Below, piece by piece: positions 1 to 57,073 of a DNA stretch of 57,073 bases. Numbering within the stretch: the first letter of the stretch is position 1; each line of letters opens with the position of its first letter. The translations under genes were made by a program, and so were the position numbers. The stretch is from an uncultured bacterium (GTDB taxonomy: Bacteria; Nitrospirota; Thermodesulfovibrionia; Thermodesulfovibrionales; CALJEL01). The stretch lies in contig CALJEL010000016.1 of the NCBI GenBank assembly GCA_938074335.1, forward strand, positions 1-57,073. Reading direction: 5' to 3'. Below the pieces are notes generated by a model. The model made no database searches. It was given only the letters and a program-made list of their open reading frames with translations, and had not been told where the DNA came from.

Positions 1-20
1 CTCTGTTGCTCTACTGCTCT

Positions 21-146
21 ATTAAGGTGTCGCAGGCGGGGTCCCCAGAAAATCGTCAGATTTTCTGGGGTGCTGATATTGCCTTTAGAGCACGGGGTGA
101 AGACAAGCTTCACCCCGTGAACCCCAAAATATCGGCATCCCCCGCC
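21..146 (+). repeat. Dispersed two-hairpin repeat, copy 1
   Basis: This is a palindromic element whose reverse complement recurs near 10.9-11.06 kb and 23.24-23.39 kb. Hairpin I has 12-bp arms at 43-54 and 59-70 with a 4-nt loop. Hairpin II has arms at 91-102 (CACGGGGTGAAG) and 108-119 (CTTCACCCCGTG). It is preceded by a CTCT/GCTCT-rich tract (1-20) like the octamer tracts beside the other copies. The element lies downstream of the rnf operon and has no convincing gene of its own. Confidence 0.85.
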
Positions 147-161
147 ATTCCTATCGGCAGT

Positions 162-431
162 TTAGGGAGTTGTTTTATGATTCTTATATTGAATCCTGAA
201 ATATATCCCTGTATCGATGGCCACCATCATGGCATTTATCACATAGATGAATATAACAGGGTCATAGTTATACAGAAGCTTGTGAATTATACCTGAAATA
301 TAACCTGCAAGGACAATTAATAAAAATACAGGGCTTTTCCCGGAGACATTTCTGCTCTTTATTGCCCTGTGTATTGAAAAGGGCCAGGCAGCACCAAAAC
401 AGAGCAACATTATGATCTCAAAGGGGCTCAT
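162..431 (-). CDS. Small membrane protein, PQ-loop/SemiSWEET-like
   Basis: This 89-residue protein has about three hydrophobic segments. The N-terminal part carries a WPFS...KS..GKS pattern that resembles the first helix and loop of PQ-loop (SemiSWEET-like) membrane proteins, so a small transporter or structural membrane role is possible. It starts 12 nt after the stop of the PilZ gene and is the last gene of the rnf transcript. No good Shine-Dalgarno sequence precedes the ATG, so translation may be coupled or the start may be slightly downstream. The family assignment is tentative. It could equally be an unclassified conserved membrane protein. Confidence 0.6.
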   Translation of the reverse strand: MSPFEIIMLLCFGAAWPFSIHRAIKSRNVSGKSPVFLLIVLAGYISGIIHKLLYNYDPVIFIYVINAMMVAIDTGIYFRIQYKNHKTTP

Positions 432-443
432 GTAAGGGAGGAC

Positions 444-740
444 TTAAATTTTATTCTTAAGAAACATTATACCGGCAATATATATCCCTTCTTCCCTTAA
501 TACCCATTTTACCATTGCCTGGTATTTCTGACCCTTGAGCTCAAACCTCAGGATATTGCCAACCTCAAGTGGTATGCTGGTTTTTATGCAGAGGCCTCCT
601 TCAGAGTAGTTTACGATCTCTGCCTTTGAAGAGACATCAACCTTTTTGCCAAGCTCTACCCTGGAAAGGGAAAAGGGAAGCTCTCCGCTTGTGGGTATCC
701 GCTCATCTTTTCTTGTATGCCAGCCACCAGCAACCATCAT
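444..740 (-). CDS. PilZ-domain protein
   Basis: The 98-residue product fits a single PilZ domain: an N-terminal RKDERIP segment, a central NYSEGGLCIKT strand like the (D/N)xSxxG motif, and a C-terminal G..F motif. PilZ domains usually bind cyclic di-GMP and act as effectors. The second arginine of the usual RxxxR motif is not obvious (RKDERIP gives RxxxR only loosely), so binding is not certain. The gene overlaps the rnfB stop codon in an ATGA arrangement (two ATGs at 740 and 737), which suggests translational coupling to the Rnf complex. A link between second-messenger level and Rnf is inference from position only. Confidence 0.75.
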   Translation of the reverse strand: MMVAGGWHTRKDERIPTSGELPFSLSRVELGKKVDVSSKAEIVNYSEGGLCIKTSIPLEVGNILRFELKGQKYQAMVKWVLREEGIYIAGIMFLKNKI

Positions 741-1876
741 GCACCCACAGCCTGCTTCATCTTCTTTTCTGCTGCAAGCCTGAAGACCTCAGCTGCATTG
801 AATGTCCCATCAATTGCCTGGACAGGACATTTTGCTGTACAGATCCCGCAACCAATACATCTTGATGGATCAATGGTATGTTTTTTCTTCAATTCACCAG
901 TGGCAGCATTTACAGGACAGACCTTCATGCATATCTGGCAGCCAATGCAGTTGTCAAGGACAAAGGCCTTCGGTCTCTGTGGTATGTAGTCCTTGATTGC
1001 CTTTGTGGGGCATTTTGTTACACAGAGCCCGCAGACCTTACATTTATCAAGATTTATCCTTGAAAGATTATCTTTAACCTCGGGTGCATCAAAGGGACAT
1101 ACCTTAACACATATTCCACAGGCTATGCATCCAACCTCACAGTTCTTTTTTGTATCAGGGCCTTTATCCTTTGAATGACAGGCAACAAGCACCTGTTTTG
1201 ATGCAGGCAGGACCTCAATTACCTTCTTAGGACAGGCCTGTTCACATTTTCTGCAGCCCGTGCATTTTCTTATATCCACATAGGGGAGATGGTCCTCTGT
1301 CATGGTTATTGCACCAAAAGGGCATACCCTTGCACAGGTCCCATATCCAAGACAGCCGTAGATGCATGACTTATCCCCTCCACCTGCAAGCACCGCTGCC
1401 CTGCAATCCTTAACACCCTCATATTTAAACCTCTTCTGAGACCTTGACCATCCACCCTGACACATTATCCGTGCATAGATTGGTTCCCTTACCTCTGCCT
1501 TTTTTCCTGTTATAAGGGCAACCATCTCAGCAGACCTCTTTCCCCCAGGGGTGCAGAGATTCGGCGGGACATTCGGATCCCTTACAACCGCCTCTGCATA
1601 CTGCTCGCATCCAGCATAACCGCAGGCACCGCAATGGGCATGGGCGAGATACTCCTTTACCATTTCAACCTTTGGATCTATCTTTACAGAAAACCTCTTT
1701 GCTGCAAAGGCAAGGCCAAGCCCGAATATTGTGCCGATGCCCGTAACAAAAAGGGCAGTGAACTTAAGGGTTGAGCTTATATCAACATGCTCCTTTGCCT
1801 CAATACCACCACCAACACCAGCATGGGCAAGTGAGGCATAAAGAAGCATAAGAATTAGAAATAATATTTTTTTCAT
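737..1876 (-). CDS. rnfB: Electron transport complex subunit RnfB, long polyferredoxin form
   Basis: RnfB is the ferredoxin-binding entry subunit of the ion-pumping Rnf ferredoxin:NAD+ oxidoreductase. At 379 residues this version is about twice the length of the E. coli protein (RsxB). An N-terminal hydrophobic segment is followed by the characteristic HCGACGYAGCEQYAEAV motif with a later Cys. Six CxxCxxC-type ferredoxin motifs then follow, beginning CIYGC, CTGC, CEVGC, CKVC, CIGC and CIGC. Long RnfB proteins of this kind are known in acetogens and other anaerobes. The gene overlaps the DUF3782-like gene upstream by 4 nt and the PilZ gene downstream. It is separated from rnfA by the DUF3782-like insertion. 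Confidence 0.95.
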   Translation of the reverse strand: MKKILFLILMLLYASLAHAGVGGGIEAKEHVDISSTLKFTALFVTGIGTIFGLGLAFAAKRFSVKIDPKVEMVKEYLAHAHCGACGYAGCEQYAEAVVRDPNVPPNLCTPGGKRSAEMVALITGKKAEVREPIYARIMCQGGWSRSQKRFKYEGVKDCRAAVLAGGGDKSCIYGCLGYGTCARVCPFGAITMTEDHLPYVDIRKCTGCRKCEQACPKKVIEVLPASKQVLVACHSKDKGPDTKKNCEVGCIACGICVKVCPFDAPEVKDNLSRINLDKCKVCGLCVTKCPTKAIKDYIPQRPKAFVLDNCIGCQICMKVCPVNAATGELKKKHTIDPSRCIGCGICTAKCPVQAIDGTFNAAEVFRLAAEKKMKQAVGA

Positions 1877-2817
1877 CTTCCCGGGACCTCCTCTTTGTTG
1901 AGTTTAACCTTATCAACATAGCTGTATACCTCTATGCCAAGGTCTTTTGCAAGTTCCATGGCATAGCTATCAACCATTGGAGATATAACTATCTTTCTCT
2001 GTACTTTTACATTATGTTTTGTCTCATAAAAGATAACCTTTTTATTAAAGGCATGCATATCAGCCTTGCTCATAGAGGACTTTATCTCAGCCAGTATGAG
2101 GGTATTATTATAAATAATCAAATCAAGCTCTACCTGGTCAGGTCTTCCAAAGACTATACCATCAGGATCAAAATCATGGTATCTTTCCACCTTTACACCA
2201 AAGGTATCCTGAAGTATTGCCCTGAGGCCATTTCTGAAGGACTCCTCTGTGCTTAAACCCCATCTGGCTCCAAGGGCTCCTATTGTCTGGTCAAACTTGC
2301 TGTCAAGCCTCTTTGATTCAGCCTCCTGCCTTTCTCTCAGCAATCTTATTTCCTCAAGCATCTGATTTATAACTTTCTGATTTTCTTCCCATCTCTGGTT
2401 CCATTCCCTCTCAAGACTTTCAAGTCGCCTCTGGTTCTCCTCCCATCTCCTCTCATTCTCCTCCCATCTTTTCTGGTTCTCCTCCCATCTCTGAGCCCAT
2501 TCCTTCTCAAGCCTCTCGAGATGCCTCTGGTTCTCTTGCCATCTCCTCTCGTTCTCCTCCCATCTTTTCTGGTTTTCCTGCCATCTCCTCTCGTTCTCCT
2601 CCCATTTTTTTACCTCTTTTTGCCACCTCAGGTCATTTTCTTCAAGTCTTTTTATGATCCTGTCAAATCTATCTTCCGTCTTTCCTTTCTCAGCATACCA
2701 TTTGCTTGTAAGTTCAAAAATAAAATTTCTTATCCGTAGATCACTTTTAATAAGACGGGGTAATTCTTTGACAATAAGCCCTTTTATCTCCTTTTTTGTT
2801 AAGGTAGCCTTTGGCAT
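1873..2817 (-). CDS. Coiled-coil protein with C-terminal nuclease-like domain (DUF3782-type)
   Basis: The 314-residue protein has a helical N-terminus (about 1-60), then a long coiled coil (about 60-165). The coil is built from near-identical heptads of the form RWEENER and RWQENQK, broken twice by an LExLExEW segment. A C-terminal domain (about 185-310) carries DLIIYNNTLILAEIKSS, which matches the D...ExK core of PD-(D/E)XK nuclease folds. This organisation is typical of DUF3782-type proteins of unknown role. It sits between rnfA and rnfB and overlaps rnfB by 4 nt. A function in the Rnf complex is not known, and it may be a mobile insertion kept in frame with the operon. Confidence 0.85.
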   Translation of the reverse strand: MPKATLTKKEIKGLIVKELPRLIKSDLRIRNFIFELTSKWYAEKGKTEDRFDRIIKRLEENDLRWQKEVKKWEENERRWQENQKRWEENERRWQENQRHLERLEKEWAQRWEENQKRWEENERRWEENQRRLESLEREWNQRWEENQKVINQMLEEIRLLRERQEAESKRLDSKFDQTIGALGARWGLSTEESFRNGLRAILQDTFGVKVERYHDFDPDGIVFGRPDQVELDLIIYNNTLILAEIKSSMSKADMHAFNKKVIFYETKHNVKVQRKIVISPMVDSYAMELAKDLGIEVYSYVDKVKLNKEEVPGR

Positions 2818-2844
2818 ATTTTATTATAACACCACTTCAGTGTT

Positions 2845-3438
2845 TTAAAGTGTTATCAATCCTGAAAATCCTGTAAAGGCAAGGGCAATGAGTCCTGTTG
2901 TAACAAAGGCGATGGGTAAGCCCTTAAAAGGTGCAGGCACATCAGCAAGCTCAAGCTTCTCCCTGATGCTTGCCATTATAACGAGTGCAAGGGAAAAGCC
3001 CACTCCAGAGCCAATACCAAAGGCAAGGCTCTCTATGAAGGTGTATTTCTCTCCTGCATTAATAAGGGGGACAGCAAGGATGATACAGTTCGTCGATATA
3101 AGGGCAAGGTAGATTCCGAGCTTGTAGTAAAGGCCAGGAGAGACCTTTCTCATTATTGTATCAGAGGCCTGAACAAAGGCTGCTACAACTCCTATAAATA
3201 TAACTATCTTCAGGAATGTTATGTCCAGTGGTATCATTACATAATTATATATAAGCCAGCTCAGGGCTGCGCTTATGACCATAACAGAGGTGAATGTGAT
3301 GCTCATACCAACAGCAGTCTCCATCTTCTTTGATACGCCAAAGAATATACAGAGACCAAGGAATCTCGTAAAGACAAAGTTATTTATAAGGGATGCCGCT
3401 ATAAAAAGTTCAAAGAGTTTTGTAAATTCCTTTTCCAT
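2845..3438 (-). CDS. rnfA: Electron transport complex subunit RnfA
   Basis: RnfA is one of two homologous six-helix membrane subunits that form the core of the Rnf pump. The 197-residue product begins with the family pattern LFELFIAASLINNFVFTRFLGLC and has six hydrophobic helices, the normal length and topology. Known structures place a [2Fe-2S] cluster between RnfA and RnfE using conserved cysteines, and one lies in the FLGLC segment. It follows rnfE by 10 nt with a GGAGG ribosome site and is followed by the DUF3782-like gene. Confidence 0.96.
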   Translation of the reverse strand: MEKEFTKLFELFIAASLINNFVFTRFLGLCIFFGVSKKMETAVGMSITFTSVMVISAALSWLIYNYVMIPLDITFLKIVIFIGVVAAFVQASDTIMRKVSPGLYYKLGIYLALISTNCIILAVPLINAGEKYTFIESLAFGIGSGVGFSLALVIMASIREKLELADVPAPFKGLPIAFVTTGLIALAFTGFSGLITL

Positions 3439-3448
3439 TTAATCCTCC

Positions 3449-4093
3449 TTAGTGATGTGAAGAGGCCCTTTTAAGGTACCTTGCATCAATCCAGTTAAAG
3501 AATGCCATAAGGATACCAACCGCAAGGAATCCACCAGCTGGCAGTATCATGATAAGCAGTGGCTTTGTATTTACTATCTGGAGGCCCCACAATGAACCCC
3601 TTCCAAGGAGTTCCCTGAAAAAGCTTATGACAGTAAGGGCAAAGAGAAAGCCAAGACCCATGCCTATTCCATCAAACATGGATGGAGCTATCTTGTTTTT
3701 ACTTGCAAACATCTCCGCCCTTGCAAGTATTGATGCAAAGGCCACTATAAGCTGTATATAAAGACCCATCTGTTTATAGGCCTCTCTTGCAAAGGCTGCC
3801 ATGGTCATGTCTGTAACAGATACCCACCCTGAGATTATAAGCATAAAGATTGGAAGCCTTATCCTTGGATGGATAAATCTCCTGAAGGCTGCAACAGTGA
3901 TATTCACCATTGTCTGGACAAAGAGCACCGCTATACCCATCAGAAAACCATTTCTCAGGCTGTTTGTAACAGCAATGGCAGGGCACAGGCTTATGGCAAG
4001 CTTGAATATGGTGTTTTCAGAGACTATACCATTTATAATAAGGTCTCTATAACGAATCTTTTCCTGAGGAAGTTTTATAACCTCTTCACTCAT
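3449..4093 (-). CDS. rnfE: Electron transport complex subunit RnfE
   Basis: This 214-residue integral membrane protein is the RnfA paralogue. It shows the family features NTIFKLAISLCPAIAVTNSLRNG near the N-terminus, with the conserved cysteine expected to take part in the RnfA/E iron-sulfur site, and FFRELLGRGSLWG in the fifth helix region. It overlaps the upstream rnfG gene by 8 nt (its ATG is at 4093), consistent with coupled translation. Gene order C-D-G-E-A matches that of many anaerobes. Confidence 0.96.
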   Translation of the reverse strand: MSEEVIKLPQEKIRYRDLIINGIVSENTIFKLAISLCPAIAVTNSLRNGFLMGIAVLFVQTMVNITVAAFRRFIHPRIRLPIFMLIISGWVSVTDMTMAAFAREAYKQMGLYIQLIVAFASILARAEMFASKNKIAPSMFDGIGMGLGFLFALTVISFFRELLGRGSLWGLQIVNTKPLLIMILPAGGFLAVGILMAFFNWIDARYLKRASSHH

Positions 4094-4670
4094 GGCTACC
4101 TCCTTCTTTATTACCTGATAGGGTACCCTTTAAAAACTCAAGCGCCTTTTTCACTCCATCCTCTGTAACAGCCCTGCTGGATATGGTAACACCTGTGATT
4201 GCCTGTATATATTCAGTTGTCTCGGTCTTTACAAGTTTTACATGTTCAGGGTCTTTGCCCTTAAACTGATCTTTAAAGGACTCCTTCTCTATCTCATCAC
4301 CAAGCCCTGGTGTCTCTGCATGGGAGAGTATCTCTATCTTTTCTATCCTCAGGTCCTTATCAGTTGCCACAAGGATATTTATATAGCTTGAATAACCCTT
4401 TCCAAAGGTCTGTATGATGTAACCTGCGGTTTCACCTGATTTCTTAACAGCATAGTATTCAGCATGTTTTTCATGGGGATACCAGTCACCGAGCTTTTCA
4501 ATGGCCTCTGCCTCGGGTGCCATCTTTTTGAGGGCTTCCTGTTTCTCTTGCTCATTCTTCTGGTATATAACAGGAGAGGTCCTTGCATACACAGCAGCAA
4601 GGATAGTGGCACCTATTATATAGATAACAACAAGATTGATCGTGATCTTAATAATATCCTTTGGAGTCAT
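4086..4670 (-). CDS. rnfG: Electron transport complex subunit RnfG (covalent FMN)
   Basis: RnfG carries a covalently bound FMN on the outer side of the membrane. The 194-residue protein has one N-terminal membrane helix (about 8-28) and an FMN-binding domain. The flavinylation motif near residue 160 reads TGVTISS, a variant of the usual (S/T)GATxT/S, so a serine is the likely attachment residue instead of threonine. Its ATG overlaps the rnfD stop (4 nt). An ApbE flavin transferase would be needed and is not in this window. Confidence 0.95.
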   Translation of the reverse strand: MTPKDIIKITINLVVIYIIGATILAAVYARTSPVIYQKNEQEKQEALKKMAPEAEAIEKLGDWYPHEKHAEYYAVKKSGETAGYIIQTFGKGYSSYINILVATDKDLRIEKIEILSHAETPGLGDEIEKESFKDQFKGKDPEHVKLVKTETTEYIQAITGVTISSRAVTEDGVKKALEFLKGTLSGNKEGGSHE

Positions 4671-5665
4671 TTCTTCTGCCCCTTTCTTGCACCAAAAACC
4701 CTTGTCTTGAAGGCCCTGTCAAGAAGTGGTGCAAAACAGTTCATTATTAGTATTGCAAACATAACACCCTCTGGATAACCTCCCTTTAATCTTATAAGCA
4801 TTGTAAGAAAACCACAACCTATACCAAATATAATCTGAGCCTTCCTGACCATTGGAGATGTAACATAATCTGTAGCCATAAAGAATGCCCCAATCATCAT
4901 TCCACCACTCATAAGGTGAATAAGGGGATCACCTGTAAAGAGAACGCCTTTGCCTCCAAAGACCCATGCTATGACTGCACTTGTCCCGAGAAAACTCAAA
5001 GGTATATGCCATGTTATATATCCCCTCCAGAGGAGGAACAATCCACCAATAAGGATGGCGATCACAGAGGTCTCACCAAGTGAGCCTGCCCTCTGGCCTG
5101 TAAAGAGATGGATATAAAGATTCGCCTTATCACCGAAGAGCTCAAGGAGCCTTCCTATGCCCTCTTCTTTAAGGATCATTAAAGGGGTTGCGGTTGTCTT
5201 TGCATCCACTGTAAATCCAGAGGGTTCAAGCCATGTGGTCATTATCCTTGGCCATGTCAGAAGCAAAAAGGCCCTGCCAATAAGGGCTGGATTAAAGATA
5301 TTGTAGCCAAGTCCACCAAAAAGGTGTTTCGTAATAACTATTGCAACAAAGGAGCCAATAACTGGAAGATAAAAAGGAACTCCTGATGGAAGATTCATTC
5401 CAAGGAGCAACCCTGTGAGAAAGGCACTTCCATCGGAAATGGTCACAGGTCTTTTAGTGAATTTTTCAAAGGCCCACTCAAAAAATACTGCACTCATGAC
5501 AGAAAGGCTGAGGACATAAAGTGCCCTTATTCCGAAGAAATATATTGCCATCACCGTTGCTGGCAACAATGCCAGATTCACTGTCCACATTATCCTTGAG
5601 ACAGACTCTTCAGTCCTTACATGTGGGCTTACAGATACTATTAATTTTTCTTTTATGGCCTCCAT
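4667..5665 (-). CDS. rnfD: Electron transport complex subunit RnfD (covalent FMN)
   Basis: RnfD is a large membrane subunit with a covalent FMN. The product is 332 residues from the ATG at 5665, chosen because GAGGTG lies 6 nt upstream and overlaps the rnfC stop. A longer reading frame to 5698 would overlap rnfC. It begins EAIKEKLIVSVSPHVRTEES, the typical RnfD start, and contains multiple membrane helices. The flavinylation motif TTATPL sits near residue 155. GGLGYNIFNPALIGRAFLL is the conserved family segment. Confidence 0.95.
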   Translation of the reverse strand: MEAIKEKLIVSVSPHVRTEESVSRIMWTVNLALLPATVMAIYFFGIRALYVLSLSVMSAVFFEWAFEKFTKRPVTISDGSAFLTGLLLGMNLPSGVPFYLPVIGSFVAIVITKHLFGGLGYNIFNPALIGRAFLLLTWPRIMTTWLEPSGFTVDAKTTATPLMILKEEGIGRLLELFGDKANLYIHLFTGQRAGSLGETSVIAILIGGLFLLWRGYITWHIPLSFLGTSAVIAWVFGGKGVLFTGDPLIHLMSGGMMIGAFFMATDYVTSPMVRKAQIIFGIGCGFLTMLIRLKGGYPEGVMFAILIMNCFAPLLDRAFKTRVFGARKGQKK

Positions 5666-5672
5666 GCTCACC

Positions 5673-6980
5673 TCACGGTTTAACCAGGGATTTTCCAAGT
5701 CTTATAAACTGGACAATGGGTCTTTTTGAAGGACATACAAAGGCACAGGTTCCGCACTCAAAACAATCAAAGAGATTGTATTCCTTCATCTCCTCATAAA
5801 AGCCCTTCTCTCCAAGAACGCTGAGCATACTTGGCATAAGCCCCATCGGACAGGCATCTACACACCTGCCGCATCTTATGCAGGGCTTAAAGTCCTCGGT
5901 ATGGATAACCTCTGAATCACTCATCACAAGAATTCCAGAGGTTCCCTTTGTAACAGGGACATCTAATCCTGAAAGGGCAAATCCCATCATCGGGCCACCT
6001 GCCACCAATTTACCTATGCCATTTTTGAAACCACCACAAAATTCTATGAGATGGGATACAGGTGTTCCGATCTTTACCATGAGATTTTTAGGGTTTTTTA
6101 TACCCTCACCTGTCACGGTGACCACCCTTTCGATTAAAGGCTTGCCATATCTTACAGCCTCAAATATAGCAAAGGCAGTCCCTATATTCTGCACAACAAC
6201 ACCCACATCCATTGGAAGACCCCTTGGAGGGACCTCACGACCTGTTGTTGCCTTTATGAGCATCTTTTCAGCACCCTGAGGATACTTCACCTTGAGTGCC
6301 CAGACCTCGATCCCTTCAATCCCCCTTACCGCCTCCTTCATCTTCTCTATCGCATCGGGCTTATTGGCCTCAATGCCGATTATACCCCTTTTTACTCCGA
6401 GAATCTTCATAAGGATCTTTAGGCCCTCCACCACCTCAGAGGTCTTCTCTATCATAAGCCTGTAATCAGCAGTGAGATAGGGTTCGCATTCTGCACCATT
6501 AAGTATTACTATATCTATGGGTTTTTCCTTTGGAGGGGAGAGCTTCACATGGGTTGGAAAGGCTGCCCCGCCAAGACCAACTATACCAGCTTCCTTTATC
6601 TTATTCTTGAGCTCTTCAGGAGATAGATTCATGTAATCAGGGTTATCCTTAAGGTTTGTCCATTCATTCTGCTTATCATTCTCTATGACAATTGCCTGTG
6701 AAAATCTTCCGGTCGGTAACTGCACATTCTCTATACCTGTAACCTTCCCCGAGACAGAGGAATGCACTGCTGCTGATACAAAACCCTCTGGTGTCCCTAT
6801 GAGTTGACCTTTTTTGACTGTATCTCCCACATTTACAGCAGGTTTGCAGGGAGCACCTGTGTGCTGGCTGAGAGGGATAATAACCTTTTCAGGTTCTGAT
6901 AAAACCTCTATTGGTGAATCCTTCGAAAGTTCCTTTTTCTCGGGTGGATGTGTCCCGCCCTTGAAGGTTGCAAGAGCCAT
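5673..6980 (-). CDS. rnfC: Electron transport complex subunit RnfC
   Basis: RnfC is the NADH/FMN-side subunit of Rnf. The 435-residue protein has the N-terminal barrel region with the family opening FKGGTHPPEKK, an ILNGAECEPYLTADYRLM motif for FMN/NAD binding, and two C-terminal [4Fe-4S] motifs, CIRCGRCVDACP and CFECGTCAFVCP. It is the first gene of the operon, starting 38 nt downstream of the candidate -10 hexamer, with a GGAGG ribosome site. Confidence 0.96.
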   Translation of the reverse strand: MALATFKGGTHPPEKKELSKDSPIEVLSEPEKVIIPLSQHTGAPCKPAVNVGDTVKKGQLIGTPEGFVSAAVHSSVSGKVTGIENVQLPTGRFSQAIVIENDKQNEWTNLKDNPDYMNLSPEELKNKIKEAGIVGLGGAAFPTHVKLSPPKEKPIDIVILNGAECEPYLTADYRLMIEKTSEVVEGLKILMKILGVKRGIIGIEANKPDAIEKMKEAVRGIEGIEVWALKVKYPQGAEKMLIKATTGREVPPRGLPMDVGVVVQNIGTAFAIFEAVRYGKPLIERVVTVTGEGIKNPKNLMVKIGTPVSHLIEFCGGFKNGIGKLVAGGPMMGFALSGLDVPVTKGTSGILVMSDSEVIHTEDFKPCIRCGRCVDACPMGLMPSMLSVLGEKGFYEEMKEYNLFDCFECGTCAFVCPSKRPIVQFIRLGKSLVKP

Positions 6981-7018
6981 CTTTACATCCTCCTTAATTT
7001 ATAAAAAAGAGCCTATAA

Positions 7019-7048
7019 GTAATAGCACTAACAGGTCTTTTCTGTCAA
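7019..7048 (-). promoter_or_regulatory. Candidate sigma70 promoter of the rnf operon
   Basis: Read on the minus strand, a perfect TTGACA (7048-7043) is followed after 18 nt by TATTAC (7024-7019). The rnfC ATG lies about 38 nt downstream. The sequence fit is good and no other strong promoter is seen in the rnfC-rfbB gap. Confidence 0.6.
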
Positions 7049-7134
7049 GGTAAAGAAGGTAATAGATATATTAAAAATTTTAATTCCCTCACTGGGTTAT
7101 AATAATAAAATTATTCTTTCAGGAAAGGAGCCCT

Positions 7135-8130
7135 ATGAAACTACTCATAACAGGTGGTGCAGGATTCATAGGAAGTGAGGTTGTAAGAAGGGCGATTAAG
7201 AATGGATTCCATGTAGCCGTTGTGGACAACCTATCCTATGCAGGTGACCTCGAGAGGATTAGCGGGGTGAAAGAAAAGATTATATTTTATCGTGTTGACA
7301 TCTCTCAGAGAGATGCCCTTCATAGTGTCTTTAAAAAAGAGACACCTGAAATAGTCATTCACCTGGCAGCAGAAAGTCATGTGGACAGAAGCATTATTGA
7401 ACCTCAGGCATTCCTTCATACAAATGTGATGGGCACCTTCAATCTCCTGGAGCTCTCAAAGGAATTCAGGATAAAGAGATTTATCAATGTCTCCACTGAT
7501 GAGGTCTATGGTGAACTGGGTGAGGAAGGATATTTTACAGAGGAGAGCCCACTCAGACCCAGTTCACCCTACTCAGCAAGCAAGGCATCTCAGGATATGC
7601 TCGGCAGGGCTTACTGGAGGACCTATGGTCTGGCTGTAATAACAGTCAGGCCCTCCAATAATTACGGACCCTGGCAGTATCCAGAAAAACTTATCCCGGT
7701 GGTTATAGCAAAGGCCCTGAATAATGAAAGGATTCCCGTCTATGGAGATGGTAGAAATATGAGAGAATGGCTCTATGTGGAAGACTGTGCAGAGGCAATC
7801 CTCATGATAACAGAGAAAGGAAAGCCTGGTGATATATACAATATTGGAAGCAATGAGGAGAGAAGGAATATAGATGTGGTGAGGGAGATCCTGAGGATTA
7901 TTAATAAACCAGAAGACCTTATTGAATTTGTAAAGGACAGGCCAGGGCATGACTTCAGATACTGCATGAGTATAGAAAAGATTAAAAAAGAAATAGGCTG
8001 GTCACCAAAAACAGGATTTAAAGAAGGGATTGAAAGGACAGTAAGATGGTATATGGCAAACATGGAATGGCTTAACGCTAAAATAAACACACTCAGACAA
8101 TACTGGCAAAGGGTATATAAAAAAGATTAA
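7135..8130 (+). CDS. rfbB: dTDP-glucose 4,6-dehydratase
   Basis: This enzyme converts dTDP-glucose to dTDP-4-keto-6-deoxyglucose in the dTDP-rhamnose pathway for surface polysaccharide. The 331-residue protein has the NAD-binding GGAGFIGS motif at residues 7-14, the STDEVYG active-site segment with catalytic Thr-Asp-Glu, the SPYSASKA segment with the Tyr-x3-Lys pair, and RPSNNYGPWQYPEKLIP. The start has AAGGAG 5 nt upstream. It is followed 3 nt later by rfbD. rfbA and rfbC are not adjacent. Other 4,6-dehydratases of nucleotide sugars are possible but less likely given the motifs. Confidence 0.92.
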   Translation: MKLLITGGAGFIGSEVVRRAIKNGFHVAVVDNLSYAGDLERISGVKEKIIFYRVDISQRDALHSVFKKETPEIVIHLAAESHVDRSIIEPQAFLHTNVMGTFNLLELSKEFRIKRFINVSTDEVYGELGEEGYFTEESPLRPSSPYSASKASQDMLGRAYWRTYGLAVITVRPSNNYGPWQYPEKLIPVVIAKALNNERIPVYGDGRNMREWLYVEDCAEAILMITEKGKPGDIYNIGSNEERRNIDVVREILRIINKPEDLIEFVKDRPGHDFRYCMSIEKIKKEIGWSPKTGFKEGIERTVRWYMANMEWLNAKINTLRQYWQRVYKKD

Positions 8131-8133
8131 GCA

Positions 8134-8967
8134 ATGCTCAGATATCTCATAACAGGAAAGGATGGACAGCTTGCCACAGAGTTTCTTAAAAGGTTTGAAG
8201 GAGAGGCTGCAGGATTCTCCCATAAGGATCTTGACATAGGTAACCTGGACCAGGTCCTGGAATGCCTCCAGGGTCTCAAACCACAGATAATTATCAATTG
8301 TGCTGCCTACAACTATGTGGACCTGGCAGAGTCAAGATATTATGATGCCATAAGGACAAATACCATAGGGGTGAGGAATCTTGCCTATGGAGCAAAGAAG
8401 ATCGGAGCCCTTCTTGTGCATTTCAGCACGGATTATGTCTTTGATGGTACAAAAAGGATACCCTATACAGAAGAGGATGAACCCAATCCATTGAGTCTTT
8501 ATGGTAAGAGTAAATATATGGGTGAATTATCTATAAAAGAGGAGCTTCTAAATTATCTCATATTCAGGGTAAGCTGGGTCTTTGGTGAGGGAAGACAGAA
8601 TTTTATATATAAACTCCTTACATGGGCAAAGGATAAAGAGCGTCTTCAGATCGCCTTTGATGAAGTCTCATGCCCCACCTCAACAACTACCATTGTTGAG
8701 ATAACACTCAGGGCATTAAAAGAAAGACTGACAGGCCTTTATCATCTTACAAACAGCGGCTATGCCTCAAGATATGAATGGGCAGTCTTTATCCTGAAAA
8801 GCCTCGGGATAAAAAAGGAGGTTACACCTGTATCATCAGCAATCTTTAACCTGCCTGCAAAAAGGCCAGATTTTTCTGCCATGAGTAACAAGAGGATATC
8901 AGGACTCCTTGAGCTCTCAATCCCCACATGGCAGGAGGCAACCCTTGAAAGATTAAAGAGGCTTTAA
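8134..8967 (+). CDS. rfbD: dTDP-4-dehydrorhamnose reductase
   Basis: RfbD makes the last step to dTDP-L-rhamnose using NAD(P)H. The 277-residue protein has the short-chain dehydrogenase fold with a GKDGQLATEF nucleotide-binding segment, FSTDYVFDG and YGKSKYMGE (Tyr-x3-Lys catalytic pair), and the conserved FR.SWVFGEG. It lies 3 nt after rfbB and converges on the dehydrogenase gene on the other strand with a 7-nt gap. Confidence 0.92.
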   Translation: MLRYLITGKDGQLATEFLKRFEGEAAGFSHKDLDIGNLDQVLECLQGLKPQIIINCAAYNYVDLAESRYYDAIRTNTIGVRNLAYGAKKIGALLVHFSTDYVFDGTKRIPYTEEDEPNPLSLYGKSKYMGELSIKEELLNYLIFRVSWVFGEGRQNFIYKLLTWAKDKERLQIAFDEVSCPTSTTTIVEITLRALKERLTGLYHLTNSGYASRYEWAVFILKSLGIKKEVTPVSSAIFNLPAKRPDFSAMSNKRISGLLELSIPTWQEATLERLKRL

Positions 8968-8974
8968 CAGCATC

Positions 8975-10057
8975 TCAGGCCTTTCTGTATTTCATTGCCT
9001 TCAAGACTCTTTCTTTAGCAATTGCCTCTCCTGCCCTTCTTGGAGATACCTTCTCCTCATAGGATTTCTTAAGGATGAGCTCCGTATTCTTTTTTATCTT
9101 AGTCTCAATTGACCTGAAGGCCTCATCAGCGGTCCTTCTTGCATATTCCATGGCAGCCATAATAACTCCACCAGCATTGGCGATAAAATCAGGAACCACC
9201 ATGATCCCCCTTTTATAAAGAACCTCCTCTGCCTTCTCACTAACAGGTATATTGGCACCCTCAAGAACTATCCTTGCCTTTACTGAATCCACATTCTTTT
9301 CATTTATAACATCAGCAGTGGCAGCAGGAATAAGGATATCGCAGCTAAGAGCGAAGATATCCTGAGAGGAAAGCCTCTCCCCATCAGGATAATCTATCAC
9401 AGAGCCCCTTTCATCTTTTATTCTTAAAAGTCTCTCAATATCAAGTCCATGAGGAGAATAGATCGTTCCCTTTGAATCTGCAACAGCCACAACCTCTGCA
9501 CCCCTCTGAAACAAGAATCTTGCTGCAGCCCTTCCAACACTTCCAAAACCCTGAATCGCTATCTTTGATCCTTTAAGATTTATTCCTGCATAGTGGCAGG
9601 CAATCTCTCCTGCTATTGAGAGCCCGAAGCCTGTGGCACCCAGTCTGTCCAGTGGTAGCCCTCCTATCTCCTCTGGAAGGCCTACTGCCCTTGCTGTTTC
9701 ATCGTATATCCATGCCATTGATTCTTCATTGCTACCCATATCAGGCCCTGGTATATAGTCATCCAATCTTTTTATTGCCCTTGCAAAGGCCCTGAAATAT
9801 TCTTCAATATGGGGTGATTTCGGCTCTGCGATGATACCAGCCTTTCCACCTCCATGGGCAAGACCTGCAATGGAGTTTTTAAATGTCATTGTCCTTGCAA
9901 GCCTTATAACCTCCTCTCTGGTAACACCAGGTGATACCCTCACACCACCAATGGAAGGACCAAGGGCAGTACTGTCAATAACCACTATAGCCCTCAGGTT
10001 TAATCTTGGAAAATAAAGCTCCTCAATCCTCTCAGGACCTATCTCATCAAAGAACAT
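8975..10057 (-). CDS. Glu/Leu/Phe/Val dehydrogenase family protein
   Basis: This 360-residue protein belongs to the amino-acid dehydrogenase family that interconverts an amino acid and its 2-oxo acid with NAD(P). Visible motifs are TFKNSIAGLAHGGGKAG (substrate and catalytic lysines), PGPDMGSNEESMAW and the cofactor motif GFGSVG. It is shorter than typical hexameric glutamate dehydrogenases (about 420), and substrate cannot be assigned. I chose the ATG at 10057 because GGGGAG lies 5 nt upstream. An in-frame ATG at 10069 also exists. It follows the HEPN gene by 13 nt and may be cotranscribed with that module. Confidence 0.88.
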   Translation of the reverse strand: MFFDEIGPERIEELYFPRLNLRAIVVIDSTALGPSIGGVRVSPGVTREEVIRLARTMTFKNSIAGLAHGGGKAGIIAEPKSPHIEEYFRAFARAIKRLDDYIPGPDMGSNEESMAWIYDETARAVGLPEEIGGLPLDRLGATGFGLSIAGEIACHYAGINLKGSKIAIQGFGSVGRAAARFLFQRGAEVVAVADSKGTIYSPHGLDIERLLRIKDERGSVIDYPDGERLSSQDIFALSCDILIPAATADVINEKNVDSVKARIVLEGANIPVSEKAEEVLYKRGIMVVPDFIANAGGVIMAAMEYARRTADEAFRSIETKIKKNTELILKKSYEEKVSPRRAGEAIAKERVLKAMKYRKA

Positions 10058-10070
10058 CTTACTCCCCATG

Positions 10071-10484
10071 CTACAAGTTTAAAGATTTTTCAATATATTG
10101 AATATATCTTTCAACATCACTCAGTTTACTTAATGCCTCTGTGCAGATCCGATTATAATCGATCCTTTCATAATCATGGGCAAGAAAATTTCTAAACGAG
10201 GCAATGCGAGCAAAGCTATAAGCAAATTCAGGTGGAATGATTTTATTTTCACCAAGTATATCTATAGCCTCACTATAACTCTGAGGAGTTCTGAGGTCTT
10301 TGTATCTGATGATCATCTCTGCTAAAGAAATAGAGGTATCAGCAATAAGATACAGATAATGTAATAAGGCACCTCTGTATACAGGGTCAATCAAGATCTT
10401 CTTCTCGCACTCCCTCTCAATATCCTTAAGAATTCTGATATATTCCCTCGTCCTTTCAATCCTTATCCTGATCGGTTCTATCAT
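10071..10484 (-). CDS. hepT: HepT-like HEPN toxin (RNase)
   Basis: The 137-residue helical protein contains RNFLAHDY near residue 102, which is the RX4HXY motif of HepT-type HEPN ribonucleases. In studied pairs the tyrosine of this motif is AMPylated by the MNT partner to silence the toxin. The gene overlaps the MNT gene upstream in an ATGA arrangement, as in known mntA-hepT modules, and the dehydrogenase gene follows 13 nt later. Toxicity in this host is inference. Confidence 0.85.
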   Translation of the reverse strand: MIEPIRIRIERTREYIRILKDIERECEKKILIDPVYRGALLHYLYLIADTSISLAEMIIRYKDLRTPQSYSEAIDILGENKIIPPEFAYSFARIASFRNFLAHDYERIDYNRICTEALSKLSDVERYIQYIEKSLNL

Positions 10485-10948
10485 CTTCCAAGAAGGGCCT
10501 TCCTCTGCTCTTTAAAATCTATTGTATCATGAATGATACGGACTTCAAAGTCCTTCCTTAAGGAAATATCTTCATCATACACGATTATGCCCTCTCTGAT
10601 GATATCGTCCATCAAGATAATATTTTGGGTAGTATTAAGGACCAGAAGATCGATATTATTTCTTCTGAGCTCCCTGCTCAGAAAAAGGGTAAGTTGAAGT
10701 TCTTCTTCAAGTGAGGGGCTTCTGTTAAAATATACAGCTATATCAATATCACTAAGAGGTCCTGAAAGACCCCTGGGGATGGAACCAAATAGATAGGCAA
10801 ACCTCACCTTTATGGTATTGTCTGTAAGATTAAATCTCTTAAAGAGCTCCCTTAATTTCTCTTCAATCTGTTGCACAAAACCCTCTGTTTTCACCGTAAT
10901 GCCCACAGAATCCAATAAACCCTTCAATAAAACTGGCAGGCTGCCCAT
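10481..10948 (-). CDS. mntA: MntA-like minimal nucleotidyltransferase antitoxin
   Basis: The product has the nucleotidyltransferase signature GS-x10-DxD in FGSIPRGLSGPLSDIDIAV around residue 52, followed by strands typical of MNT domains. It would AMPylate and neutralise the neighbouring HepT. The 155-residue reading is long at the N-terminus, and its first 12 codons, including the ATG at 10948, lie inside repeat copy 2. Either the repeat supplied the start or translation begins further in, for example at a GTG. The catalytic core is intact. Confidence 0.82.
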   Translation of the reverse strand: MGSLPVLLKGLLDSVGITVKTEGFVQQIEEKLRELFKRFNLTDNTIKVRFAYLFGSIPRGLSGPLSDIDIAVYFNRSPSLEEELQLTLFLSRELRRNNIDLLVLNTTQNIILMDDIIREGIIVYDEDISLRKDFEVRIIHDTIDFKEQRKALLGR

Positions 10949-11057
10949 ATTTCGGGGTTCACGGACTGAAGCTTATTTCACCCCTTGCTCTAAAGGCAAT
11001 ACTCACACCCCGGAAAATCTGACGATTTTCTGGGGATCCCGCTTGCAACACCTTAAT
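10913..11057 (-). repeat. Dispersed two-hairpin repeat, copy 2 (chimeric stem)
   Basis: This 145-nt copy is in the opposite orientation to copy 1 and matches copy 3 closely at the outer end. Hairpin I is intact (CCCCGGAAAATC/GATTTTCTGGGG, near 11008-11035). In hairpin II the left arm reads CACGGACTGAAG, as in copy 3. The right arm reads TTTCACCCCTTG, like the arm of copy 1, so the two arms no longer pair fully. It provides the first codons of the MNT gene. Confidence 0.85.
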
Positions 11058-11100
11058 AGATCAGTAGACCAGCAGTCCTTATTAAGAATATTTTATCATA

Positions 11101-11212
11101 CTTAACTGTTGCTCTGTTTATTAGCTACTGCTCTGCTGCGCTGTTGCTCTTCTGGTCTAAGAAGACTTTGAGGCAGCCTGGCAGTAGGGTACCGGCAAAA
11201 TAGGGTTTTCAC
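11101..11212. repeat. GCTCT/GCTGT tract and shared module
   Basis: Positions 11105-11155 form a low-complexity tract of CTGTTGCTCT-like units of the same kind that flank the other repeat copies. Positions 11171-11212 carry a module (AGGCAGCCTG then GTAGGGTA.CGGCAAAA) that recurs with a few changes at 52601-52640. No gene is seen in this gap. Confidence 0.6.
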
Positions 11213-11243
11213 ACAGGGCTTTCAAGCTCCTTTAAACTCAGGG

Positions 11244-11249
11244 TATAAT
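11244..11249 (+). promoter_or_regulatory. Perfect -10 hexamer just before kinase start
   Basis: TATAAT ends 11 nt before the ATG of the haem-motif kinase, and there is no Shine-Dalgarno sequence between them. A transcript from this hexamer would begin about 5 nt before the ATG, so a leaderless or near-leaderless mRNA is likely. Confidence 0.45.
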
Positions 11250-11260
11250 ATCATTATAAT

Positions 11261-12916
11261 ATGAGGCTTGGCATATCCGCAAAATTTCTTCTTTCAAGTG
11301 GACTTATCCTCAGTCTCTGCCTTGGCATATCCTTTTACATAATTGCAAAGCATCAGGAATCCCTGATTCTTGAACAGGCAAAGAATGAAGCAAGGGCGAT
11401 ATTCAGACAGATAATCCTTACAAGAAAATGGGTTGCTGATCATGGGGGAATATTTGTTGAACAGAAACCATGGATAAAGCCAAATACCTATCTCAGTCAG
11501 GTGGATGAAGAACCTGCCACCATGGATATAAGGGGCAGAAAATTTATTAAACAAAACCCTGCCTATGTTACAAGAGAGCTATCACGATATGCTAAGGAGA
11601 AGGAGCTATACTGGTTCAAGATCACAAGCCTTAAACTTCTAAATCCAATGAATTCACCTGATGAATGGGAAAGACAGGCTTTGAAGGAATTTGAACTCTC
11701 TAATAAAAAAGAAATGGCAGCTTTTCATAATATCAATGGTCAGAGGTATCTCAGATATATTTCACCCCTTTATGTAGAAGATTCCTGTATGAAGTGTCAT
11801 TCAAAGCAGGGATATAGAGTTGGAGATGTGAGAGGAGCAATAAGTGTGACCATACCTGTAGAAAGGACATTTGCGGAAATAGATAAAAATAGAGAGAGGA
11901 TGCTTATAGCAGCCTTACTCACACTATCCATACTTATGACTACGCTGTACTTCTTTGTAAATAAGCTCACACTCTCACCTCTTAAAAAACTAAAAGAAGC
12001 CATACAGGGTTTTTCAGAAGGAGAGGCTCCTCAGAGAGATCTCCTCAGGACAGGTGATGAGATAGAAAGTATTGCCACCTCCTTCTACCAGATGGCAGAA
12101 AGACTCACGGAATATCATAACTGCCTTCATGACAGGATAAAATCTGCTGTTCAAGAACTGGAAGAGACAAATAAAAAACTGATTGAATCAAACAGACTCC
12201 TCTCCGAGACAAATCAAAAAAAGTCTGACTTCATAGCAAGGGCATCCCATGAGCTGAGGACACCCCTGACATCTATAAAAGGGGCCCTTGATTATCTGAG
12301 CCACAGATTAAATATGCTTGGTCTTAATGGAGATGATGGAGAGTTTGTGGAGATGATTAAAAGGAATACAGACAGATTGATAAAAATGGTAAATGATATG
12401 CTTGATATAGAAAAGATTGAAGCCGGGCTTCAGGAACCTAATATCAGAGAATCAGACCTGTGCGTTATAATTAACGAATGCCTTGAAAACTTCAAACTGG
12501 ACGCTGAATCCAAGGGGATAAGATTCTCACTGGAGATGTCACCACCACTACCCTGCCCTGTTGATGAGGAGAGGATAAAACAGGTCTTTACTAACCTCAT
12601 TTCTAATGCCCTGAGATGGAGTCCACCTGATTCAGGTATATCAATAAAGGCAAAAAGGCTCAACGGTACAATCACAGTGGAGATATCTGATAATGGTCCT
12701 GGTATAGATCCTGAGGAACAGCATAAGGTCTTTGAGAAGTTTTATAAAAGATCAAAGGACGGGACAGGACTGGGGCTTACCATAGCAAAGAGCATCGTGG
12801 AAGCACATGGTGGAGAGATAGGTGTAAAGAGCGATGGAAAGCAAGGAAGCACCTTTTATGTCAGGTTAAGGACTGCGGATAGTCCTGAGGGAATCCCGGG
12901 ACTTAAGACAAAGTGA
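11261..12916 (+). CDS. Membrane sensor histidine kinase with c-type haem motif
   Basis: The 551-residue protein has a membrane helix (about 10-28) and a periplasmic sensor domain resembling DUF3365 (Tll0287-like) with CMKCH at residues 176-180, a covalent haem site. A second helix (about 212-232), a HAMP linker, a HisKA domain with ASHELRTPLTS and phospho-acceptor His near 329, and an HATPase domain with NLISNALRWS, DNGPG and GTGLGLT complete it. It is followed 25 nt later by its response regulator. The haem suggests sensing of redox state or a gaseous ligand such as NO. The pair ends against the nitrate operon, so regulating that operon is a reasonable guess but not shown. Confidence 0.9.
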   Translation: MRLGISAKFLLSSGLILSLCLGISFYIIAKHQESLILEQAKNEARAIFRQIILTRKWVADHGGIFVEQKPWIKPNTYLSQVDEEPATMDIRGRKFIKQNPAYVTRELSRYAKEKELYWFKITSLKLLNPMNSPDEWERQALKEFELSNKKEMAAFHNINGQRYLRYISPLYVEDSCMKCHSKQGYRVGDVRGAISVTIPVERTFAEIDKNRERMLIAALLTLSILMTTLYFFVNKLTLSPLKKLKEAIQGFSEGEAPQRDLLRTGDEIESIATSFYQMAERLTEYHNCLHDRIKSAVQELEETNKKLIESNRLLSETNQKKSDFIARASHELRTPLTSIKGALDYLSHRLNMLGLNGDDGEFVEMIKRNTDRLIKMVNDMLDIEKIEAGLQEPNIRESDLCVIINECLENFKLDAESKGIRFSLEMSPPLPCPVDEERIKQVFTNLISNALRWSPPDSGISIKAKRLNGTITVEISDNGPGIDPEEQHKVFEKFYKRSKDGTGLGLTIAKSIVEAHGGEIGVKSDGKQGSTFYVRLRTADSPEGIPGLKTK

Positions 12917-12941
12917 ATAAGGATACAAAAATTTTAAAGAT

Positions 12942-13631
12942 ATGAAAATGGAAAAACCTCTTATACTTGTGGTGGATGATGACCAAGATATATTGAAGGT
13001 CCTGAAGGCAAATCTTGAACTTCACGATTTCCATGTCCTTACAGCAGACTCCTGTGCCTCTGCCAAAAAGATATTCCTCCATAAAAGACCTGATTTAATA
13101 ATACTCGATATAATGCTTCCTGATGGGGACGGTGTCCAGATTTGCAGGGAGATAAGAAAAGACCATCCCTATCTTCCTGTTATAATGCTCACCGCAAAGG
13201 ACAAGCTTTCAGATAAGGTAATAGGCCTTGAAAGCGGTGCTGATGATTATATAGTAAAACCCTTTGAGACCCTTGAACTCATAGCAAGAATAAAGGCATG
13301 CCTCAGGAGAACAAAACCGAAAGAAGAAGAGATAAGAATAGGAAATCTCTTTATAGACCTGAAAAGAAGACTTGTAAAAAAATCAGAAAGGCCTGTTGAA
13401 CTCACTCCAAAGGAATATAACCTCCTCTGCTATCTTGCAATAAACAGAGAGAGGGTTGTATCAAGGCAAGAGTTGAGGGAACGCCTCTGGAAGGACAACA
13501 AACTCTATTCCTGGAGCAGGGTCATTGATGTTCATATAATGCATCTCCGAGAAAAGATAGAGGATAATCCCTCAGAACCCTCATATATAGTAACAATCCC
13601 GGGGGCAGGGTATAAGTTCAGGGAGGTATAA
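12942..13631 (+). CDS. OmpR/PhoB-type response regulator
   Basis: The 229-residue protein has a receiver domain (VVDDDQD acidic pocket, phospho-acceptor Asp in LIILDIMLPDGDG, Lys in VKPFETLEL) and a winged-helix DNA-binding domain with PVELTPKEYNLLCYLA and RVIDVHIMHLREKIE. It is partner to the haem-motif kinase upstream. Its stop codon is 1 nt from the convergent napD stop, so the two 3' ends must overlap at the RNA level. Confidence 0.93.
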   Translation: MKMEKPLILVVDDDQDILKVLKANLELHDFHVLTADSCASAKKIFLHKRPDLIILDIMLPDGDGVQICREIRKDHPYLPVIMLTAKDKLSDKVIGLESGADDYIVKPFETLELIARIKACLRRTKPKEEEIRIGNLFIDLKRRLVKKSERPVELTPKEYNLLCYLAINRERVVSRQELRERLWKDNKLYSWSRVIDVHIMHLREKIEDNPSEPSYIVTIPGAGYKFREV

Positions 13632-13632
13632 A

Positions 13633-13881
13633 TTACTCCTCATCATAGCAGAAATAGGCAAGATAGACATTACTTATACCTTCTATCTCTTTAAGGCTAT
13701 CCAGTTCTCTCCTTATCCTTCCTTCCACGCCAGGCATACCTTCAAGGTCTCTTTCCATAAGGAATACTATCTTCTGCTCCTTTATATCGTGAACCTCCAG
13801 GTTTCTTTCCTTTAATGCCTCAATAATTAAAGGTATCGCCTCCCTGTCATTTACCTCAATATAGCCACTCACAATAATCAT
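13633..13881 (-). CDS. napD: NapD-type chaperone
   Basis: This 82-residue ferredoxin-fold protein matches NapD in length and pattern, starting MIIVSGYIEVNDREA and ending with an acidic tail. NapD binds the Tat signal of NapA and assists cofactor loading before export. It is the last gene of the nitrate operon and overlaps napH by 4 nt. The assignment rests on length, pattern and context. Similarity in this family is always low. Confidence 0.78.
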   Translation of the reverse strand: MIIVSGYIEVNDREAIPLIIEALKERNLEVHDIKEQKIVFLMERDLEGMPGVEGRIRRELDSLKEIEGISNVYLAYFCYDEE

Positions 13882-14744
13882 CCAGTTCTCCTGAAACCTA
13901 TCTTTATAAGCCTGCCCTTTGTATTACAGGCGTCCACACACCTTCCACAGTAAATACAGTTTGAATCCCTGAGAGACTTGCGGTCAAGATAGGGTGTGAG
14001 TTTTACCTGCATATAACAGAGCTCTTCGCAGTAGTGGCATTCACCACATTCTCCCTCAAGAAACTTTATCCTGATAAGGCTTAATTTATTAAATAATCCA
14101 TATACCTTTCCAACAGGGCAGAGTGTCCTGCACCAGAGCCTTGGGAAAATATAATCAAGGATCAGAAACAAAACTATCATCCCAACTGAAAATACTATTA
14201 CTGTATTGTCCACAGGAAGCCTTAAGACAAGGAAGATACCTCCTGTCAGGAATCTGAAAAAATTTGTTAAATGGGAAAGATAATTCGTAAAAAAAGGTAT
14301 TCCAATAAGGGCTGAAACAATGAGCAGTATGCCGGCAAGACCGTATCCAATCTTTTCTTTACCCTTTCTGATATTCAATCTTAAGCCTTTAACCCTGTCA
14401 ACCATCTCAAATAGAAGGTCCATTGGACAGACCCATCCGCAAAAGGCCCTGCCAATGATAGTGTAAATAGCAAATACCGGTAGAACTGATACTAATGCTA
14501 TAACCGTTAAGTCCTTTGATGAAAAGAGGTTTTCAAGAAAGGCAAAGACATCTATAAGATTCACAAACCACAGGGCAAGAGAACCTGTCAGGCCTCCAAC
14601 AAGGATCTTTATCCTGAGAAATTGCAACAGGAACAAAGCTATTATCCCGAGCATGACAAAACGCCTGAGTGTTGATAAAGGTATTCTTTTCTTAATTCTG
14701 GGATTCAGCTTTTCTGTACCACCCTTATCTGTATTCACGCTCAA
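13878..14744 (-). CDS. napH: Quinol dehydrogenase membrane component NapH
   Basis: NapH passes electrons from the quinol pool towards NapG and NapA. The 288-residue protein has about four or five membrane helices, the paired motifs AFCGWVCPMD and WCRTLCPVGK, and C-terminal ferredoxin motifs CGECHYCEELC and CIYCGRCVDAC. The reading frame overlaps the end of napG by 20 nt. It is the likely entry of electrons, because no napC or nrfH gene is present. Confidence 0.9.
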   Translation of the reverse strand: MSVNTDKGGTEKLNPRIKKRIPLSTLRRFVMLGIIALFLLQFLRIKILVGGLTGSLALWFVNLIDVFAFLENLFSSKDLTVIALVSVLPVFAIYTIIGRAFCGWVCPMDLLFEMVDRVKGLRLNIRKGKEKIGYGLAGILLIVSALIGIPFFTNYLSHLTNFFRFLTGGIFLVLRLPVDNTVIVFSVGMIVLFLILDYIFPRLWCRTLCPVGKVYGLFNKLSLIRIKFLEGECGECHYCEELCYMQVKLTPYLDRKSLRDSNCIYCGRCVDACNTKGRLIKIGFRRTG

Positions 14745-15477
14745 CTATCTTACCTCTTGCCATTATCTCTGGCATATTCATACCATAGACAATATTGTAT
14801 CGCTCTTCAGGAGGCATTGATAAAAGTTTTCTGAATTCTGCTGTATATTTCTCTTTTACCTCTGTATATCTTTCCCTCCTTATAACCTTTACAGCAGAGC
14901 CTCCAAGGGGACAGTATTTCACACAGAGACCGCAGCCAACACAGTTGTCATTTATATAAGGTTGATTTCCCCACTCACCATAAAAAAAATCAAACACCCC
15001 TGCACCCAGGGGGCAGGCCTTACTACAACTCAGGCAGACATCCCCATTCCAGCCAAAACAGAGACTGAAGTCAATCAATGCCATTCCCATCTTCACCTCC
15101 TCCTTATTTACAGGTCTTAATGCACCAGTAGGACATTTTGCAGGACATTCCATACATAATCCACAGGGAAAATCCCTCATGTTTTTTATAAAGGGGGTCC
15201 CGAAGTTTTTAATGTCCTTCAAGCCCGCTATGGCAATGGCATCATATTTCATCACATGGCAGACATTTACACAGACACCGCAGCCTATACATCTTGAACG
15301 AAATTCCCTCTCTGGCAATGCACCTGGTGGCCTTATGAGCCCACCCGCATCAATATCTGGAAGCGGTCCTGTTTCATCTTCCGTAAAGGCCTGTTTAAAA
15401 ACAGTTAAACCATTACCTGCTATTAAAGCAGGGCTTATTGACAATATTTCTATAAACTTTCTTCTTGAAAGTTTCAT
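14725..15477 (-). CDS. napG: Periplasmic ferredoxin-type protein NapG
   Basis: The 250-residue protein starts MKLSRRKFIEIL, a twin-arginine signal, and carries four [4Fe-4S] motifs, starting CIGCGVCVNVC, CGLCMECPAKC, CLSCSKACP and CVGCGLCVKYC. NapG relays electrons from NapH. It lies 66 nt after napA across a strong hairpin and is followed by napH. Confidence 0.92.
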   Translation of the reverse strand: MKLSRRKFIEILSISPALIAGNGLTVFKQAFTEDETGPLPDIDAGGLIRPPGALPEREFRSRCIGCGVCVNVCHVMKYDAIAIAGLKDIKNFGTPFIKNMRDFPCGLCMECPAKCPTGALRPVNKEEVKMGMALIDFSLCFGWNGDVCLSCSKACPLGAGVFDFFYGEWGNQPYINDNCVGCGLCVKYCPLGGSAVKVIRRERYTEVKEKYTAEFRKLLSMPPEERYNIVYGMNMPEIMARGKIVEREYR

Positions 15478-15491
15478 CTGATGAACTAAAA

Positions 15492-15534
15492 ATAGGCTGA
15501 AGGAGTTGCTTAGATATTATTTCCTTCAGCCTAT
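15492..15534 (-). terminator. Hairpin with T-run between napA and napG
   Basis: A 13-bp perfect stem (15492-15504 with 15522-15534, ATAGGCTGAAGGA) with a 17-nt loop begins 9 nt after the napA stop. In the direction of transcription it is followed by TTTTTAG. It would act as a partial terminator or as a 3'-end stabiliser that lowers napGHD relative to napA. Confidence 0.75.
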
Positions 15535-15543
15535 CTCAGCTAT

Positions 15544-18500
15544 TTATGCAATCACCTTTGCCGGCTCAGCCTGTTTTGTCTTTGTCTTGCCCTTATAAAG
15601 CTTTACTGCAAACATCTTGTAATCTGCCTGGAAGCTAAAGGGATCAAAGGCATCGCGCATTATCATATTGATAAGCTTGTATTCATCAAACCACGGGATG
15701 AATACATAGTCCCACCTCGGACCACCTGTTGCCTTTGTAACGTCCAGGACCTTTGCAGGCAGTTCAATCTTTCCCCTCGGAGATTCCACAATCACGGAAT
15801 CACCATTCTTTATCCCAAGCCTCTTTGCCAGTGCCTCGCTGAGCTCCACATAAGCACCCGGCATTGCCCTGCTGAGTTCAGAGACCCTCGTTGTCATACT
15901 GCCAGAATGCCAGTGCTCTATGACCCGTCCAGTGCATGCACCATATTCATAACCCCTTGTATCAATGATCAGGAGCTCCGAGCCATCTGGTTTTTTGTAA
16001 GAATGTCTTAAACCCGGAAACTCTGCTGGGCTCAAGGCTATGAGCTTGAGGCTATTGCTGTCAGAATCAGGGTCTCCCACGAGGCTTACAGTGTATTTTG
16101 CCACCTCATCAAAGGGAAGGGTACTGTTTTCATCAACCTTCTGGGGATTGAACCTTCTTTCTACAACCTCAACTGTCCTGTATTTTATAAATCCCTTTCC
16201 ATCAAATTTGCATGCCCACCATGGATTTGCCCAGGCAATTGCCCGACCATCCCAGCAGGGGATCTTCTTACCATCCGGTAAATCCACCATACCGTGAATA
16301 AAGGCATTAGAATTATAAAAACTCGCATACCAGCCCTCTGGCAATGCCTCCCTCTTATGATATTCAGAATCTGCCCTCATCTCATTGATATTCTTCTCAA
16401 GCCATGCTCCATAAACAGGATTGAATTCCTTCATATTCTTAATGTAAAAAGCTGTCTTGCCTTCTATATGGGGGTCATAGGGATAGGCATACTGAATGCT
16501 TGAATTGTATTTATCATATCTCTTTCTGATCTCAGGGTCTTTGTGAACCTCCTCAGGGAAGGGAATCCTGTATCCCCAGTTTCTCTCAAGGAGAAGCTCC
16601 CTCTTCATACCGCTGAAGTCATAGCCTGTTCCTTTTGAAAGCTGTCTCAGCTCATCCCAGATATTCCAGGAAAACTTTCTGTTCCAGTCCTTATGCCTTC
16701 CTGCCTCAATGGTCTTTTTAAGCCAGTCCTTACCATCATACTCCTCAGGCCAGAACTGAGATACATGACCTTTTGGTACAATCCCCTTTTCCTCCAGCCT
16801 CCTCATTATACAGGCAAATATGGTGTGATCAGGAAGGGTATTTCCATAAGGTTCAATAACCTGTTTTATAACCTGATATCTTCTCTCAAGATTCCCAAAT
16901 ATAAACTCCTTTTCAAACCAGCTTGATGCTCCAAGCACAATGTCAGAGACCTGTGTGGTGGCATTTGGAAAGGCCTCGAGGGTAACAATAAGAGGCCATG
17001 GTTCGCCCTTCTGAGCAGCACCCATTGCAAGCCTGTACGGCCAGGCATAGGGAAGACTCTGCCCGGCATTCACGGTAGAGATAAATTGAACTTTTATCTG
17101 TCCTGCACCAAGCCTCCTGAACATCTCTACTGTATGAGGACCTGGTTTGTCATGTATCTTTATCTTTTCTGTCTCTGCCTTTATCTCATCTTCTGAAAAT
17201 CCCTTTTTCTTCAGATATTCCGCAGCCCTTTCTTTCCATATCTTTTCCACTGCCTGCCTGTGAAGTGGATTTACCACAAGCCTTCCATAGGGAAGGGCAT
17301 GGCAGAGGGCACCAGGTGCCCTTATCCCACCACAGGCATTTGGCTGACCTGTAAAGCTGAAGGAATGCCTTCCGGGTTTTACAGCCTTACCTGTTATCAA
17401 ATGAAGCATATGCAGTGTGGCATTCGCCCATGTCCCCTGAAGCTTCTGGTTTACACCCATGCACCAGGCAGAAAGCGTATATCCCTCGGCGAACCATCTT
17501 GCTGCAAGCCTTATTGCCTCTGGACCACTCAGTTTCTTCCAGGCCCTTGTTTGTCTGTCATAAAGCAGAGGGGATTCGCCCTCAAATATTATGTCCGATA
17601 CCTTCTCAGGACTGTAATCCTCAAGAAACCTCAGGAATATAGCAAAGCCTTTATAAAGGTCCTTCATTATCTCCTCTTCAGAGGCATATTTCTTCTTTGG
17701 ATCAGGATAGACCTTTCTTGGCGTATTTGTATATGTAAGGTCCCAGACCTCTCCTCTTGTACCTCCATAGCTCGTTTTAATCCATGTCTTCTTTACATCT
17801 TCATGGATTCCAAAGCTCACATGTCTTTCAATAAACTTTTTATCAAGATATTTCCACCTTGCCTCCACAGTACCCTTTTCTACATCATATCTTGCCTCAT
17901 CAAGCTCATGGGTAATTACATAGGCAATGGAATTCAGAAGCACAAGGTCCCTGCCACTTGCAAAGGGTAGCCATAGGTCTGCTATTGTGCCAGAACGGGT
18001 CTTTCTTGGATCAGCAAGTATAACCCTGACTTTATCAGGAGCCTTCTGTTTTAAGGCGGCCATCCTGTTAAATATTATTGGATGTGCTTCTGCTGTATTA
18101 TTGCCAATAATAAAGAATGTATCTGCATGTTTGCCGAAATCAGGATCAGGCACATCTATATCATCAAGTGAACCATAGGGCTCATCCTTACCAAAAGTAT
18201 AGAGATAGCCCACCACTGCAGAGGCCATACACATCCTTGGCTGACCCTCAATAGAATTATTAGCAAGCATTCCTCCACCTTTGAAGACCTTATTCATTAC
18301 ATGGGTCTCCTCAGTGCCAAGCTGACCACTTCCGTAAAAGGCTACACTAAACCTTCCATGCTCTTTTACAGATTTTTCCACTGCAGTAGCAACAAACTCT
18401 ATTGCCTCCTCCCAGGGTATCTCAACAAAGTTTTCTTTAAGGTCAATCTCAGAGGGTTTCATTCCCTTAGGGTCTTTTGTCGTCTTTCCCTGAAGAACCC

Positions 18501-18873
18501 TTGGAGAATTCTTCAGGTCAGGCTTTCCGGTCTTAGGGTTGATCCATTCCTTTCTTATAAGGGCACCCCTTGGTCTTTCCTTATAGGCGATCGCCTTATG
18601 GAGATAAAATCCCTTTGTACATAGAACTCCCCTGTTTACAGGACTTTTGAGGTCACCTTTCAGGCTCAGGACCTTAAGGACCTTTCCTGAATCATCCACC
18701 TCACAATCAGCCACTATTGTACATCCTACTGCACAAAACCTACATTGACCAACTGGTATCGTCTTTACAGGAAAGGGGGCTGCAAGGACCTTTAATGGAC
18801 TCTCAATACCTGCTGCAGAGGCAGCTGCTACTATTGCACTTGTCTTAAGAAATTCCCTTCTGCTGAGTTTCAT
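15544..18873 (-). CDS. napA: NapA-type periplasmic nitrate reductase, enlarged
   Basis: This is a molybdopterin oxidoreductase of 1109 residues, larger than usual NapA (about 750-930). It starts with a Tat signal (SRREFLK). The [4Fe-4S] ligands are C44, C47, C51 and C85 (CxxCxxxC spacing). The segment GSGQ..., RMCMASAVVGYLYTFGKDEP places Cys215 as the molybdenum ligand, exactly as in NapA, and AEAHPI follows. Insertions relative to NapA are visible at about 108-147 and 330-420. Nitrate is the likely substrate given napGHD and the nitrite reductase nearby. A different oxyanion cannot be excluded because of the insertions. Confidence 0.85.
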   Translation of the reverse strand: MKLSRREFLKTSAIVAAASAAGIESPLKVLAAPFPVKTIPVGQCRFCAVGCTIVADCEVDDSGKVLKVLSLKGDLKSPVNRGVLCTKGFYLHKAIAYKERPRGALIRKEWINPKTGKPDLKNSPRVLQGKTTKDPKGMKPSEIDLKENFVEIPWEEAIEFVATAVEKSVKEHGRFSVAFYGSGQLGTEETHVMNKVFKGGGMLANNSIEGQPRMCMASAVVGYLYTFGKDEPYGSLDDIDVPDPDFGKHADTFFIIGNNTAEAHPIIFNRMAALKQKAPDKVRVILADPRKTRSGTIADLWLPFASGRDLVLLNSIAYVITHELDEARYDVEKGTVEARWKYLDKKFIERHVSFGIHEDVKKTWIKTSYGGTRGEVWDLTYTNTPRKVYPDPKKKYASEEEIMKDLYKGFAIFLRFLEDYSPEKVSDIIFEGESPLLYDRQTRAWKKLSGPEAIRLAARWFAEGYTLSAWCMGVNQKLQGTWANATLHMLHLITGKAVKPGRHSFSFTGQPNACGGIRAPGALCHALPYGRLVVNPLHRQAVEKIWKERAAEYLKKKGFSEDEIKAETEKIKIHDKPGPHTVEMFRRLGAGQIKVQFISTVNAGQSLPYAWPYRLAMGAAQKGEPWPLIVTLEAFPNATTQVSDIVLGASSWFEKEFIFGNLERRYQVIKQVIEPYGNTLPDHTIFACIMRRLEEKGIVPKGHVSQFWPEEYDGKDWLKKTIEAGRHKDWNRKFSWNIWDELRQLSKGTGYDFSGMKRELLLERNWGYRIPFPEEVHKDPEIRKRYDKYNSSIQYAYPYDPHIEGKTAFYIKNMKEFNPVYGAWLEKNINEMRADSEYHKREALPEGWYASFYNSNAFIHGMVDLPDGKKIPCWDGRAIAWANPWWACKFDGKGFIKYRTVEVVERRFNPQKVDENSTLPFDEVAKYTVSLVGDPDSDSNSLKLIALSPAEFPGLRHSYKKPDGSELLIIDTRGYEYGACTGRVIEHWHSGSMTTRVSELSRAMPGAYVELSEALAKRLGIKNGDSVIVESPRGKIELPAKVLDVTKATGGPRWDYVFIPWFDEYKLINMIMRDAFDPFSFQADYKMFAVKLYKGKTKTKQAEPAKVIA

Positions 18874-19373
18874 TTCTTTACCTCCTTAATTGAAGGTTTT
18901 ATTGAATAGCTCATTGCACCAACTTTATCACCGGCAGGTGAATAGTCTCCATTTGCAGCTACTGCCATTACTGTAAAAACTACATCTGTCTTTTCAGAGG
19001 GAGCCTGCCATTGAAAGACCCATCTTCTTGATTCATTTCCCTCCTGTGTATGGGTGAGAAATCCATTAATAAGCTGGGTAGTCTTCTTATCCTTAACAAG
19101 TAATTTGCCGGCTGATACCTCAAGGCTGAAGCCACCTTTACTCTCACTCATGCTTTCAAGGTCTGAGTTTACAACAACTGTCATTGTGTATATCTTACGC
19201 GGGACATAAGAAGTCGGTATTCCTTCAATCTTTACGAGCTCAGGAATTATCTCTCCTTCATGACAGCTCAGGCATTCCATATTGGGAGAGCTGTTTCTGT
19301 GACCATAACTGTATGAGATCACCAGGCCAGAAAAAAGAAAGCTCAAAAGAAAGATTATTAATGCCTTCTTCAT
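18870..19373 (-). CDS. Monohaem cytochrome c with Reeler/anchor-V-like domain
   Basis: The 167-residue protein has a signal peptide (about 1-24), one haem motif CLSCH near residue 35, and a beta-rich remainder resembling Reeler or choice-of-anchor V domains (YVPRKIYTMTVVVNS, then a GGFSLEV strand and a GD.SPAGDKVGA end). Its stop overlaps the napA start by 4 nt. Its place between the nitrite and nitrate reductases suggests an electron carrier or a scaffold that replaces NapB. That role is inference, and the domain resemblance is moderate. Confidence 0.75.
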   Translation of the reverse strand: MKKALIIFLLSFLFSGLVISYSYGHRNSSPNMECLSCHEGEIIPELVKIEGIPTSYVPRKIYTMTVVVNSDLESMSESKGGFSLEVSAGKLLVKDKKTTQLINGFLTHTQEGNESRRWVFQWQAPSEKTDVVFTVMAVAANGDYSPAGDKVGAMSYSIKPSIKEVKK

Positions 19374-19391
19374 GACCTTTCTCCTTTTAAA

Positions 19392-19416
19392 AGGGCGGTG
19401 CCAGTGGCATCGCCCT
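19392..19416 (-). terminator. Hairpin between onr and the monohaem cytochrome
   Basis: An 11-bp stem (19392-19402 with 19406-19416, one G-T pair) with a 3-nt loop is followed in the transcription direction by TTTT. It lies 6 nt after the nitrite reductase stop and probably attenuates read-through into the rest of the operon. Confidence 0.65.
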
Positions 19417-19422
19417 AATTCA

Positions 19423-21069
19423 TTATTTTTGCAGCGTCTTTGCTGCTATTGCCTCATTGAGGAGCTTTATGCCCTTCTGTGATTCATCAACAGACATTGT
19501 AAGTGATTCCCTTGCCATATCTGGGTTATGGAAACCATCTGAGTTTTCTGCTGTCCAGAACTCCCAGAGTATATGGGCCCTTAGGTGCTGGTCCTGCGCC
19601 TTCTTGATGGTCTCTTCATCAACCCCTGCCTTCTTTGCTTCAACAATCTTGTCAATCAATGCTGAAAGCCAGAACTCTGCCTTGCGCATCCTACCTTTTG
19701 TATAAGCCTTTATGGAATCAATAACATATCTTGCCTGCTCCTCTGTCCAATTACTGTGGCATCTGAGACAGGTCTCCTTGAGCTGAACTCTCGGCGTTAC
19801 AGCAAAATGAGAGGTATAGACCTTTCCTGTCTTTTTGTCCTTTACCTTTGGAGTATGACAGTCATTACATCCAACACCTGCCTTTGAGTGTTTTGAGTTA
19901 TAGAATGCCTCTGCCTCGGGGTGCTGTGCCTTCCAGAGCAGTCCACCTGTCAAAGCATGTTTAAAGTCAAGGAAATGAACCTTGTTAACATAATGGTCAT
20001 AAAGTTCGAAAACATCCTTATATGGGAAGTGGTTTGTCCTTCTGTCTGCCATTGTTACTGTATATTTTGATGTATCTGGATTTGTCGGGTCATAACCAGG
20101 GTTACAGTTATACTCCACATGGCACTGTCCGCACTGAAGCCTTGTATCGTACCTGTCAAGAAGGGCAATCTTCCTTGTATAACCCCTCACACCAAGATCA
20201 ATTACCTTTATTCCTGTTCTCTTTGAGTCCTTATGCCAGAGGGTATCTCCATCAGGTCTTGTAAGAGCATCTATTAAGGCATCTCTTACAATCCTTGGCT
20301 TTGCTGCATGGGGATCGTGGCAGACAAAACAGTTAAGTCCATGCTGAAGATTCTTTGCAAACTCAGGAACAAATGAGGTTCTTGACCATTTTGCGCCTCT
20401 ATCAGGGTCACCCATGTAGGCCCAGTCAAGAATTTGATCCTGAGTCTTGCACTGCAGACAAACAGGGTTTGCTGCTGCTGCAGTCTGCGGAAGGAATGCC
20501 TTATGCTCCTTTGTATCTGGTTTTGTATCCATGAGCACATCCCATGCCTTGCCGCCTTCAAGGACATATTGCCAGCCATTTTTGGGCTGGAACCTTCCAC
20601 CATAGGCTCTGTCAACTACAAGGTGGTCTATGAGCATCCATTTGTGGCTTCTTGTAAGTGCATGCTCTTTTGTGAAGCCATGTCCCATCATTAGCTTATC
20701 CCAAAAAGGGTTTGGAGACCTGTTTGTAAGCTGTGACTTTTCATCCCTTGCTGGTCTGTGATAAGCCTCTTTCATAAAACTTTCATACTGCTCCTTGTGA
20801 CACTGCCCGCATGCCTCCCAGCTCATATCAGTAACAGGCCTTGTCTCTGGTCCAGGAGATTTTAGATGTTTTTCAAGACCACTGTGACAGTTGACACAAT
20901 TTACCTTTGAATGTTTACCCATGGTGTGGAGCTCCTTAACAGGCCCATGGCACATGTAGCAGTTCTCTACATTCACGGGCTTTTCCTTTGGAGCTGCCTT
21001 CACTGAGCCAGTATAGGCTGTTAAAGCCAGACACGTTAAAACAATGAATATCCAGACACCTCTCTTCAT
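19423..21069 (-). CDS. onr: Octahaem cytochrome c nitrite reductase (ONR/TvNiR-type)
   Basis: The 548-residue exported protein would reduce nitrite to ammonium in the periplasm. Eight haem motifs are visible, at residues 37, 58, 87, 204, 247, 313, 401 and 434. The fourth is CLQCK (204-208), the lysine-ligated catalytic haem of NrfA and octahaem nitrite reductases. CGQCHVEY puts the active-site Tyr at 320, and AQHPE puts the active-site His at 383. NrfA has five haems, so the count favours the TvNiR group over NrfA. Hydroxylamine oxidoreductases lack the CxxCK haem. I chose the ATG at 21069 because GGAGG is 5 nt upstream. It is the first gene of the operon. Confidence 0.92.
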   Translation of the reverse strand: MKRGVWIFIVLTCLALTAYTGSVKAAPKEKPVNVENCYMCHGPVKELHTMGKHSKVNCVNCHSGLEKHLKSPGPETRPVTDMSWEACGQCHKEQYESFMKEAYHRPARDEKSQLTNRSPNPFWDKLMMGHGFTKEHALTRSHKWMLIDHLVVDRAYGGRFQPKNGWQYVLEGGKAWDVLMDTKPDTKEHKAFLPQTAAAANPVCLQCKTQDQILDWAYMGDPDRGAKWSRTSFVPEFAKNLQHGLNCFVCHDPHAAKPRIVRDALIDALTRPDGDTLWHKDSKRTGIKVIDLGVRGYTRKIALLDRYDTRLQCGQCHVEYNCNPGYDPTNPDTSKYTVTMADRRTNHFPYKDVFELYDHYVNKVHFLDFKHALTGGLLWKAQHPEAEAFYNSKHSKAGVGCNDCHTPKVKDKKTGKVYTSHFAVTPRVQLKETCLRCHSNWTEEQARYVIDSIKAYTKGRMRKAEFWLSALIDKIVEAKKAGVDEETIKKAQDQHLRAHILWEFWTAENSDGFHNPDMARESLTMSVDESQKGIKLLNEAIAAKTLQK

Positions 21070-21123
21070 AAAAACCTCCATCAAAATGGCTCTCCATTGC
21101 CCAAAGGGCGTCTAATAAATGCT

Positions 21124-21147
21124 ATCATAAAGTAAAGTAAAGTAAAG
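21124..21147 (-). promoter_or_regulatory. Candidate nap/onr promoter with CTTTA repeat
   Basis: On the minus strand four copies of the pentamer CTTTA (21147-21128) run directly into TATGAT (21129-21124), a plausible -10 hexamer about 55 nt before the onr ATG. The repeat would therefore fill the spacer between -35 and -10. No good -35 is visible, which would fit an activator-dependent promoter. Confidence 0.4.
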
Positions 21148-21233
21148 TTAGGGTTAATAGGTGTTAATTTTCTGTTAAAAATAGAGCCCCATTTTTCCTT
21201 TTGAGGTTGTTACAGTCTATTTATTGATATACA

Positions 21234-21520
21234 ATGAAGCATGAAAGGTTATTAAAAATAGAAGACCTGCCAAGATATACCTACGAAGACTACAGGCTCT
21301 GGGAAGGTAGATTGGAGCTTATTAATGGAATATAAAATACCGCATATGTGAGGCTATGAAGGTAAAATACTGTGTGATCGTTGATATAGAGCTGAATATC
21401 GCTGAGGTATATGAACTCAAAAAAGAACATTATACAAAGATAAAAGAGGCAAGGGATGAGATAATCCATTTTGACCTCGGTGAGTACAGCATTAACTTTG
21501 ACTTCTCAAAGATATGGTAA
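21234..21520 (+). pseudogene. Uma2-family nuclease remnant with central deletion
   Basis: The first part (21234-21335) translates to a short protein with YTYEDYRLWEGRLELINGI, the N-terminus of Uma2 (DUF820) PD-(D/E)XK proteins. A stop follows at once. The second part (21356-21520) encodes YCVIVDIELNIAEVYEL ... FDFSKIW, the C-terminus of the same family. The central region with the catalytic residues, about 100 residues, is missing. This is a decayed gene upstream of and divergent from onr. Confidence 0.75.
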
Positions 21521-21532
21521 AAATAAGGCTTT

Positions 21533-23155
21533 CTACCTTCTGCTCCAGTAAGGACTTTTAATATCCTCAAAGGCAGAAAGGGCTGCGAGGGAACCCTGAG
21601 AGACTGCAACGACTATCTGCTTAACGCCACCTGTAATATCTCCTGCAGCATAAACATAGGGCATAGATGTCCTCATATGTTGATCCACGACTATATACCC
21701 CTGTTCATCAAGTTTAAGGCCAAGCATATTTGCAACCCTGTTATTGGGCTCATAGCCTATTGCTATGAAGACACCATCAACAGGGATCTCTCTCACAGAG
21801 CCATCAATATTGTTTTTTATCTTAACTGACTTAACTACCTTATCACCGCTTATCTCGATGACCTCTGAATTCCATAATACCGGGATATTCGCAGTCTTGA
21901 GGCTTTGCTGCAACCTCATCTCTGCCCTGAACTGATCCCGCCTGTGGACAACGGTTACATCTGCGCCAAGGGAATGAAGGTAAATTGCAAAGGTAAGGGC
22001 AGTGTTTCCACCACCAATAACTATGACCTTTTTGCCATCCTTAAAGAGATAACCGTCGCATTCAGCACAATAACTCACACCCCTTCCATAAAACCTCTTC
22101 TCACCGGGGACATCAAGCCTCTTGTTCATGGCACCAGTTGCAATTATTATTGCCTTTGAAATATAAGTTGCCCTGCTGGTCTTTACATAAAATTCACTGT
22201 CCTTTCTGTGTATGTCCTTCACATCTTCTCCGGTATGTATCTTTGCATACTGCGCAGCATGCTGTACAAGAAGCTCCACAAGGGTCTTGCCTGGTATCCT
22301 TGCAAATCCAGGATAGTTCTCCACAACAGGTGTTATTGCCACCTGTCCACCCAGGGCTGTCTTTTCAAGGACCACTGTCCTCAGACCTGCCCTCTCTGCA
22401 TAAATAGCAGCACTGAGGCCTGCTGGTCCGCCACCGATTATTACAAGATCCTTCTTTATGGGTTCTGATGGGACCTCAGTATATTCAAACTTAATTCCCT
22501 CATGAGGTGCCTCTGGATTAAGAAGGGAGTTTATAAAATCATCCTCAGACTCAACACCTGGTGCCGTGAGGATGTCATTTATATAGGTCTGGGGGACAGA
22601 TACTATGCCGAGCTCAAGGGCGATGTCCTTATTCTCATAGATCTCTATAATCTCAACACCTACAAATTCTTTTTTCGCAATCGCAGCAGAGACGGCATAA
22701 CTTACCTGCTGGGGGCAGTAAGGACAGAGCGGACTCACATAAACCTTTATATCTCTTTTTTCCTTGAGTTTCATCAACTTCTTAAGGGATTTATCAGAAA
22801 GCACAGTACTTCCGGTGGAGGCCATGATAATGGTCATTATAAGGGAACGGCCCTCCTCTCCTACAGGTGCACCTGTAAAGCGGATATTATATTTATCAGG
22901 TGCTATAAGAAGGGTTGGTGAGCGAAGGACATTCCTTTCTTTTGATTTTTCATCTCCTATGGTATAAAAGGCTGGTTTAATCTTTGAAGAAAGCTCTCCA
23001 AGAACTGTCAGTAACTCCCTTGCAGCATTGTTAAAGGCGTCATTAATACCCTCTTTTGTGAAGACCTCAATGAGGACTTCTTCTTGGAGATCCCTGAAGG
23101 CATCCCTCAGGACATTCTTTATATCCTCTGTAATCAATTCCCTTTTCTCTGACAT
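21533..23155 (-). CDS. AhpF-like flavoprotein disulfide reductase
   Basis: The 540-residue protein has an N-terminal helical part, a glutaredoxin/PDO-like domain with VYVSPLCPYCPQQV (CPYC redox site), and a C-terminal thioredoxin-reductase module with GGGPAGLSAAIYAERAG (FAD), CAECDGYLFKDG (redox cysteines), GGGNTAL (NAD(P)H) and AAGDITGG. This matches the architecture of AhpF, which reduces peroxiredoxin AhpC. It could equally reduce a glutaredoxin-like protein. The frame stays open to 23551 through repeat DNA, but I chose the ATG at 23155 because the upstream part encodes repeat and octamer tract. Confidence 0.85.
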   Translation of the reverse strand: MSEKRELITEDIKNVLRDAFRDLQEEVLIEVFTKEGINDAFNNAARELLTVLGELSSKIKPAFYTIGDEKSKERNVLRSPTLLIAPDKYNIRFTGAPVGEEGRSLIMTIIMASTGSTVLSDKSLKKLMKLKEKRDIKVYVSPLCPYCPQQVSYAVSAAIAKKEFVGVEIIEIYENKDIALELGIVSVPQTYINDILTAPGVESEDDFINSLLNPEAPHEGIKFEYTEVPSEPIKKDLVIIGGGPAGLSAAIYAERAGLRTVVLEKTALGGQVAITPVVENYPGFARIPGKTLVELLVQHAAQYAKIHTGEDVKDIHRKDSEFYVKTSRATYISKAIIIATGAMNKRLDVPGEKRFYGRGVSYCAECDGYLFKDGKKVIVIGGGNTALTFAIYLHSLGADVTVVHRRDQFRAEMRLQQSLKTANIPVLWNSEVIEISGDKVVKSVKIKNNIDGSVREIPVDGVFIAIGYEPNNRVANMLGLKLDEQGYIVVDQHMRTSMPYVYAAGDITGGVKQIVVAVSQGSLAALSAFEDIKSPYWSRR

Positions 23156-23241
23156 AGGAGCTGTCTTTTTAAAGCTTACATTATAATTCTTTTTCAGGTC
23201 AATCAGAAAGAAAACACCGCAATCTGCCAATAGAAATTTAT

Positions 23242-23386
23242 AATAAACCTTCAATAAAAACTGGCAGGCTGCCCATATTTCGGGGTTCACGGACTGAAGC
23301 TTGTCTTCAGTCCGTGCTCTAAAGGCAATACCAGCACCCCAGAAAATCTGACGATTTTCTGGGGACCCCGCCTGCGACACCTTAAT
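23242..23386 (-). repeat. Dispersed two-hairpin repeat, copy 3
   Basis: This 145-nt element is the reverse complement of copy 1. Hairpin II pairs CACGGACTGAAG (23288-23299) with CTTCAGTCCGTG (23305-23316). Compared with copy 1, two stem positions differ and both are compensated on the other arm. Hairpin I (near 23337-23364) is identical in stem to copy 1. It lies upstream of the AhpF-like gene and next to the octamer tract. Confidence 0.88.
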
Positions 23387-23497
23387 AGAGCGACAGTGCG
23401 ACAGAGCGACAGCTTTTAGTGCGACAGAACGACAGAGCGACAGCGTTGTCGCACTATCGCACTGTCGCACTGTAGCACTGTAGCACTGTCGCTCTAT
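23385..23497. repeat. Inverted arrays of GCGACAG(A/T) octamers
   Basis: About six degenerate GCGACAGA/T units are followed by about six units of the complementary type (CTGTCGCA, CTGTAGCA). The two ends form a perfect 15-bp inverted repeat (23385-23399 with 23483-23497). The region would fold into a long imperfect hairpin. Similar short octamer tracts are seen beside other repeats in the window. Confidence 0.8.
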
Positions 23498-23566
23498 AGT
23501 GAAAACATTCCACATCAGCCACTCTAATCCCTGATGAGGCTTGTACATCATAAATTCATTTTCAGG

Positions 23567-23572
23567 TATAAT
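23567..23572 (+). promoter_or_regulatory. Perfect -10 hexamer 6 nt before an ATG
   Basis: TATAAT is followed after 6 nt by the ATG of the small membrane protein, with no Shine-Dalgarno sequence. The expected transcription start coincides with the ATG, so a leaderless mRNA is likely. No close -35 match is seen at 17 nt. Confidence 0.5.
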
Positions 23573-23578
23573 ATCTCT

Positions 23579-23824
23579 ATGGAAAAACTTGGTCTCATAG
23601 CCGGGCTCTTTAATCTTGCCTTTATACTGAACCTGCCATCAGGTTTCCTGAGAGGCAGGGCAAAAAAATTCTCTCCTCGGTGGTTTCTCTTTATACACCT
23701 TCCCATACCTTTTATTGCCTTTGCAAGGATATTCTCCCATATAGAGCTTAAATATATACCCCTTTTTATCCTTTCATCAATCCTTGGTCAGATAATAGGC
23801 AGTAAACTCAGATTTGAGGTGTGA
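23579..23824 (+). CDS. Conserved small membrane protein
   Basis: The 81-residue protein has three hydrophobic helices and the pattern LNLPSGFLRGRAKKFSPRW followed by FIHLPIPFIAFAR and ILGQIIGSKL. I know similar short membrane proteins of unknown function from other anaerobes but cannot name a family. I chose the ATG at 23579 instead of the longer frame from 23534 because of the -10 hexamer and protein pattern. Its stop overlaps the Shine-Dalgarno region of the HEPN gene. Confidence 0.7.
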   Translation: MEKLGLIAGLFNLAFILNLPSGFLRGRAKKFSPRWFLFIHLPIPFIAFARIFSHIELKYIPLFILSSILGQIIGSKLRFEV

Positions 23825-23825
23825 T

Positions 23826-24191
23826 ATGAAATGGTTTGAGGAGGCAGAAAGAAAATTAAGGGGTGCAGAACTCCTTTTAAAAGAAGGCTATTTTGACAGC
23901 TCCTGTCTTGTAAGCTATATTTCAGCACAGATATCTCTTTATCAGTTAATAGAACAAAATGATCAGTTATCCTCAGCTCCATCCCTTGTTTATATCTTAA
24001 AAAAATACTCTAACCCCCCATCAGAAGTCCTCCATTCAGCAAAGATACTTGAGACCTACAGTCTTATTTTAAGGGTTCCTTCATCCATCCCTGAAGGTGT
24101 TCCCTCTGATTACATTGATAAGGCCATGGCAGAGGAGGCATTAAGGCATGCAAAGGCCATCATGGAATTTGTTAAAAGAGAAGTGGGGTAA
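23826..24191 (+). CDS. HEPN-domain protein
   Basis: The 121-residue helical protein begins MKWFEEAERKLRGAELLLKEGYFDSS, the usual opening of HEPN-domain proteins paired with nucleotidyltransferases. A clear RX4-6H RNase motif is not visible, so it may be a non-catalytic or divergent HEPN. GAGGTG precedes the ATG at 23826. The MNT partner overlaps its 3' end by 44 nt. Confidence 0.72.
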   Translation: MKWFEEAERKLRGAELLLKEGYFDSSCLVSYISAQISLYQLIEQNDQLSSAPSLVYILKKYSNPPSEVLHSAKILETYSLILRVPSSIPEGVPSDYIDKAMAEEALRHAKAIMEFVKREVG

Positions 24192-24537
24192 TCTATTCTT
24201 CTTTGATAGCCTGAGCCTTTTTCTCAGCAGGCTTCATGAAGAAAGACAGAGGTCACTGGCAGGTGTGATCCTCTTTGATCCTTATGGAAAAGTCATACCG
24301 CCCAAATATCCACCACTTCATATAGCTGTTATATATAGAGAGGATGTGAATTTTATAGAAAATAATCTCAAATTAAGAAATCTTGATCACGATGGTGTGA
24401 TTGAACCCTTTGGTTATGGAATAAGGGCTTTTAAAAACATGCTTAAAAAAAATAACCCGTTAGCCCATGAGGCTATAAAGAATGGGATAGTTCTTTACGA
24501 GCTGAATTCTGGACTCAGGGAACTGGAATCTATATAA
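24148..24537 (+). CDS. Degenerate MNT-type nucleotidyltransferase partner
   Basis: The 129-residue product aligns by pattern with minimal nucleotidyltransferases, but the catalytic signature is lost. The usual FGS at the first strand is FDPYGK, and the DxD position reads LHIAV. C-terminal segments (LDHDGVIEPFGYGIRAFKNML, then AIKNGIVLYE) resemble MNT tails. It follows the HEPN gene with overlap and converges on ribD with a 43-nt overlap. The start may be ATG 24148 or TTG 24169. Likely a binding-only antitoxin or a decaying gene. Confidence 0.6.
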   Translation: MQRPSWNLLKEKWGNLFFFDSLSLFLSRLHEERQRSLAGVILFDPYGKVIPPKYPPLHIAVIYREDVNFIENNLKLRNLDHDGVIEPFGYGIRAFKNMLKKNNPLAHEAIKNGIVLYELNSGLRELESI

Positions 24538-25589
24538 CCCTCAATAAGTATATCCTTACCAATACGCCTGGTCTTCATATCCCGGATTCTCCAGGGCTTA
24601 TCAAGACCTGTTGATACACCTCCAACAGGAGTAATGGAATCCTTGCCACCTATTATCTTAGGAGATATAAAGAAGAGGACCTTATCAACAACTCCGTCCC
24701 TGAGTGCATTATAGTTGATAGAGGAACCACCTTCTATCAATACAGATGTAATACCTTTCTGATATAGCCTTTTCATGGCATCCCTGAGGTCAAGTCTTTC
24801 AGAGTCAAAATACTCAACCTCAATACCATCAGGTAAAGGTGGATGGTTTTTATTCCTCGTAAAAATAATGGTTGGTGGAGGAGTTTTAAGGATATTTGCA
24901 TCCATGGAGATCTCAAACTCTGGATCAACAACTACTCGCACAGGATTTCTCCCTTTTACAAGCCTTACAGTAAGCTCAGGATCATCAGCCCTGACAGTGC
25001 CAATCCCTGTAAGCACAGCATCCACAGTGCTTCTTAGTTTATGCACATATCTTCTTGAAGGCAGTGAGGTTATCCACTTTGAATCACCACTTTCAGTGGC
25101 AATCTTTCCATCAAGGGTCATGGCAACCTTAAGTATTACAAAGGGCATACCTGTTGTGATATGTTTTATATAAAACTCATTGAGTCTTTTTGATTCCTCC
25201 TCCAGAATACCTACCTGAACATCTATGCCTGACCTTCTTAACAATTCCACACCCCTTCCAGAGACCTTTGGATTGGGATCAATCATACCCACCACTACCC
25301 TCTTTATCCCGGCCCTTATAATTGCCTGTGCACAGGGAGGAGTTCTTTTATTAAGATGGCAGCAGGGTTCAAGATTTACATATAAGGTAGCACCTCTTGC
25401 CTTTGCACCAGCACGCTCAAGGGCAACTGCCTCTGCATGTGGAAGCCCTGGCATTTCATGATAACCCTCTGCTATGGTCCTTCCAGCCTTTACAATAACA
25501 GCACCCACAAGTGGATTTGGTGAGGTCTTACCCAGGGCCTTCTGTGCAAGTCTTAAAGCCCTTTTCATATAAAGGATATCAGGAGACAT
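24495..25589 (-). CDS. ribD: Riboflavin biosynthesis deaminase/reductase RibD
   Basis: The 364-residue bifunctional enzyme performs the deamination and reduction steps in riboflavin synthesis. The N-terminal deaminase has the zinc motifs HAEAVAL and EPCCHLNKRTPPC. The reductase domain has LKVAMTLDGKIATESGDSKWIT and the later VLIEGGSSINY. Length and order are normal. No other riboflavin gene is adjacent. Riboflavin supply is relevant to the flavin-rich Rnf complex, but no direct link is visible. Confidence 0.94.
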   Translation of the reverse strand: MSPDILYMKRALRLAQKALGKTSPNPLVGAVIVKAGRTIAEGYHEMPGLPHAEAVALERAGAKARGATLYVNLEPCCHLNKRTPPCAQAIIRAGIKRVVVGMIDPNPKVSGRGVELLRRSGIDVQVGILEEESKRLNEFYIKHITTGMPFVILKVAMTLDGKIATESGDSKWITSLPSRRYVHKLRSTVDAVLTGIGTVRADDPELTVRLVKGRNPVRVVVDPEFEISMDANILKTPPPTIIFTRNKNHPPLPDGIEVEYFDSERLDLRDAMKRLYQKGITSVLIEGGSSINYNALRDGVVDKVLFFISPKIIGGKDSITPVGGVSTGLDKPWRIRDMKTRRIGKDILIEGYIDSSSLSPEFSS

Positions 25590-25912
25590 GAAAGATTTTA
25601 ATTCATTTAAGAAAGGCTATGCAACTCGCTTTTGCCGGTAGAATTCAAAAAGCTTTATTACCGGTCTTTGCAAGGATATCAATGAAGTGAAGGAGGCTGA
25701 AGACAGGAAGAGGCGTCAGCGGTGATCATGATACAACCCCTCACTGCCTTTCACTATCTTCCTCATGATATTATAGCTTTTACTAAAATAATAAGATTTA
25801 TGCCATGGCAAAAAAATAACCTCCTCATTTTGAAGTCCCTCTCACATTAGTACAACAAAGATATAGTGAATTTATGGAATAGAATTCATACCTTTAAAAA
25901 CCCTGCGTTACG
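25590..25912. other. Intergenic region without recognised gene
   Basis: I see no convincing gene. A 6-bp inverted repeat (CCGGTA near 25635 with TACCGG near 25659) and repeated CATGATA words near 25727 and 25766 are present. None has an assigned function. Confidence 0.5.
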
Positions 25913-26767
25913 CTATTTCACCACCAATACAGGACAGGGTGCATGTCCTATGACCTTCTCTGTAACACTTCCCATGAGGAGTCTCTTTAATCCTGTCCTT
26001 CCATGGGAACCCATTACAATAATTCCCGCACCTGATTCTCTGGCTACATCAGTAATAACCCTGTATGCTTCTCCCTCCATTACAATGGTCTCTGCCTTTA
26101 CACCTGACGCCTCTGCATCATTTTTCACTGTCTCCACATATCCCCTTGCCTTATTAACCAACTCCTCAACAGTCTTTGGTGATTCTGCATAGAATTCAGG
26201 CGGGATATCAACAACAGATATAACTGTAATAGTTCCTCCATAGGACATTGCAAAGTCTATTGCCTTCTTTTCAGCAGCATTACTGTATTTAGAGCCATCT
26301 GTAGCTATCAGGACATTCTTAAATCCCAAACTTGTATCCCTCGGCACAACAAGGACATCTATGGGGCTGTATCCAATAACCCTTGCTGTAACGCTTCCAA
26401 TGAGAGCCCTTTCAAGACGGGTCATACCTCGCCTGCCCATGACTATCAAATCATAATTGCCTTTCTCCGCCACATCTATAATGGTATCAGAGGGGCTTCC
26501 TTCTTCAAGTATAGTTTTTATAGAGACACCATCTTCATCTGCAATTTTTTTAATCTCAGCGAGTATCCTTTCTCCCTCCTCTCTCAGTTTCTCGCTAATC
26601 ATTTCCTTGGCGCTGAGTGTCTCAAATTGGTCATGATAGAGTGGAATTGTTGTAATAACTGTTAGCCAGCTTTTATCTTCACGGGTAATCCTACATGCCT
26701 GTCTGAAGGCATTTTTGCTTGAATCTGAGCCATCAACTGCTACGAGGATTTTTCCATATCTACCCAT
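25913..26767 (-). CDS. Tandem-domain universal stress protein
   Basis: The 284-residue protein holds two UspA domains. Each has the ATP-binding pattern Gx2Gx9G(S/T): GRRGMTRLERALIGS in the first half and GSHGRTGLKRLLMGS in the second. It is the last gene of the first TauE cassette, starting 1 nt before the stop of the membrane protein gene upstream. A similar protein ends the second cassette at 40.05-40.88 kb. Confidence 0.92.
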   Translation of the reverse strand: MGRYGKILVAVDGSDSSKNAFRQACRITREDKSWLTVITTIPLYHDQFETLSAKEMISEKLREEGERILAEIKKIADEDGVSIKTILEEGSPSDTIIDVAEKGNYDLIVMGRRGMTRLERALIGSVTARVIGYSPIDVLVVPRDTSLGFKNVLIATDGSKYSNAAEKKAIDFAMSYGGTITVISVVDIPPEFYAESPKTVEELVNKARGYVETVKNDAEASGVKAETIVMEGEAYRVITDVARESGAGIIVMGSHGRTGLKRLLMGSVTEKVIGHAPCPVLVVK

Positions 26768-27478
26768 CTACACCTCCTTTTTAACTTTTGCCTTCTTCAT
26801 GCTGAGACCCACCCCTTCAAACAAATAAAATATAGCAAATCCCCACCACATTGTGTAAAGCACATAGAATATTAAAAGTCCTGACATCATACCGGCATGG
26901 TCGCTCACACGATATGCATCTATCTGATAGAAGTTATATCCAGGCTCCACAGCCTTTTTGGTCACATCAGAGACAGCCTTTGCCTCGACAATGAGTTTCT
27001 CTTTCTTCAGATTTTTTTCTATCCTGGTTAAAGCCTGCCACCAGTTTTTCATTACCTTCTTTTCATCATATCCATACCGTTCTGAGACAGATTTTCCGTC
27101 ATTCTTGTACATGGCATCAGCATCTTTGAGTGCACTCTGGAGGATTGCTCCGAGGTCGCCTTCTACCTTAAGTTCTATATCTTTTGCATCAACTTTAGCC
27201 CCCGCCGCCGTGAAAAGTTTTGCGGTGTTTTCAACATCCTCTGCCCTATCTAATTTTATACTAATAGATAATGGTCTCCCCACAAATTTTTCAACCGATT
27301 TTGAGACCTTCGGAATGAAATAGGATGAACCCTTAGCAAGCTTATTGAAACTGTCATCTGCATACTGAAGCCCATTTTTACCATTAAAAACCGGCAAAAA
27401 AATCAAGAACAGCACACCAAAAAATGTTATTGCAAAAAACATCCCTATGCTGAATTGCTTTTTATTTCTTATCATCAT
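26768..27478 (-). CDS. Unknown two-helix membrane protein of the TauE cassette
   Basis: The 236-residue protein has one N-terminal and one C-terminal membrane helix with a soluble middle (about 40-190) rich in Lys and Asp/Glu. I do not recognise the family. The start was placed at ATG 27478 (a second ATG follows at 27475) because GAGGAGG lies just upstream, 2 nt after the TauE stop. Its position between a TauE/SafE exporter and a universal stress protein mirrors that of a DUF1634-like protein in the second cassette, suggesting an accessory role for the exporter. Confidence 0.75.
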   Translation of the reverse strand: MMIRNKKQFSIGMFFAITFFGVLFLIFLPVFNGKNGLQYADDSFNKLAKGSSYFIPKVSKSVEKFVGRPLSISIKLDRAEDVENTAKLFTAAGAKVDAKDIELKVEGDLGAILQSALKDADAMYKNDGKSVSERYGYDEKKVMKNWWQALTRIEKNLKKEKLIVEAKAVSDVTKKAVEPGYNFYQIDAYRVSDHAGMMSGLLIFYVLYTMWWGFAIFYLFEGVGLSMKKAKVKKEV

Positions 27479-27479
27479 G

Positions 27480-28766
27480 TTATGCCTCCTCTTTAACAAG
27501 GAGAGGAGCAGTATGTTCTTCCTCACCTCTCAATGTATTTATATTCATCATAAATTTACTGATGACCCATATTGCAAATATGCCAACAACTATCCAGAAT
27601 ATAATATTCCCCGCAGTTTCAATCCCTTGAACAACCGGCTTTGAGATGTTTATAACCTCAAGTTCCACAAGTTTCTTTGGAAGGGTAAAAGCCCTGTTTA
27701 TAAAACCAGCAAGTATTGATACAGCGTAGAAGCCTCTAATATGAATACCCTTTACAACCTTCGTTGTAAGTGCACCGACTTGAACCCCGATGAGAGAGCC
27801 GAGCAACATCCCCATTGCAAGCGTGTAAAATACATAACCGTAAATTGCATACTGTGTTATGGCACCAAGCCCTGCTGTGAAGATAATCTGAAGAATATCT
27901 GTCCCAACTGTTGTCATAGAAGATACACCGAAAACATACACAAACATCGGGAATGTAATAAATCCACCACCAACACCCATTATGGCTGCCATAACACCGA
28001 CTACTACACCCCCCAGTGCCACTATCACACCCGAAATTCTTTTACCGCCTGGTATGTAATCTTCATCAAATCTTATCATTGGGGGGATATTTACTTTCTG
28101 GATTTTAATGGAGAGGTTTGTTGTTCCTGATAAACTACTGCTGTGTGCATCACCTGAGTCTTTTGACTTTCGTGACCTTAAAAAATCAGCAAGGGCGTAA
28201 AAACCGAGAAACCCGAGCAGTAAGGCATAAACTGCGCTGATAAATGCCTCGCTCAAAAGAGGGTCTTTGTTATAGAGTCCTTTGTTTATAGCACCTCCAA
28301 TGAATGTGCCACCGGCAGAGCCGACAAGAAATGCCAAGGCGAGTTTTACAGATACATTACCGAGCTTTTTATGAACTGCTGTTCCCATAATAGCCTTAGC
28401 AAAAATATGGAAAAGGTCCGTCCCAACTGCGAGTATTCCTTTTACTCCTGCTGCCATAAGTGCAGGGGTAATAATAAAACCTCCTCCTGCTCCAATACAG
28501 CCTGTTATAAGACCGGCACACATACCAATAGCAATTGATATTAAAAATATATTTGTTGAATAAAATGCAGGGGCATAAGCACTTTTCCCGCCTAAAATAT
28601 CTCCTGCCTCAACCACTATCGCAGCCAGTATTGGTAAAGTTGCAGCCAGCAATATTAACAGTTTTTTCTTTTTTCTCAGGATATTCATTGAGACTTCATA
28701 ATCCCATCTGGCGTGAGCGGTAGATGCCATCTTCAAAAATTCAAATATCTGTCTTCCAATTCCCAT
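27480..28766 (-). CDS. TauE/SafE-family sulfite/organosulfur exporter (large)
   Basis: The 428-residue membrane protein has the two repeated TauE motifs, GLITGCIGAGGGFIITPALMAAGV in the first half and GVMAAIMGVGGGFITFPMFVYVFG in the second. It is longer than usual (about 250-320) because of a cytoplasmic middle segment. Family members export sulfite or sulfonates or act as anion permeases. The substrate here is not determined. I favour the ATG at 28766, about 10 nt after GAGGAGG, over that at 28775. Confidence 0.88.
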   Translation of the reverse strand: MGIGRQIFEFLKMASTAHARWDYEVSMNILRKKKKLLILLAATLPILAAIVVEAGDILGGKSAYAPAFYSTNIFLISIAIGMCAGLITGCIGAGGGFIITPALMAAGVKGILAVGTDLFHIFAKAIMGTAVHKKLGNVSVKLALAFLVGSAGGTFIGGAINKGLYNKDPLLSEAFISAVYALLLGFLGFYALADFLRSRKSKDSGDAHSSSLSGTTNLSIKIQKVNIPPMIRFDEDYIPGGKRISGVIVALGGVVVGVMAAIMGVGGGFITFPMFVYVFGVSSMTTVGTDILQIIFTAGLGAITQYAIYGYVFYTLAMGMLLGSLIGVQVGALTTKVVKGIHIRGFYAVSILAGFINRAFTLPKKLVELEVINISKPVVQGIETAGNIIFWIVVGIFAIWVISKFMMNINTLRGEEEHTAPLLVKEEA

Positions 28767-28795
28767 TTTGGTCATTCCTCCTCAATTTGTTTTAG

Positions 28796-28891
28796 TGTGA
28801 GTGTTTAGTGTCTGTGTCAGTATTTGATTTTTACTGACACTACTCACTGACACTTATTTGTTTGCTGACACTGTTCACTTATCACTGTTTT
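28796..28891. repeat. GTGTCAGT-type tract with inverted repeat
   Basis: The gap holds repeated CACTGACAC-like words and a perfect 9-bp stem (GTGTCAGTA 28814-28822 with TACTGACAC 28832-28840). It resembles the octamer tracts seen beside other repeats in style but not in sequence. It separates the USP-like gene from TauE and may attenuate. Confidence 0.6.
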
Positions 28892-29377
28892 TTATGATAG
28901 TGAAGGTATTTCTCCCTTTGAAACTACGACCAACGGACATTTCAACCCCTCCCATGCCTTTGAAAGTGTCCTGTCATCATTTTTACAATCAATATTCATG
29001 GCATCAGAGGATTCTATAACCACAAACTGAATATCACTTCTTTTCTCTGTGCGATAAATGATTGCCTCCTTTATACATCCACTTCCTTGAATGAATTCAT
29101 AGGCAATACCTTCTTTATTGAGTTCCTCCTCAAATTCTTTTAACATTTGCAATATCTCATCCCTCTTTGATGTATAAAGAACTTCAAGCCCAGCGCCTAT
29201 TCGCTTACAGATGTTAAGGGTATATTTAAATGATTTTCTGTCAGATTCCCTTCCTGTTAACGCGAGCAAGACCTTCTGCCTTGCTTTTAGTATTTCCCTT
29301 GCGGTCTCAATCTCACCTGCCTCAGCAAAGGCAGAGGCAGCCATAATGTCCTCAAATCTCTTGCTTAGTTTTTTCAT
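28892..29377 (-). CDS. USP-like protein with N-terminal FAEAxxxETAREIL helix
   Basis: The 161-residue protein has an N-terminal helix (about 1-32, MKKLSKRFEDIM then FAEAGEIETAREILK) followed by a UspA-like alpha/beta domain (VLLALTGRES ... CKRIGAGLEVLYTS ... CPLVVVS). The ATP motif Gx2Gx9G is not obvious. The start was set at ATG 29377 by alignment with the short paralogue just upstream, whose stop is only 4 nt away. Confidence 0.72.
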   Translation of the reverse strand: MKKLSKRFEDIMAASAFAEAGEIETAREILKARQKVLLALTGRESDRKSFKYTLNICKRIGAGLEVLYTSKRDEILQMLKEFEEELNKEGIAYEFIQGSGCIKEAIIYRTEKRSDIQFVVIESSDAMNIDCKNDDRTLSKAWEGLKCPLVVVSKGEIPSLS

Positions 29378-29381
29378 CGCT

Positions 29382-29567
29382 TTAAGGTTTAACAGGATGA
29401 GCTGTAAGAGTTGTCTCTTTCTCACTTTCCTCTTTGCTCAGCCTTGAGCCTTCTGTCTGGAACATCCCTTCTTCCTTCAATATCTGCCTTGCTGTTTCAG
29501 CATCATCTGCCTCAGCAAAGGTTATTGCTATAAAAAGGCTCTCCAATCTTTTAAAAAATCTTTTCAT
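29382..29567 (-). CDS. Short paralogue with FAEAxxxETARQIL helix
   Basis: The 61-residue product (ATG 29567, AGGAGG upstream) matches the first 32 residues of the next gene: MKRFFKRLESLF then FAEADDAETARQILKEE. It lacks the stress-protein domain and ends in a polar tail. It is the first gene of the exporter cassette. Its function is unknown. A small amphipathic or partner-binding protein is possible. Confidence 0.65.
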   Translation of the reverse strand: MKRFFKRLESLFIAITFAEADDAETARQILKEEGMFQTEGSRLSKEESEKETTLTAHPVKP

Positions 29568-29602
29568 GCTAAACTTCCTCCTATAATTTTTGTTTATATT
29601 TA

Positions 29603-29619
29603 TCAAATTCTATGCCAGG
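29603..29619 (-). promoter_or_regulatory. Possible sigma54 promoter of the TauE cassette
   Basis: On the minus strand the sequence CCTGGCATAGAATTTGA has the -24 GG and, after 10 nt, GA in place of the -12 GC. It lies 36 nt upstream of the first cassette gene. A sigma54 activator gene is near by on the other strand. The match is incomplete. Confidence 0.3.
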
Positions 29620-29965
29620 GTTGTTGATTTTATAACACTCTTAATTTAAAAGACTTTTTTACCTGATAAGATCGCTCTATTGTTTCAAAATGCAATTACA
29701 GATGCCTGAGGCAGGAAAAAGAAATATCCATAGTTGACCAAAACTGCTGTTAGAATGGTCCAGCATGCTGAAATACCTTTATCGCGATACCTTAGTGGTG
29801 CGACCATGCGATCGACTCATCCCTTCACCACTTCACCTCTTCACCTTTAAAATTCCTTCACCTACGAGGTGACTGGTGTGAGGCATACCCAGCTATTGAA
29901 AATATATTTTTACTGGCAGATTTCAGGGTGAATTCCCCTTATTGCACTTTGCAACAAAAAGATGT

Positions 29966-29971
29966 TATACT
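29966..29971 (+). promoter_or_regulatory. -10-like hexamer just before kinase start
   Basis: TATACT is followed after 7 nt by ATG 29979, with no Shine-Dalgarno sequence. TTGCAC (29942-29947) lies 18 nt upstream as a weak -35. A leaderless transcript would fit. The rest of the gap upstream (29620-29940) shows GGTGCGACCATGCGA-like and CTTCACC-rich low-complexity sequence but no gene. Confidence 0.4.
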
Positions 29972-29978
29972 GCAACAA

Positions 29979-31403
29979 ATGGCGATCCCCCTTTTTCATA
30001 GTCTAAAAGGGAAGGTACTTGCGGGCTACCTCATAGGTTTTTTATTAATGTCAGGAGTAGTTCTTATAAACCTCAATAACTTTACTGATATGCAGTCCAT
30101 TGTTCTTAAAGGTGAGGTGGCCTCCGAGTTGATTGATACAATATTTGAGGTCAGGAGATATGAAAAGAATTATTTTCTGTACAGTAAAGAAGAAGATCTC
30201 AGAGAACTCAGACACTATCTTTCGGAACTGGACAGGTTAGTCAAAAAGAATCAGCAAGATATAGAAAGTTTTGCTAAACACGAGTTTATTATAACATTAC
30301 AAAAAGAGATTGGAGAATACGAGGAATTACTCGGTCAGCTTGAAGATAATAAAACCTCCTATCTTGAAGACAGGATCAGAAACAAAGGCAGGGATATAAC
30401 AAAAAGGGCAGAGAAGATGGCAGAGCTTAAAAAGGAAAAGATTAAAAAGGCAATAACTTCATCAAAAAATATACTTATAGCCTCAATCATATCCCTTGTG
30501 ATATCTGGATTTATAGCAAGTGCTGTATTTTACAGGATGTTTGCAAGGCCCCTCATGCTTTTTGAACAACACGTGAAAAGGATAGCAGAGGGAGAATATT
30601 CCTTTTTACCTGCTTTATCACAGGACAGGGAGCTGATCTCTCTCAGCAAGGCCTTCAACAGGATGCTGGTGGAACTTGAGCTCAGGCAATCTCACCTTAC
30701 ACTTATACAGACAGAAAAACTTGCATCCCTTGGGACGCTTCTTTTCGGTGTTGCCCATGAGCTTAATAATCCGCTGAACAATATATCCACATCCTGCCAG
30801 ATATTAAAGGAAGAGATTGAGACCGGAGACCCTGAGTTTAAAAAAGAATTACTTCTCCAGATAGAACAGGAGGCAGACAGGGCAAGGGATATAGTACGTT
30901 CTATATTGGATTATTCTAAGTCTGGCAAAAAGGAGACGATAAACTTGAACTCTGCCGTCAGAGAGGCTATAAGATTCATCAAAGCAGAGATACCGTCAAA
31001 GGTTGAGCTGATAATAGACATCCCTGAGGATATCGCAATCTTTGCAGATCCGCAGCAGATAAAGCAGGTATTTTTAAATCTCATTAAAAATAGCATAGAG
31101 GCCATTGACGAAGAGGGTCAGATCAAAATATCTGCAAAAAGCTATAAAACTTATGTGGAAATAAGTGTGAGTGATACGGGAAGAGGTATACCTTCTCAAG
31201 TTCTTTCACGGATATTTGATCCTTTTTTTACAACAAAGGATGGCGGGAAAGGTTATGGCCTTGGCCTCTTTGTAACCCACAATATCATAAAAGAACACGG
31301 AGGAACAATAGATGTCAGAAGTTCTTACGGACAGGGAACAACATTCTTAATAAAATTGCCTGTTAAGGAGAAATCATATGTCAGCAAGGATACTCATAGT
31401 TGA
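29979..31403 (+). CDS. Membrane sensor histidine kinase (HAMP)
   Basis: The 474-residue protein has two membrane helices flanking a helical periplasmic sensor region (about 40-170, with VRRYEKNYFLY typical of four-helix-bundle sensors), HAMP, HisKA with GVAHELNNPLNN (phospho-acceptor His) and HATPase with NLIKNSIEAI, DTGRGI and GYGLGL. I prefer ATG 29979 to an in-frame GTG at 29928. Its 3' end overlaps the response regulator gene by 26 nt. Signal unknown. Confidence 0.9.
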   Translation: MAIPLFHSLKGKVLAGYLIGFLLMSGVVLINLNNFTDMQSIVLKGEVASELIDTIFEVRRYEKNYFLYSKEEDLRELRHYLSELDRLVKKNQQDIESFAKHEFIITLQKEIGEYEELLGQLEDNKTSYLEDRIRNKGRDITKRAEKMAELKKEKIKKAITSSKNILIASIISLVISGFIASAVFYRMFARPLMLFEQHVKRIAEGEYSFLPALSQDRELISLSKAFNRMLVELELRQSHLTLIQTEKLASLGTLLFGVAHELNNPLNNISTSCQILKEEIETGDPEFKKELLLQIEQEADRARDIVRSILDYSKSGKKETINLNSAVREAIRFIKAEIPSKVELIIDIPEDIAIFADPQQIKQVFLNLIKNSIEAIDEEGQIKISAKSYKTYVEISVSDTGRGIPSQVLSRIFDPFFTTKDGGKGYGLGLFVTHNIIKEHGGTIDVRSSYGQGTTFLIKLPVKEKSYVSKDTHS

Positions 31404-32730
31404 CGATGAAAAGATTGCCCTGAAGAATCTCGAGTATGTTATGAAAAAGGAAGGGTATGATGTTACAACCACAATGAGTGGTTCAAATGCCCTCAAACTC
31501 TTACAGGAACAGGAGTTTGATGTAGTGCTCACTGACCTAAAGATGGAAAAGGTGGATGGGATAGAGATACTTGATAAGACAAAGCAACTTCATCCTGATA
31601 CAGAGGTGATTATGATTACTGCCTATGCCACCATTCCCTCAGCAGTGGAGACAATGAAAAAGGGTGCCTATTATTACATAGCAAAGCCTTTCAAGCTTGA
31701 CGAGGTAAGAAGGATCGTAAAAGAGGCAGTAGAAAAGGTCAGACTTAAGAAAGAGAACAGGCTATTAAGGGAGGAGCTTGAAAAATACGAAGGAAAAATA
31801 AAGATAATTACGCAGGACCCTGAGATGCTAAGGCTCCTTGATGTTGCAAGGCAGATTGCACCTACAGATTGCAATGTCCTCATAACAGGTGAAAGTGGCA
31901 CAGGCAAGGAACTCTTTGCAAGGTATATTCATTTCAACAGCAAAAGGGCAGAAGGACCATTCTTTGCGATTAATTGCGGAGCCTTTACAGAGGAACTCTT
32001 AAGTAACGAACTCTTTGGTCATGAAAAAGGAGCCTATACAGGTGCAACAACTCTAAAAAAAGGACTCATAGAGATGGCAACTGGAGGAACACTCTTTCTT
32101 GATGAGATAATAGAGACGCCTCCGAGCATGCAGGTAAAACTCCTGAGGGTAATTCAGGAAAGAGAATTGCTACGATTAGGTGGAACAGAGCCAGTAAAGA
32201 TAGATGTGAGATTCATTGCCGCCACAAATAGAGATATACAGGATGCAATAAAGTCAGGTCAGTTCAGACAGGACCTCTATTACAGGCTCAATGTGGTCTC
32301 AATAAGGATTCCACCTTTATCAGAAAGAAGGGATGACATACCACTCCTCATTCAATACTTCTTGAAGAAATACTCCACCCTTATGGAGAAGGATATAACA
32401 GAAGTATCAGAGGATGTAATAACACTTCTTATGAATTATGATTTCCCGGGGAATGTAAGGGAACTGGAGAATATTATAGAGCGGGGTGTTGCCTTGACGA
32501 ATTCAAACAGGATTGAGGTAGGACATCTTCCTGAAGACCTGAGACAACTGAGCATCAGGACCTTCAGAAAAAAAGAAGGCAGGATCCCTTCCCTTGAAGA
32601 ACAGGAAGAGGCCTATATAAAATGGGTTCTTAAAGAAGTTGGTGGCAATAAGACCTTAGCCGCCCAGATACTGGGGATTGACAGGGTTTCACTGTGGAGG
32701 AAACTTAAGAAATATGGAATGGAGGAGTAA
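31378..32730 (+). CDS. Sigma54-dependent response regulator (NtrC family)
   Basis: The 450-residue protein has a receiver domain (IVDDEKI, LTDLKMEKVDG, AKPFKLDEV), an AAA+ domain with Walker A GESGTGKE, the sigma54-contact loop GAYTGA (a Tyr variant of GAFTGA), Walker B LFLDEI, and a C-terminal Fis-type helix-turn-helix (GGNKTLAAQILGIDRVSLWRKL). It activates sigma54 promoters. The TauE cassette on the opposite strand has a sigma54-like promoter and is a candidate target by inference only. Confidence 0.94.
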   Translation: MSARILIVDDEKIALKNLEYVMKKEGYDVTTTMSGSNALKLLQEQEFDVVLTDLKMEKVDGIEILDKTKQLHPDTEVIMITAYATIPSAVETMKKGAYYYIAKPFKLDEVRRIVKEAVEKVRLKKENRLLREELEKYEGKIKIITQDPEMLRLLDVARQIAPTDCNVLITGESGTGKELFARYIHFNSKRAEGPFFAINCGAFTEELLSNELFGHEKGAYTGATTLKKGLIEMATGGTLFLDEIIETPPSMQVKLLRVIQERELLRLGGTEPVKIDVRFIAATNRDIQDAIKSGQFRQDLYYRLNVVSIRIPPLSERRDDIPLLIQYFLKKYSTLMEKDITEVSEDVITLLMNYDFPGNVRELENIIERGVALTNSNRIEVGHLPEDLRQLSIRTFRKKEGRIPSLEEQEEAYIKWVLKEVGGNKTLAAQILGIDRVSLWRKLKKYGMEE

Positions 32731-32756
32731 GGAATATATGGGCACCCTGTGGTCCC

Positions 32757-32781
32757 TTTGCACCATAATCCGAGATGAGCC
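32757..32781 (+). repeat. Diverged copy of the GGCTCTTCACGG end sequence
   Basis: This 25-nt stretch just after the regulator stop resembles, with about four differences, the 28-nt sequence at 39186-39213 and 52650-52677. Its minus-strand reading begins GGCTCATCTCGGATTATGG, similar to the end of ISL3-family insertion sequences. Confidence 0.5.
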
Positions 32782-32885
32782 AAAAAATCCACATGATGCA
32801 GTATAAACCATTGATAGTCAACTCAGCACCTTTTTAAAAATTATCTTCTTTATCTTTTCTTGTAATTTATGGCAAAATTTAAACT

Positions 32886-34088
32886 ATGTCAGGTGTAGAT
32901 ATTCATTCTATCTTTCTATATCTTGCGATAATCCTTTTTCTTGCAAGGATATTTGGAGATACCGTTGGAAGGTTAGGACTTCCTTCTGTGCTTGGGGAGA
33001 TATTTGTTGGAGTACTCCTTGGCCAGAGTGTCCTTGGTCTGATACCCGTAAATGATATCATAAGGATCCTTGCAGAGATAGGTGTGATACTTCTTCTATT
33101 TCAGGTAGGCCTTGAGGCTGATATCCATCAGCTCAGGAAGGTTGGTATACCTGCCTTTGTTGTTGCCTTTATAGGTGCCTTCGCACCAATGATACTTGCC
33201 TTTGTTATTTCCTATAAACTTTTAAAGATATCTTTTCTGACATCACTTTTTATAGGTGGCACCCTTACAGCTACAAGCATAGGAATAACTGTAAGGGTCC
33301 TCAGTGACCTTGGAAGATTAAAAGATAGGTTTGCCCAGATCGTCCTTGGAGCAGCTGTCCTTGATGATATATTTGGTGTCGTTGTCCTTGCAGCGTTATT
33401 TGAGTTTTCAAAAGAAAGCACTGTCCATGTGAATTCCCTTTTGCTTTTGATACTTTACATAGGAACATTCTTTCTTATATCCCCTGTCATTGCTATTCTA
33501 ATGGCAAGACTCATAAGAGGACTTTCAAATAAACTGAGAACCCTTGATTTCATCCCCGCTACAGTGCTTGCAGTGGTTTTCCTCTTTGCCTATCTTGCCT
33601 ATGTCTTCGGTTCTCCTGAGATACTTGGTGCCTTTACAGTGGGCCTTGCCCTTTCAAGAAGGTTTGCCCTGCCTTTCGGTGCATTCCTTAAGACAGATGA
33701 ACACATGGCAGAAATTATTGAAAAGACCCTGAGACCCCTTGTATGGGTATTAACACCAATATTCTTTGTCTCTGTAGGCCTTCAGCTTAATCTCAGGGCA
33801 ATAGATTTTTCCTCAATGGAGTTCTGGGTGCTGTCAACTGTTTTTCTGATAGTAGCAATTATAGGAAAGGTGCTCTCAGGTTTCTTCGTAAAGGGTGAGC
33901 TCAGGGAAAAGGCACTCATAGGTTTTTCCATGCTACCCCGTGGAGAGGTTGGGCTCATATTTGCTGAATTTGGGAGGATCTCAAAGATATACGATGACCT
34001 TCTTTATGCAGTAATAATATTCGTTGTAGCCATGACCACTTTGATATCACCCCTGATATTAAGACTTCTGGCAAGAAAGAAAATATAA
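32886..34088 (+). CDS. KefB/CPA2-type cation:proton antiporter
   Basis: The 400-residue membrane protein has about 12 helices and family patterns such as GLPSVLGEIFVGVLLG, LLLFQVGLEAD, GTLTATSIGITVRVLSDLG and LDDIFGVVVLA with the ion-binding Asp pair. It lacks C-terminal RCK/TrkA domains, so it is a bare sodium or potassium/proton antiporter. No clear ribosome site precedes the ATG. Ion specificity cannot be read from sequence. Confidence 0.9.
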   Translation: MSGVDIHSIFLYLAIILFLARIFGDTVGRLGLPSVLGEIFVGVLLGQSVLGLIPVNDIIRILAEIGVILLLFQVGLEADIHQLRKVGIPAFVVAFIGAFAPMILAFVISYKLLKISFLTSLFIGGTLTATSIGITVRVLSDLGRLKDRFAQIVLGAAVLDDIFGVVVLAALFEFSKESTVHVNSLLLLILYIGTFFLISPVIAILMARLIRGLSNKLRTLDFIPATVLAVVFLFAYLAYVFGSPEILGAFTVGLALSRRFALPFGAFLKTDEHMAEIIEKTLRPLVWVLTPIFFVSVGLQLNLRAIDFSSMEFWVLSTVFLIVAIIGKVLSGFFVKGELREKALIGFSMLPRGEVGLIFAEFGRISKIYDDLLYAVIIFVVAMTTLISPLILRLLARKKI

Positions 34089-34162
34089 ATTTGAGTAAAT
34101 GTAGTGTAAAATCTTTGTGTAGATTTGAAATATGAGAAAAGAAGGTAGAAAAGAAGGTGTAG

Positions 34163-34228
34163 GGAAATATCCCATCCAACTATCTTCTTTGTATACCAGT
34201 CAAGCACTATTACAAGATACCCATCCAA
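34163..34228 (-). pseudogene. IS3-family transposase remnant
   Basis: About 22 residues on the minus strand read GYLVIVLDWYTKKIVGWDIS, the core of the rve integrase domain around the second catalytic Asp in IS3-family transposases. The reading frame is broken on both sides and no inverted repeats are seen. The rest of the 34089-34505 gap holds no recognisable gene. Confidence 0.65.
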
Positions 34229-34505
34229 TCACAGGGAGTATAAACTGGTGCTGAAAAGCTCAGAGGGCAATAGGATTGTCATTAATCGGGTCAGAAAGTC
34301 TCGTTAGTTCGTGTGTTGGGTACGGACTTTCGATAAAGCAGATCTATAAAAAGCTATTTCTCGAATCCCTCTTTCTTTTAGTTGACATTGATGCATTTTT
34401 ATGGTTAAATTTTTTATAATCAAAAGATTCAGATTATATATACATTTGCCGTAGTAGGGCAATTAGAGAGTCGACATCAAGTAGTTAATTGTGAATATAT
34501 AATAT

Positions 34506-34811
34506 ATGGCATTAGACAGCATAACCAAATATCATCACTCCTTTAATGGTCGCAAATGGCTTAGTGTTCTATTTCTGTTTTTATTCCTGCTATTACAGTT
34601 TATAATTGCATTTCATAACCACCAGGATAATGAAACTCATAATGACTGTTTTCTTTGTCTAATTTTCTATCATTATTATATTATTCAACAGAACAATTGC
34701 AACGACGAATTTTTACTATTAACTTTTACAGGTATAGTTTTAAGCATTGAAACATTATTATACAACTTCTCTTTTTTTAATCTATTCTTTTTACGGGCTC
34801 CACCTCTATAA
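34506..34811 (+). CDS. Small His/Cys-containing membrane protein
   Basis: The 101-residue protein has two hydrophobic segments with a linker that reads FHNHQDNETHNDCFLC, like DUF2946-type proteins found beside metal-uptake genes. The His and Cys residues suggest metal contact. It precedes the zinc uptake genes by 85 nt and may belong to them. The TATAAT at 34498-34503 is too close to be its promoter if the ATG at 34506 is used, so the start is uncertain. Confidence 0.5.
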   Translation: MALDSITKYHHSFNGRKWLSVLFLFLFLLLQFIIAFHNHQDNETHNDCFLCLIFYHYYIIQQNNCNDEFLLLTFTGIVLSIETLLYNFSFFNLFFLRAPPL

Positions 34812-34842
34812 ATCCTTTTCAAATCCTTTAAAATTAGTTCAC

Positions 34843-34860
34843 CTGCGTATTATAACGTAG
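34843..34860 (+). promoter_or_regulatory. Imperfect palindrome before the zinc operon
   Basis: CTGCGTATTATAACGTAG has matching outer arms (CTnCGT with ACGnAG) and lies about 35 nt before the outer-membrane protein ATG. It is a candidate operator for a metal regulator such as Zur, but I cannot match it to a known box with confidence. Confidence 0.35.
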
Positions 34861-34895
34861 GATATCCATTATTTATTTGGAAAGGAGGAGACATA

Positions 34896-36251
34896 ATGAA
34901 ACATGTGAAAATATTTCTATTTGTTATTTTTGCATTAAGTATCTCTGCAAAATCTTATGGTGCAGATATTGAATCAAGATTAAAGGCCCTCGAGGAAACA
35001 ATAAAACAGCAAGCAAAGACAATAGAAGAGCAACAAAGGGTAATCGATGAACTTAAGAAGGAACTAAATAACTTAGGGCAAAAGGAAATGGTAAAGGCTG
35101 ATGAGAAGCCAGTAGAAATACCTAAAACACAAAAAATCTCAGGTCTCTTTGGGTCTTCTGCTTTAACGAACCCTAATATTTCCCTTGTGCTTAATACCTT
35201 TGCCTATTCATCAAATCTGAATCAAAGTGAGCTTGAAATAAGAAATATCCCAGGATATATAAAGGAAGGAATTGAATTCAGAAAGGGCTTCAATCTGGAG
35301 TCAGCAGAACTTTACTTATTTGCACCTGTAGACCCATATTTTAATCTTTATGCAACAATTCCTGTCTCTGAAGAGGGAGCCGAAATTGAAGAGGCCTATT
35401 TTGTTACCACTTCTCTTCCCGCTGGTTTTCAAATAAAAGGTGGCAAATTCAAAAGTGGGTTTGGGAGGATTAATGCACAGCATCCCCATTACTGGGACTT
35501 TGTAGATATACCTCTCCCTTATAAAGCCTTTTTGGGATCAGAGGGAATATCTGAAAAGGGAATGCAGTTAACCTATCTTCCCAAGTTCCCCTTTTATACA
35601 CTTCTTGGTGCAGAGATTCTTCAGGGTGAAAATGAGATTCTCTTTGGTCCTGATGCAAAGGCTGGTCCCCACGCCTATACCGTATTTGCAAAGGCATCCT
35701 TTGATCTTACCGAAAATTCCACTATCCTGTTAGGACCTTCGCTAATGAAGGGAAAGACCAAGACAGATTCAATAACCGAAGGTTATGAATTCAAAGGTAG
35801 TTCAACACTATATGGTTTTGAATTTACATCCAAATGGAAGCCTTCAAAAAAACAAAGTTTTACTCTTCAAAGCGAATATCTTTACAGGAGACAAGAAGGT
35901 GAGCTTGAAGGGGTTAATAAAGAGCTTCCAGACCCAATATTAAAAACTTTGAGACGAGCACAAGACGGGCTTTATTTCCAGGGTATATATCAATTGGGTC
36001 GCTGGAGAATCGGTGCACGGTATGAGGTTCTTGATTTATTTAAAAAAGATTATGTCTTAGATGGAGAGCATATCAGTTTTGGGACAAAACCATGGAGGGC
36101 ATCAGGGATAATGGACTTTAAACCTTCAGAGTTTTCACAGATCAGACTTCAATATAATCACGACAAATCAGCAAGAAATGGAAAGACTAACCATGAATTA
36201 TTTTTGCAGCTTGTTTTCGGAATAGGCGCTCATTCCGCCCATCCATTTTAG
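34896..36251 (+). CDS. Outer-membrane porin-like protein of a zinc-uptake operon
   Basis: The 451-residue protein has a signal peptide (cleavage near residue 23, SYGA), a short coiled coil (about 25-65), and a long beta-rich C-terminal region ending in an aromatic residue (HPF), as expected of an outer-membrane barrel. GGAGG lies upstream of the ATG. It is followed 12 nt later by znuA. It lacks an obvious TonB box or plug domain, so passive or pore-like zinc entry is more likely than active transport. Specificity is inferred from context. Confidence 0.72.
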   Translation: MKHVKIFLFVIFALSISAKSYGADIESRLKALEETIKQQAKTIEEQQRVIDELKKELNNLGQKEMVKADEKPVEIPKTQKISGLFGSSALTNPNISLVLNTFAYSSNLNQSELEIRNIPGYIKEGIEFRKGFNLESAELYLFAPVDPYFNLYATIPVSEEGAEIEEAYFVTTSLPAGFQIKGGKFKSGFGRINAQHPHYWDFVDIPLPYKAFLGSEGISEKGMQLTYLPKFPFYTLLGAEILQGENEILFGPDAKAGPHAYTVFAKASFDLTENSTILLGPSLMKGKTKTDSITEGYEFKGSSTLYGFEFTSKWKPSKKQSFTLQSEYLYRRQEGELEGVNKELPDPILKTLRRAQDGLYFQGIYQLGRWRIGARYEVLDLFKKDYVLDGEHISFGTKPWRASGIMDFKPSEFSQIRLQYNHDKSARNGKTNHELFLQLVFGIGAHSAHPF

Positions 36252-36263
36252 GAGGTATAGCTT

Positions 36264-37157
36264 ATGAAGAGAATTATTATACTCTTAATTATAAGTCTGC
36301 TTGTACCATCATTAGCTTATGCAGGGCTAAAGGTAGTTGCTACTCTTCCCTGGATCGGAAGTTTAGCTAAAGAGATCGCCAAAGATAGAATCGAAATCAC
36401 TACCTTGATTAAACCGAACCAGGATCCCCACTATGCTGAACCAAAACCAAGCATGATCCTTGCCGCAAGAAAGGCTGACATTATTATGTTTAATGGTCTT
36501 GACCTCGAAATAGGCTATTTACCACGCATAATTGAGTCTTCAAATAATCCAAAAATACAACCAGGACAAAAAGGATATTTTGATTGTTCTAAGTTTATTA
36601 CTCCTATAGAGAAACCTATTACACTTGATCGAAGCATGGGTGATGTACATCCGCTTGGTAATCCCCATTATCACTTTTCCCCTGAGAATGTTTTCAAAGT
36701 TGCAGAGGGTATGGCGTCGCTCCTTTCCGATATAGACCCTGACAATGCCACTTTTTATCAAAAAAATCTCCAAGTATTCAAAGAGAGGCTCGAAGAAAAG
36801 AAAAGGCAGTGGAGTTCCCTGGCCCTCAAAGGCAAACGATACATTAGCTATCATAAACTGTTTGAGTATATGGCAGAGGAATTTGGCTTTCAAATAATAG
36901 CTTATATAGAGCCAAAACCAGGCATTCCTCCATCAGCTGGTCATATTGATAAATTGGTAGATATAATCAAGGATAAAAAACCCGATGCAATTCTCATCAC
37001 AGCTGTTGCCGGGAAAAAGGAAGCAGACTCTATCAGACAAAGAACCGGAGTAAGAGTAATTGTGTTACCCCACGATGTTGGAGTTGAGAAAGGGATAGAG
37101 GACTGGTTTAGCATGATAGATGAGGCTTTGACGAGACTACATAAAGGAAATAATTAG
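36264..37157 (+). CDS. znuA: Zinc/manganese ABC transporter substrate-binding protein
   Basis: The 297-residue exported protein belongs to the cluster A-I metal-binding family. It has a signal peptide (about 1-20) and metal-ligand positions in DPHYAEP, GNPHYHFSP and SYHKLFEY. The His-rich loop typical of many ZnuA proteins is absent, so manganese or iron cannot be excluded. It is followed by the permease gene with an 8-nt gap. Confidence 0.85.
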   Translation: MKRIIILLIISLLVPSLAYAGLKVVATLPWIGSLAKEIAKDRIEITTLIKPNQDPHYAEPKPSMILAARKADIIMFNGLDLEIGYLPRIIESSNNPKIQPGQKGYFDCSKFITPIEKPITLDRSMGDVHPLGNPHYHFSPENVFKVAEGMASLLSDIDPDNATFYQKNLQVFKERLEEKKRQWSSLALKGKRYISYHKLFEYMAEEFGFQIIAYIEPKPGIPPSAGHIDKLVDIIKDKKPDAILITAVAGKKEADSIRQRTGVRVIVLPHDVGVEKGIEDWFSMIDEALTRLHKGNN

Positions 37158-37165
37158 AGGTCGCT

Positions 37166-37948
37166 TTGGAGGCGATAAACTTTCTCTTATATCCATTCCT
37201 CGGTTGTGTAGTGCTTGTGCTCATTCATGCCTACTTTGGTATCCATATCCTGGAGAGGGGCATCATCTTTGTTGATATAGCTTTGGCTCAGTTTATCAGT
37301 ATAGGGATTGCCCTCTCCTTCTTTCTATCCATTGAAAACCCATATCCTTTAGCTTTAGTGTTTGCTTTGATAGGGGCAATTGTGCTTTCCCTATCAAGAC
37401 GTATAGAAAGGTTCATAAACATTGAGGCCTTTATAGGGGTTCTTTATATCTTCTCCTTTGCAATAAGCGTCCTAATACTTGATCGTTCACCACATGGGAT
37501 TGAAGAATTCAAGGCCATTCTTAATGGAAATATACTCTGGCTCACTCACAGGGATGTTATTTCAGCATTTCTTCTTTACGGATTTATCGGAGGAATGCAT
37601 TTAATATTTAGAAAAAAGTTTCTATCACTGACCTTCGATGGTAAGGACAATTTTGTGTGGGAATTTCTTTTCTTTTTCACCTTTGCAATTGTTCTTGTCA
37701 AGTCTGTGCTTATGGCCGGGATAATTCAGGTCTTTTCTTTCCTGATTATCCCAGCCTTAATCGGAAGACTCTTCACAAAGCTGCCTGGCAGAATTCTGAT
37801 TACAGGATGGATTGCAGGAGTATTTGCAAGCTTCATAGGCTTAGCGATTTCCTTTAAGTTAGACTTACCTACAGCACCTATGACTGTAGCATCCCTTAGC
37901 CTTGTCTTTATTACTTTGTTTCTTTTTAAGATAATTCGGAAAGATTAA
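37166..37948 (+). CDS. znuB: Metal ABC transporter permease
   Basis: The 260-residue membrane protein starts at a TTG with GAGG upstream and has the family opening FLLYPFLGCVVLVLIHAYFGIHILERGIIFVDIALAQ, followed by about seven more hydrophobic helices. It would pair with the binding protein upstream. No ATPase (znuC) gene follows; the next 427 nt hold no gene. Confidence 0.88.
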   Translation: MEAINFLLYPFLGCVVLVLIHAYFGIHILERGIIFVDIALAQFISIGIALSFFLSIENPYPLALVFALIGAIVLSLSRRIERFINIEAFIGVLYIFSFAISVLILDRSPHGIEEFKAILNGNILWLTHRDVISAFLLYGFIGGMHLIFRKKFLSLTFDGKDNFVWEFLFFFTFAIVLVKSVLMAGIIQVFSFLIIPALIGRLFTKLPGRILITGWIAGVFASFIGLAISFKLDLPTAPMTVASLSLVFITLFLFKIIRKD

Positions 37949-38375
37949 TAAAGGTTAATGCTTTGAATATCATAACAGGTAGGTTGCGCGACGGGATGTA
38001 AATTCTGTCTTACTGTAGGATGCCTTAAAAGGAATCTCAGGATCTTCGAGATAGTAGATCAGATGGTCCTTTAGCCCCTCCTCAGATTTATGCGTTGATC
38101 ATAAAATCCCCTCTGCTGCTACAGATTTAGGAATACTACCCACTACCTCTATATGCGATTTCACACCTTCTAACTAAAAGAGTTTGGTCATTGGGATTGC
38201 CTTTAAATACTTGTAGATGCGTTATTACCTAAACTCCCGCAAAATTAGGCACTATGTCAAAATTATCTAATTTAAAAATTGTCTCTACTCCTTATAACTC
38301 CTACAATATATTGCTTTAATAAGACCCTATACAATGAAATAAAAGTGAAATAAGGTTATATGATAAAATATCTTT
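37949..38375. other. Intergenic region without recognised gene
   Basis: No coding sequence is convincing in either strand. A minus-strand stretch near 38030-38150 can be read as short peptide fragments that resemble decayed protein-coding DNA, but I could not identify a family. Confidence 0.4.
38364..38369 (+). promoter_or_regulatory. -10-like hexamer before MNT gene
   Basis: TAAAAT is followed after 6 nt by the ATG of the MNT gene with no ribosome site, the same arrangement as before the gene at 23579. Confidence 0.4.
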
Positions 38376-38782
38376 ATGGATATTAAAAAGATTATAAGTA
38401 ATTTAAAAGGATTGTTTGAATGTAAAAAGGAGATAGCCCTTGCCTTCATCTTTGGCTCTTCTGTCAATGGCAAGCTCTCTACTGAGAGCGATATAGATAT
38501 CGCCATATTTTTTACCATATCCCCTGATTTCAGTCTCTTATCTCAGATTGAAGATGAGATTTACAGACTCACAGGTCTGCAGGTGGATATTGTAATCCTT
38601 AATAAGGCCCCCCTATCATAAGGATGCAGGTATTAAAGAAAGGAGTATTGCTAAAGAAGGTGAATGATAGAATATATACCGAGTTTTTTTTAAAAACAGT
38701 AAAGGAATATGATGACCTTAAACAAATAAGAAGAGAACAAGAACAAAACATACTTAAAGGAAGAATTTATGCCCGACCGTGA
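38376..38782 (+). pseudogene. MntA-like nucleotidyltransferase, frameshifted at a C tract
   Basis: The first 80 codons give a normal MNT domain with FGSSVNGKLSTESDIDIAI (GS-x10-DxD). The frame then stops at 38619-38621 right after a run of six C. Adding one base in the run restores a reading frame to a TGA at 38780-38782, giving RMQVLKKGVLLKKVNDRIYTE... typical of the family tail. Either a true frameshift, a slippage site, or a base error. The partner gene overlaps the restored end. Confidence 0.75.
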
Positions 38783-38831
38783 TGTGATACTTGCGAAAGT
38801 AGGCAATATCCAGCGATGTTTAAAGAGGTAG
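38769..38831 (+). pseudogene. HepT N-terminal fragment truncated by repeat element
   Basis: Twenty codons read MPDRDVILAKVGNIQRCLKR, the start of HepT/DUF86 proteins, overlapping the restored MNT gene as in intact modules. The frame ends at a TAG that belongs to the inserted repeat element beginning GGTAGCCGCA. Confidence 0.75.
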
Positions 38832-38918
38832 CCGCAGGCTTCAGCCTGCGATAAATGGTGGAAATACAAAAAACGCCTTCAACAGGCTGGAAGCCTGTTC
38901 TACCAGCTTGCGGCTACC
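38827..38918 (+). repeat. MITE-like modular palindromic element A
   Basis: The element has 10-bp terminal inverted repeats (GGTAGCCGCA 38827-38836 with TGCGGCTACC 38909-38918). Two internal palindromes are CGCAGGCTTCAGCCTGCG (38833-38850) and AACAGGCT/AGCCTGTT (38881-38899). A related element at 49275-49372, in reverse orientation, shares the first half and the ends but has another central hairpin. It interrupts hepT. Confidence 0.82.
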
Positions 38919-38971
38919 AGCTAACTCACTTGCATACTAACTCACTACTTTAGCTCTGTCGCACTACTTTT

Positions 38972-39135
38972 AGGCATCCAGCATCTCTTAATATAGTAAA
39001 ATTTTCCTTTATTGAGGAGGCAAGCCCGAGTCCTTCAGATGCTATTATATGAGCAGCTATATCAATAGTTGCCTCGACAGCCCTCTAGAGATTCAGGATA
39101 AATATGTCCTGAATGTCAATGTTATCAATGCCTTC
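38972..39135 (-). pseudogene. Inverted middle fragment of a hepT gene
   Basis: On the minus strand the sequence reads EGIDNIDIQDIFILNL, a TAG stop, then RAVEATIDIAAHIIASEGLGL and KENFTILRDAG. This is the central part of HepT/DUF86, including the segment next to the N-terminal fragment at 38769, but in the opposite orientation. The stop replaces the Gln codon usual in NLQRAV. Both ends run into repeats or low-complexity sequence. Confidence 0.72.
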
Positions 39136-39138
39136 GGT

Positions 39139-39185
39139 GGCAACCCTTGCGGTTGCCCTCAAAAGGGTAGGGGCAAGCCCTACCC
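39139..39185. repeat. Pair of short palindromes
   Basis: GGCAACC/GGTTGCC (39139-39145 and 39151-39157) and GGGTAGGG/CCCTACCC (39165-39172 and 39178-39185) form two adjacent hairpins between the inverted hepT fragment and the 28-nt end sequence. Confidence 0.7.
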
Positions 39186-39213
39186 CTACTTGCACCATAT
39201 TCCGTGAAGAGCC
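39186..39213 (-). repeat. Solo insertion-sequence end-like 28-mer
   Basis: The minus strand starts GGCTCTTCACGGAATATGG. The identical 28 nt recur at 52650-52677 and a diverged copy is at 32757-32781. The GGCTCTT start is like ISL3-family terminal repeats. It lies 4 nt after the HEPN gene stop. Confidence 0.6.
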
Positions 39214-39217
39214 AAGT

Positions 39218-39622
39218 TTATATAGAGACAAGTGATTTAGCCTTTTGTAAAAAATCCTCTGCCATCTTTATAGCCTCTTCTGAGTCTTCTTTTATGAAAG
39301 GGATCTCTGGAAAATAATCTGCCTCTTCCCTCATCTTCATCAGTCTGCCAATGGCCTTGCCTATCTTAAGATCAAACTCTCCTGTCTTTATATAGTAAAG
39401 GCCAAACATCCTCTCAACGCCTTCGTGTGTTTTAGGATCTACACCTTTCAATAATAATAGGGCCTTTGCAGCGTGGTATATTGAGTAATAAGCTGAAACA
39501 ACACCCTTAAAATAAAAACCTTCTTTTTGCAATACCTGCGCTGCCTTTAATTCATCTTGAGCCCTCTCCATCTCATACCTTGCACGAAGCAGTGCCTCTT
39601 CCTTGTTTAATCTCTCGACCAT
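39218..39622 (-). CDS. HEPN-domain protein
   Basis: The 134-residue helical protein has the HEPN pattern AQDELKAAQVLQKEGFYFKGVVSAYYSIYHAAKALLL followed by a segment with KTHEGVERMFGLYY. It belongs to the larger HEPN group (pfam05168-like) and lacks a clear RX4-6H motif. Its start overlaps the MNT gene end by 16 nt, so the two form a pair. Confidence 0.85.
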   Translation of the reverse strand: MVERLNKEEALLRARYEMERAQDELKAAQVLQKEGFYFKGVVSAYYSIYHAAKALLLLKGVDPKTHEGVERMFGLYYIKTGEFDLKIGKAIGRLMKMREEADYFPEIPFIKEDSEEAIKMAEDFLQKAKSLVSI

Positions 39623-39972
39623 AAGACAATCCCTTCCCCTGTAACATTTCTTAAAAAGCCTGTATTTCCAGTCCGAAGATCCAAACTGCTAAGAAAGATA
39701 ACAGAGACTGTGAGACTGTATTTCACTTCCAATTCAAATATTAAATCATAGATCTCAAATTTTAAAGCTCGGGGCAAGGTATAATCAGTAACAAATAGTA
39801 TGTCTATATCTGACCCTTCAATAAAATCCCTCCTTGCCTTTGAACCATAAAGCAGGATCTTGTTAATCATGGGATACAGGAGTGGTATTTTCTGGATGAT
39901 ATCATTCAGCAATTGCTGTTCAGGATAACTGAGATAGGCATATGGAGATATGTTTTCTACTATCCTTTCCAC
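39607..39972 (-). CDS. MNT-type nucleotidyltransferase
   Basis: The 121-residue protein has the signature YGSKARRDFIEGSDIDILF (GS-x10-DxD) near residue 42 and a third acidic position expected in the later strand. It is the first gene of the intact HEPN/MNT pair. Such pairs act as toxin-antitoxin or regulatory modules. The direction of control is unknown here. Confidence 0.87.
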   Translation of the reverse strand: MERIVENISPYAYLSYPEQQLLNDIIQKIPLLYPMINKILLYGSKARRDFIEGSDIDILFVTDYTLPRALKFEIYDLIFELEVKYSLTVSVIFLSSLDLRTGNTGFLRNVTGEGIVLWSRD

Positions 39973-40049
39973 AACATCATTATATCATAGAAAGATAGCA
40001 GCTATGTCTTCAATAAAACCGGAAGTCGACAAAACTTCACCCCTTTACA

Positions 40050-40880
40050 TCATTTCACCACAAGCACTGCACAATCAGAATGTCCTATCACCCTTTCTGC
40101 AACACTACCCATAAGGAGTTTTGATAGGCCTGTCCTTCCATGAGAGCCAACCACAATCAGGTCTGCATTGTGCTTCTTTGCAAATTCAATAATCGCCTCG
40201 TAGATCTTTTCATGAGGTTTGTTCCTGACATGCTCTGTCTCTATCTTAATGCCCTCTTTCTGGGAGTCTGCCTTTATCCTCAACAGGGCATCCTCTGATT
40301 CCTTAATCCTCTCTGGCGTGGCATCAGGTCTTGTAACAGCTATTGCATAGAGAGAGGCTCCTGTATCTCTTGCAATCTGGATAGCCTCTTCTGCTGCCTT
40401 CTCGCTGAACCTTGATGCATCAGTGGCAATAACCATGTTTTTAAACCTGATCTCTGCCTTTCTCGGCACCACAAGGACATTTACAGGTGAATGGCCTATA
40501 GTCCTTGCTGTTTGCGAACCCATCATAAGTCTCATAAGCCCTTTTCTTCCACGCCTTCCCATAGCAATAACATGGCATCCCTTCTTTGTTGCCTCATCAA
40601 TGATAAATCTATGGGGCTCCTCGCCTTCATGAATGATGAATTCTGTTTTCACACCCTCTTTTGCTGCCTTCTGCCTTAACTCCTCCAGATACCTCCGCAT
40701 CTTTTCCTCCATCCTTTCAAGGATATCAGGTGCAAGGGCAGTAAATTCGGGATTTGTCTCTATGACCGAGGTAATGTAAAGCTCTGCATTAAATCTCTTT
40801 GCAATGTTAATTGCTTCCCTCTCAGCACCAGCACTAAACTCCGAGCAATCTGTTGAAAGAAGTATCCTCTGTATCTTCAT
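40050..40880 (-). CDS. Tandem-domain universal stress protein
   Basis: The 276-residue protein has two UspA domains with ATP-binding motifs GRRGRKGLMRLMMGS and GSHGRTGLSKLLMGS. It ends the second exporter cassette and overlaps the stop of the DUF1634-like gene by 1 nt. It resembles the tandem protein at 25.9-26.8 kb in length and layout. Confidence 0.92.
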   Translation of the reverse strand: MKIQRILLSTDCSEFSAGAEREAINIAKRFNAELYITSVIETNPEFTALAPDILERMEEKMRRYLEELRQKAAKEGVKTEFIIHEGEEPHRFIIDEATKKGCHVIAMGRRGRKGLMRLMMGSQTARTIGHSPVNVLVVPRKAEIRFKNMVIATDASRFSEKAAEEAIQIARDTGASLYAIAVTRPDATPERIKESEDALLRIKADSQKEGIKIETEHVRNKPHEKIYEAIIEFAKKHNADLIVVGSHGRTGLSKLLMGSVAERVIGHSDCAVLVVK

Positions 40881-41296
40881 CAGTGACCTCCTGTCTTGAG
40901 GATGCCTGATGCAGCAAGCAGAAGCACCAGCACCTCAATTATTGCAATCACGCCATAAACCTTGTCTTTTTTTCTGAAGAATATGGGTATCACGGCAATA
41001 TAACATATTATTGTTATACCCGCAAGAAAGGCTATGCCGAGAAAATTCAGGAAATCCCCTTTATTAAGCAACCTCAGCCATGTCCAGCCCTGATGTATTC
41101 CTGTTTCTTCAAGATATTGATGGACAGAAAGTCCCCAGTATCTTGGAAGGTCATTCACAGGTATATAGGCAGGAAGTATTCCTGTAAGATAAATGATAAA
41201 GGTAACAATAAGGGCTAATAAACCGACCTTCATCCCGATGTCAAGTATATTTGCATATCTTAATTGTTCCTCTGTTGCCTTAATTTCTTTAGCCAT
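40880..41296 (-). CDS. DUF1634-like membrane protein
   Basis: The 138-residue protein has three hydrophobic segments and a loop with YWGLSVHQYLEETGIHQGWTWLRLLNKGDFLNFLGIAFLAG, a layout typical of DUF1634 proteins that accompany TauE/SafE exporters. The gene follows TauE by 10 nt. The role is probably accessory to export. Confidence 0.78.
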   Translation of the reverse strand: MAKEIKATEEQLRYANILDIGMKVGLLALIVTFIIYLTGILPAYIPVNDLPRYWGLSVHQYLEETGIHQGWTWLRLLNKGDFLNFLGIAFLAGITIICYIAVIPIFFRKKDKVYGVIAIIEVLVLLLAASGILKTGGH

Positions 41297-41306
41297 CTTG
41301 TCCTCC

Positions 41307-42275
41307 TTATTTCCATATCTCCAGTCCCTTGAGCAATGCTCTGAGACCTGAGAATAAAAGAAGTGCGATAACTATATACTTAATTGCAGCAGGCTTTGTC
41401 CTTGCAAGTATCTTCACGCCAACAATTGAGCCAAGCATTATGCCGATTATTGAAGGCACAACCATTATTGGAAGAACCGCACCATTATTTACATAAATCC
41501 AGGCTGCAGATGTATCTGTTATTGAAAGCAGAAATTTGCTTGTTGCCACAGATACCTTTAACGGTGCACCCATGAGGAGATTCAGAACTGGCACATTTGC
41601 CCATCCAGCTCCGAGTCCGAACATGCCTGCCATAATACCGATAATGACGAATAAAGCAAGACCCTGTGGTGTCCTGTGTATCTTCCAGTTGACCTCCTGG
41701 CCTGTTGATGCCTCATAATAAATGCCATTTATTCTCAGGGCTGTTGAAAGCGCATCTGCCTTTGGCACCTCAGGAAATTCTGACTTTTTTGCAAGAAGCA
41801 TTATGGCAACTATCCCAAGTATCGTGAGGCCGAGGGCAATATTGACCACATTCTTTGGAAGGGCAAGGCCTATCATTGCACCAACTATAGCACTTGAGGA
41901 GGCTATTAAGGCTACAGGAAGGGCAAGTCTCAGATCTGCCATACCCCTTTTAAGAAGCCCTGGACCTGCAGCCAGTGCACCAGAGAGTGCAACAAGAAGA
42001 CCTGCACCCCTTACAAAGTCAAGATTAAAAGGGAAGAACCCACCTATAATAGGGACAAAAAGAACACCACCACCTACTCCACCAAGGACGGCAACTATTC
42101 CAAGGATAAAGGTAACAATAAAAAGACTCAGTGGCCATATCCACCAGGGAGTTGCAGAACCTGAGTTCTGAACAGGCTCTGAGACCTCTGATGTGAGAGC
42201 TATATCCGCAACAAGAAGGATATTTAACAGAAATAGCATAAACCATAAGCCCTTGAGAATCCTGCGAATATCCAT
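41307..42275 (-). CDS. TauE/SafE-family exporter
   Basis: The 322-residue membrane protein begins with a signal-like helix and has the two TauE motifs, VAVLGGVGGGVLFVPIIGGFFPF and IMAGMFGLGAGWANVPVLNLLMG. GAGGAGG precedes the ATG. It heads the second TauE-membrane protein-USP cassette. Substrate is unknown; sulfite or another anion is usual for the family. Confidence 0.88.
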   Translation of the reverse strand: MDIRRILKGLWFMLFLLNILLVADIALTSEVSEPVQNSGSATPWWIWPLSLFIVTFILGIVAVLGGVGGGVLFVPIIGGFFPFNLDFVRGAGLLVALSGALAAGPGLLKRGMADLRLALPVALIASSSAIVGAMIGLALPKNVVNIALGLTILGIVAIMLLAKKSEFPEVPKADALSTALRINGIYYEASTGQEVNWKIHRTPQGLALFVIIGIMAGMFGLGAGWANVPVLNLLMGAPLKVSVATSKFLLSITDTSAAWIYVNNGAVLPIMVVPSIIGIMLGSIVGVKILARTKPAAIKYIVIALLLFSGLRALLKGLEIWK

Positions 42276-42475
42276 TATGTTTCCTCCTCAATATTACAAT
42301 TTTCAATAGAGAGTTTAATTTTAAAACAAAATAATATAGCACAATGGCATACCCTCTGCATAAAAAAATTTTTAATAGGCATATAAGAAAAGTTATTCAC
42401 CACTGGAGGTATAATTGGTGAAGGGGGATATTATTTATGTCGAGTTGCTCAAAAATACTCTACAAAAATAAATAA

Positions 42476-43431
42476 TTATCCAAGCAAGAAATCAAGGTCT
42501 TTACGGGTCAGTTGAACACCCCTTGCTGAGCTCTTTACATTAAGGATGGCGTTGTATAGTGCCTGTTTTCTTTCCTTGAGCTTCATCTTCTCTTCAATGG
42601 TATGCCTCATAAGGAATCTCGTTACTATAACTGTTCTTGCCTGTCCTATCCTGTGGGTCCTGTCTGTTGCCTGTGCCTCAACTGCTGGATTCCACCATGG
42701 GTCAAGGTGAAAGACATAGGATGCCCTCGTAAGGTTAAGCCCCTGTCCTCCTGCCTTAAGGCTCAAGAGAAATACTGTTGAAGAGGCTGATTCCTGAAAT
42801 CTTTTAAAGATCTCCTTTCTCTTCTGAACAGGGGTTGAACCATCAAGCCTTACAAATGGAATATCTGCCTTCTTAATATGCCTTTCCACAATATCGAGAA
42901 AGGATGTGAACTGTGAAAATACAAGGGCAGAGTGTCCCTCATCAAGGAGTTCCTGTAATTGTTCTAATAGAACCTCAATCTTTGGTGTCTCCTCTGGTAG
43001 ATCCTTAGACAGAAGCCTGGGACATAGACAGATCTGTCTTAACTTAAGAAGGGCGATTAGTGCCACGATCTTTGCCCTCTCTGGTCTCATTATCTTATAT
43101 GCCTCGTCAATCTCTGCCCTGACCTCTTTAACTGTCCTCTCATATATCCCCTTCTGCACAGGTGTAAGTTCAAGGAATATCTCTGTCTCTATCTTTGGTG
43201 GTAATTCCTTGAGAATCTCCTCTTTTGTCCTCCTACTAAGAATCCTTAATACAAATGGAGTTGTTCTTTTGATGATGGTATTGACAGTCTCCTCATCATA
43301 AGACTTTATATAGCGCCTGAAGTCCCTGTAATCTCCAAGAAGTCCTGGAAGGGTAAGATCAATGATTGAATAGTATTCACCGAGGTGATTCTCTATTGGA
43401 GTGCCTGTCAGGGCGATCTTAAAGATACCTC
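42476..43431 (-). pseudogene. SNF2-family helicase, C-terminal half only
   Basis: The frame begins abruptly after a TGA with FKIALTGTPIENHLGEYYS (helicase motif III region) and continues through FVLRILSRRTKEEILKELPPK, a helicase C domain with LVFSQFTSFLDI, LKAGGQGLNLTRAS and ATDRTHRIGQ. The N-terminal half with the Walker A motif is missing. The protein would be inactive as an ATPase. The adjacent junction (43432-43483) shows no repeat. Confidence 0.82.
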
Positions 43432-43483
43432 AGAAATCATTTTTGAAATTTTAAAACTTACGGAGCTTTAAAATCAAGGGCGA

Positions 43484-44338
43484 TTAAAACCTTCTGAATA
43501 TCCTGTAAACTGCTGAAAAATCCTCTGACTCAATCCCCTCAGAAAAGGTCATACCAAAGATCTCCTTTGCAAGGCTTCCTGTAAAAAGGGGTCTCTTCAT
43601 TGTTCTTGCAAGGTCCTGAAGATAGTGGAGGTCTTTATAGATAAGTGCAGATGAAAAATGGGTTGAAAAGTCCTCTTTAATAAGCTTTTCCTTTTTTGCA
43701 TTAAGAACCATTGAGTTCCCTGCACCTGCAAGCAATATCTCTATGACCCTCCCCTTATCAAGACCTGCATCCTCACCGAAGGCAATTGCCTCTGCCAGGG
43801 TGGCCATGAATGAGCCAAGGACGAGGTTGTTAATCAATTTCATCTTTGTGGCAAGCTGAGGGATCTTTAGATAAAAGATATTTCTGCCTATCTTCTCTAT
43901 AAAGGGTTTTGCCTTTTCAAAGGCCTTCTCCTCTCCACTGACAAGTACTGTAAGCATGCCCTGAGAGGCAGGTATAATGCTGCCGAGCACAGGTGCCTCA
44001 AGATAACTGGCATTCCTTTTACTCATTGCCTCATAAAATTCATTTACCCTTTCAAAGTGATTTGTTGTTGTATCAATAATGACCTTTCCATTGCAGTCTC
44101 CCTCAATAAGACCACCTTTTCCTTTAATAACAGAACTCACAGCATCACTATCAAAGAGATTTAAGAATACTATATCTGTCTGTGAGATTAAGTCAGCAGG
44201 ATTCTCTGCTACAGGACAATCCAATGCCTTTGCCTTCTCAATGGTCCTGTTCCAGACAGTAAGGTTCACACCCTCTGCAAGCAGCCTCTTTGCCATGGTC
44301 GTCCCGAGATTACCAAGACCTATAAAACCAATCCTCAT
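43484..44338 (-). CDS. Beta-hydroxyacid dehydrogenase family protein
   Basis: The 284-residue protein has the N-terminal cofactor motif GFIGLGNLG, with R after the second strand (NRT) favouring NADPH, and the catalytic-Lys segment TKMKLINNLVLG. This family includes glyoxylate/succinate-semialdehyde reductases and 3-hydroxyisobutyrate dehydrogenase. A more exact substrate cannot be given. It is separated from the feo cluster by 114 nt. Confidence 0.88.
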   Translation of the reverse strand: MRIGFIGLGNLGTTMAKRLLAEGVNLTVWNRTIEKAKALDCPVAENPADLISQTDIVFLNLFDSDAVSSVIKGKGGLIEGDCNGKVIIDTTTNHFERVNEFYEAMSKRNASYLEAPVLGSIIPASQGMLTVLVSGEEKAFEKAKPFIEKIGRNIFYLKIPQLATKMKLINNLVLGSFMATLAEAIAFGEDAGLDKGRVIEILLAGAGNSMVLNAKKEKLIKEDFSTHFSSALIYKDLHYLQDLARTMKRPLFTGSLAKEIFGMTFSEGIESEDFSAVYRIFRRF

Positions 44339-44452
44339 AAATTCTCCTTTTTATCAAAGCCTTGCTCATAATAGATATTTAGAGGGACGTCCTTTGTGGC
44401 GATTTTTTAAAAGTTTCAATGCCTGCATTGTATATTATACACCTATTCTCAC

Positions 44453-44584
44453 TTATCTTTCTTTGCCGCATGTTTTGGAATCACATCCTGGGCAGTGCCC
44501 CTTTTTCTTCCATACGGAGCGATATAAGAGATACACCGCTCCAGAGATAATCCCAGCCATCAATAAAATATCAAAAAATCCCAT
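44453..44584 (-). CDS. FeoB-associated Cys-rich membrane peptide
   Basis: The 43-residue peptide (ATG 44584, GGAGG upstream) has one membrane helix and ends CPGCDSKTCGKE, the pattern of small Cys-rich proteins found after feoB. It follows feoB by 14 nt. It may bind iron or an iron-sulfur cluster near FeoB. Function is not established. Confidence 0.78.
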   Translation of the reverse strand: MGFFDILLMAGIISGAVYLLYRSVWKKKGHCPGCDSKTCGKER

Positions 44585-44598
44585 TTTTACCTCCTCAA

Positions 44599-46833
44599 TT
44601 ATCCCAATCCGATTATTTTCCCGCCCTGATAAATCATGAATGCCACAATCCATGCCAGCGCCATCTGATATACAAAGGCGATTCCATACCACTTCCATGT
44701 TCCAAACTCCTGCCTCAATGCAATTGCAGCCACTACGCAGGGCATGTAAAGCAATACAAAAGACATAAATGCATAGGCAGTAAGGGGAGTAAACTGTTTT
44801 CTAATCACATTTCTTAGAGATTCTCTTTCCTCTTTCATTTCAGGAGATTCCTCGCTGCTAAGGCTTGCTATCCCAAAGGTAGAGAATATGTTCGCAATAG
44901 AATCTTTAGCGGCGCTCACGAGGGATGTTCCAATTTCTTTCAGGTCCTCTGTAAGGGAAGGTTTTTCTTCTTTCTTATCCTCTAACTTTGGGACATATAT
45001 CTCTCCCATTGTTCCTACAACTATCTCTTTAGCAATAAGCCCTGCAACAAGGGACGAAGCTGCTTCCCATTTGCCGAAGCCGAGAGGCTCAAGGACCGGT
45101 GCTATAACCTGTCCCATTTTTCCGAGATAGGAATCCCTTTTATTTTCAACTCCCCATGGTAGATTTAAAAGGAACCAGACAATAATGGAGACAGCAAGGA
45201 TATATGTTCCTGCCTTAATAAGAAAGTGCTTGCCCTTTTCCCATGTGTGTATCATAAGGCTCCTGAAATAAGGCATCCTGTATGGGGGGAGTTCCATTAT
45301 GAACACGGGGGCTTCACCTTTGAAAAGGGTCTTTTTAAAGATGACACCCATCAAGATCGCCAACGATATGCCCATAACATAGAGCGACCAGATCACCGTT
45401 CCCGCATTGTGCGGAAAAAAGGCTCCTACGAAAACCACATATACAGGGAGTCTGGCACCGCAAGACATAAGGGGTATGAGGAGGGCTGTAAGGGCCTTAT
45501 CCCTCGGATTTTCAAGAACCCTCGTGGCGTAGATGGCAGGCACATTGCAGCCGAAGCCTAAGAGCATGGGTATAAAGGATTTTCCATGAAGACCTATGGC
45601 ATGCATCAACCTGTCCATAACAAAGGCGGCCCTTGCCATATACCCACTTCCTTCGAGGAAAGTGATGAAGAACATCATGGCAAAAATCACAGGGACAAAC
45701 ACAATGACAAACCCAACCCCTGCGATTATTCCGTCAGTTGCAAGCGAGACCGTCCATTCAGGTGCATGTATAAATCCGAGTATAGTCTCAGCCCATCTTT
45801 TAAATGGCCCAGTTATCATGGCATCCAACCAGTCTGCAAAAGGTCCGGATACATCAAAAGTTAACTTGAATACAAGCCACATGGCAGCAAGAAAAATAGG
45901 TATGCCAAAAAACCTGTTCAGGACTATCCTGTCTATTTTTTCGGTCATCTCAATCTTTCTCGTCTCGGGTTTTTTCAGCACCTCATGCGTAAGTCCCGAA
46001 GCCTGAGCATAACGCTCATCTGCCATCAGGGATTCTATATCATCGCCGTGAGATCTTTTCAGATGCTCCCTGATATCCTTGATAAATGTTTCGTTCTCCG
46101 AAAGATTTATCTCTTGCAGTACATGCTGATCGCCTTCTAAAAGCTTAAAGGAAAACCATCTTAGGGGATACTTTTCTGCAAGATGAGGATAAGTGGTTTT
46201 AATATAACTTTCCACAGAAGCCGCAGCTAATTCAAAATCTTCCTCATAATGCAATCTTTTTGGAATATGGATTGCTGGATTATCCACGATTTCGGTTATT
46301 GCCTTTAATAGCTCTTTGAGTCCTGATTTTTTAGTTGCTATCGTCGGTATCACCCTGACCCCGAGCATCTTCTCCATTGCCTTTATGTCTATCTTATAAC
46401 CCTTTTTCATCGCCTCGTCGTAGATATTAAGAGCTATGACCACTGGAATGCCGAGTTCAAGCAGTTGAATTGTAAGGTAAAGATTCCTTTCAAGATTCGT
46501 GGCATCAACAACATCTATAATAACATCCGGCTTTTCATGGACGAGATAATCCCTTGCGATTATCTCCTCCTGTGTATAAGGGCTCAGGCTGTATGTGCCC
46601 GGAAGGTCTACAAGCTTTATCTTTCTGCCTTCATATTCAAATACTGCTGTCTTTTTTTCTACAGTGACTCCAGGCCAGTTGCCCACTTGAAGCCTCGTTC
46701 CAGCTATGGCGTTTATCAGAGTAGATTTTCCTGAATTCGGATTTCCAGCAACAGCAACGATGATTGCCTTTTTCCTAACAGGATTTTCACCTTCATTTAA
46801 TTTTAAACTTTGAATTTTTAACTCTAAACTCAT
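44599..46833 (-). CDS. feoB: Ferrous iron transporter FeoB
   Basis: The 744-residue protein imports Fe(II). The N-terminal G domain has GNPNSGKST (G1), DLPGTYSLS (G3) and NIYDEA at the G4 position (usually NxxD). The membrane core has conserved GFGCNVPAI and LIPLMSCGARLPVY segments. Its start overlaps the feoA stop by 4 nt. Confidence 0.96.
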   Translation of the reverse strand: MSLELKIQSLKLNEGENPVRKKAIIVAVAGNPNSGKSTLINAIAGTRLQVGNWPGVTVEKKTAVFEYEGRKIKLVDLPGTYSLSPYTQEEIIARDYLVHEKPDVIIDVVDATNLERNLYLTIQLLELGIPVVIALNIYDEAMKKGYKIDIKAMEKMLGVRVIPTIATKKSGLKELLKAITEIVDNPAIHIPKRLHYEEDFELAAASVESYIKTTYPHLAEKYPLRWFSFKLLEGDQHVLQEINLSENETFIKDIREHLKRSHGDDIESLMADERYAQASGLTHEVLKKPETRKIEMTEKIDRIVLNRFFGIPIFLAAMWLVFKLTFDVSGPFADWLDAMITGPFKRWAETILGFIHAPEWTVSLATDGIIAGVGFVIVFVPVIFAMMFFITFLEGSGYMARAAFVMDRLMHAIGLHGKSFIPMLLGFGCNVPAIYATRVLENPRDKALTALLIPLMSCGARLPVYVVFVGAFFPHNAGTVIWSLYVMGISLAILMGVIFKKTLFKGEAPVFIMELPPYRMPYFRSLMIHTWEKGKHFLIKAGTYILAVSIIVWFLLNLPWGVENKRDSYLGKMGQVIAPVLEPLGFGKWEAASSLVAGLIAKEIVVGTMGEIYVPKLEDKKEEKPSLTEDLKEIGTSLVSAAKDSIANIFSTFGIASLSSEESPEMKEERESLRNVIRKQFTPLTAYAFMSFVLLYMPCVVAAIALRQEFGTWKWYGIAFVYQMALAWIVAFMIYQGGKIIGLG

Positions 46834-47057
46834 TTCACCACCTCCACCTCTATACCTTCAGCCTCTTTTTTCCTCAGAGAGAGGTTATAGTTCTTAATTG
46901 TCACCTCAATCGGGTCACCCAATGGAGCTACCTTTTCGACCTTCACAATTTCTCCTACGAGAACGCCCATGTCCATAAGTCTCCTCTTCAATGGGCCTAT
47001 AGCACTTATAGAAGTAATCTTCCCGGCCTCTCCGGGTTTAAGCATTGATAGATTCAT
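46830..47057 (-). CDS. feoA: FeoA-domain protein
   Basis: The 75-residue SH3-like protein has LKPGEAGKITSI, RRLMDMGVLVGEIVKV and the C-terminal LSLRKKEAEGIEV, all typical of FeoA. It overlaps both flanking genes by 4 nt. FeoA aids FeoB activity. Confidence 0.93.
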   Translation of the reverse strand: MNLSMLKPGEAGKITSISAIGPLKRRLMDMGVLVGEIVKVEKVAPLGDPIEVTIKNYNLSLRKKEAEGIEVEVVK

Positions 47058-47308
47058 TTTTCTATCCTCCTCACCATTATCTTCATTGCTATCCCTCTGC
47101 CCAAGGCAATGCGGGACTCATCAACCTTGACGAGGACAGAGCCCCGTCCGGCATTATTCAGCATCTCAACTGTTTTGCCGATATGAAGCCCTATGTTATA
47201 AACATAGCAAAGCAGATCTTTGCCTTTTCCGTGGTAATAGCCTTTTTGTGCCTTTATATCCACAATCTCTGCCTTCTCTCCTTTCGATAAAAGTCCGAGC
47301 GGAACCAT
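47054..47308 (-). CDS. Second FeoA-like protein
   Basis: The 84-residue product (ATG at 47308; the longer frame to 47344 overlaps the upstream gene) has MVPLGLLSKGEKAEIVDI and LHIGKTVEMLNNAGRGSVLVKVDESRIALGRGIAMKI, a FeoA fold with an extra segment. Two FeoA proteins before FeoB occur in other anaerobes. Confidence 0.88.
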   Translation of the reverse strand: MVPLGLLSKGEKAEIVDIKAQKGYYHGKGKDLLCYVYNIGLHIGKTVEMLNNAGRGSVLVKVDESRIALGRGIAMKIMVRRIEK

Positions 47309-47318
47309 GACGCACCTC

Positions 47319-48136
47319 CTAAAATTTAAATGCCATTCCGACAAGGAATGTTAAATCATTTTCAGGCTTGTTAAGCCCGCCTTTAACGCCGAAATCAACT
47401 GCCATGTTATCAGTTATAGAATAAATCAGGCCGCCGAGTATAAAGGCGGGATGAGTATTTGATGTCTTATCCTGATTCCTCTCAACCCCCACATTGGCGA
47501 CTGCCTTGAGGTCTTTAATAACCTCAATCTCAGAAGCAACGGAAACATGCCATATGCCCTTTCTGTTTGCGTTTTTATCTGCTTGAAGCTTGTATTCGTT
47601 GTTCCTGTAGCCCAAATTGAAATGAAACGTAAAAGGCGTTATCTCTTTGGTTGCGATGAAAACAAGACCATATGATACTTTTCCGTTGCCGAGTCCTTTG
47701 TTTTCATCTCCTGTCGGCAGTGTGATTCCGGGTTTTAACGCAAGGCTTAAGCCGTTTTTTTTTCAAAGAACCTCCCTTTGACCTCTAATGACATATCGGA
47801 TATGCCGTCTCCTTGCTCTGTCGCATCAGATGTGACAGCCCCGTCTATCCTTGTTTTTTTCCACTGGTACGGCAGACCGAGGACAAAATCCACATTATCT
47901 GTTATGCCGTAAGATATTATGGTTGCCAGTTCACCACCTGTCTCTTTCTTTGTTTCCCATTTTGCCTCATCTGTGTTGTACTGCTGCTCTTTTTCCTTCA
48001 TGAATTCGCTGTTAACTTCTATCTGAATTTTTCCCTTTCCCTGTGTGCCTGTATCATCCGTGATTAACGGATGGGCTGCGAATGCCGCGCTATAGGAAAT
48101 CAGCACAGCAAGCATAATTAAAACCTTTTTAAACAT
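47319..48136 (-). pseudogene. Outer-membrane transporter-like protein, frameshifted at an A9 tract
   Basis: The 5' part (48136-47747) encodes a signal peptide and barrel-like strands ending RFFEKKTA and a stop. After the run of nine A (coding strand, near 47755-47763) a one-base change restores GLSLALKPGITLPTGDENKG and continues to 47319 (about 272 residues total). The protein resembles meta-pathway/phenol-degradation transporter-like barrels. Within a Fur-box operon a role in iron entry is possible. The frameshift may be real, slippage-corrected, or a base error. Confidence 0.75.
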
Positions 48137-48434
48137 TCTTTCCTCCTCCTTTTGTTTTTTTAAGACAACTCAAACAATCCCTTAGCGTGCATATGCCGCA
48201 TGAGTGATACATGAAAACCGGGATATTCTTTGCTTTAGCTATGTTCATCACCTCCTTTTTTAATTGATGCGATACTTTATTTGTGAAAATCACCACGGCG
48301 TCTACATTTCTGACCTTTGAAGCGATGCCTATTTCTGATTTGGTATAAACCTTAAGGTCTATGCCCATTTTTTCGGCTTCGTTGATATAGTTTCTTTCGA
48401 GCCTGTCCATCCCACCTACTAATGCTACACGCAT
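48129..48434 (-). CDS. DUF2325-domain protein
   Basis: The 101-residue protein starts MRVALVGGMDRLERNY and has VDAVVIFTNKVSHQ and a C-terminal HSCGICTLRDCLSC, all features of DUF2325 proteins. The Cys cluster suggests metal binding. It is the first gene of the feo transcript and has two overlapping Fur-like boxes 14-34 nt upstream. Confidence 0.85.
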   Translation of the reverse strand: MRVALVGGMDRLERNYINEAEKMGIDLKVYTKSEIGIASKVRNVDAVVIFTNKVSHQLKKEVMNIAKAKNIPVFMYHSCGICTLRDCLSCLKKTKGGGKNV

Positions 48435-48447
48435 AAAATCTCTCCAA

Positions 48448-48468
48448 TGATAATGATAATAAATATCA
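48448..48468 (-). promoter_or_regulatory. Overlapping Fur boxes upstream of the feo operon
   Basis: TGATAATAAATATCA (48454-48468) matches the 7-1-7 Fur consensus TGATAATnATTATCA at 13 of 14 positions. An overlapping weaker copy lies at 48448-48462, shifted by 6 nt, as is usual for Fur operators. Confidence 0.75.
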
Positions 48469-48520
48469 ATTAATGGAATTACAAAAGGGGCAAGGGTTAT
48501 CCCTCTTGCCCCATCAAAAA

Positions 48521-48958
48521 TTAGTATTTAACCTTTATCCCGTCCAGCTCTTCTTTTGTAATATCCTTCCATCTCTTCAACGTCCAGTTACCTACCCAAT
48601 CCTTAAAGAGCTTGAGGTTCTGTTGTCTCTCTTCCTCTGTTGAGCCGAGATATTGATACATATTTCCCGCTTTGCCAGTTGTCTTTCCGTCGTCAAGCCT
48701 TCTCATGAGTGCTCCGGTATCCCGCCATGCTGTAAAGAATATGAGATGGCTATAGGTATCCATTCTCGGACCCTTACCTTCTGCAATCCACTTATCTTTT
48801 TCCTCTTTAAAAGCGTAATATTCGGGAGAATCCTTTCCGTGACAGGAAGCGCACTTAGCGTCAAAAATCGGCTTGATATGTTTTCTGTAGGTAATATCTT
48901 CTGCCCAGGCTGAGATGGTAAGAAACAGCACCGTAGCAAATACCAACAGTCCCCGCAT
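48521..48958 (-). CDS. Monohaem cytochrome c
   Basis: The 145-residue exported protein has a signal peptide (cleavage near residue 18) and one haem motif CASCH at about residue 36, preceded by YRKHIKPIFDAKC as in many small cytochromes fused or paired with periplasmic enzymes. The remainder is helical. A Fur box lies upstream, so it is probably iron-regulated. Electron partner unknown. Confidence 0.85.
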   Translation of the reverse strand: MRGLLVFATVLFLTISAWAEDITYRKHIKPIFDAKCASCHGKDSPEYYAFKEEKDKWIAEGKGPRMDTYSHLIFFTAWRDTGALMRRLDDGKTTGKAGNMYQYLGSTEEERQQNLKLFKDWVGNWTLKRWKDITKEELDGIKVKY

Positions 48959-48990
48959 TCTTTCACCTCCTTTCTTTTATGAAATGAAAA

Positions 48991-49005
48991 TGAAAATTAA
49001 TATCA
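48991..49005 (-). promoter_or_regulatory. Fur box upstream of the cytochrome gene
   Basis: TGAAAATTAATATCA matches the 7-1-7 Fur consensus at 12 of 14 positions and sits about 32 nt before the cytochrome ATG. Confidence 0.6.
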
Positions 49006-49274
49006 ATTATAATTATAAAGAAGCAGATTATTTTTGTCAAGCCCTCGAATTGCCACACTAAAAATCTAAATGAAAACGAATCATTGCCTCCTTTAAGAAA
49101 TCTAAACGAAATATAGGAAATATGAGAAACTCTCAGATATGATAGGAGAGGAACTTCCTTTACAGGCATTTAAGACTGCATTCAAATTTTTTAGCCTGTG
49201 ATGAAACAGAAAGGATTGGAAGCATTATCAAGAGATACAACACACCAAAGACCATTCCTCAGAGGATTTTAGCT
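49006..49274. other. Intergenic region without recognised gene
   Basis: Short peptide fragments can be read on the plus strand (for example ERIGSIIKRYNTPKTIPQR near 49208-49264) that may be decayed coding DNA, but the source is not recognised. Confidence 0.4.
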
Positions 49275-49372
49275 GGTAGCTGCAAGTGTAGGGGCACGGC
49301 ATGCCGTGCCCCTACTGTCTTGCGTTTTTTTGTATTTCCACCATTTATCGCAGGCTGAAGCCTGCGGCTACC
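49275..49372 (-). repeat. MITE-like modular palindromic element B
   Basis: It has the same ends as element A (GGTAGCTGCA 49275-49284 with TGCGGCTACC 49363-49372) and the same CGCAGGCTTCAGCCTGCG hairpin plus spacer, in reverse orientation. The central hairpin is replaced by a perfect 28-nt palindrome at 49288-49315. It supplies the TAG stop of the glutaredoxin-like gene. Confidence 0.82.
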
Positions 49373-49613
49373 TCACTTTATCGCTTATCTTTTCAATCAG
49401 TTCCTTCTTCCTTATCCTTCCATGAAGGGCTGTGCTGTCCTCAAATTCAATAACAGGTATGTCGAATCTGTAAAGTTCATAAAGCTCTTCGTCCTGCGTA
49501 ATGTCTATCCTGTTAATTTCAAGGTTATATTTATCCTTGAGACCATTGAGCATCTCCTCTGCCTGGTCACAGAACCAGCAACCTGGTTTGTAATAAAAAT
49601 TTATCCTCTTCAT
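49368..49613 (-). CDS. Glutaredoxin-like protein (DUF836-type)
   Basis: The 81-residue thioredoxin-fold protein starts MKRINFYYKPGCWFCDQAEEML with a CWFC redox site and has a cis-Pro segment RFDIPVIEFED. Its stop codon is the TAG of element B, so the natural C-terminus may have been changed by the insertion. It follows the adenosyltransferase gene with a 4-nt overlap. Confidence 0.85.
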   Translation of the reverse strand: MKRINFYYKPGCWFCDQAEEMLNGLKDKYNLEINRIDITQDEELYELYRFDIPVIEFEDSTALHGRIRKKELIEKISDKVR

Positions 49614-50365
49614 ATATCCTCAAAGAGCACCTCCACCTTATCATGAAGTTTTATACTCAGGGCCTTAGAGGCTGATGCCTGGTATTTAAATATCTCAAGA
49701 TAACCTGAGCTATTTATAAGCACACCAGGCCTTTTACCAGCCTCTCTGTAGAATTTAAAAAAAGGGATATCTTTATTCTTTATCCTGACCCTGAAGGGCC
49801 TGTTACCTAAGATACGATCATTTATATTCGTGATGGCATTTCCAAATCTATCTATTATTATAACCTCTCCTCTTATTCTGTCTTTCTCCATAGCAGGCTC
49901 AGGCAGGACAAGTTCATGAAACTCTTCTATCCTTTTCCCCATGGACTCTGGTGATTCGCCCCTTGAAAGCCTTGCAGCAGCAGGTGCAAATATATCCCTT
50001 CCATGAAATGTTGAACTTCTCACCTGAGCGGTGATCTCATATATCTCTTTTAAAGGATGCTCCTTTACTGCAAGACTCAGGATTCCATTATCAGGTCCTA
50101 CAAAGATTGCCTTCTCTGTCTTAATAATTATCGGCCTCCTTGGTGAGCCAACACCTGGATCAACTATGGCCACATGGATAGCAGGCGAGGGGAAATATCT
50201 CACTGCATGGGAAAGCTTTATTGCAGCTTCAATTATATTGAAGGGTTCTATCTCATGGGTGATATCAATAATGGTAACAAAGGGATTTATGGAGAGCATG
50301 ACTCCCTTCATCTCTGAAACAAAGGTATCCCGTGTACCAAAGTCTGTAAGAAGGGTTATGATCAT
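49610..50365 (-). CDS. SAM hydroxide adenosyltransferase (DUF62)
   Basis: The 251-residue protein belongs to the family that splits S-adenosylmethionine with hydroxide to adenosine and methionine. Motifs are LLTDFGTRDTFV, HVAIVDPGVGS, VGPDNGILS and STFHGRDIFAPAAA, with the Asp/Arg/His active-site set. Biological purpose is still unclear in most hosts. The start is directly next to pyrD. Confidence 0.9.
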   Translation of the reverse strand: MIITLLTDFGTRDTFVSEMKGVMLSINPFVTIIDITHEIEPFNIIEAAIKLSHAVRYFPSPAIHVAIVDPGVGSPRRPIIIKTEKAIFVGPDNGILSLAVKEHPLKEIYEITAQVRSSTFHGRDIFAPAAARLSRGESPESMGKRIEEFHELVLPEPAMEKDRIRGEVIIIDRFGNAITNINDRILGNRPFRVRIKNKDIPFFKFYREAGKRPGVLINSSGYLEIFKYQASASKALSIKLHDKVEVLFEDI

Positions 50366-51268
50366 TTAAAGCCTGATGCTCCCGATTATCTGCCTTATAT
50401 CAGAAATACCATTTCTATTCATGTATTGCTTTATACCATCAATTATCTTTATTGAGGAAAGGGGGTCAATAAAATTTGCTGTGCCAGCCTCTATGGCGGT
50501 GGCACCTGTTATTAAAAACTCAAGGGCATCCTCTGCTGTCATTATGCCTCCAATGCCTATTACAGGTATCTTCACTGTGGAGACCGCCTCCCAGACCATC
50601 CTGAGGGCAATGGGTTTTATGGCAGGTCCTGAAAGACCTGCGATTATATTTTTAAAGACTGGTCTTCTGGTTTCAATATCAACTGCCATGCCAGCAATGG
50701 TGTTAATCAGGGAGATGGCATCAGAGCCAGAGTCTTCCGCAATCTTTGAAAACTCCTTTATATCAGCCTGGGGAGAGAGTTTTGTTATGAGAAGACTCTT
50801 TTTGAGGGTCTTTTTAACAGCACTGACAAGTTCAGCTACAGCTGACCTGTCTGTGCCAAAAAATATCCCACCTTTTTTTACATTAGGACAGGATATATTC
50901 AATTCAATTGCCTCCACCTCACCATCAAGGCTCTCTGCAAGCTCCATATATTCATCAAGGGAATTTCCCAGTATATTCGCAATAACAGGCAGAGCGAATC
51001 TCCTTACAAAGGGCAATTTTTCTCTTAAAAATCTCTCAAGACCTACATTCTGAAGACCTATGGAGTTTAAGAGCCCGCAGGGAGTCTCCCATAGCCTTGG
51101 GGGTGGATTTCCTTCCATTGGCTTAAGGGAAATGCCTTTCATGGTAATAGCACCAAGAAGGGAAAGGTCAAAATACTGAGACAGTTCCTCTCCATAGCCA
51201 GAGGTTCCAGAGGCAGTTATTACGGGATTTCTGAGCTTGAGGGGGCCTATCATTACAGAAAGATTCAC
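50366..51268 (-). CDS. pyrD: Dihydroorotate dehydrogenase B, catalytic subunit
   Basis: The 300-residue protein oxidises dihydroorotate in pyrimidine synthesis. It has ITASGTSGYGEE, NSIGLQNVG, the active-site Cys in ELNISCPNVKKGG (class 1B type) and the C-terminal GIGGIMTAEDALEFLITGATAIEAGTANF phosphate-binding region. It overlaps pyrK by 4 nt, and PyrK allows NAD+ as acceptor. Confidence 0.95.
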   Translation of the reverse strand: MNLSVMIGPLKLRNPVITASGTSGYGEELSQYFDLSLLGAITMKGISLKPMEGNPPPRLWETPCGLLNSIGLQNVGLERFLREKLPFVRRFALPVIANILGNSLDEYMELAESLDGEVEAIELNISCPNVKKGGIFFGTDRSAVAELVSAVKKTLKKSLLITKLSPQADIKEFSKIAEDSGSDAISLINTIAGMAVDIETRRPVFKNIIAGLSGPAIKPIALRMVWEAVSTVKIPVIGIGGIMTAEDALEFLITGATAIEAGTANFIDPLSSIKIIDGIKQYMNRNGISDIRQIIGSIRL

Positions 51269-52038
51269 CAGATGACCTCTCCTTCTCTAAAGACAGGGCC
51301 CTCTTTGCACACCCTCTTATAGCCTTCCTTTGTCTTTATCACACAGCCAAGGCATACTCCAAAACCACAGGCCATCCTTTCTTCCAGAGATAGATAGGCC
51401 TTTATCCCTCTTTCCTGAGCCTTCTGATCTATAAAGGACAAAACAGCCTGGGGACCGCAGGCATAGATTAATGATGAAGGCTGAAGGTTCATGGAATAAC
51501 TGTTAAAAAGGTCAAGCACTGTTCCAGTGAAACCTTCTGTGCCATCCTCTGTAGCAATGAGGATCTCCTTTACCCTGATATCTTCAAGAATCCTGAGCTC
51601 AGGGCCTGTCCTTGCCCCATAGAGGACCTTTAGTCTCTGACCTTCACCCGTAAGCCTGTTTATCATAAAATTTAAAGAGGCAATGCCGAGGCCACCTGTT
51701 ACTATCCACACTTCTTGAGTGCTTTTATCAGGTTGAGGATAGGACTTACCAAAGGGCCCCGTCAGGGAAATCCTCTGACCCTGTTTTTTTTCAGAGAGTA
51801 ATCTGGTACCCCTTCCACGAATCCTGTATAGAAATTGCAATTCCCTGTCTTTAAAATTAAAAATACTGAAGGGCCTTTTAAGAAGTGGATCATGGCTCTC
51901 AGAAACAGAGAGCATAAAAAACTGGCCTGGAAGGGGTTCAGAAAAACTGTCAAGAGGCCTTAAGGTTAATTTAAATATATCAGGTGTTATAGCTGTATTT
52001 TCAACTATCTCAGCCTTGAAAGAGATGGAAAGGTTCAT
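51265..52038 (-). CDS. pyrK: Dihydroorotate dehydrogenase B, electron transfer subunit
   Basis: The 257-residue FAD/[2Fe-2S] protein has the ferredoxin-reductase fold (RPFSIFN for FAD, VTGGLGIASLN for NAD) and a C-terminal cluster motif MACGFGVCLGCVIKT with a later VCKEGP. Its start overlaps greA by 4 nt. Confidence 0.94.
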   Translation of the reverse strand: MNLSISFKAEIVENTAITPDIFKLTLRPLDSFSEPLPGQFFMLSVSESHDPLLKRPFSIFNFKDRELQFLYRIRGRGTRLLSEKKQGQRISLTGPFGKSYPQPDKSTQEVWIVTGGLGIASLNFMINRLTGEGQRLKVLYGARTGPELRILEDIRVKEILIATEDGTEGFTGTVLDLFNSYSMNLQPSSLIYACGPQAVLSFIDQKAQERGIKAYLSLEERMACGFGVCLGCVIKTKEGYKRVCKEGPVFREGEVIW

Positions 52039-52511
52039 TGATAGGATATCTCAATGATCTCGTACTCTATTGTCCTTGCTGGTGCCTTTATAACAACCCT
52101 GTCTCCAACCTCTTTTCCAATAAGTGCCTTGCCCACAGGACTTGTAATGGATATCTTTCCATTCTTTACATCAGCCTCATCAGGACCTACAAGATGGAAT
52201 AAATACTCCTCATCAGCCTCTACATCTATGACCTTTACCTTTGCACCAAAGACAACCCTTGAATGATTCATCTTTGAGGGATCAATAACCTCTGCCATTG
52301 AAAGCTTAGCCTGGAGTTCTCTTATCCTGCCCTCAATAAAGGATTGTCTTTCCTTGGCAGCATGATATTCAGCATTTTCAGAAAGGTCTCCATGAGCACG
52401 GGCCTCTTCTATCTCTTTTATATTTTTCGGTCTTTCAACCTTGAGAAGCCTCTCAAGTTCTTCCTGAAGTTTCTGATAACCCTCTTTTGTCATGGGAATG
52501 CGTCCATTCAT
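52035..52511 (-). CDS. greA: Transcription elongation factor GreA
   Basis: The 158-residue protein has the coiled-coil tip segment ARAHGDLSENAEYHAAKERQ and the C-terminal ITSPVGKALIGKEVGD. GreA rescues stalled RNA polymerase. The start was set at ATG 52511 (MNGRIPMTKEGYQKL), giving the standard length instead of a longer frame to 52529. Confidence 0.95.
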   Translation of the reverse strand: MNGRIPMTKEGYQKLQEELERLLKVERPKNIKEIEEARAHGDLSENAEYHAAKERQSFIEGRIRELQAKLSMAEVIDPSKMNHSRVVFGAKVKVIDVEADEEYLFHLVGPDEADVKNGKISITSPVGKALIGKEVGDRVVIKAPARTIEYEIIEISYQ

Positions 52512-52559
52512 AGTATTTAAAAATATCATAACTAAGGGGATTAGGGCAATAGTGGTGAA

Positions 52560-52677
52560 TTGGTGAAGAGGTGAAACAGTCGCACCGTAGCACTACTGTA
52601 AGGCAGCCTGTCTGTAGGGTATCGGCAAAACGGGGTTCACATAAGCTATCTACTTGCACCATATTCCGTGAAGAGCC
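52560..52677. repeat. Mixed repeat tract upstream of greA
   Basis: The gap holds a GTGAAACAGTCGCACCGTAG octamer-type tract (52571-52598), a module shared with 11171-11212 (52601-52640), and the exact 28-nt end sequence (52650-52677) that abuts the kinase stop codon. No gene is seen. Confidence 0.7.
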
Positions 52678-54087
52678 TTAAATTTTTACAGGCAGTTCTA
52701 TTATAAATGTCGTGCCCTCGCCAGGCTTACTCTTGACAGAAATGTTACCATCATGTGCCTTTATAATGCCATAGGTAATGGATAGTCCTAAACCAGTTCC
52801 TTTCCCGACAGGTTTTGTGGTAAAGAAGGGTTCAAAAATCTTGTTTATATATTCTTCAGGGATGCCGGTACCTGTATCAGATATCTCAAGCACCACATAT
52901 TTATCTTTACTATAAATGGATATGTCCACCCTTCCCTCACCTTTTCTGGTCTCCACTATTGCATCATGGGCATTCTTGAGGAGATTGAGTATAACCTGCT
53001 GTATCTGATTAGGGTCTGCAGAAATAAAAGGAATATCTCTGTAATCCTTTTTTACAATTATTCCTGAGGCAGAGAATTCATAATCAAGAAGCTCCACCAC
53101 CTTATCAACTATCTGCCTGAGGTCAATGGATTCCCGTATAGGCTCCCTCTGCCTTGCGAATTCCTTGAGATTCCTTACTATCTTGGAAGCCCTTATGGCA
53201 GAGTCGTATATCCTTGATGATATGGTTCTGCAATGCTCAGGGACAGACTCATCAGTCATTGCCATCTCTGCATATCCCACTATTATCTGAAGTGGATTAT
53301 TCAGCTCATGACTCACGCCCGCCACAAGCTCTCCAAGGGCAGTTAGTTTTTCTGCCTGTGCTGCCCTGTTTGCTAGGGTCTTTATTTCCTCCTCCTTTTC
53401 TTTAAGTTGATTCTGGAGTTTCAGAAAGGCATTCCTTACAGGCATAAAGTCATTTCCAAAATCTATCTCCTTCACATCCTTACCATCTGCAATATCCTTT
53501 GATGCCCTCACCACAGAAAAGATATTCTTTTCAAGGCTTTTATTAACTATTACAAAGACAGCAAAGAGTAGAGCTCCTCCAGCAAGTATTACAGAAAGGG
53601 TAAGGATGCTGATAATCTTTATAGAGCTGATACCAGCCTCTATCCTTCTGCTCATAAGGTTTCTTCCTTTAATGACTGCCTCGGTTGTTAACTCATCCAT
53701 CTTTTTTAAGATAAGCCTTACTTCTACATCAGAAATATTTCCTGCCTTAACCATATCCTTGAATCTCTCTTTAAGCATGGAAATCCTCTGGATCAAAAAG
53801 ACTGCCCCTGCATCAGTGCCTCTTCTGTGGCATTCCACACATCCAGACATAAGTGCCTCCAGTTGTCCTGTTATAGAAGAAATAGATTCCTTAGACAGGT
53901 CTTCCTCTTTCTGGAGTCTTATAACATATTCACTGAGCCTCTGTCTCTGAAGAAGGCTATCAGTAGCAGTATTGATCATGGTCATGGCTTCATTAAACCT
54001 CAGCAGGCTTAAAAAGGCAACCACCGCAGCCCCTGCAAAGAGCAGGATTATAAGGATTATTGCTATGATAAGTGTCCGTTTTATCAT
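52678..54087 (-). CDS. Orphan sensor histidine kinase with haem motif
   Basis: The 469-residue membrane kinase has two helices (about 5-28 and 160-185) around a periplasmic helical sensor domain with CVECHRRG near residue 76, a c-type haem motif. HAMP-like linker, coiled coil, HisKA with GVSHELNNPLQ (phospho-acceptor His) and HATPase with NLLKNAHDAI, DTGTGI and GTGLGLS follow. No response regulator is adjacent. Haem could serve redox or NO sensing, as in the kinase at 11.26 kb. Confidence 0.88.
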   Translation of the reverse strand: MIKRTLIIAIILIILLFAGAAVVAFLSLLRFNEAMTMINTATDSLLQRQRLSEYVIRLQKEEDLSKESISSITGQLEALMSGCVECHRRGTDAGAVFLIQRISMLKERFKDMVKAGNISDVEVRLILKKMDELTTEAVIKGRNLMSRRIEAGISSIKIISILTLSVILAGGALLFAVFVIVNKSLEKNIFSVVRASKDIADGKDVKEIDFGNDFMPVRNAFLKLQNQLKEKEEEIKTLANRAAQAEKLTALGELVAGVSHELNNPLQIIVGYAEMAMTDESVPEHCRTISSRIYDSAIRASKIVRNLKEFARQREPIRESIDLRQIVDKVVELLDYEFSASGIIVKKDYRDIPFISADPNQIQQVILNLLKNAHDAIVETRKGEGRVDISIYSKDKYVVLEISDTGTGIPEEYINKIFEPFFTTKPVGKGTGLGLSITYGIIKAHDGNISVKSKPGEGTTFIIELPVKI

Positions 54088-54159
54088 GGATAATTATAAC
54101 AGAAATGAAGACATAAAAAGACTTGATTAATGTTGATAAAAAAGGGGTATCAAGGGGTC

Positions 54160-54546
54160 TTAATATATTGACCTTATCCTTCCTGTCCTTCTGTCAACTA
54201 TCACGACATCTACCAAGGTACCATCCTGTTTTGTTATCTCAGCAATAAAACCCCATCTTCTTTCTTTAACAATATTTATTATAAGCTCCTTATCCTGGAA
54301 ATAAGACCTGAGTATGGCCATTGCCTCTTCAGGACCTTTTACGGGTCTCCTTGCACCATATGATTCTTTCTGAGGGCAGTAAGCTCCATAAGGAGCCCTT
54401 CCCTGACCCATGGGACAGTCAGGACAGAGAGGCTGGGAAAAAGAGCGCGAGACTAAAAATAAGGTTGAGGTTAAGGTTAAGAAAAAAATCAAGTTTCTTA
54501 TCTTCAAAAACTGTCTTAATCCTTTTATACTCCATATCAACCACAC
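54160..54546 (-). CDS. Small exported protein with PepSY-like C-terminal part
   Basis: The 128-residue protein has an N-terminal membrane or signal segment (about 15-38), then CPDCPMGQGRAPYGAYCP and a C-terminal part (EEAMAILRSYFQ, FIAEITKQDGTLVDVVIVDRRTGRI) like a half PepSY domain. It has no close family I can name. It is followed upstream (80 nt) by the Spy-like gene, perhaps forming a small envelope group. Confidence 0.65.
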   Translation of the reverse strand: MWLIWSIKGLRQFLKIRNLIFFLTLTSTLFLVSRSFSQPLCPDCPMGQGRAPYGAYCPQKESYGARRPVKGPEEAMAILRSYFQDKELIINIVKERRWGFIAEITKQDGTLVDVVIVDRRTGRIRSIY

Positions 54547-54625
54547 GGTCTGTTTTCTCCTTGATCTTTATCTTTAGCCTTTTTATTTACCTTAACCTCA
54601 ACCCCTTAATCTTAATCCTGAAATA

Positions 54626-55012
54626 TTATAACCCGCATCCACATCTCACACCCATCATGGAACCCCTTCCCATTCTACCACAACCACCAGGACCAACAGT
54701 TGGTAGCCCGTAACTGGAGGCAATCTTCTGAATCCTGGTCTGAAGGTCAATAATCTCCTTCCTGAGCTGGGCAATCCTGTCAAGGTCTGGCTTCTCCTTA
54801 TTATACTCCTGCCCGAGTTCGAGCTTCTTGATATGAAGTTCATCCCTTAGGCTCAGGGTCTCCTTCTGGAATTTCTTGACCTTTTCGATATCAACTCCAC
54901 TCATATCCATATAATCCCATCCTCCATAACCCCATGGGCCACGGGCATAAACAGTAGCACCAACAGCAAGTATGAGGATAGCAGTAAGGGCAATGAGTAT
55001 TGATCTCTTCAT
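54626..55012 (-). CDS. Spy/CpxP-like periplasmic protein
   Basis: The 128-residue exported protein has a signal peptide (about 1-24), a Gly/Trp/Tyr-rich N-terminal stretch, and a helical core (FQKETLSLRDELHIKKLELGQEYNKEKPD...RKEIIDLQTRIQKIA) typical of Spy/CpxP-type chaperones or heavy-metal sensors. The tail is Gly/Met/Cys-rich (RMGRGSMMGVRCGCGL), which may bind metal. A GGAGG ribosome site lies upstream. Confidence 0.8.
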   Translation of the reverse strand: MKRSILIALTAILILAVGATVYARGPWGYGGWDYMDMSGVDIEKVKKFQKETLSLRDELHIKKLELGQEYNKEKPDLDRIAQLRKEIIDLQTRIQKIASSYGLPTVGPGGCGRMGRGSMMGVRCGCGL

Positions 55013-55100
55013 CTATATCACCTCCTTTCTGCTGTTATCATAACAGGAGATTGTGAAGGGATGGAGAAGAAATTATGAAAAATTGTGAAGACGAAGAGGG

Positions 55101-55598
55101 CTACACCAGGCCTGTAACTATCAGGACCCTTAAAAGGATGTTTGAATAGAGACCTGCCATGATATCATCAATCATAATTGCAAACCCACCACTGAGTCTC
55201 CTCTCAATACTCCTTATGGGAAAGGGTTTGAGTACATCAAAGAACCTGAATAACAGAAAGGCTATCAGGAGGTTTTTCCATTGAGGTATAACTCCAGCCA
55301 TGCTTACCATATAGCCTGCAAACTCATCAATAACAATATGCCTGCTATCCCTCTCATCAAGGGCCAGCTCAGCCTTATCCGATACATAGACACCGAGGAT
55401 AAAGATAAAAAGTAAAAAACCATAGAATACAAATCCTTCAATCTTAAAGATCATTAAAAAAATCAGTGCTACAAGGGTCCCCAATGTCCCGGGTGCCAGA
55501 GGGATATAGCCTGTAAAAAAAAGAGAAGATATTATAATTGAGGCGCTGATTCTTATTTTTGCTCTTTGAAGCCCTGCCTTGTCAGTTTCCCTATCCAA
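55101..55598 (-). CDS. pgpA: Phosphatidylglycerophosphatase A
   Basis: The 165-residue membrane enzyme removes the phosphate of phosphatidylglycerophosphate. It has the family motifs YIPLAPGTLGTLVAL, DERDSRHIVIDEFAGY and FRFFDVLKPFPI. It overlaps the ppcA gene by 8 nt. Confidence 0.92.
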   Translation of the reverse strand: MDRETDKAGLQRAKIRISASIIISSLFFTGYIPLAPGTLGTLVALIFLMIFKIEGFVFYGFLLFIFILGVYVSDKAELALDERDSRHIVIDEFAGYMVSMAGVIPQWKNLLIAFLLFRFFDVLKPFPIRSIERRLSGGFAIMIDDIMAGLYSNILLRVLIVTGLV

Positions 55599-57051
55599 GG
55601 AATCTCCTTATATAAGCTGCCTCTATTACCATATCCTGAAGATTGACACCTCTACCATCTTTTATCGCGCTTATTATCCTTGAGGTTACCTCCCTGTGGG
55701 CCATATCCGGCTCATAATCAAAGAGCTCATTCCTGATATTCTTCCTTACCTCCTCTGGAAGTATCTCCAGACATTCAGGATTAAAAAATCTCAGTGCCCT
55801 CTCCATATCCTTTTCAAAATTCTCATACACTGATTTAAGGCAGCTGATATCCTCAGCATCAAGTGCATTGAGACCTATGATCTCTGGAGGAAGTCCTATA
55901 GAATAACAGGAAGCACAGAACCCGATAACCCTTGGAAGCCTGACCTTCCCCACACTCCTTGAATAACCAAAAAGCCCCACATGGAGTTTCCTCATCCTCC
56001 TTGGAGGTATGTAACGGGCAACCTCATTTATCAAAGGAGCAAGATATTCTATCTGCCTCTGATACTCTTTGGAGATCTTTTCAATGAGGGCTACAGAGAG
56101 GTCCTCATCCACCTCCCTGAGGGGTCTCCTCTCAAAGGACTTAAGTCTCTTTATCGCCTTTATCACATCCTCCACTGGATTGTCATACTTGAAGGCTGAC
56201 TGAATAGTAAAGGTCTCAACCTGTGGATATTCTTCTATTACATCATCCACTGTGTAGGGTGTGAGGTTTCCCCTGAAAGGAGGAGACCCCGCACCCAGTA
56301 TAGGATAAATCTTTATACCTGTTCTTTCAGAAAGCCTTCTCAACCTCTGAAGGGCTATTTTATTGCAGAGTATTGCACTTATCATCCCGTAGTTCATGGC
56401 TGGATCAGATCTTGCAAGAAAGACCCTGAGGTAATCAACCTCTTTATCCTTCAGATAATCAGATACTATCTTATGGGCATCAAGCATATGCTCTTTATCT
56501 TCAAAAAGCGGTATGATGTTTATTTTTTCTGGATAAAACTGACCTATCCACTGAGCAATGGTTATATCACCAGGAGAGATGGGCTGGTTCTGAATTCCTG
56601 AAATAAAATTCCTGTAAAAATAATATATCCTGTTCAGCTCCTCTGCTGAGGTGGTCATCGGAAGTATCACCTCAAAGATTGGAGGTGTATCATCCCCGTA
56701 AAAAAGCCTTGCCACATCCATTGACCTCGGAATGCTCTCAAGGGTCTCCACAACCACCTTTGCCTCATCCTTTTCTACAGAAGGATTTGGAAGCCTTAAG
56801 GTGAGGAATAGATCCCTGCCGAGTCTCCTGTCCCTGAAAAAATATGGGTATCTTGTGAGGAGTTTCCTTACAACAAAGTCATCTATCTCCTTACCCTCGC
56901 TGTCCCACATCTGCTCATCACAGCCAAGATGGCTGAAGGCATAATAGGCCTCTTGAATCTCATCATCACCTGACATATCAGGTGTCTCGGCAAAAAAAGG
57001 CACTGTTACATTGTCTGGATGCTGTGTGGACATGACTTTTGGGATATACAT
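55591..57051 (-). CDS. ppcA: Archaeal-type phosphoenolpyruvate carboxylase
   Basis: The 486-residue protein carboxylates PEP to oxaloacetate. It is the short archaeal type (about 480-540 residues), not the 900-residue bacterial form. The start reads YIPKVMSTQHPDNV. Later segments such as VFLARSDPAMNYGM and LLTRYPYFF match the family. It is the anaplerotic entry for carbon. The window ends 22 nt upstream of the start. Confidence 0.93.
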   Translation of the reverse strand: MYIPKVMSTQHPDNVTVPFFAETPDMSGDDEIQEAYYAFSHLGCDEQMWDSEGKEIDDFVVRKLLTRYPYFFRDRRLGRDLFLTLRLPNPSVEKDEAKVVVETLESIPRSMDVARLFYGDDTPPIFEVILPMTTSAEELNRIYYFYRNFISGIQNQPISPGDITIAQWIGQFYPEKINIIPLFEDKEHMLDAHKIVSDYLKDKEVDYLRVFLARSDPAMNYGMISAILCNKIALQRLRRLSERTGIKIYPILGAGSPPFRGNLTPYTVDDVIEEYPQVETFTIQSAFKYDNPVEDVIKAIKRLKSFERRPLREVDEDLSVALIEKISKEYQRQIEYLAPLINEVARYIPPRRMRKLHVGLFGYSRSVGKVRLPRVIGFCASCYSIGLPPEIIGLNALDAEDISCLKSVYENFEKDMERALRFFNPECLEILPEEVRKNIRNELFDYEPDMAHREVTSRIISAIKDGRGVNLQDMVIEAAYIRRFLG

Positions 57052-57073
57052 GGATTATTTTAACATGAACACA

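Follow-up and report, generated by a model that had tools for sequence, protein, structure and literature searches.

A single-haem Reeler-type cytochrome as a probable electron carrier to a long NapA in a nitrate-ammonification gene series of an uncultured Nitrospirota bacterium

The stretch of DNA analysed here (57,073 nucleotides, hereafter the window), from an uncultured anaerobic bacterium, carries a tight minus-strand series of six genes, onr, a monohaem cytochrome gene, napA, napG, napH and napD (13633-21069), the layout of which suggests that they are co-transcribed as a single respiratory nitrate-ammonification operon. We favour, with a probability of about two in three, a model in which electrons pass from NapGH to the monohaem cytochrome and then to NapA, with a separate octahaem nitrite reductase (ONR) encoded in the same operon; the electron route, the function of the monohaem protein, the regulation and the co-transcription are what we infer in this model. 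Both reductases belong to known types and much of the remaining idea has already been published; the novelty lies in the monohaem protein, which is probably the missing electron carrier to NapA. The features are as follows.

19423..21069, minus strand: onr, predicted octahaem c-type ammonia-forming nitrite reductase (PDB 2zo5 match, catalytic residues, PF02335)
18870..19373, minus strand: monohaem cytochrome, Reeler/choice-of-anchor V (NF041895, invariant CxxCH, AF2/Foldseek, napA linkage)
15544..18873, minus strand: napA, long clade, predicted Tat-exported Mo-bisMGD/[4Fe-4S] enzyme (PRK13532, PDB 2jio, Foldseek 2v45, motifs)
14725..15477, minus strand: napG, Tat-exported periplasmic 4Fe-4S polyferredoxin (NapG/MauM models, CxxCxxC motifs)
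13878..14744, minus strand: napH, membrane quinol-oxidising ferredoxin subunit (NapH models, hydropathy, CxxxCP motifs)
13633..13881, minus strand: napD, divergent cytoplasmic NapA maturation chaperone (PF03927 in homologues)
11261..12916, plus strand: sensor histidine kinase with a periplasmic Tll0287 domain (PF11845, HisKA, HATPase)
12942..13631, plus strand: OmpR/PhoB-type response regulator (PF00072 and PF00486, linkage)

The monohaem gene and napA overlap by 4 bp, as do napH and napD, and napG and napH overlap by 20 bp; the remaining gaps are of 49 bp (onr/monohaem gene) and 66 bp (napA/napG). These coordinates agree with the first-pass annotation, which had described a nitrate-to-ammonium series of overlapping or nearly overlapping genes on the minus strand.

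The monohaem protein matched the choice-of-anchor V model NF041895 (1e-27; 97 bits, cut-off 42), and Foldseek matched its AF2 model (pLDDT 88) to the F-spondin Reeler domain (7e-7) and to cytochrome f. It therefore has both a family model and a predicted fold in common with choice-of-anchor V/Reeler proteins (F-spondin, 2zot), but differs from them in its additional N-terminal c-type haem motif and its fixed association with NapA. The CxxCH residues C34, C37 and H38 were invariant (30/30), and H108 and M136 were each retained in 29/30, making His108 or Met136 the candidate distal haem ligand. A Reeler fold with one haem is unusual for a redox carrier. Among 296 genomes of the phylum, 19 carried the monohaem gene, in every case directly upstream of a long napA, and in 21 relatives the choice-of-anchor V family occurred solely at this position. 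The same order was found in every flank-bearing locus from several phyla, the protein being present in at least four phyla; a search for its relatives among plasmids found none. Sister genomes contain an onr-napM-napA-napG-napH operon, framed by the same onr and regulators, in which the tetrahaem NapM, absent from beside napA in the window, occupies the slot of the monohaem protein. NapM is regarded as the NapA donor in NapB-less systems (PMC5317091).

The route from NapGH through the monohaem protein to NapA is proposed on the basis of this strict monohaem-napA linkage and of the presence of NapM in the same slot of the sister operons. Membrane-bound NapH would oxidise menaquinol, and its electrons would pass to periplasmic NapG, then to the Reeler-type monohaem protein and finally to the long NapA, which would reduce nitrate to nitrite. 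The nitrite would diffuse in the periplasm to ONR, for six-electron reduction to ammonium, with NapG (or NapG and the monohaem protein), or else a general multihaem quinol dehydrogenase, as the likely donor to ONR. A broader proposition is that a widespread clade of long NapA enzymes has in this beta-sandwich monohaem protein (Reeler/cytochrome f-like) an obligate redox partner that had gone unrecognised and takes the place of NapB and NapM; this would also resolve the electron route in Desulfurivibrio-type nitrate ammonifiers. The odds on it seem to us evenly balanced.

Alternatively, the monohaem protein may serve the assembly, stability or docking of the long NapA, perhaps by binding its extra segments, with NapG reducing NapA directly. 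Reeler and choice-of-anchor V folds are mostly binding or anchoring domains, and the monohaem protein evolves faster than NapA (identities mostly 40-58% and 70-82%, respectively). Direct transfer from NapGH to NapA has also been proposed for NapB-less systems (PMC5317091). We nevertheless consider such a role rather unlikely, in view of the invariant haem motif, the two near-invariant candidate ligands and the occupation of the same slot by a tetrahaem cytochrome.

The proposed upstream part of the route is consistent with the predicted properties of NapG, which matched the NapG/MauM models and has CxxCxxC motifs and an export signal, and of NapH, which matched the NapH models (1e-39) and has several transmembrane segments and CxxxCP motifs; both score under the equivalog cut-offs. 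A CxxCH in NapH (CGECHYC) was rejected as a haem site and read as a ferredoxin motif. NapD of the window missed the Pfam cut-off (0.0015), but PF03927 matched 13 of 13 homologues (best 6.8e-8). In Wolinella, NapGH is a NapC-independent menaquinol dehydrogenase, as cited in PMC12780646.

The genome, rated 100% complete, was searched for nap, nrf and nar genes. PF03892 gave no match to the dihaem NapB anywhere in it, and no NrfA, NarG, second NapA or other Mo nitrate reductase was found. PF03264 (NapC/NrfH family) had three matches elsewhere in the genome, two long multihaem proteins and one three-haem protein, none of which was an NrfH-sized tetrahaem protein. The three-haem protein, a weak match, is DsrJ-like and was rejected as NapC/NrfH. 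The two long proteins are membrane-anchored and NapC/NrfH-like, have 11 and 10 haem motifs, are 40% identical and lie above the PF03264 cut-off. The system had been described as devoid of NapB, NapC and NrfH, and a napB or nrfH elsewhere in the genome had been named as a possible supply to the reductases: NapB, an NrfH-sized protein and a dedicated NapC/NrfH are indeed missing, but these two multihaem proteins are present, and the claim that electrons can come only through NapGH was too strong because of them. The reductases could be fed by these quinol dehydrogenases, with NapGH and the monohaem protein as accessories. This is improbable, given that napG comes after napA wherever the downstream flank is long enough to show it, and that 9 of the 19 monohaem-napA genomes gave no match to the 11-haem family, which is common in genomes without monohaem-napA (88/296). 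The family is thus not tied to monohaem-napA and, because of its absence from those nine genomes, the 11- and 10-haem proteins are probably not dedicated donors.

The predicted terminal acceptor of the NapGH-monohaem route is a protein of 1109 amino acids, about 390 more than in the Desulfovibrio desulfuricans chain (723 aa), a difference that the first-pass annotation did not mention. It is a long form of the Desulfovibrio-type enzyme and a predicted nitrate reductase. D. desulfuricans NapA (PDB 2nap/2jio), a monomeric type without NapB, was its best match both in sequence (2jio, 1e-124) and in predicted fold (Foldseek, 2v45; model moderately confident, pLDDT 70), but is shorter and has NapM as its partner. 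A Tat signal, an N-terminal 4Fe-4S site, a Cys Mo ligand and a bisMGD fold were all found. The 4Fe-4S ligands C44/C47/C51/C85, K87, Cys215 (in P-R-x-C-M-A-S) and Arg518 (in GQPNACGGIR) were invariant in 25 homologues, which bears out the Cys molybdenum ligand of the first-pass annotation. PRK13532 matched at 5e-129, under the equivalog cut-off, and the NCBIfam NapA equivalog cut-offs were missed (431.8 vs 904 bits; 408.5 vs 930.55 bits); the strict name for this divergent clade is therefore “NapA-like”. Reduction of an oxyanion other than nitrate, as these scores and the extra residues might suggest, is very improbable, since every catalytic motif inspected is conserved, NapA enzymes come closest among solved structures and folds, the gene is linked to ammonia-forming nitrite reductases and nitrate strongly induces the orthologue in Desulfurivibrio.

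The onr product (548 amino acids from the ATG, with a Sec signal; 15 bp upstream of this start is an in-frame TTG) is, by homology, an ONR. It matched the T. nitratireducens enzyme (PDB 2zo5) over its full length (34-550, E = 1.5e-171) and has the eight haem motifs counted previously, seven CxxCH and one CxxCK (CLQCK), the latter being fourth, after three CxxCH and before four. The Tyr and His assigned to the active site were confirmed by alignment to TvONR (Tyr303 and His361, TvONR numbering); Arg131, Lys188, Glu302, Cys305 of the Tyr303-x-Cys305 pair and Gln360 are also kept. In 23 aligned ONRs, Arg131, Lys188, Tyr303, Gln360 and His361 were invariant and Cys305 was present in 22. PF02335 matched only this protein in the genome. 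The likeness to the T. nitratireducens ONR extends to whole-length homology, eight haems with CxxCK, the Tyr-x-Cys pair and the catalytic residues checked, but the operon context differs, and T. nitratireducens also has a pentahaem NrfA (PMC12285233), which was not found in the genome of the window.

The monohaem protein had been proposed as a link between the two reductases, within a module that would channel nitrite to the octahaem enzyme. It is plausible as an electron carrier but belongs to NapA rather than bridging the reductases, the monohaem-napA pair being fixed and the ONR variable. The monohaem gene and napA were adjacent in all 19 carriers. In favour of a coupling of the two reductases, gene adjacency was seen in 24 of 28 testable loci. 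In a congeneric genome (G001), NapA is 89% identical and the adjacent ONR only about 50%; conversely, ONRs 83-86% identical to that of the window adjoin a different, short NapA in two genomes (G012 and G023). An HAO-like octahaem protein replaces ONR in two loci (L015 and L077), the ONR gene is inverted in another (L018), and ONR is unlinked to napA in D. dismutans (PMC12142623). ONR also occurs in 35 genomes of the phylum without the monohaem protein. ONR is therefore an interchangeable second module, and a complex of the two reductases with nitrite channelled through or beside the monohaem protein, which the frequent adjacency might suggest, is very unlikely. Mirror-tree (pairwise distance) correlations between genes were mostly 0.2-0.8, too alike to tell partners apart, and the in-situ ONR swap was the sole informative part of that comparison.

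Among the closest known systems is that of Desulfurivibrio, in which nitrate induces homologous NapAGHD and ONR while the cells grow by ammonification; in the passages of PMC5516251 and PMC12142623 concerned, the authors describe NapA as a novel type with an unknown electron donor, and make no mention of the monohaem gene. Thorup et al. 2017 give the donor of this long-NapA type as unknown and the electron flow as unresolved. The D. dismutans AMeS2 locus (L036) encodes a NapA of the same long clade (72% identity) with NapGHD and no NapB, and has the monohaem gene upstream of napA. Desulfurivibrio alkaliphilus and D. dismutans have a CxxCK octahaem nitrite reductase, as in the window, but theirs is unlinked, whereas the window has all six genes in series together with a haem-sensor kinase pair. 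In Trichlorobacter ammonificans and T. lovleyi, periplasmic nitrate ammonification relies on a Nap nitrate reductase that clusters or pairs with ONR (Sorokin 2023, cited in PMC11972089); the pairing is similar, but no monohaem Reeler protein is described in the passages of PMC11972089 concerned. Thermosulfurimonas dismutans and Dissulfuribacter have napMADGH (PMC5276818), and Caldithrix has a napM cluster plus epsilon-HAO (PMC5317091). These systems resemble the window in having a Nap that lacks NapB and NapC and receives its electrons from NapGH, and an octahaem nitrite reductase candidate nearby, but use tetrahaem NapM instead of the monohaem Reeler protein and an HAO-type protein instead of ONR. 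With 19 of 296 genomes, constant adjacency to napA and at least four phyla, the monohaem gene provides a concrete electron-donor candidate for the long NapA. If the proposal is correct, a one-haem Reeler protein does the job performed elsewhere by two- and four-haem proteins, and this gene set should serve as the marker when nitrate ammonification is annotated in subsurface Nitrospirota, which have neither nrfA nor napB.

A haem-sensor kinase/regulator pair, absent from the first-pass annotation, converges on the operon, the response regulator ending 1 bp from napD. The Tll0287 domain of the kinase carries a haem-binding CMKCH, with CxxCH in 13 of 13 aligned homologues, and the signal on which the pair turns on the operon would probably be redox state or a nitrogen oxide. 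About half of the loci have a linked kinase, which also lies beside onr-napM-napA.

The six genes from onr to napD lie at window 13633-21069 (-), with overlaps of 4-20 bp and gaps of <70 bp; the ORF positions thus agree with the first-pass annotation of this series as overlapping or nearly so, and the genes are presumably co-transcribed. The ONR matched solved ONRs over its whole length (2zo5, 1.5e-171; 8rv0, 1.5e-155), and its match to pentahaem NrfA was confined to the C-terminal part. The eight haem motifs (three CxxCH, CLQCK, four CxxCH) and active-site Tyr and His noted previously were borne out: equivalents of Arg131, Lys188, Glu302, Tyr303, Cys305, Gln360 and His361 of Thioalkalivibrio nitratireducens ONR (TvONR) are present and, with one exception at Cys305, invariant in 23 aligned ONRs. 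A thioredoxin-reductase/AhpF-like fusion is encoded upstream of onr (21533-23551, -), and a relative, 89% identical over the available part, lies near onr of the congeneric genome G001 (L074).

The window NapA (1109 aa) scored less than half of the NCBIfam NapA cut-offs, and its closest solved relative was D. desulfuricans NapA, both by sequence and by predicted fold. Its Tat, 4Fe-4S and Mo-Cys motifs are invariant among 25 homologues, confirming the Cys molybdenum ligand. NapG and NapH matched their own families; NapD is divergent, with 13/13 homologues recognised as NapD. At six loci (L022, L025, L027, L030, L037 and L038), genes are inserted between napA and napG, including those for PpiC/SurA-like lipoproteins and ResB-type cytochrome c biogenesis proteins, which possibly serve haem-protein maturation.

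A scan of named genomes yielded 29 loci with NapA 68-82% identical to that of the window, mostly in Nitrospirota MAGs, but also in Thermodesulfobacteriota, Caldimicrobium, Desulfurivibrio, Desulfobulbaceae, a Desulfuromonadales MAG and Ca. Kryptonium. The search for the onr-cytochrome-nap order found the monohaem gene immediately upstream of napA at every one of the 30 loci with that flank present (out of the 29 plus G001 and G002), and ONR linked at 24 of the 28 loci where linkage could be judged. Of 296 genomes of the phylum, 19 had the monohaem protein and 18 the long NapA; in the one that differs, G028, the napA next to the monohaem gene is cut short where the contig ends. No member of the choice-of-anchor V family was found outside monohaem-napA sites in 21 relatives. 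ONR was present in 51 of the 296 genomes, including 16 of the 19 with the monohaem protein.

The monohaem protein has a signal peptide and a single CxxCH (invariant, 30/30); His108 and Met136, each kept in 29/30, are candidate second haem ligands. Its AlphaFold model is a confident beta sandwich (pLDDT 88). The top Foldseek hit was the Reeler domain of F-spondin (7e-7), and cytochrome f, as part of a plastocyanin-cytochrome f complex, ranked third (4e-6). Cytochrome f combines a beta sandwich with a c-type haem; the resemblance of the model, which was built without haem, is suggestive only.

Sister genomes G012 and G023 carry an ONR 83-86% identical to that of the window with a different nitrate reductase set, comprising a small tetrahaem NapM-like protein, a 767-aa NapA, NapG and NapH:

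L075, 3423-11793: onr, tetrahaem NapM-like protein, short NapA, NapG, NapH; kinase/regulator seen
L076, 2852-8750: onr, tetrahaem NapM-like protein, short NapA, NapG, NapH

Two versions of the slot between onr and napA thus exist, one with a NapM-like protein and one with the monohaem protein; each partner is restricted to its own NapA type, which points to module exchange around a conserved ONR. NapM is taken to donate electrons to NapA in NapB-less systems (PMC5317091; PMC5276818), so the monohaem protein, occupying the same slot, would most simply be read as doing NapM's job; electrons would then pass from NapGH through the monohaem protein to NapA. The electron donor to ONR and the signal of the regulator are likewise inferred.

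The first-pass annotation held that electrons could come only through NapGH and the monohaem protein. The window's own assembly, of 2.2 Mb and rated 100% complete, yielded neither NapB, nor pentahaem NrfA, nor a second Nap or Nar; its remaining molybdopterin proteins are formate dehydrogenases and NuoG-like, PhsA-like and TtrA-like proteins. Two membrane-anchored NapC/NrfH-like proteins, 40% identical to each other, are nevertheless encoded on other contigs, so "only" cannot be claimed:

G000:C89, 3190-4206: 11 haem motifs (L001)
G000:C25, about 3576-4493: 10 haem motifs (L002)

Such proteins are widespread in the phylum. Relatives of the 11-haem protein occurred in 88/296 genomes, but 9 of the 19 genomes with monohaem-napA gave no match, so these proteins are not the obligate donor.

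Functional pairing of nitrate and nitrite reductases was supported, and the published physiology of relatives supports reduction of nitrate and nitrite to ammonium. The proposed channelling of nitrite to ONR by a complex was not: ONR and NapA would be expected to move together, and do not. Between G001 and the window, NapA is 89%, the monohaem protein 69% and ONR only about 50% identical. At L018, onr (5433-7157) is inverted and divergent from monohaem-napA, and ONR is unlinked in D. dismutans (PMC12142623). HAO/IhOCC-like octahaem proteins (8 CxxCH) are encoded near monohaem-napA at four loci:

L015, 5825-7282: in the onr slot
L077, 5773-7197: in the onr slot
L043, 8194-9416
L028, 14738-16438

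Their position in L015 and L077 suggests an alternative nitrite reductase.

Earlier studies describe napAGHD without napB in D. alkaliphilus as a novel, Ca. Kryptonia-like NapA type with unknown donor (Thorup et al. 2017, PMC5516251), a Nap-ONR pairing in Trichlorobacter (PMC11972089) and, in D. dismutans, NapA upregulation on nitrate, with ONR proposed as the nitrite reductase (2025, PMC12142623). The D. dismutans locus (L036) has the monohaem gene upstream of napA, of which the available text of that study makes no mention. In the literature covered, which is incomplete, no earlier report was found of the fold of the monohaem protein and its strict linkage to napA, the exchange between NapM and the monohaem protein, a single operon joining Nap and ONR in Nitrospirota, or the linked haem-sensor two-component system, all of which appear to be new.

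That two-component system and its neighbour are encoded as follows:

11261-13631 (+): sensor kinase and OmpR-type regulator
10071-10948 (-): HEPN/MNT nucleotidyltransferase-type pair

Roughly half of the loci have a Tll0287 kinase and/or its regulator no more than about 8 kb away. Such genes recur at L015, L016, L018, L025, L030-L033, L038, L039, L042, L043 and L075, accompanying both monohaem-NapA and NapM-NapA operons, the latter in G012. The Tll0287 domain carries a c-haem motif (CxxCH in 13/13 aligned homologues), making the kinase a candidate sensor of nitrogen oxides or redox state. The HEPN/MNT pair adjoining the kinase gene appears, from its motifs, to be toxin-antitoxin-like.
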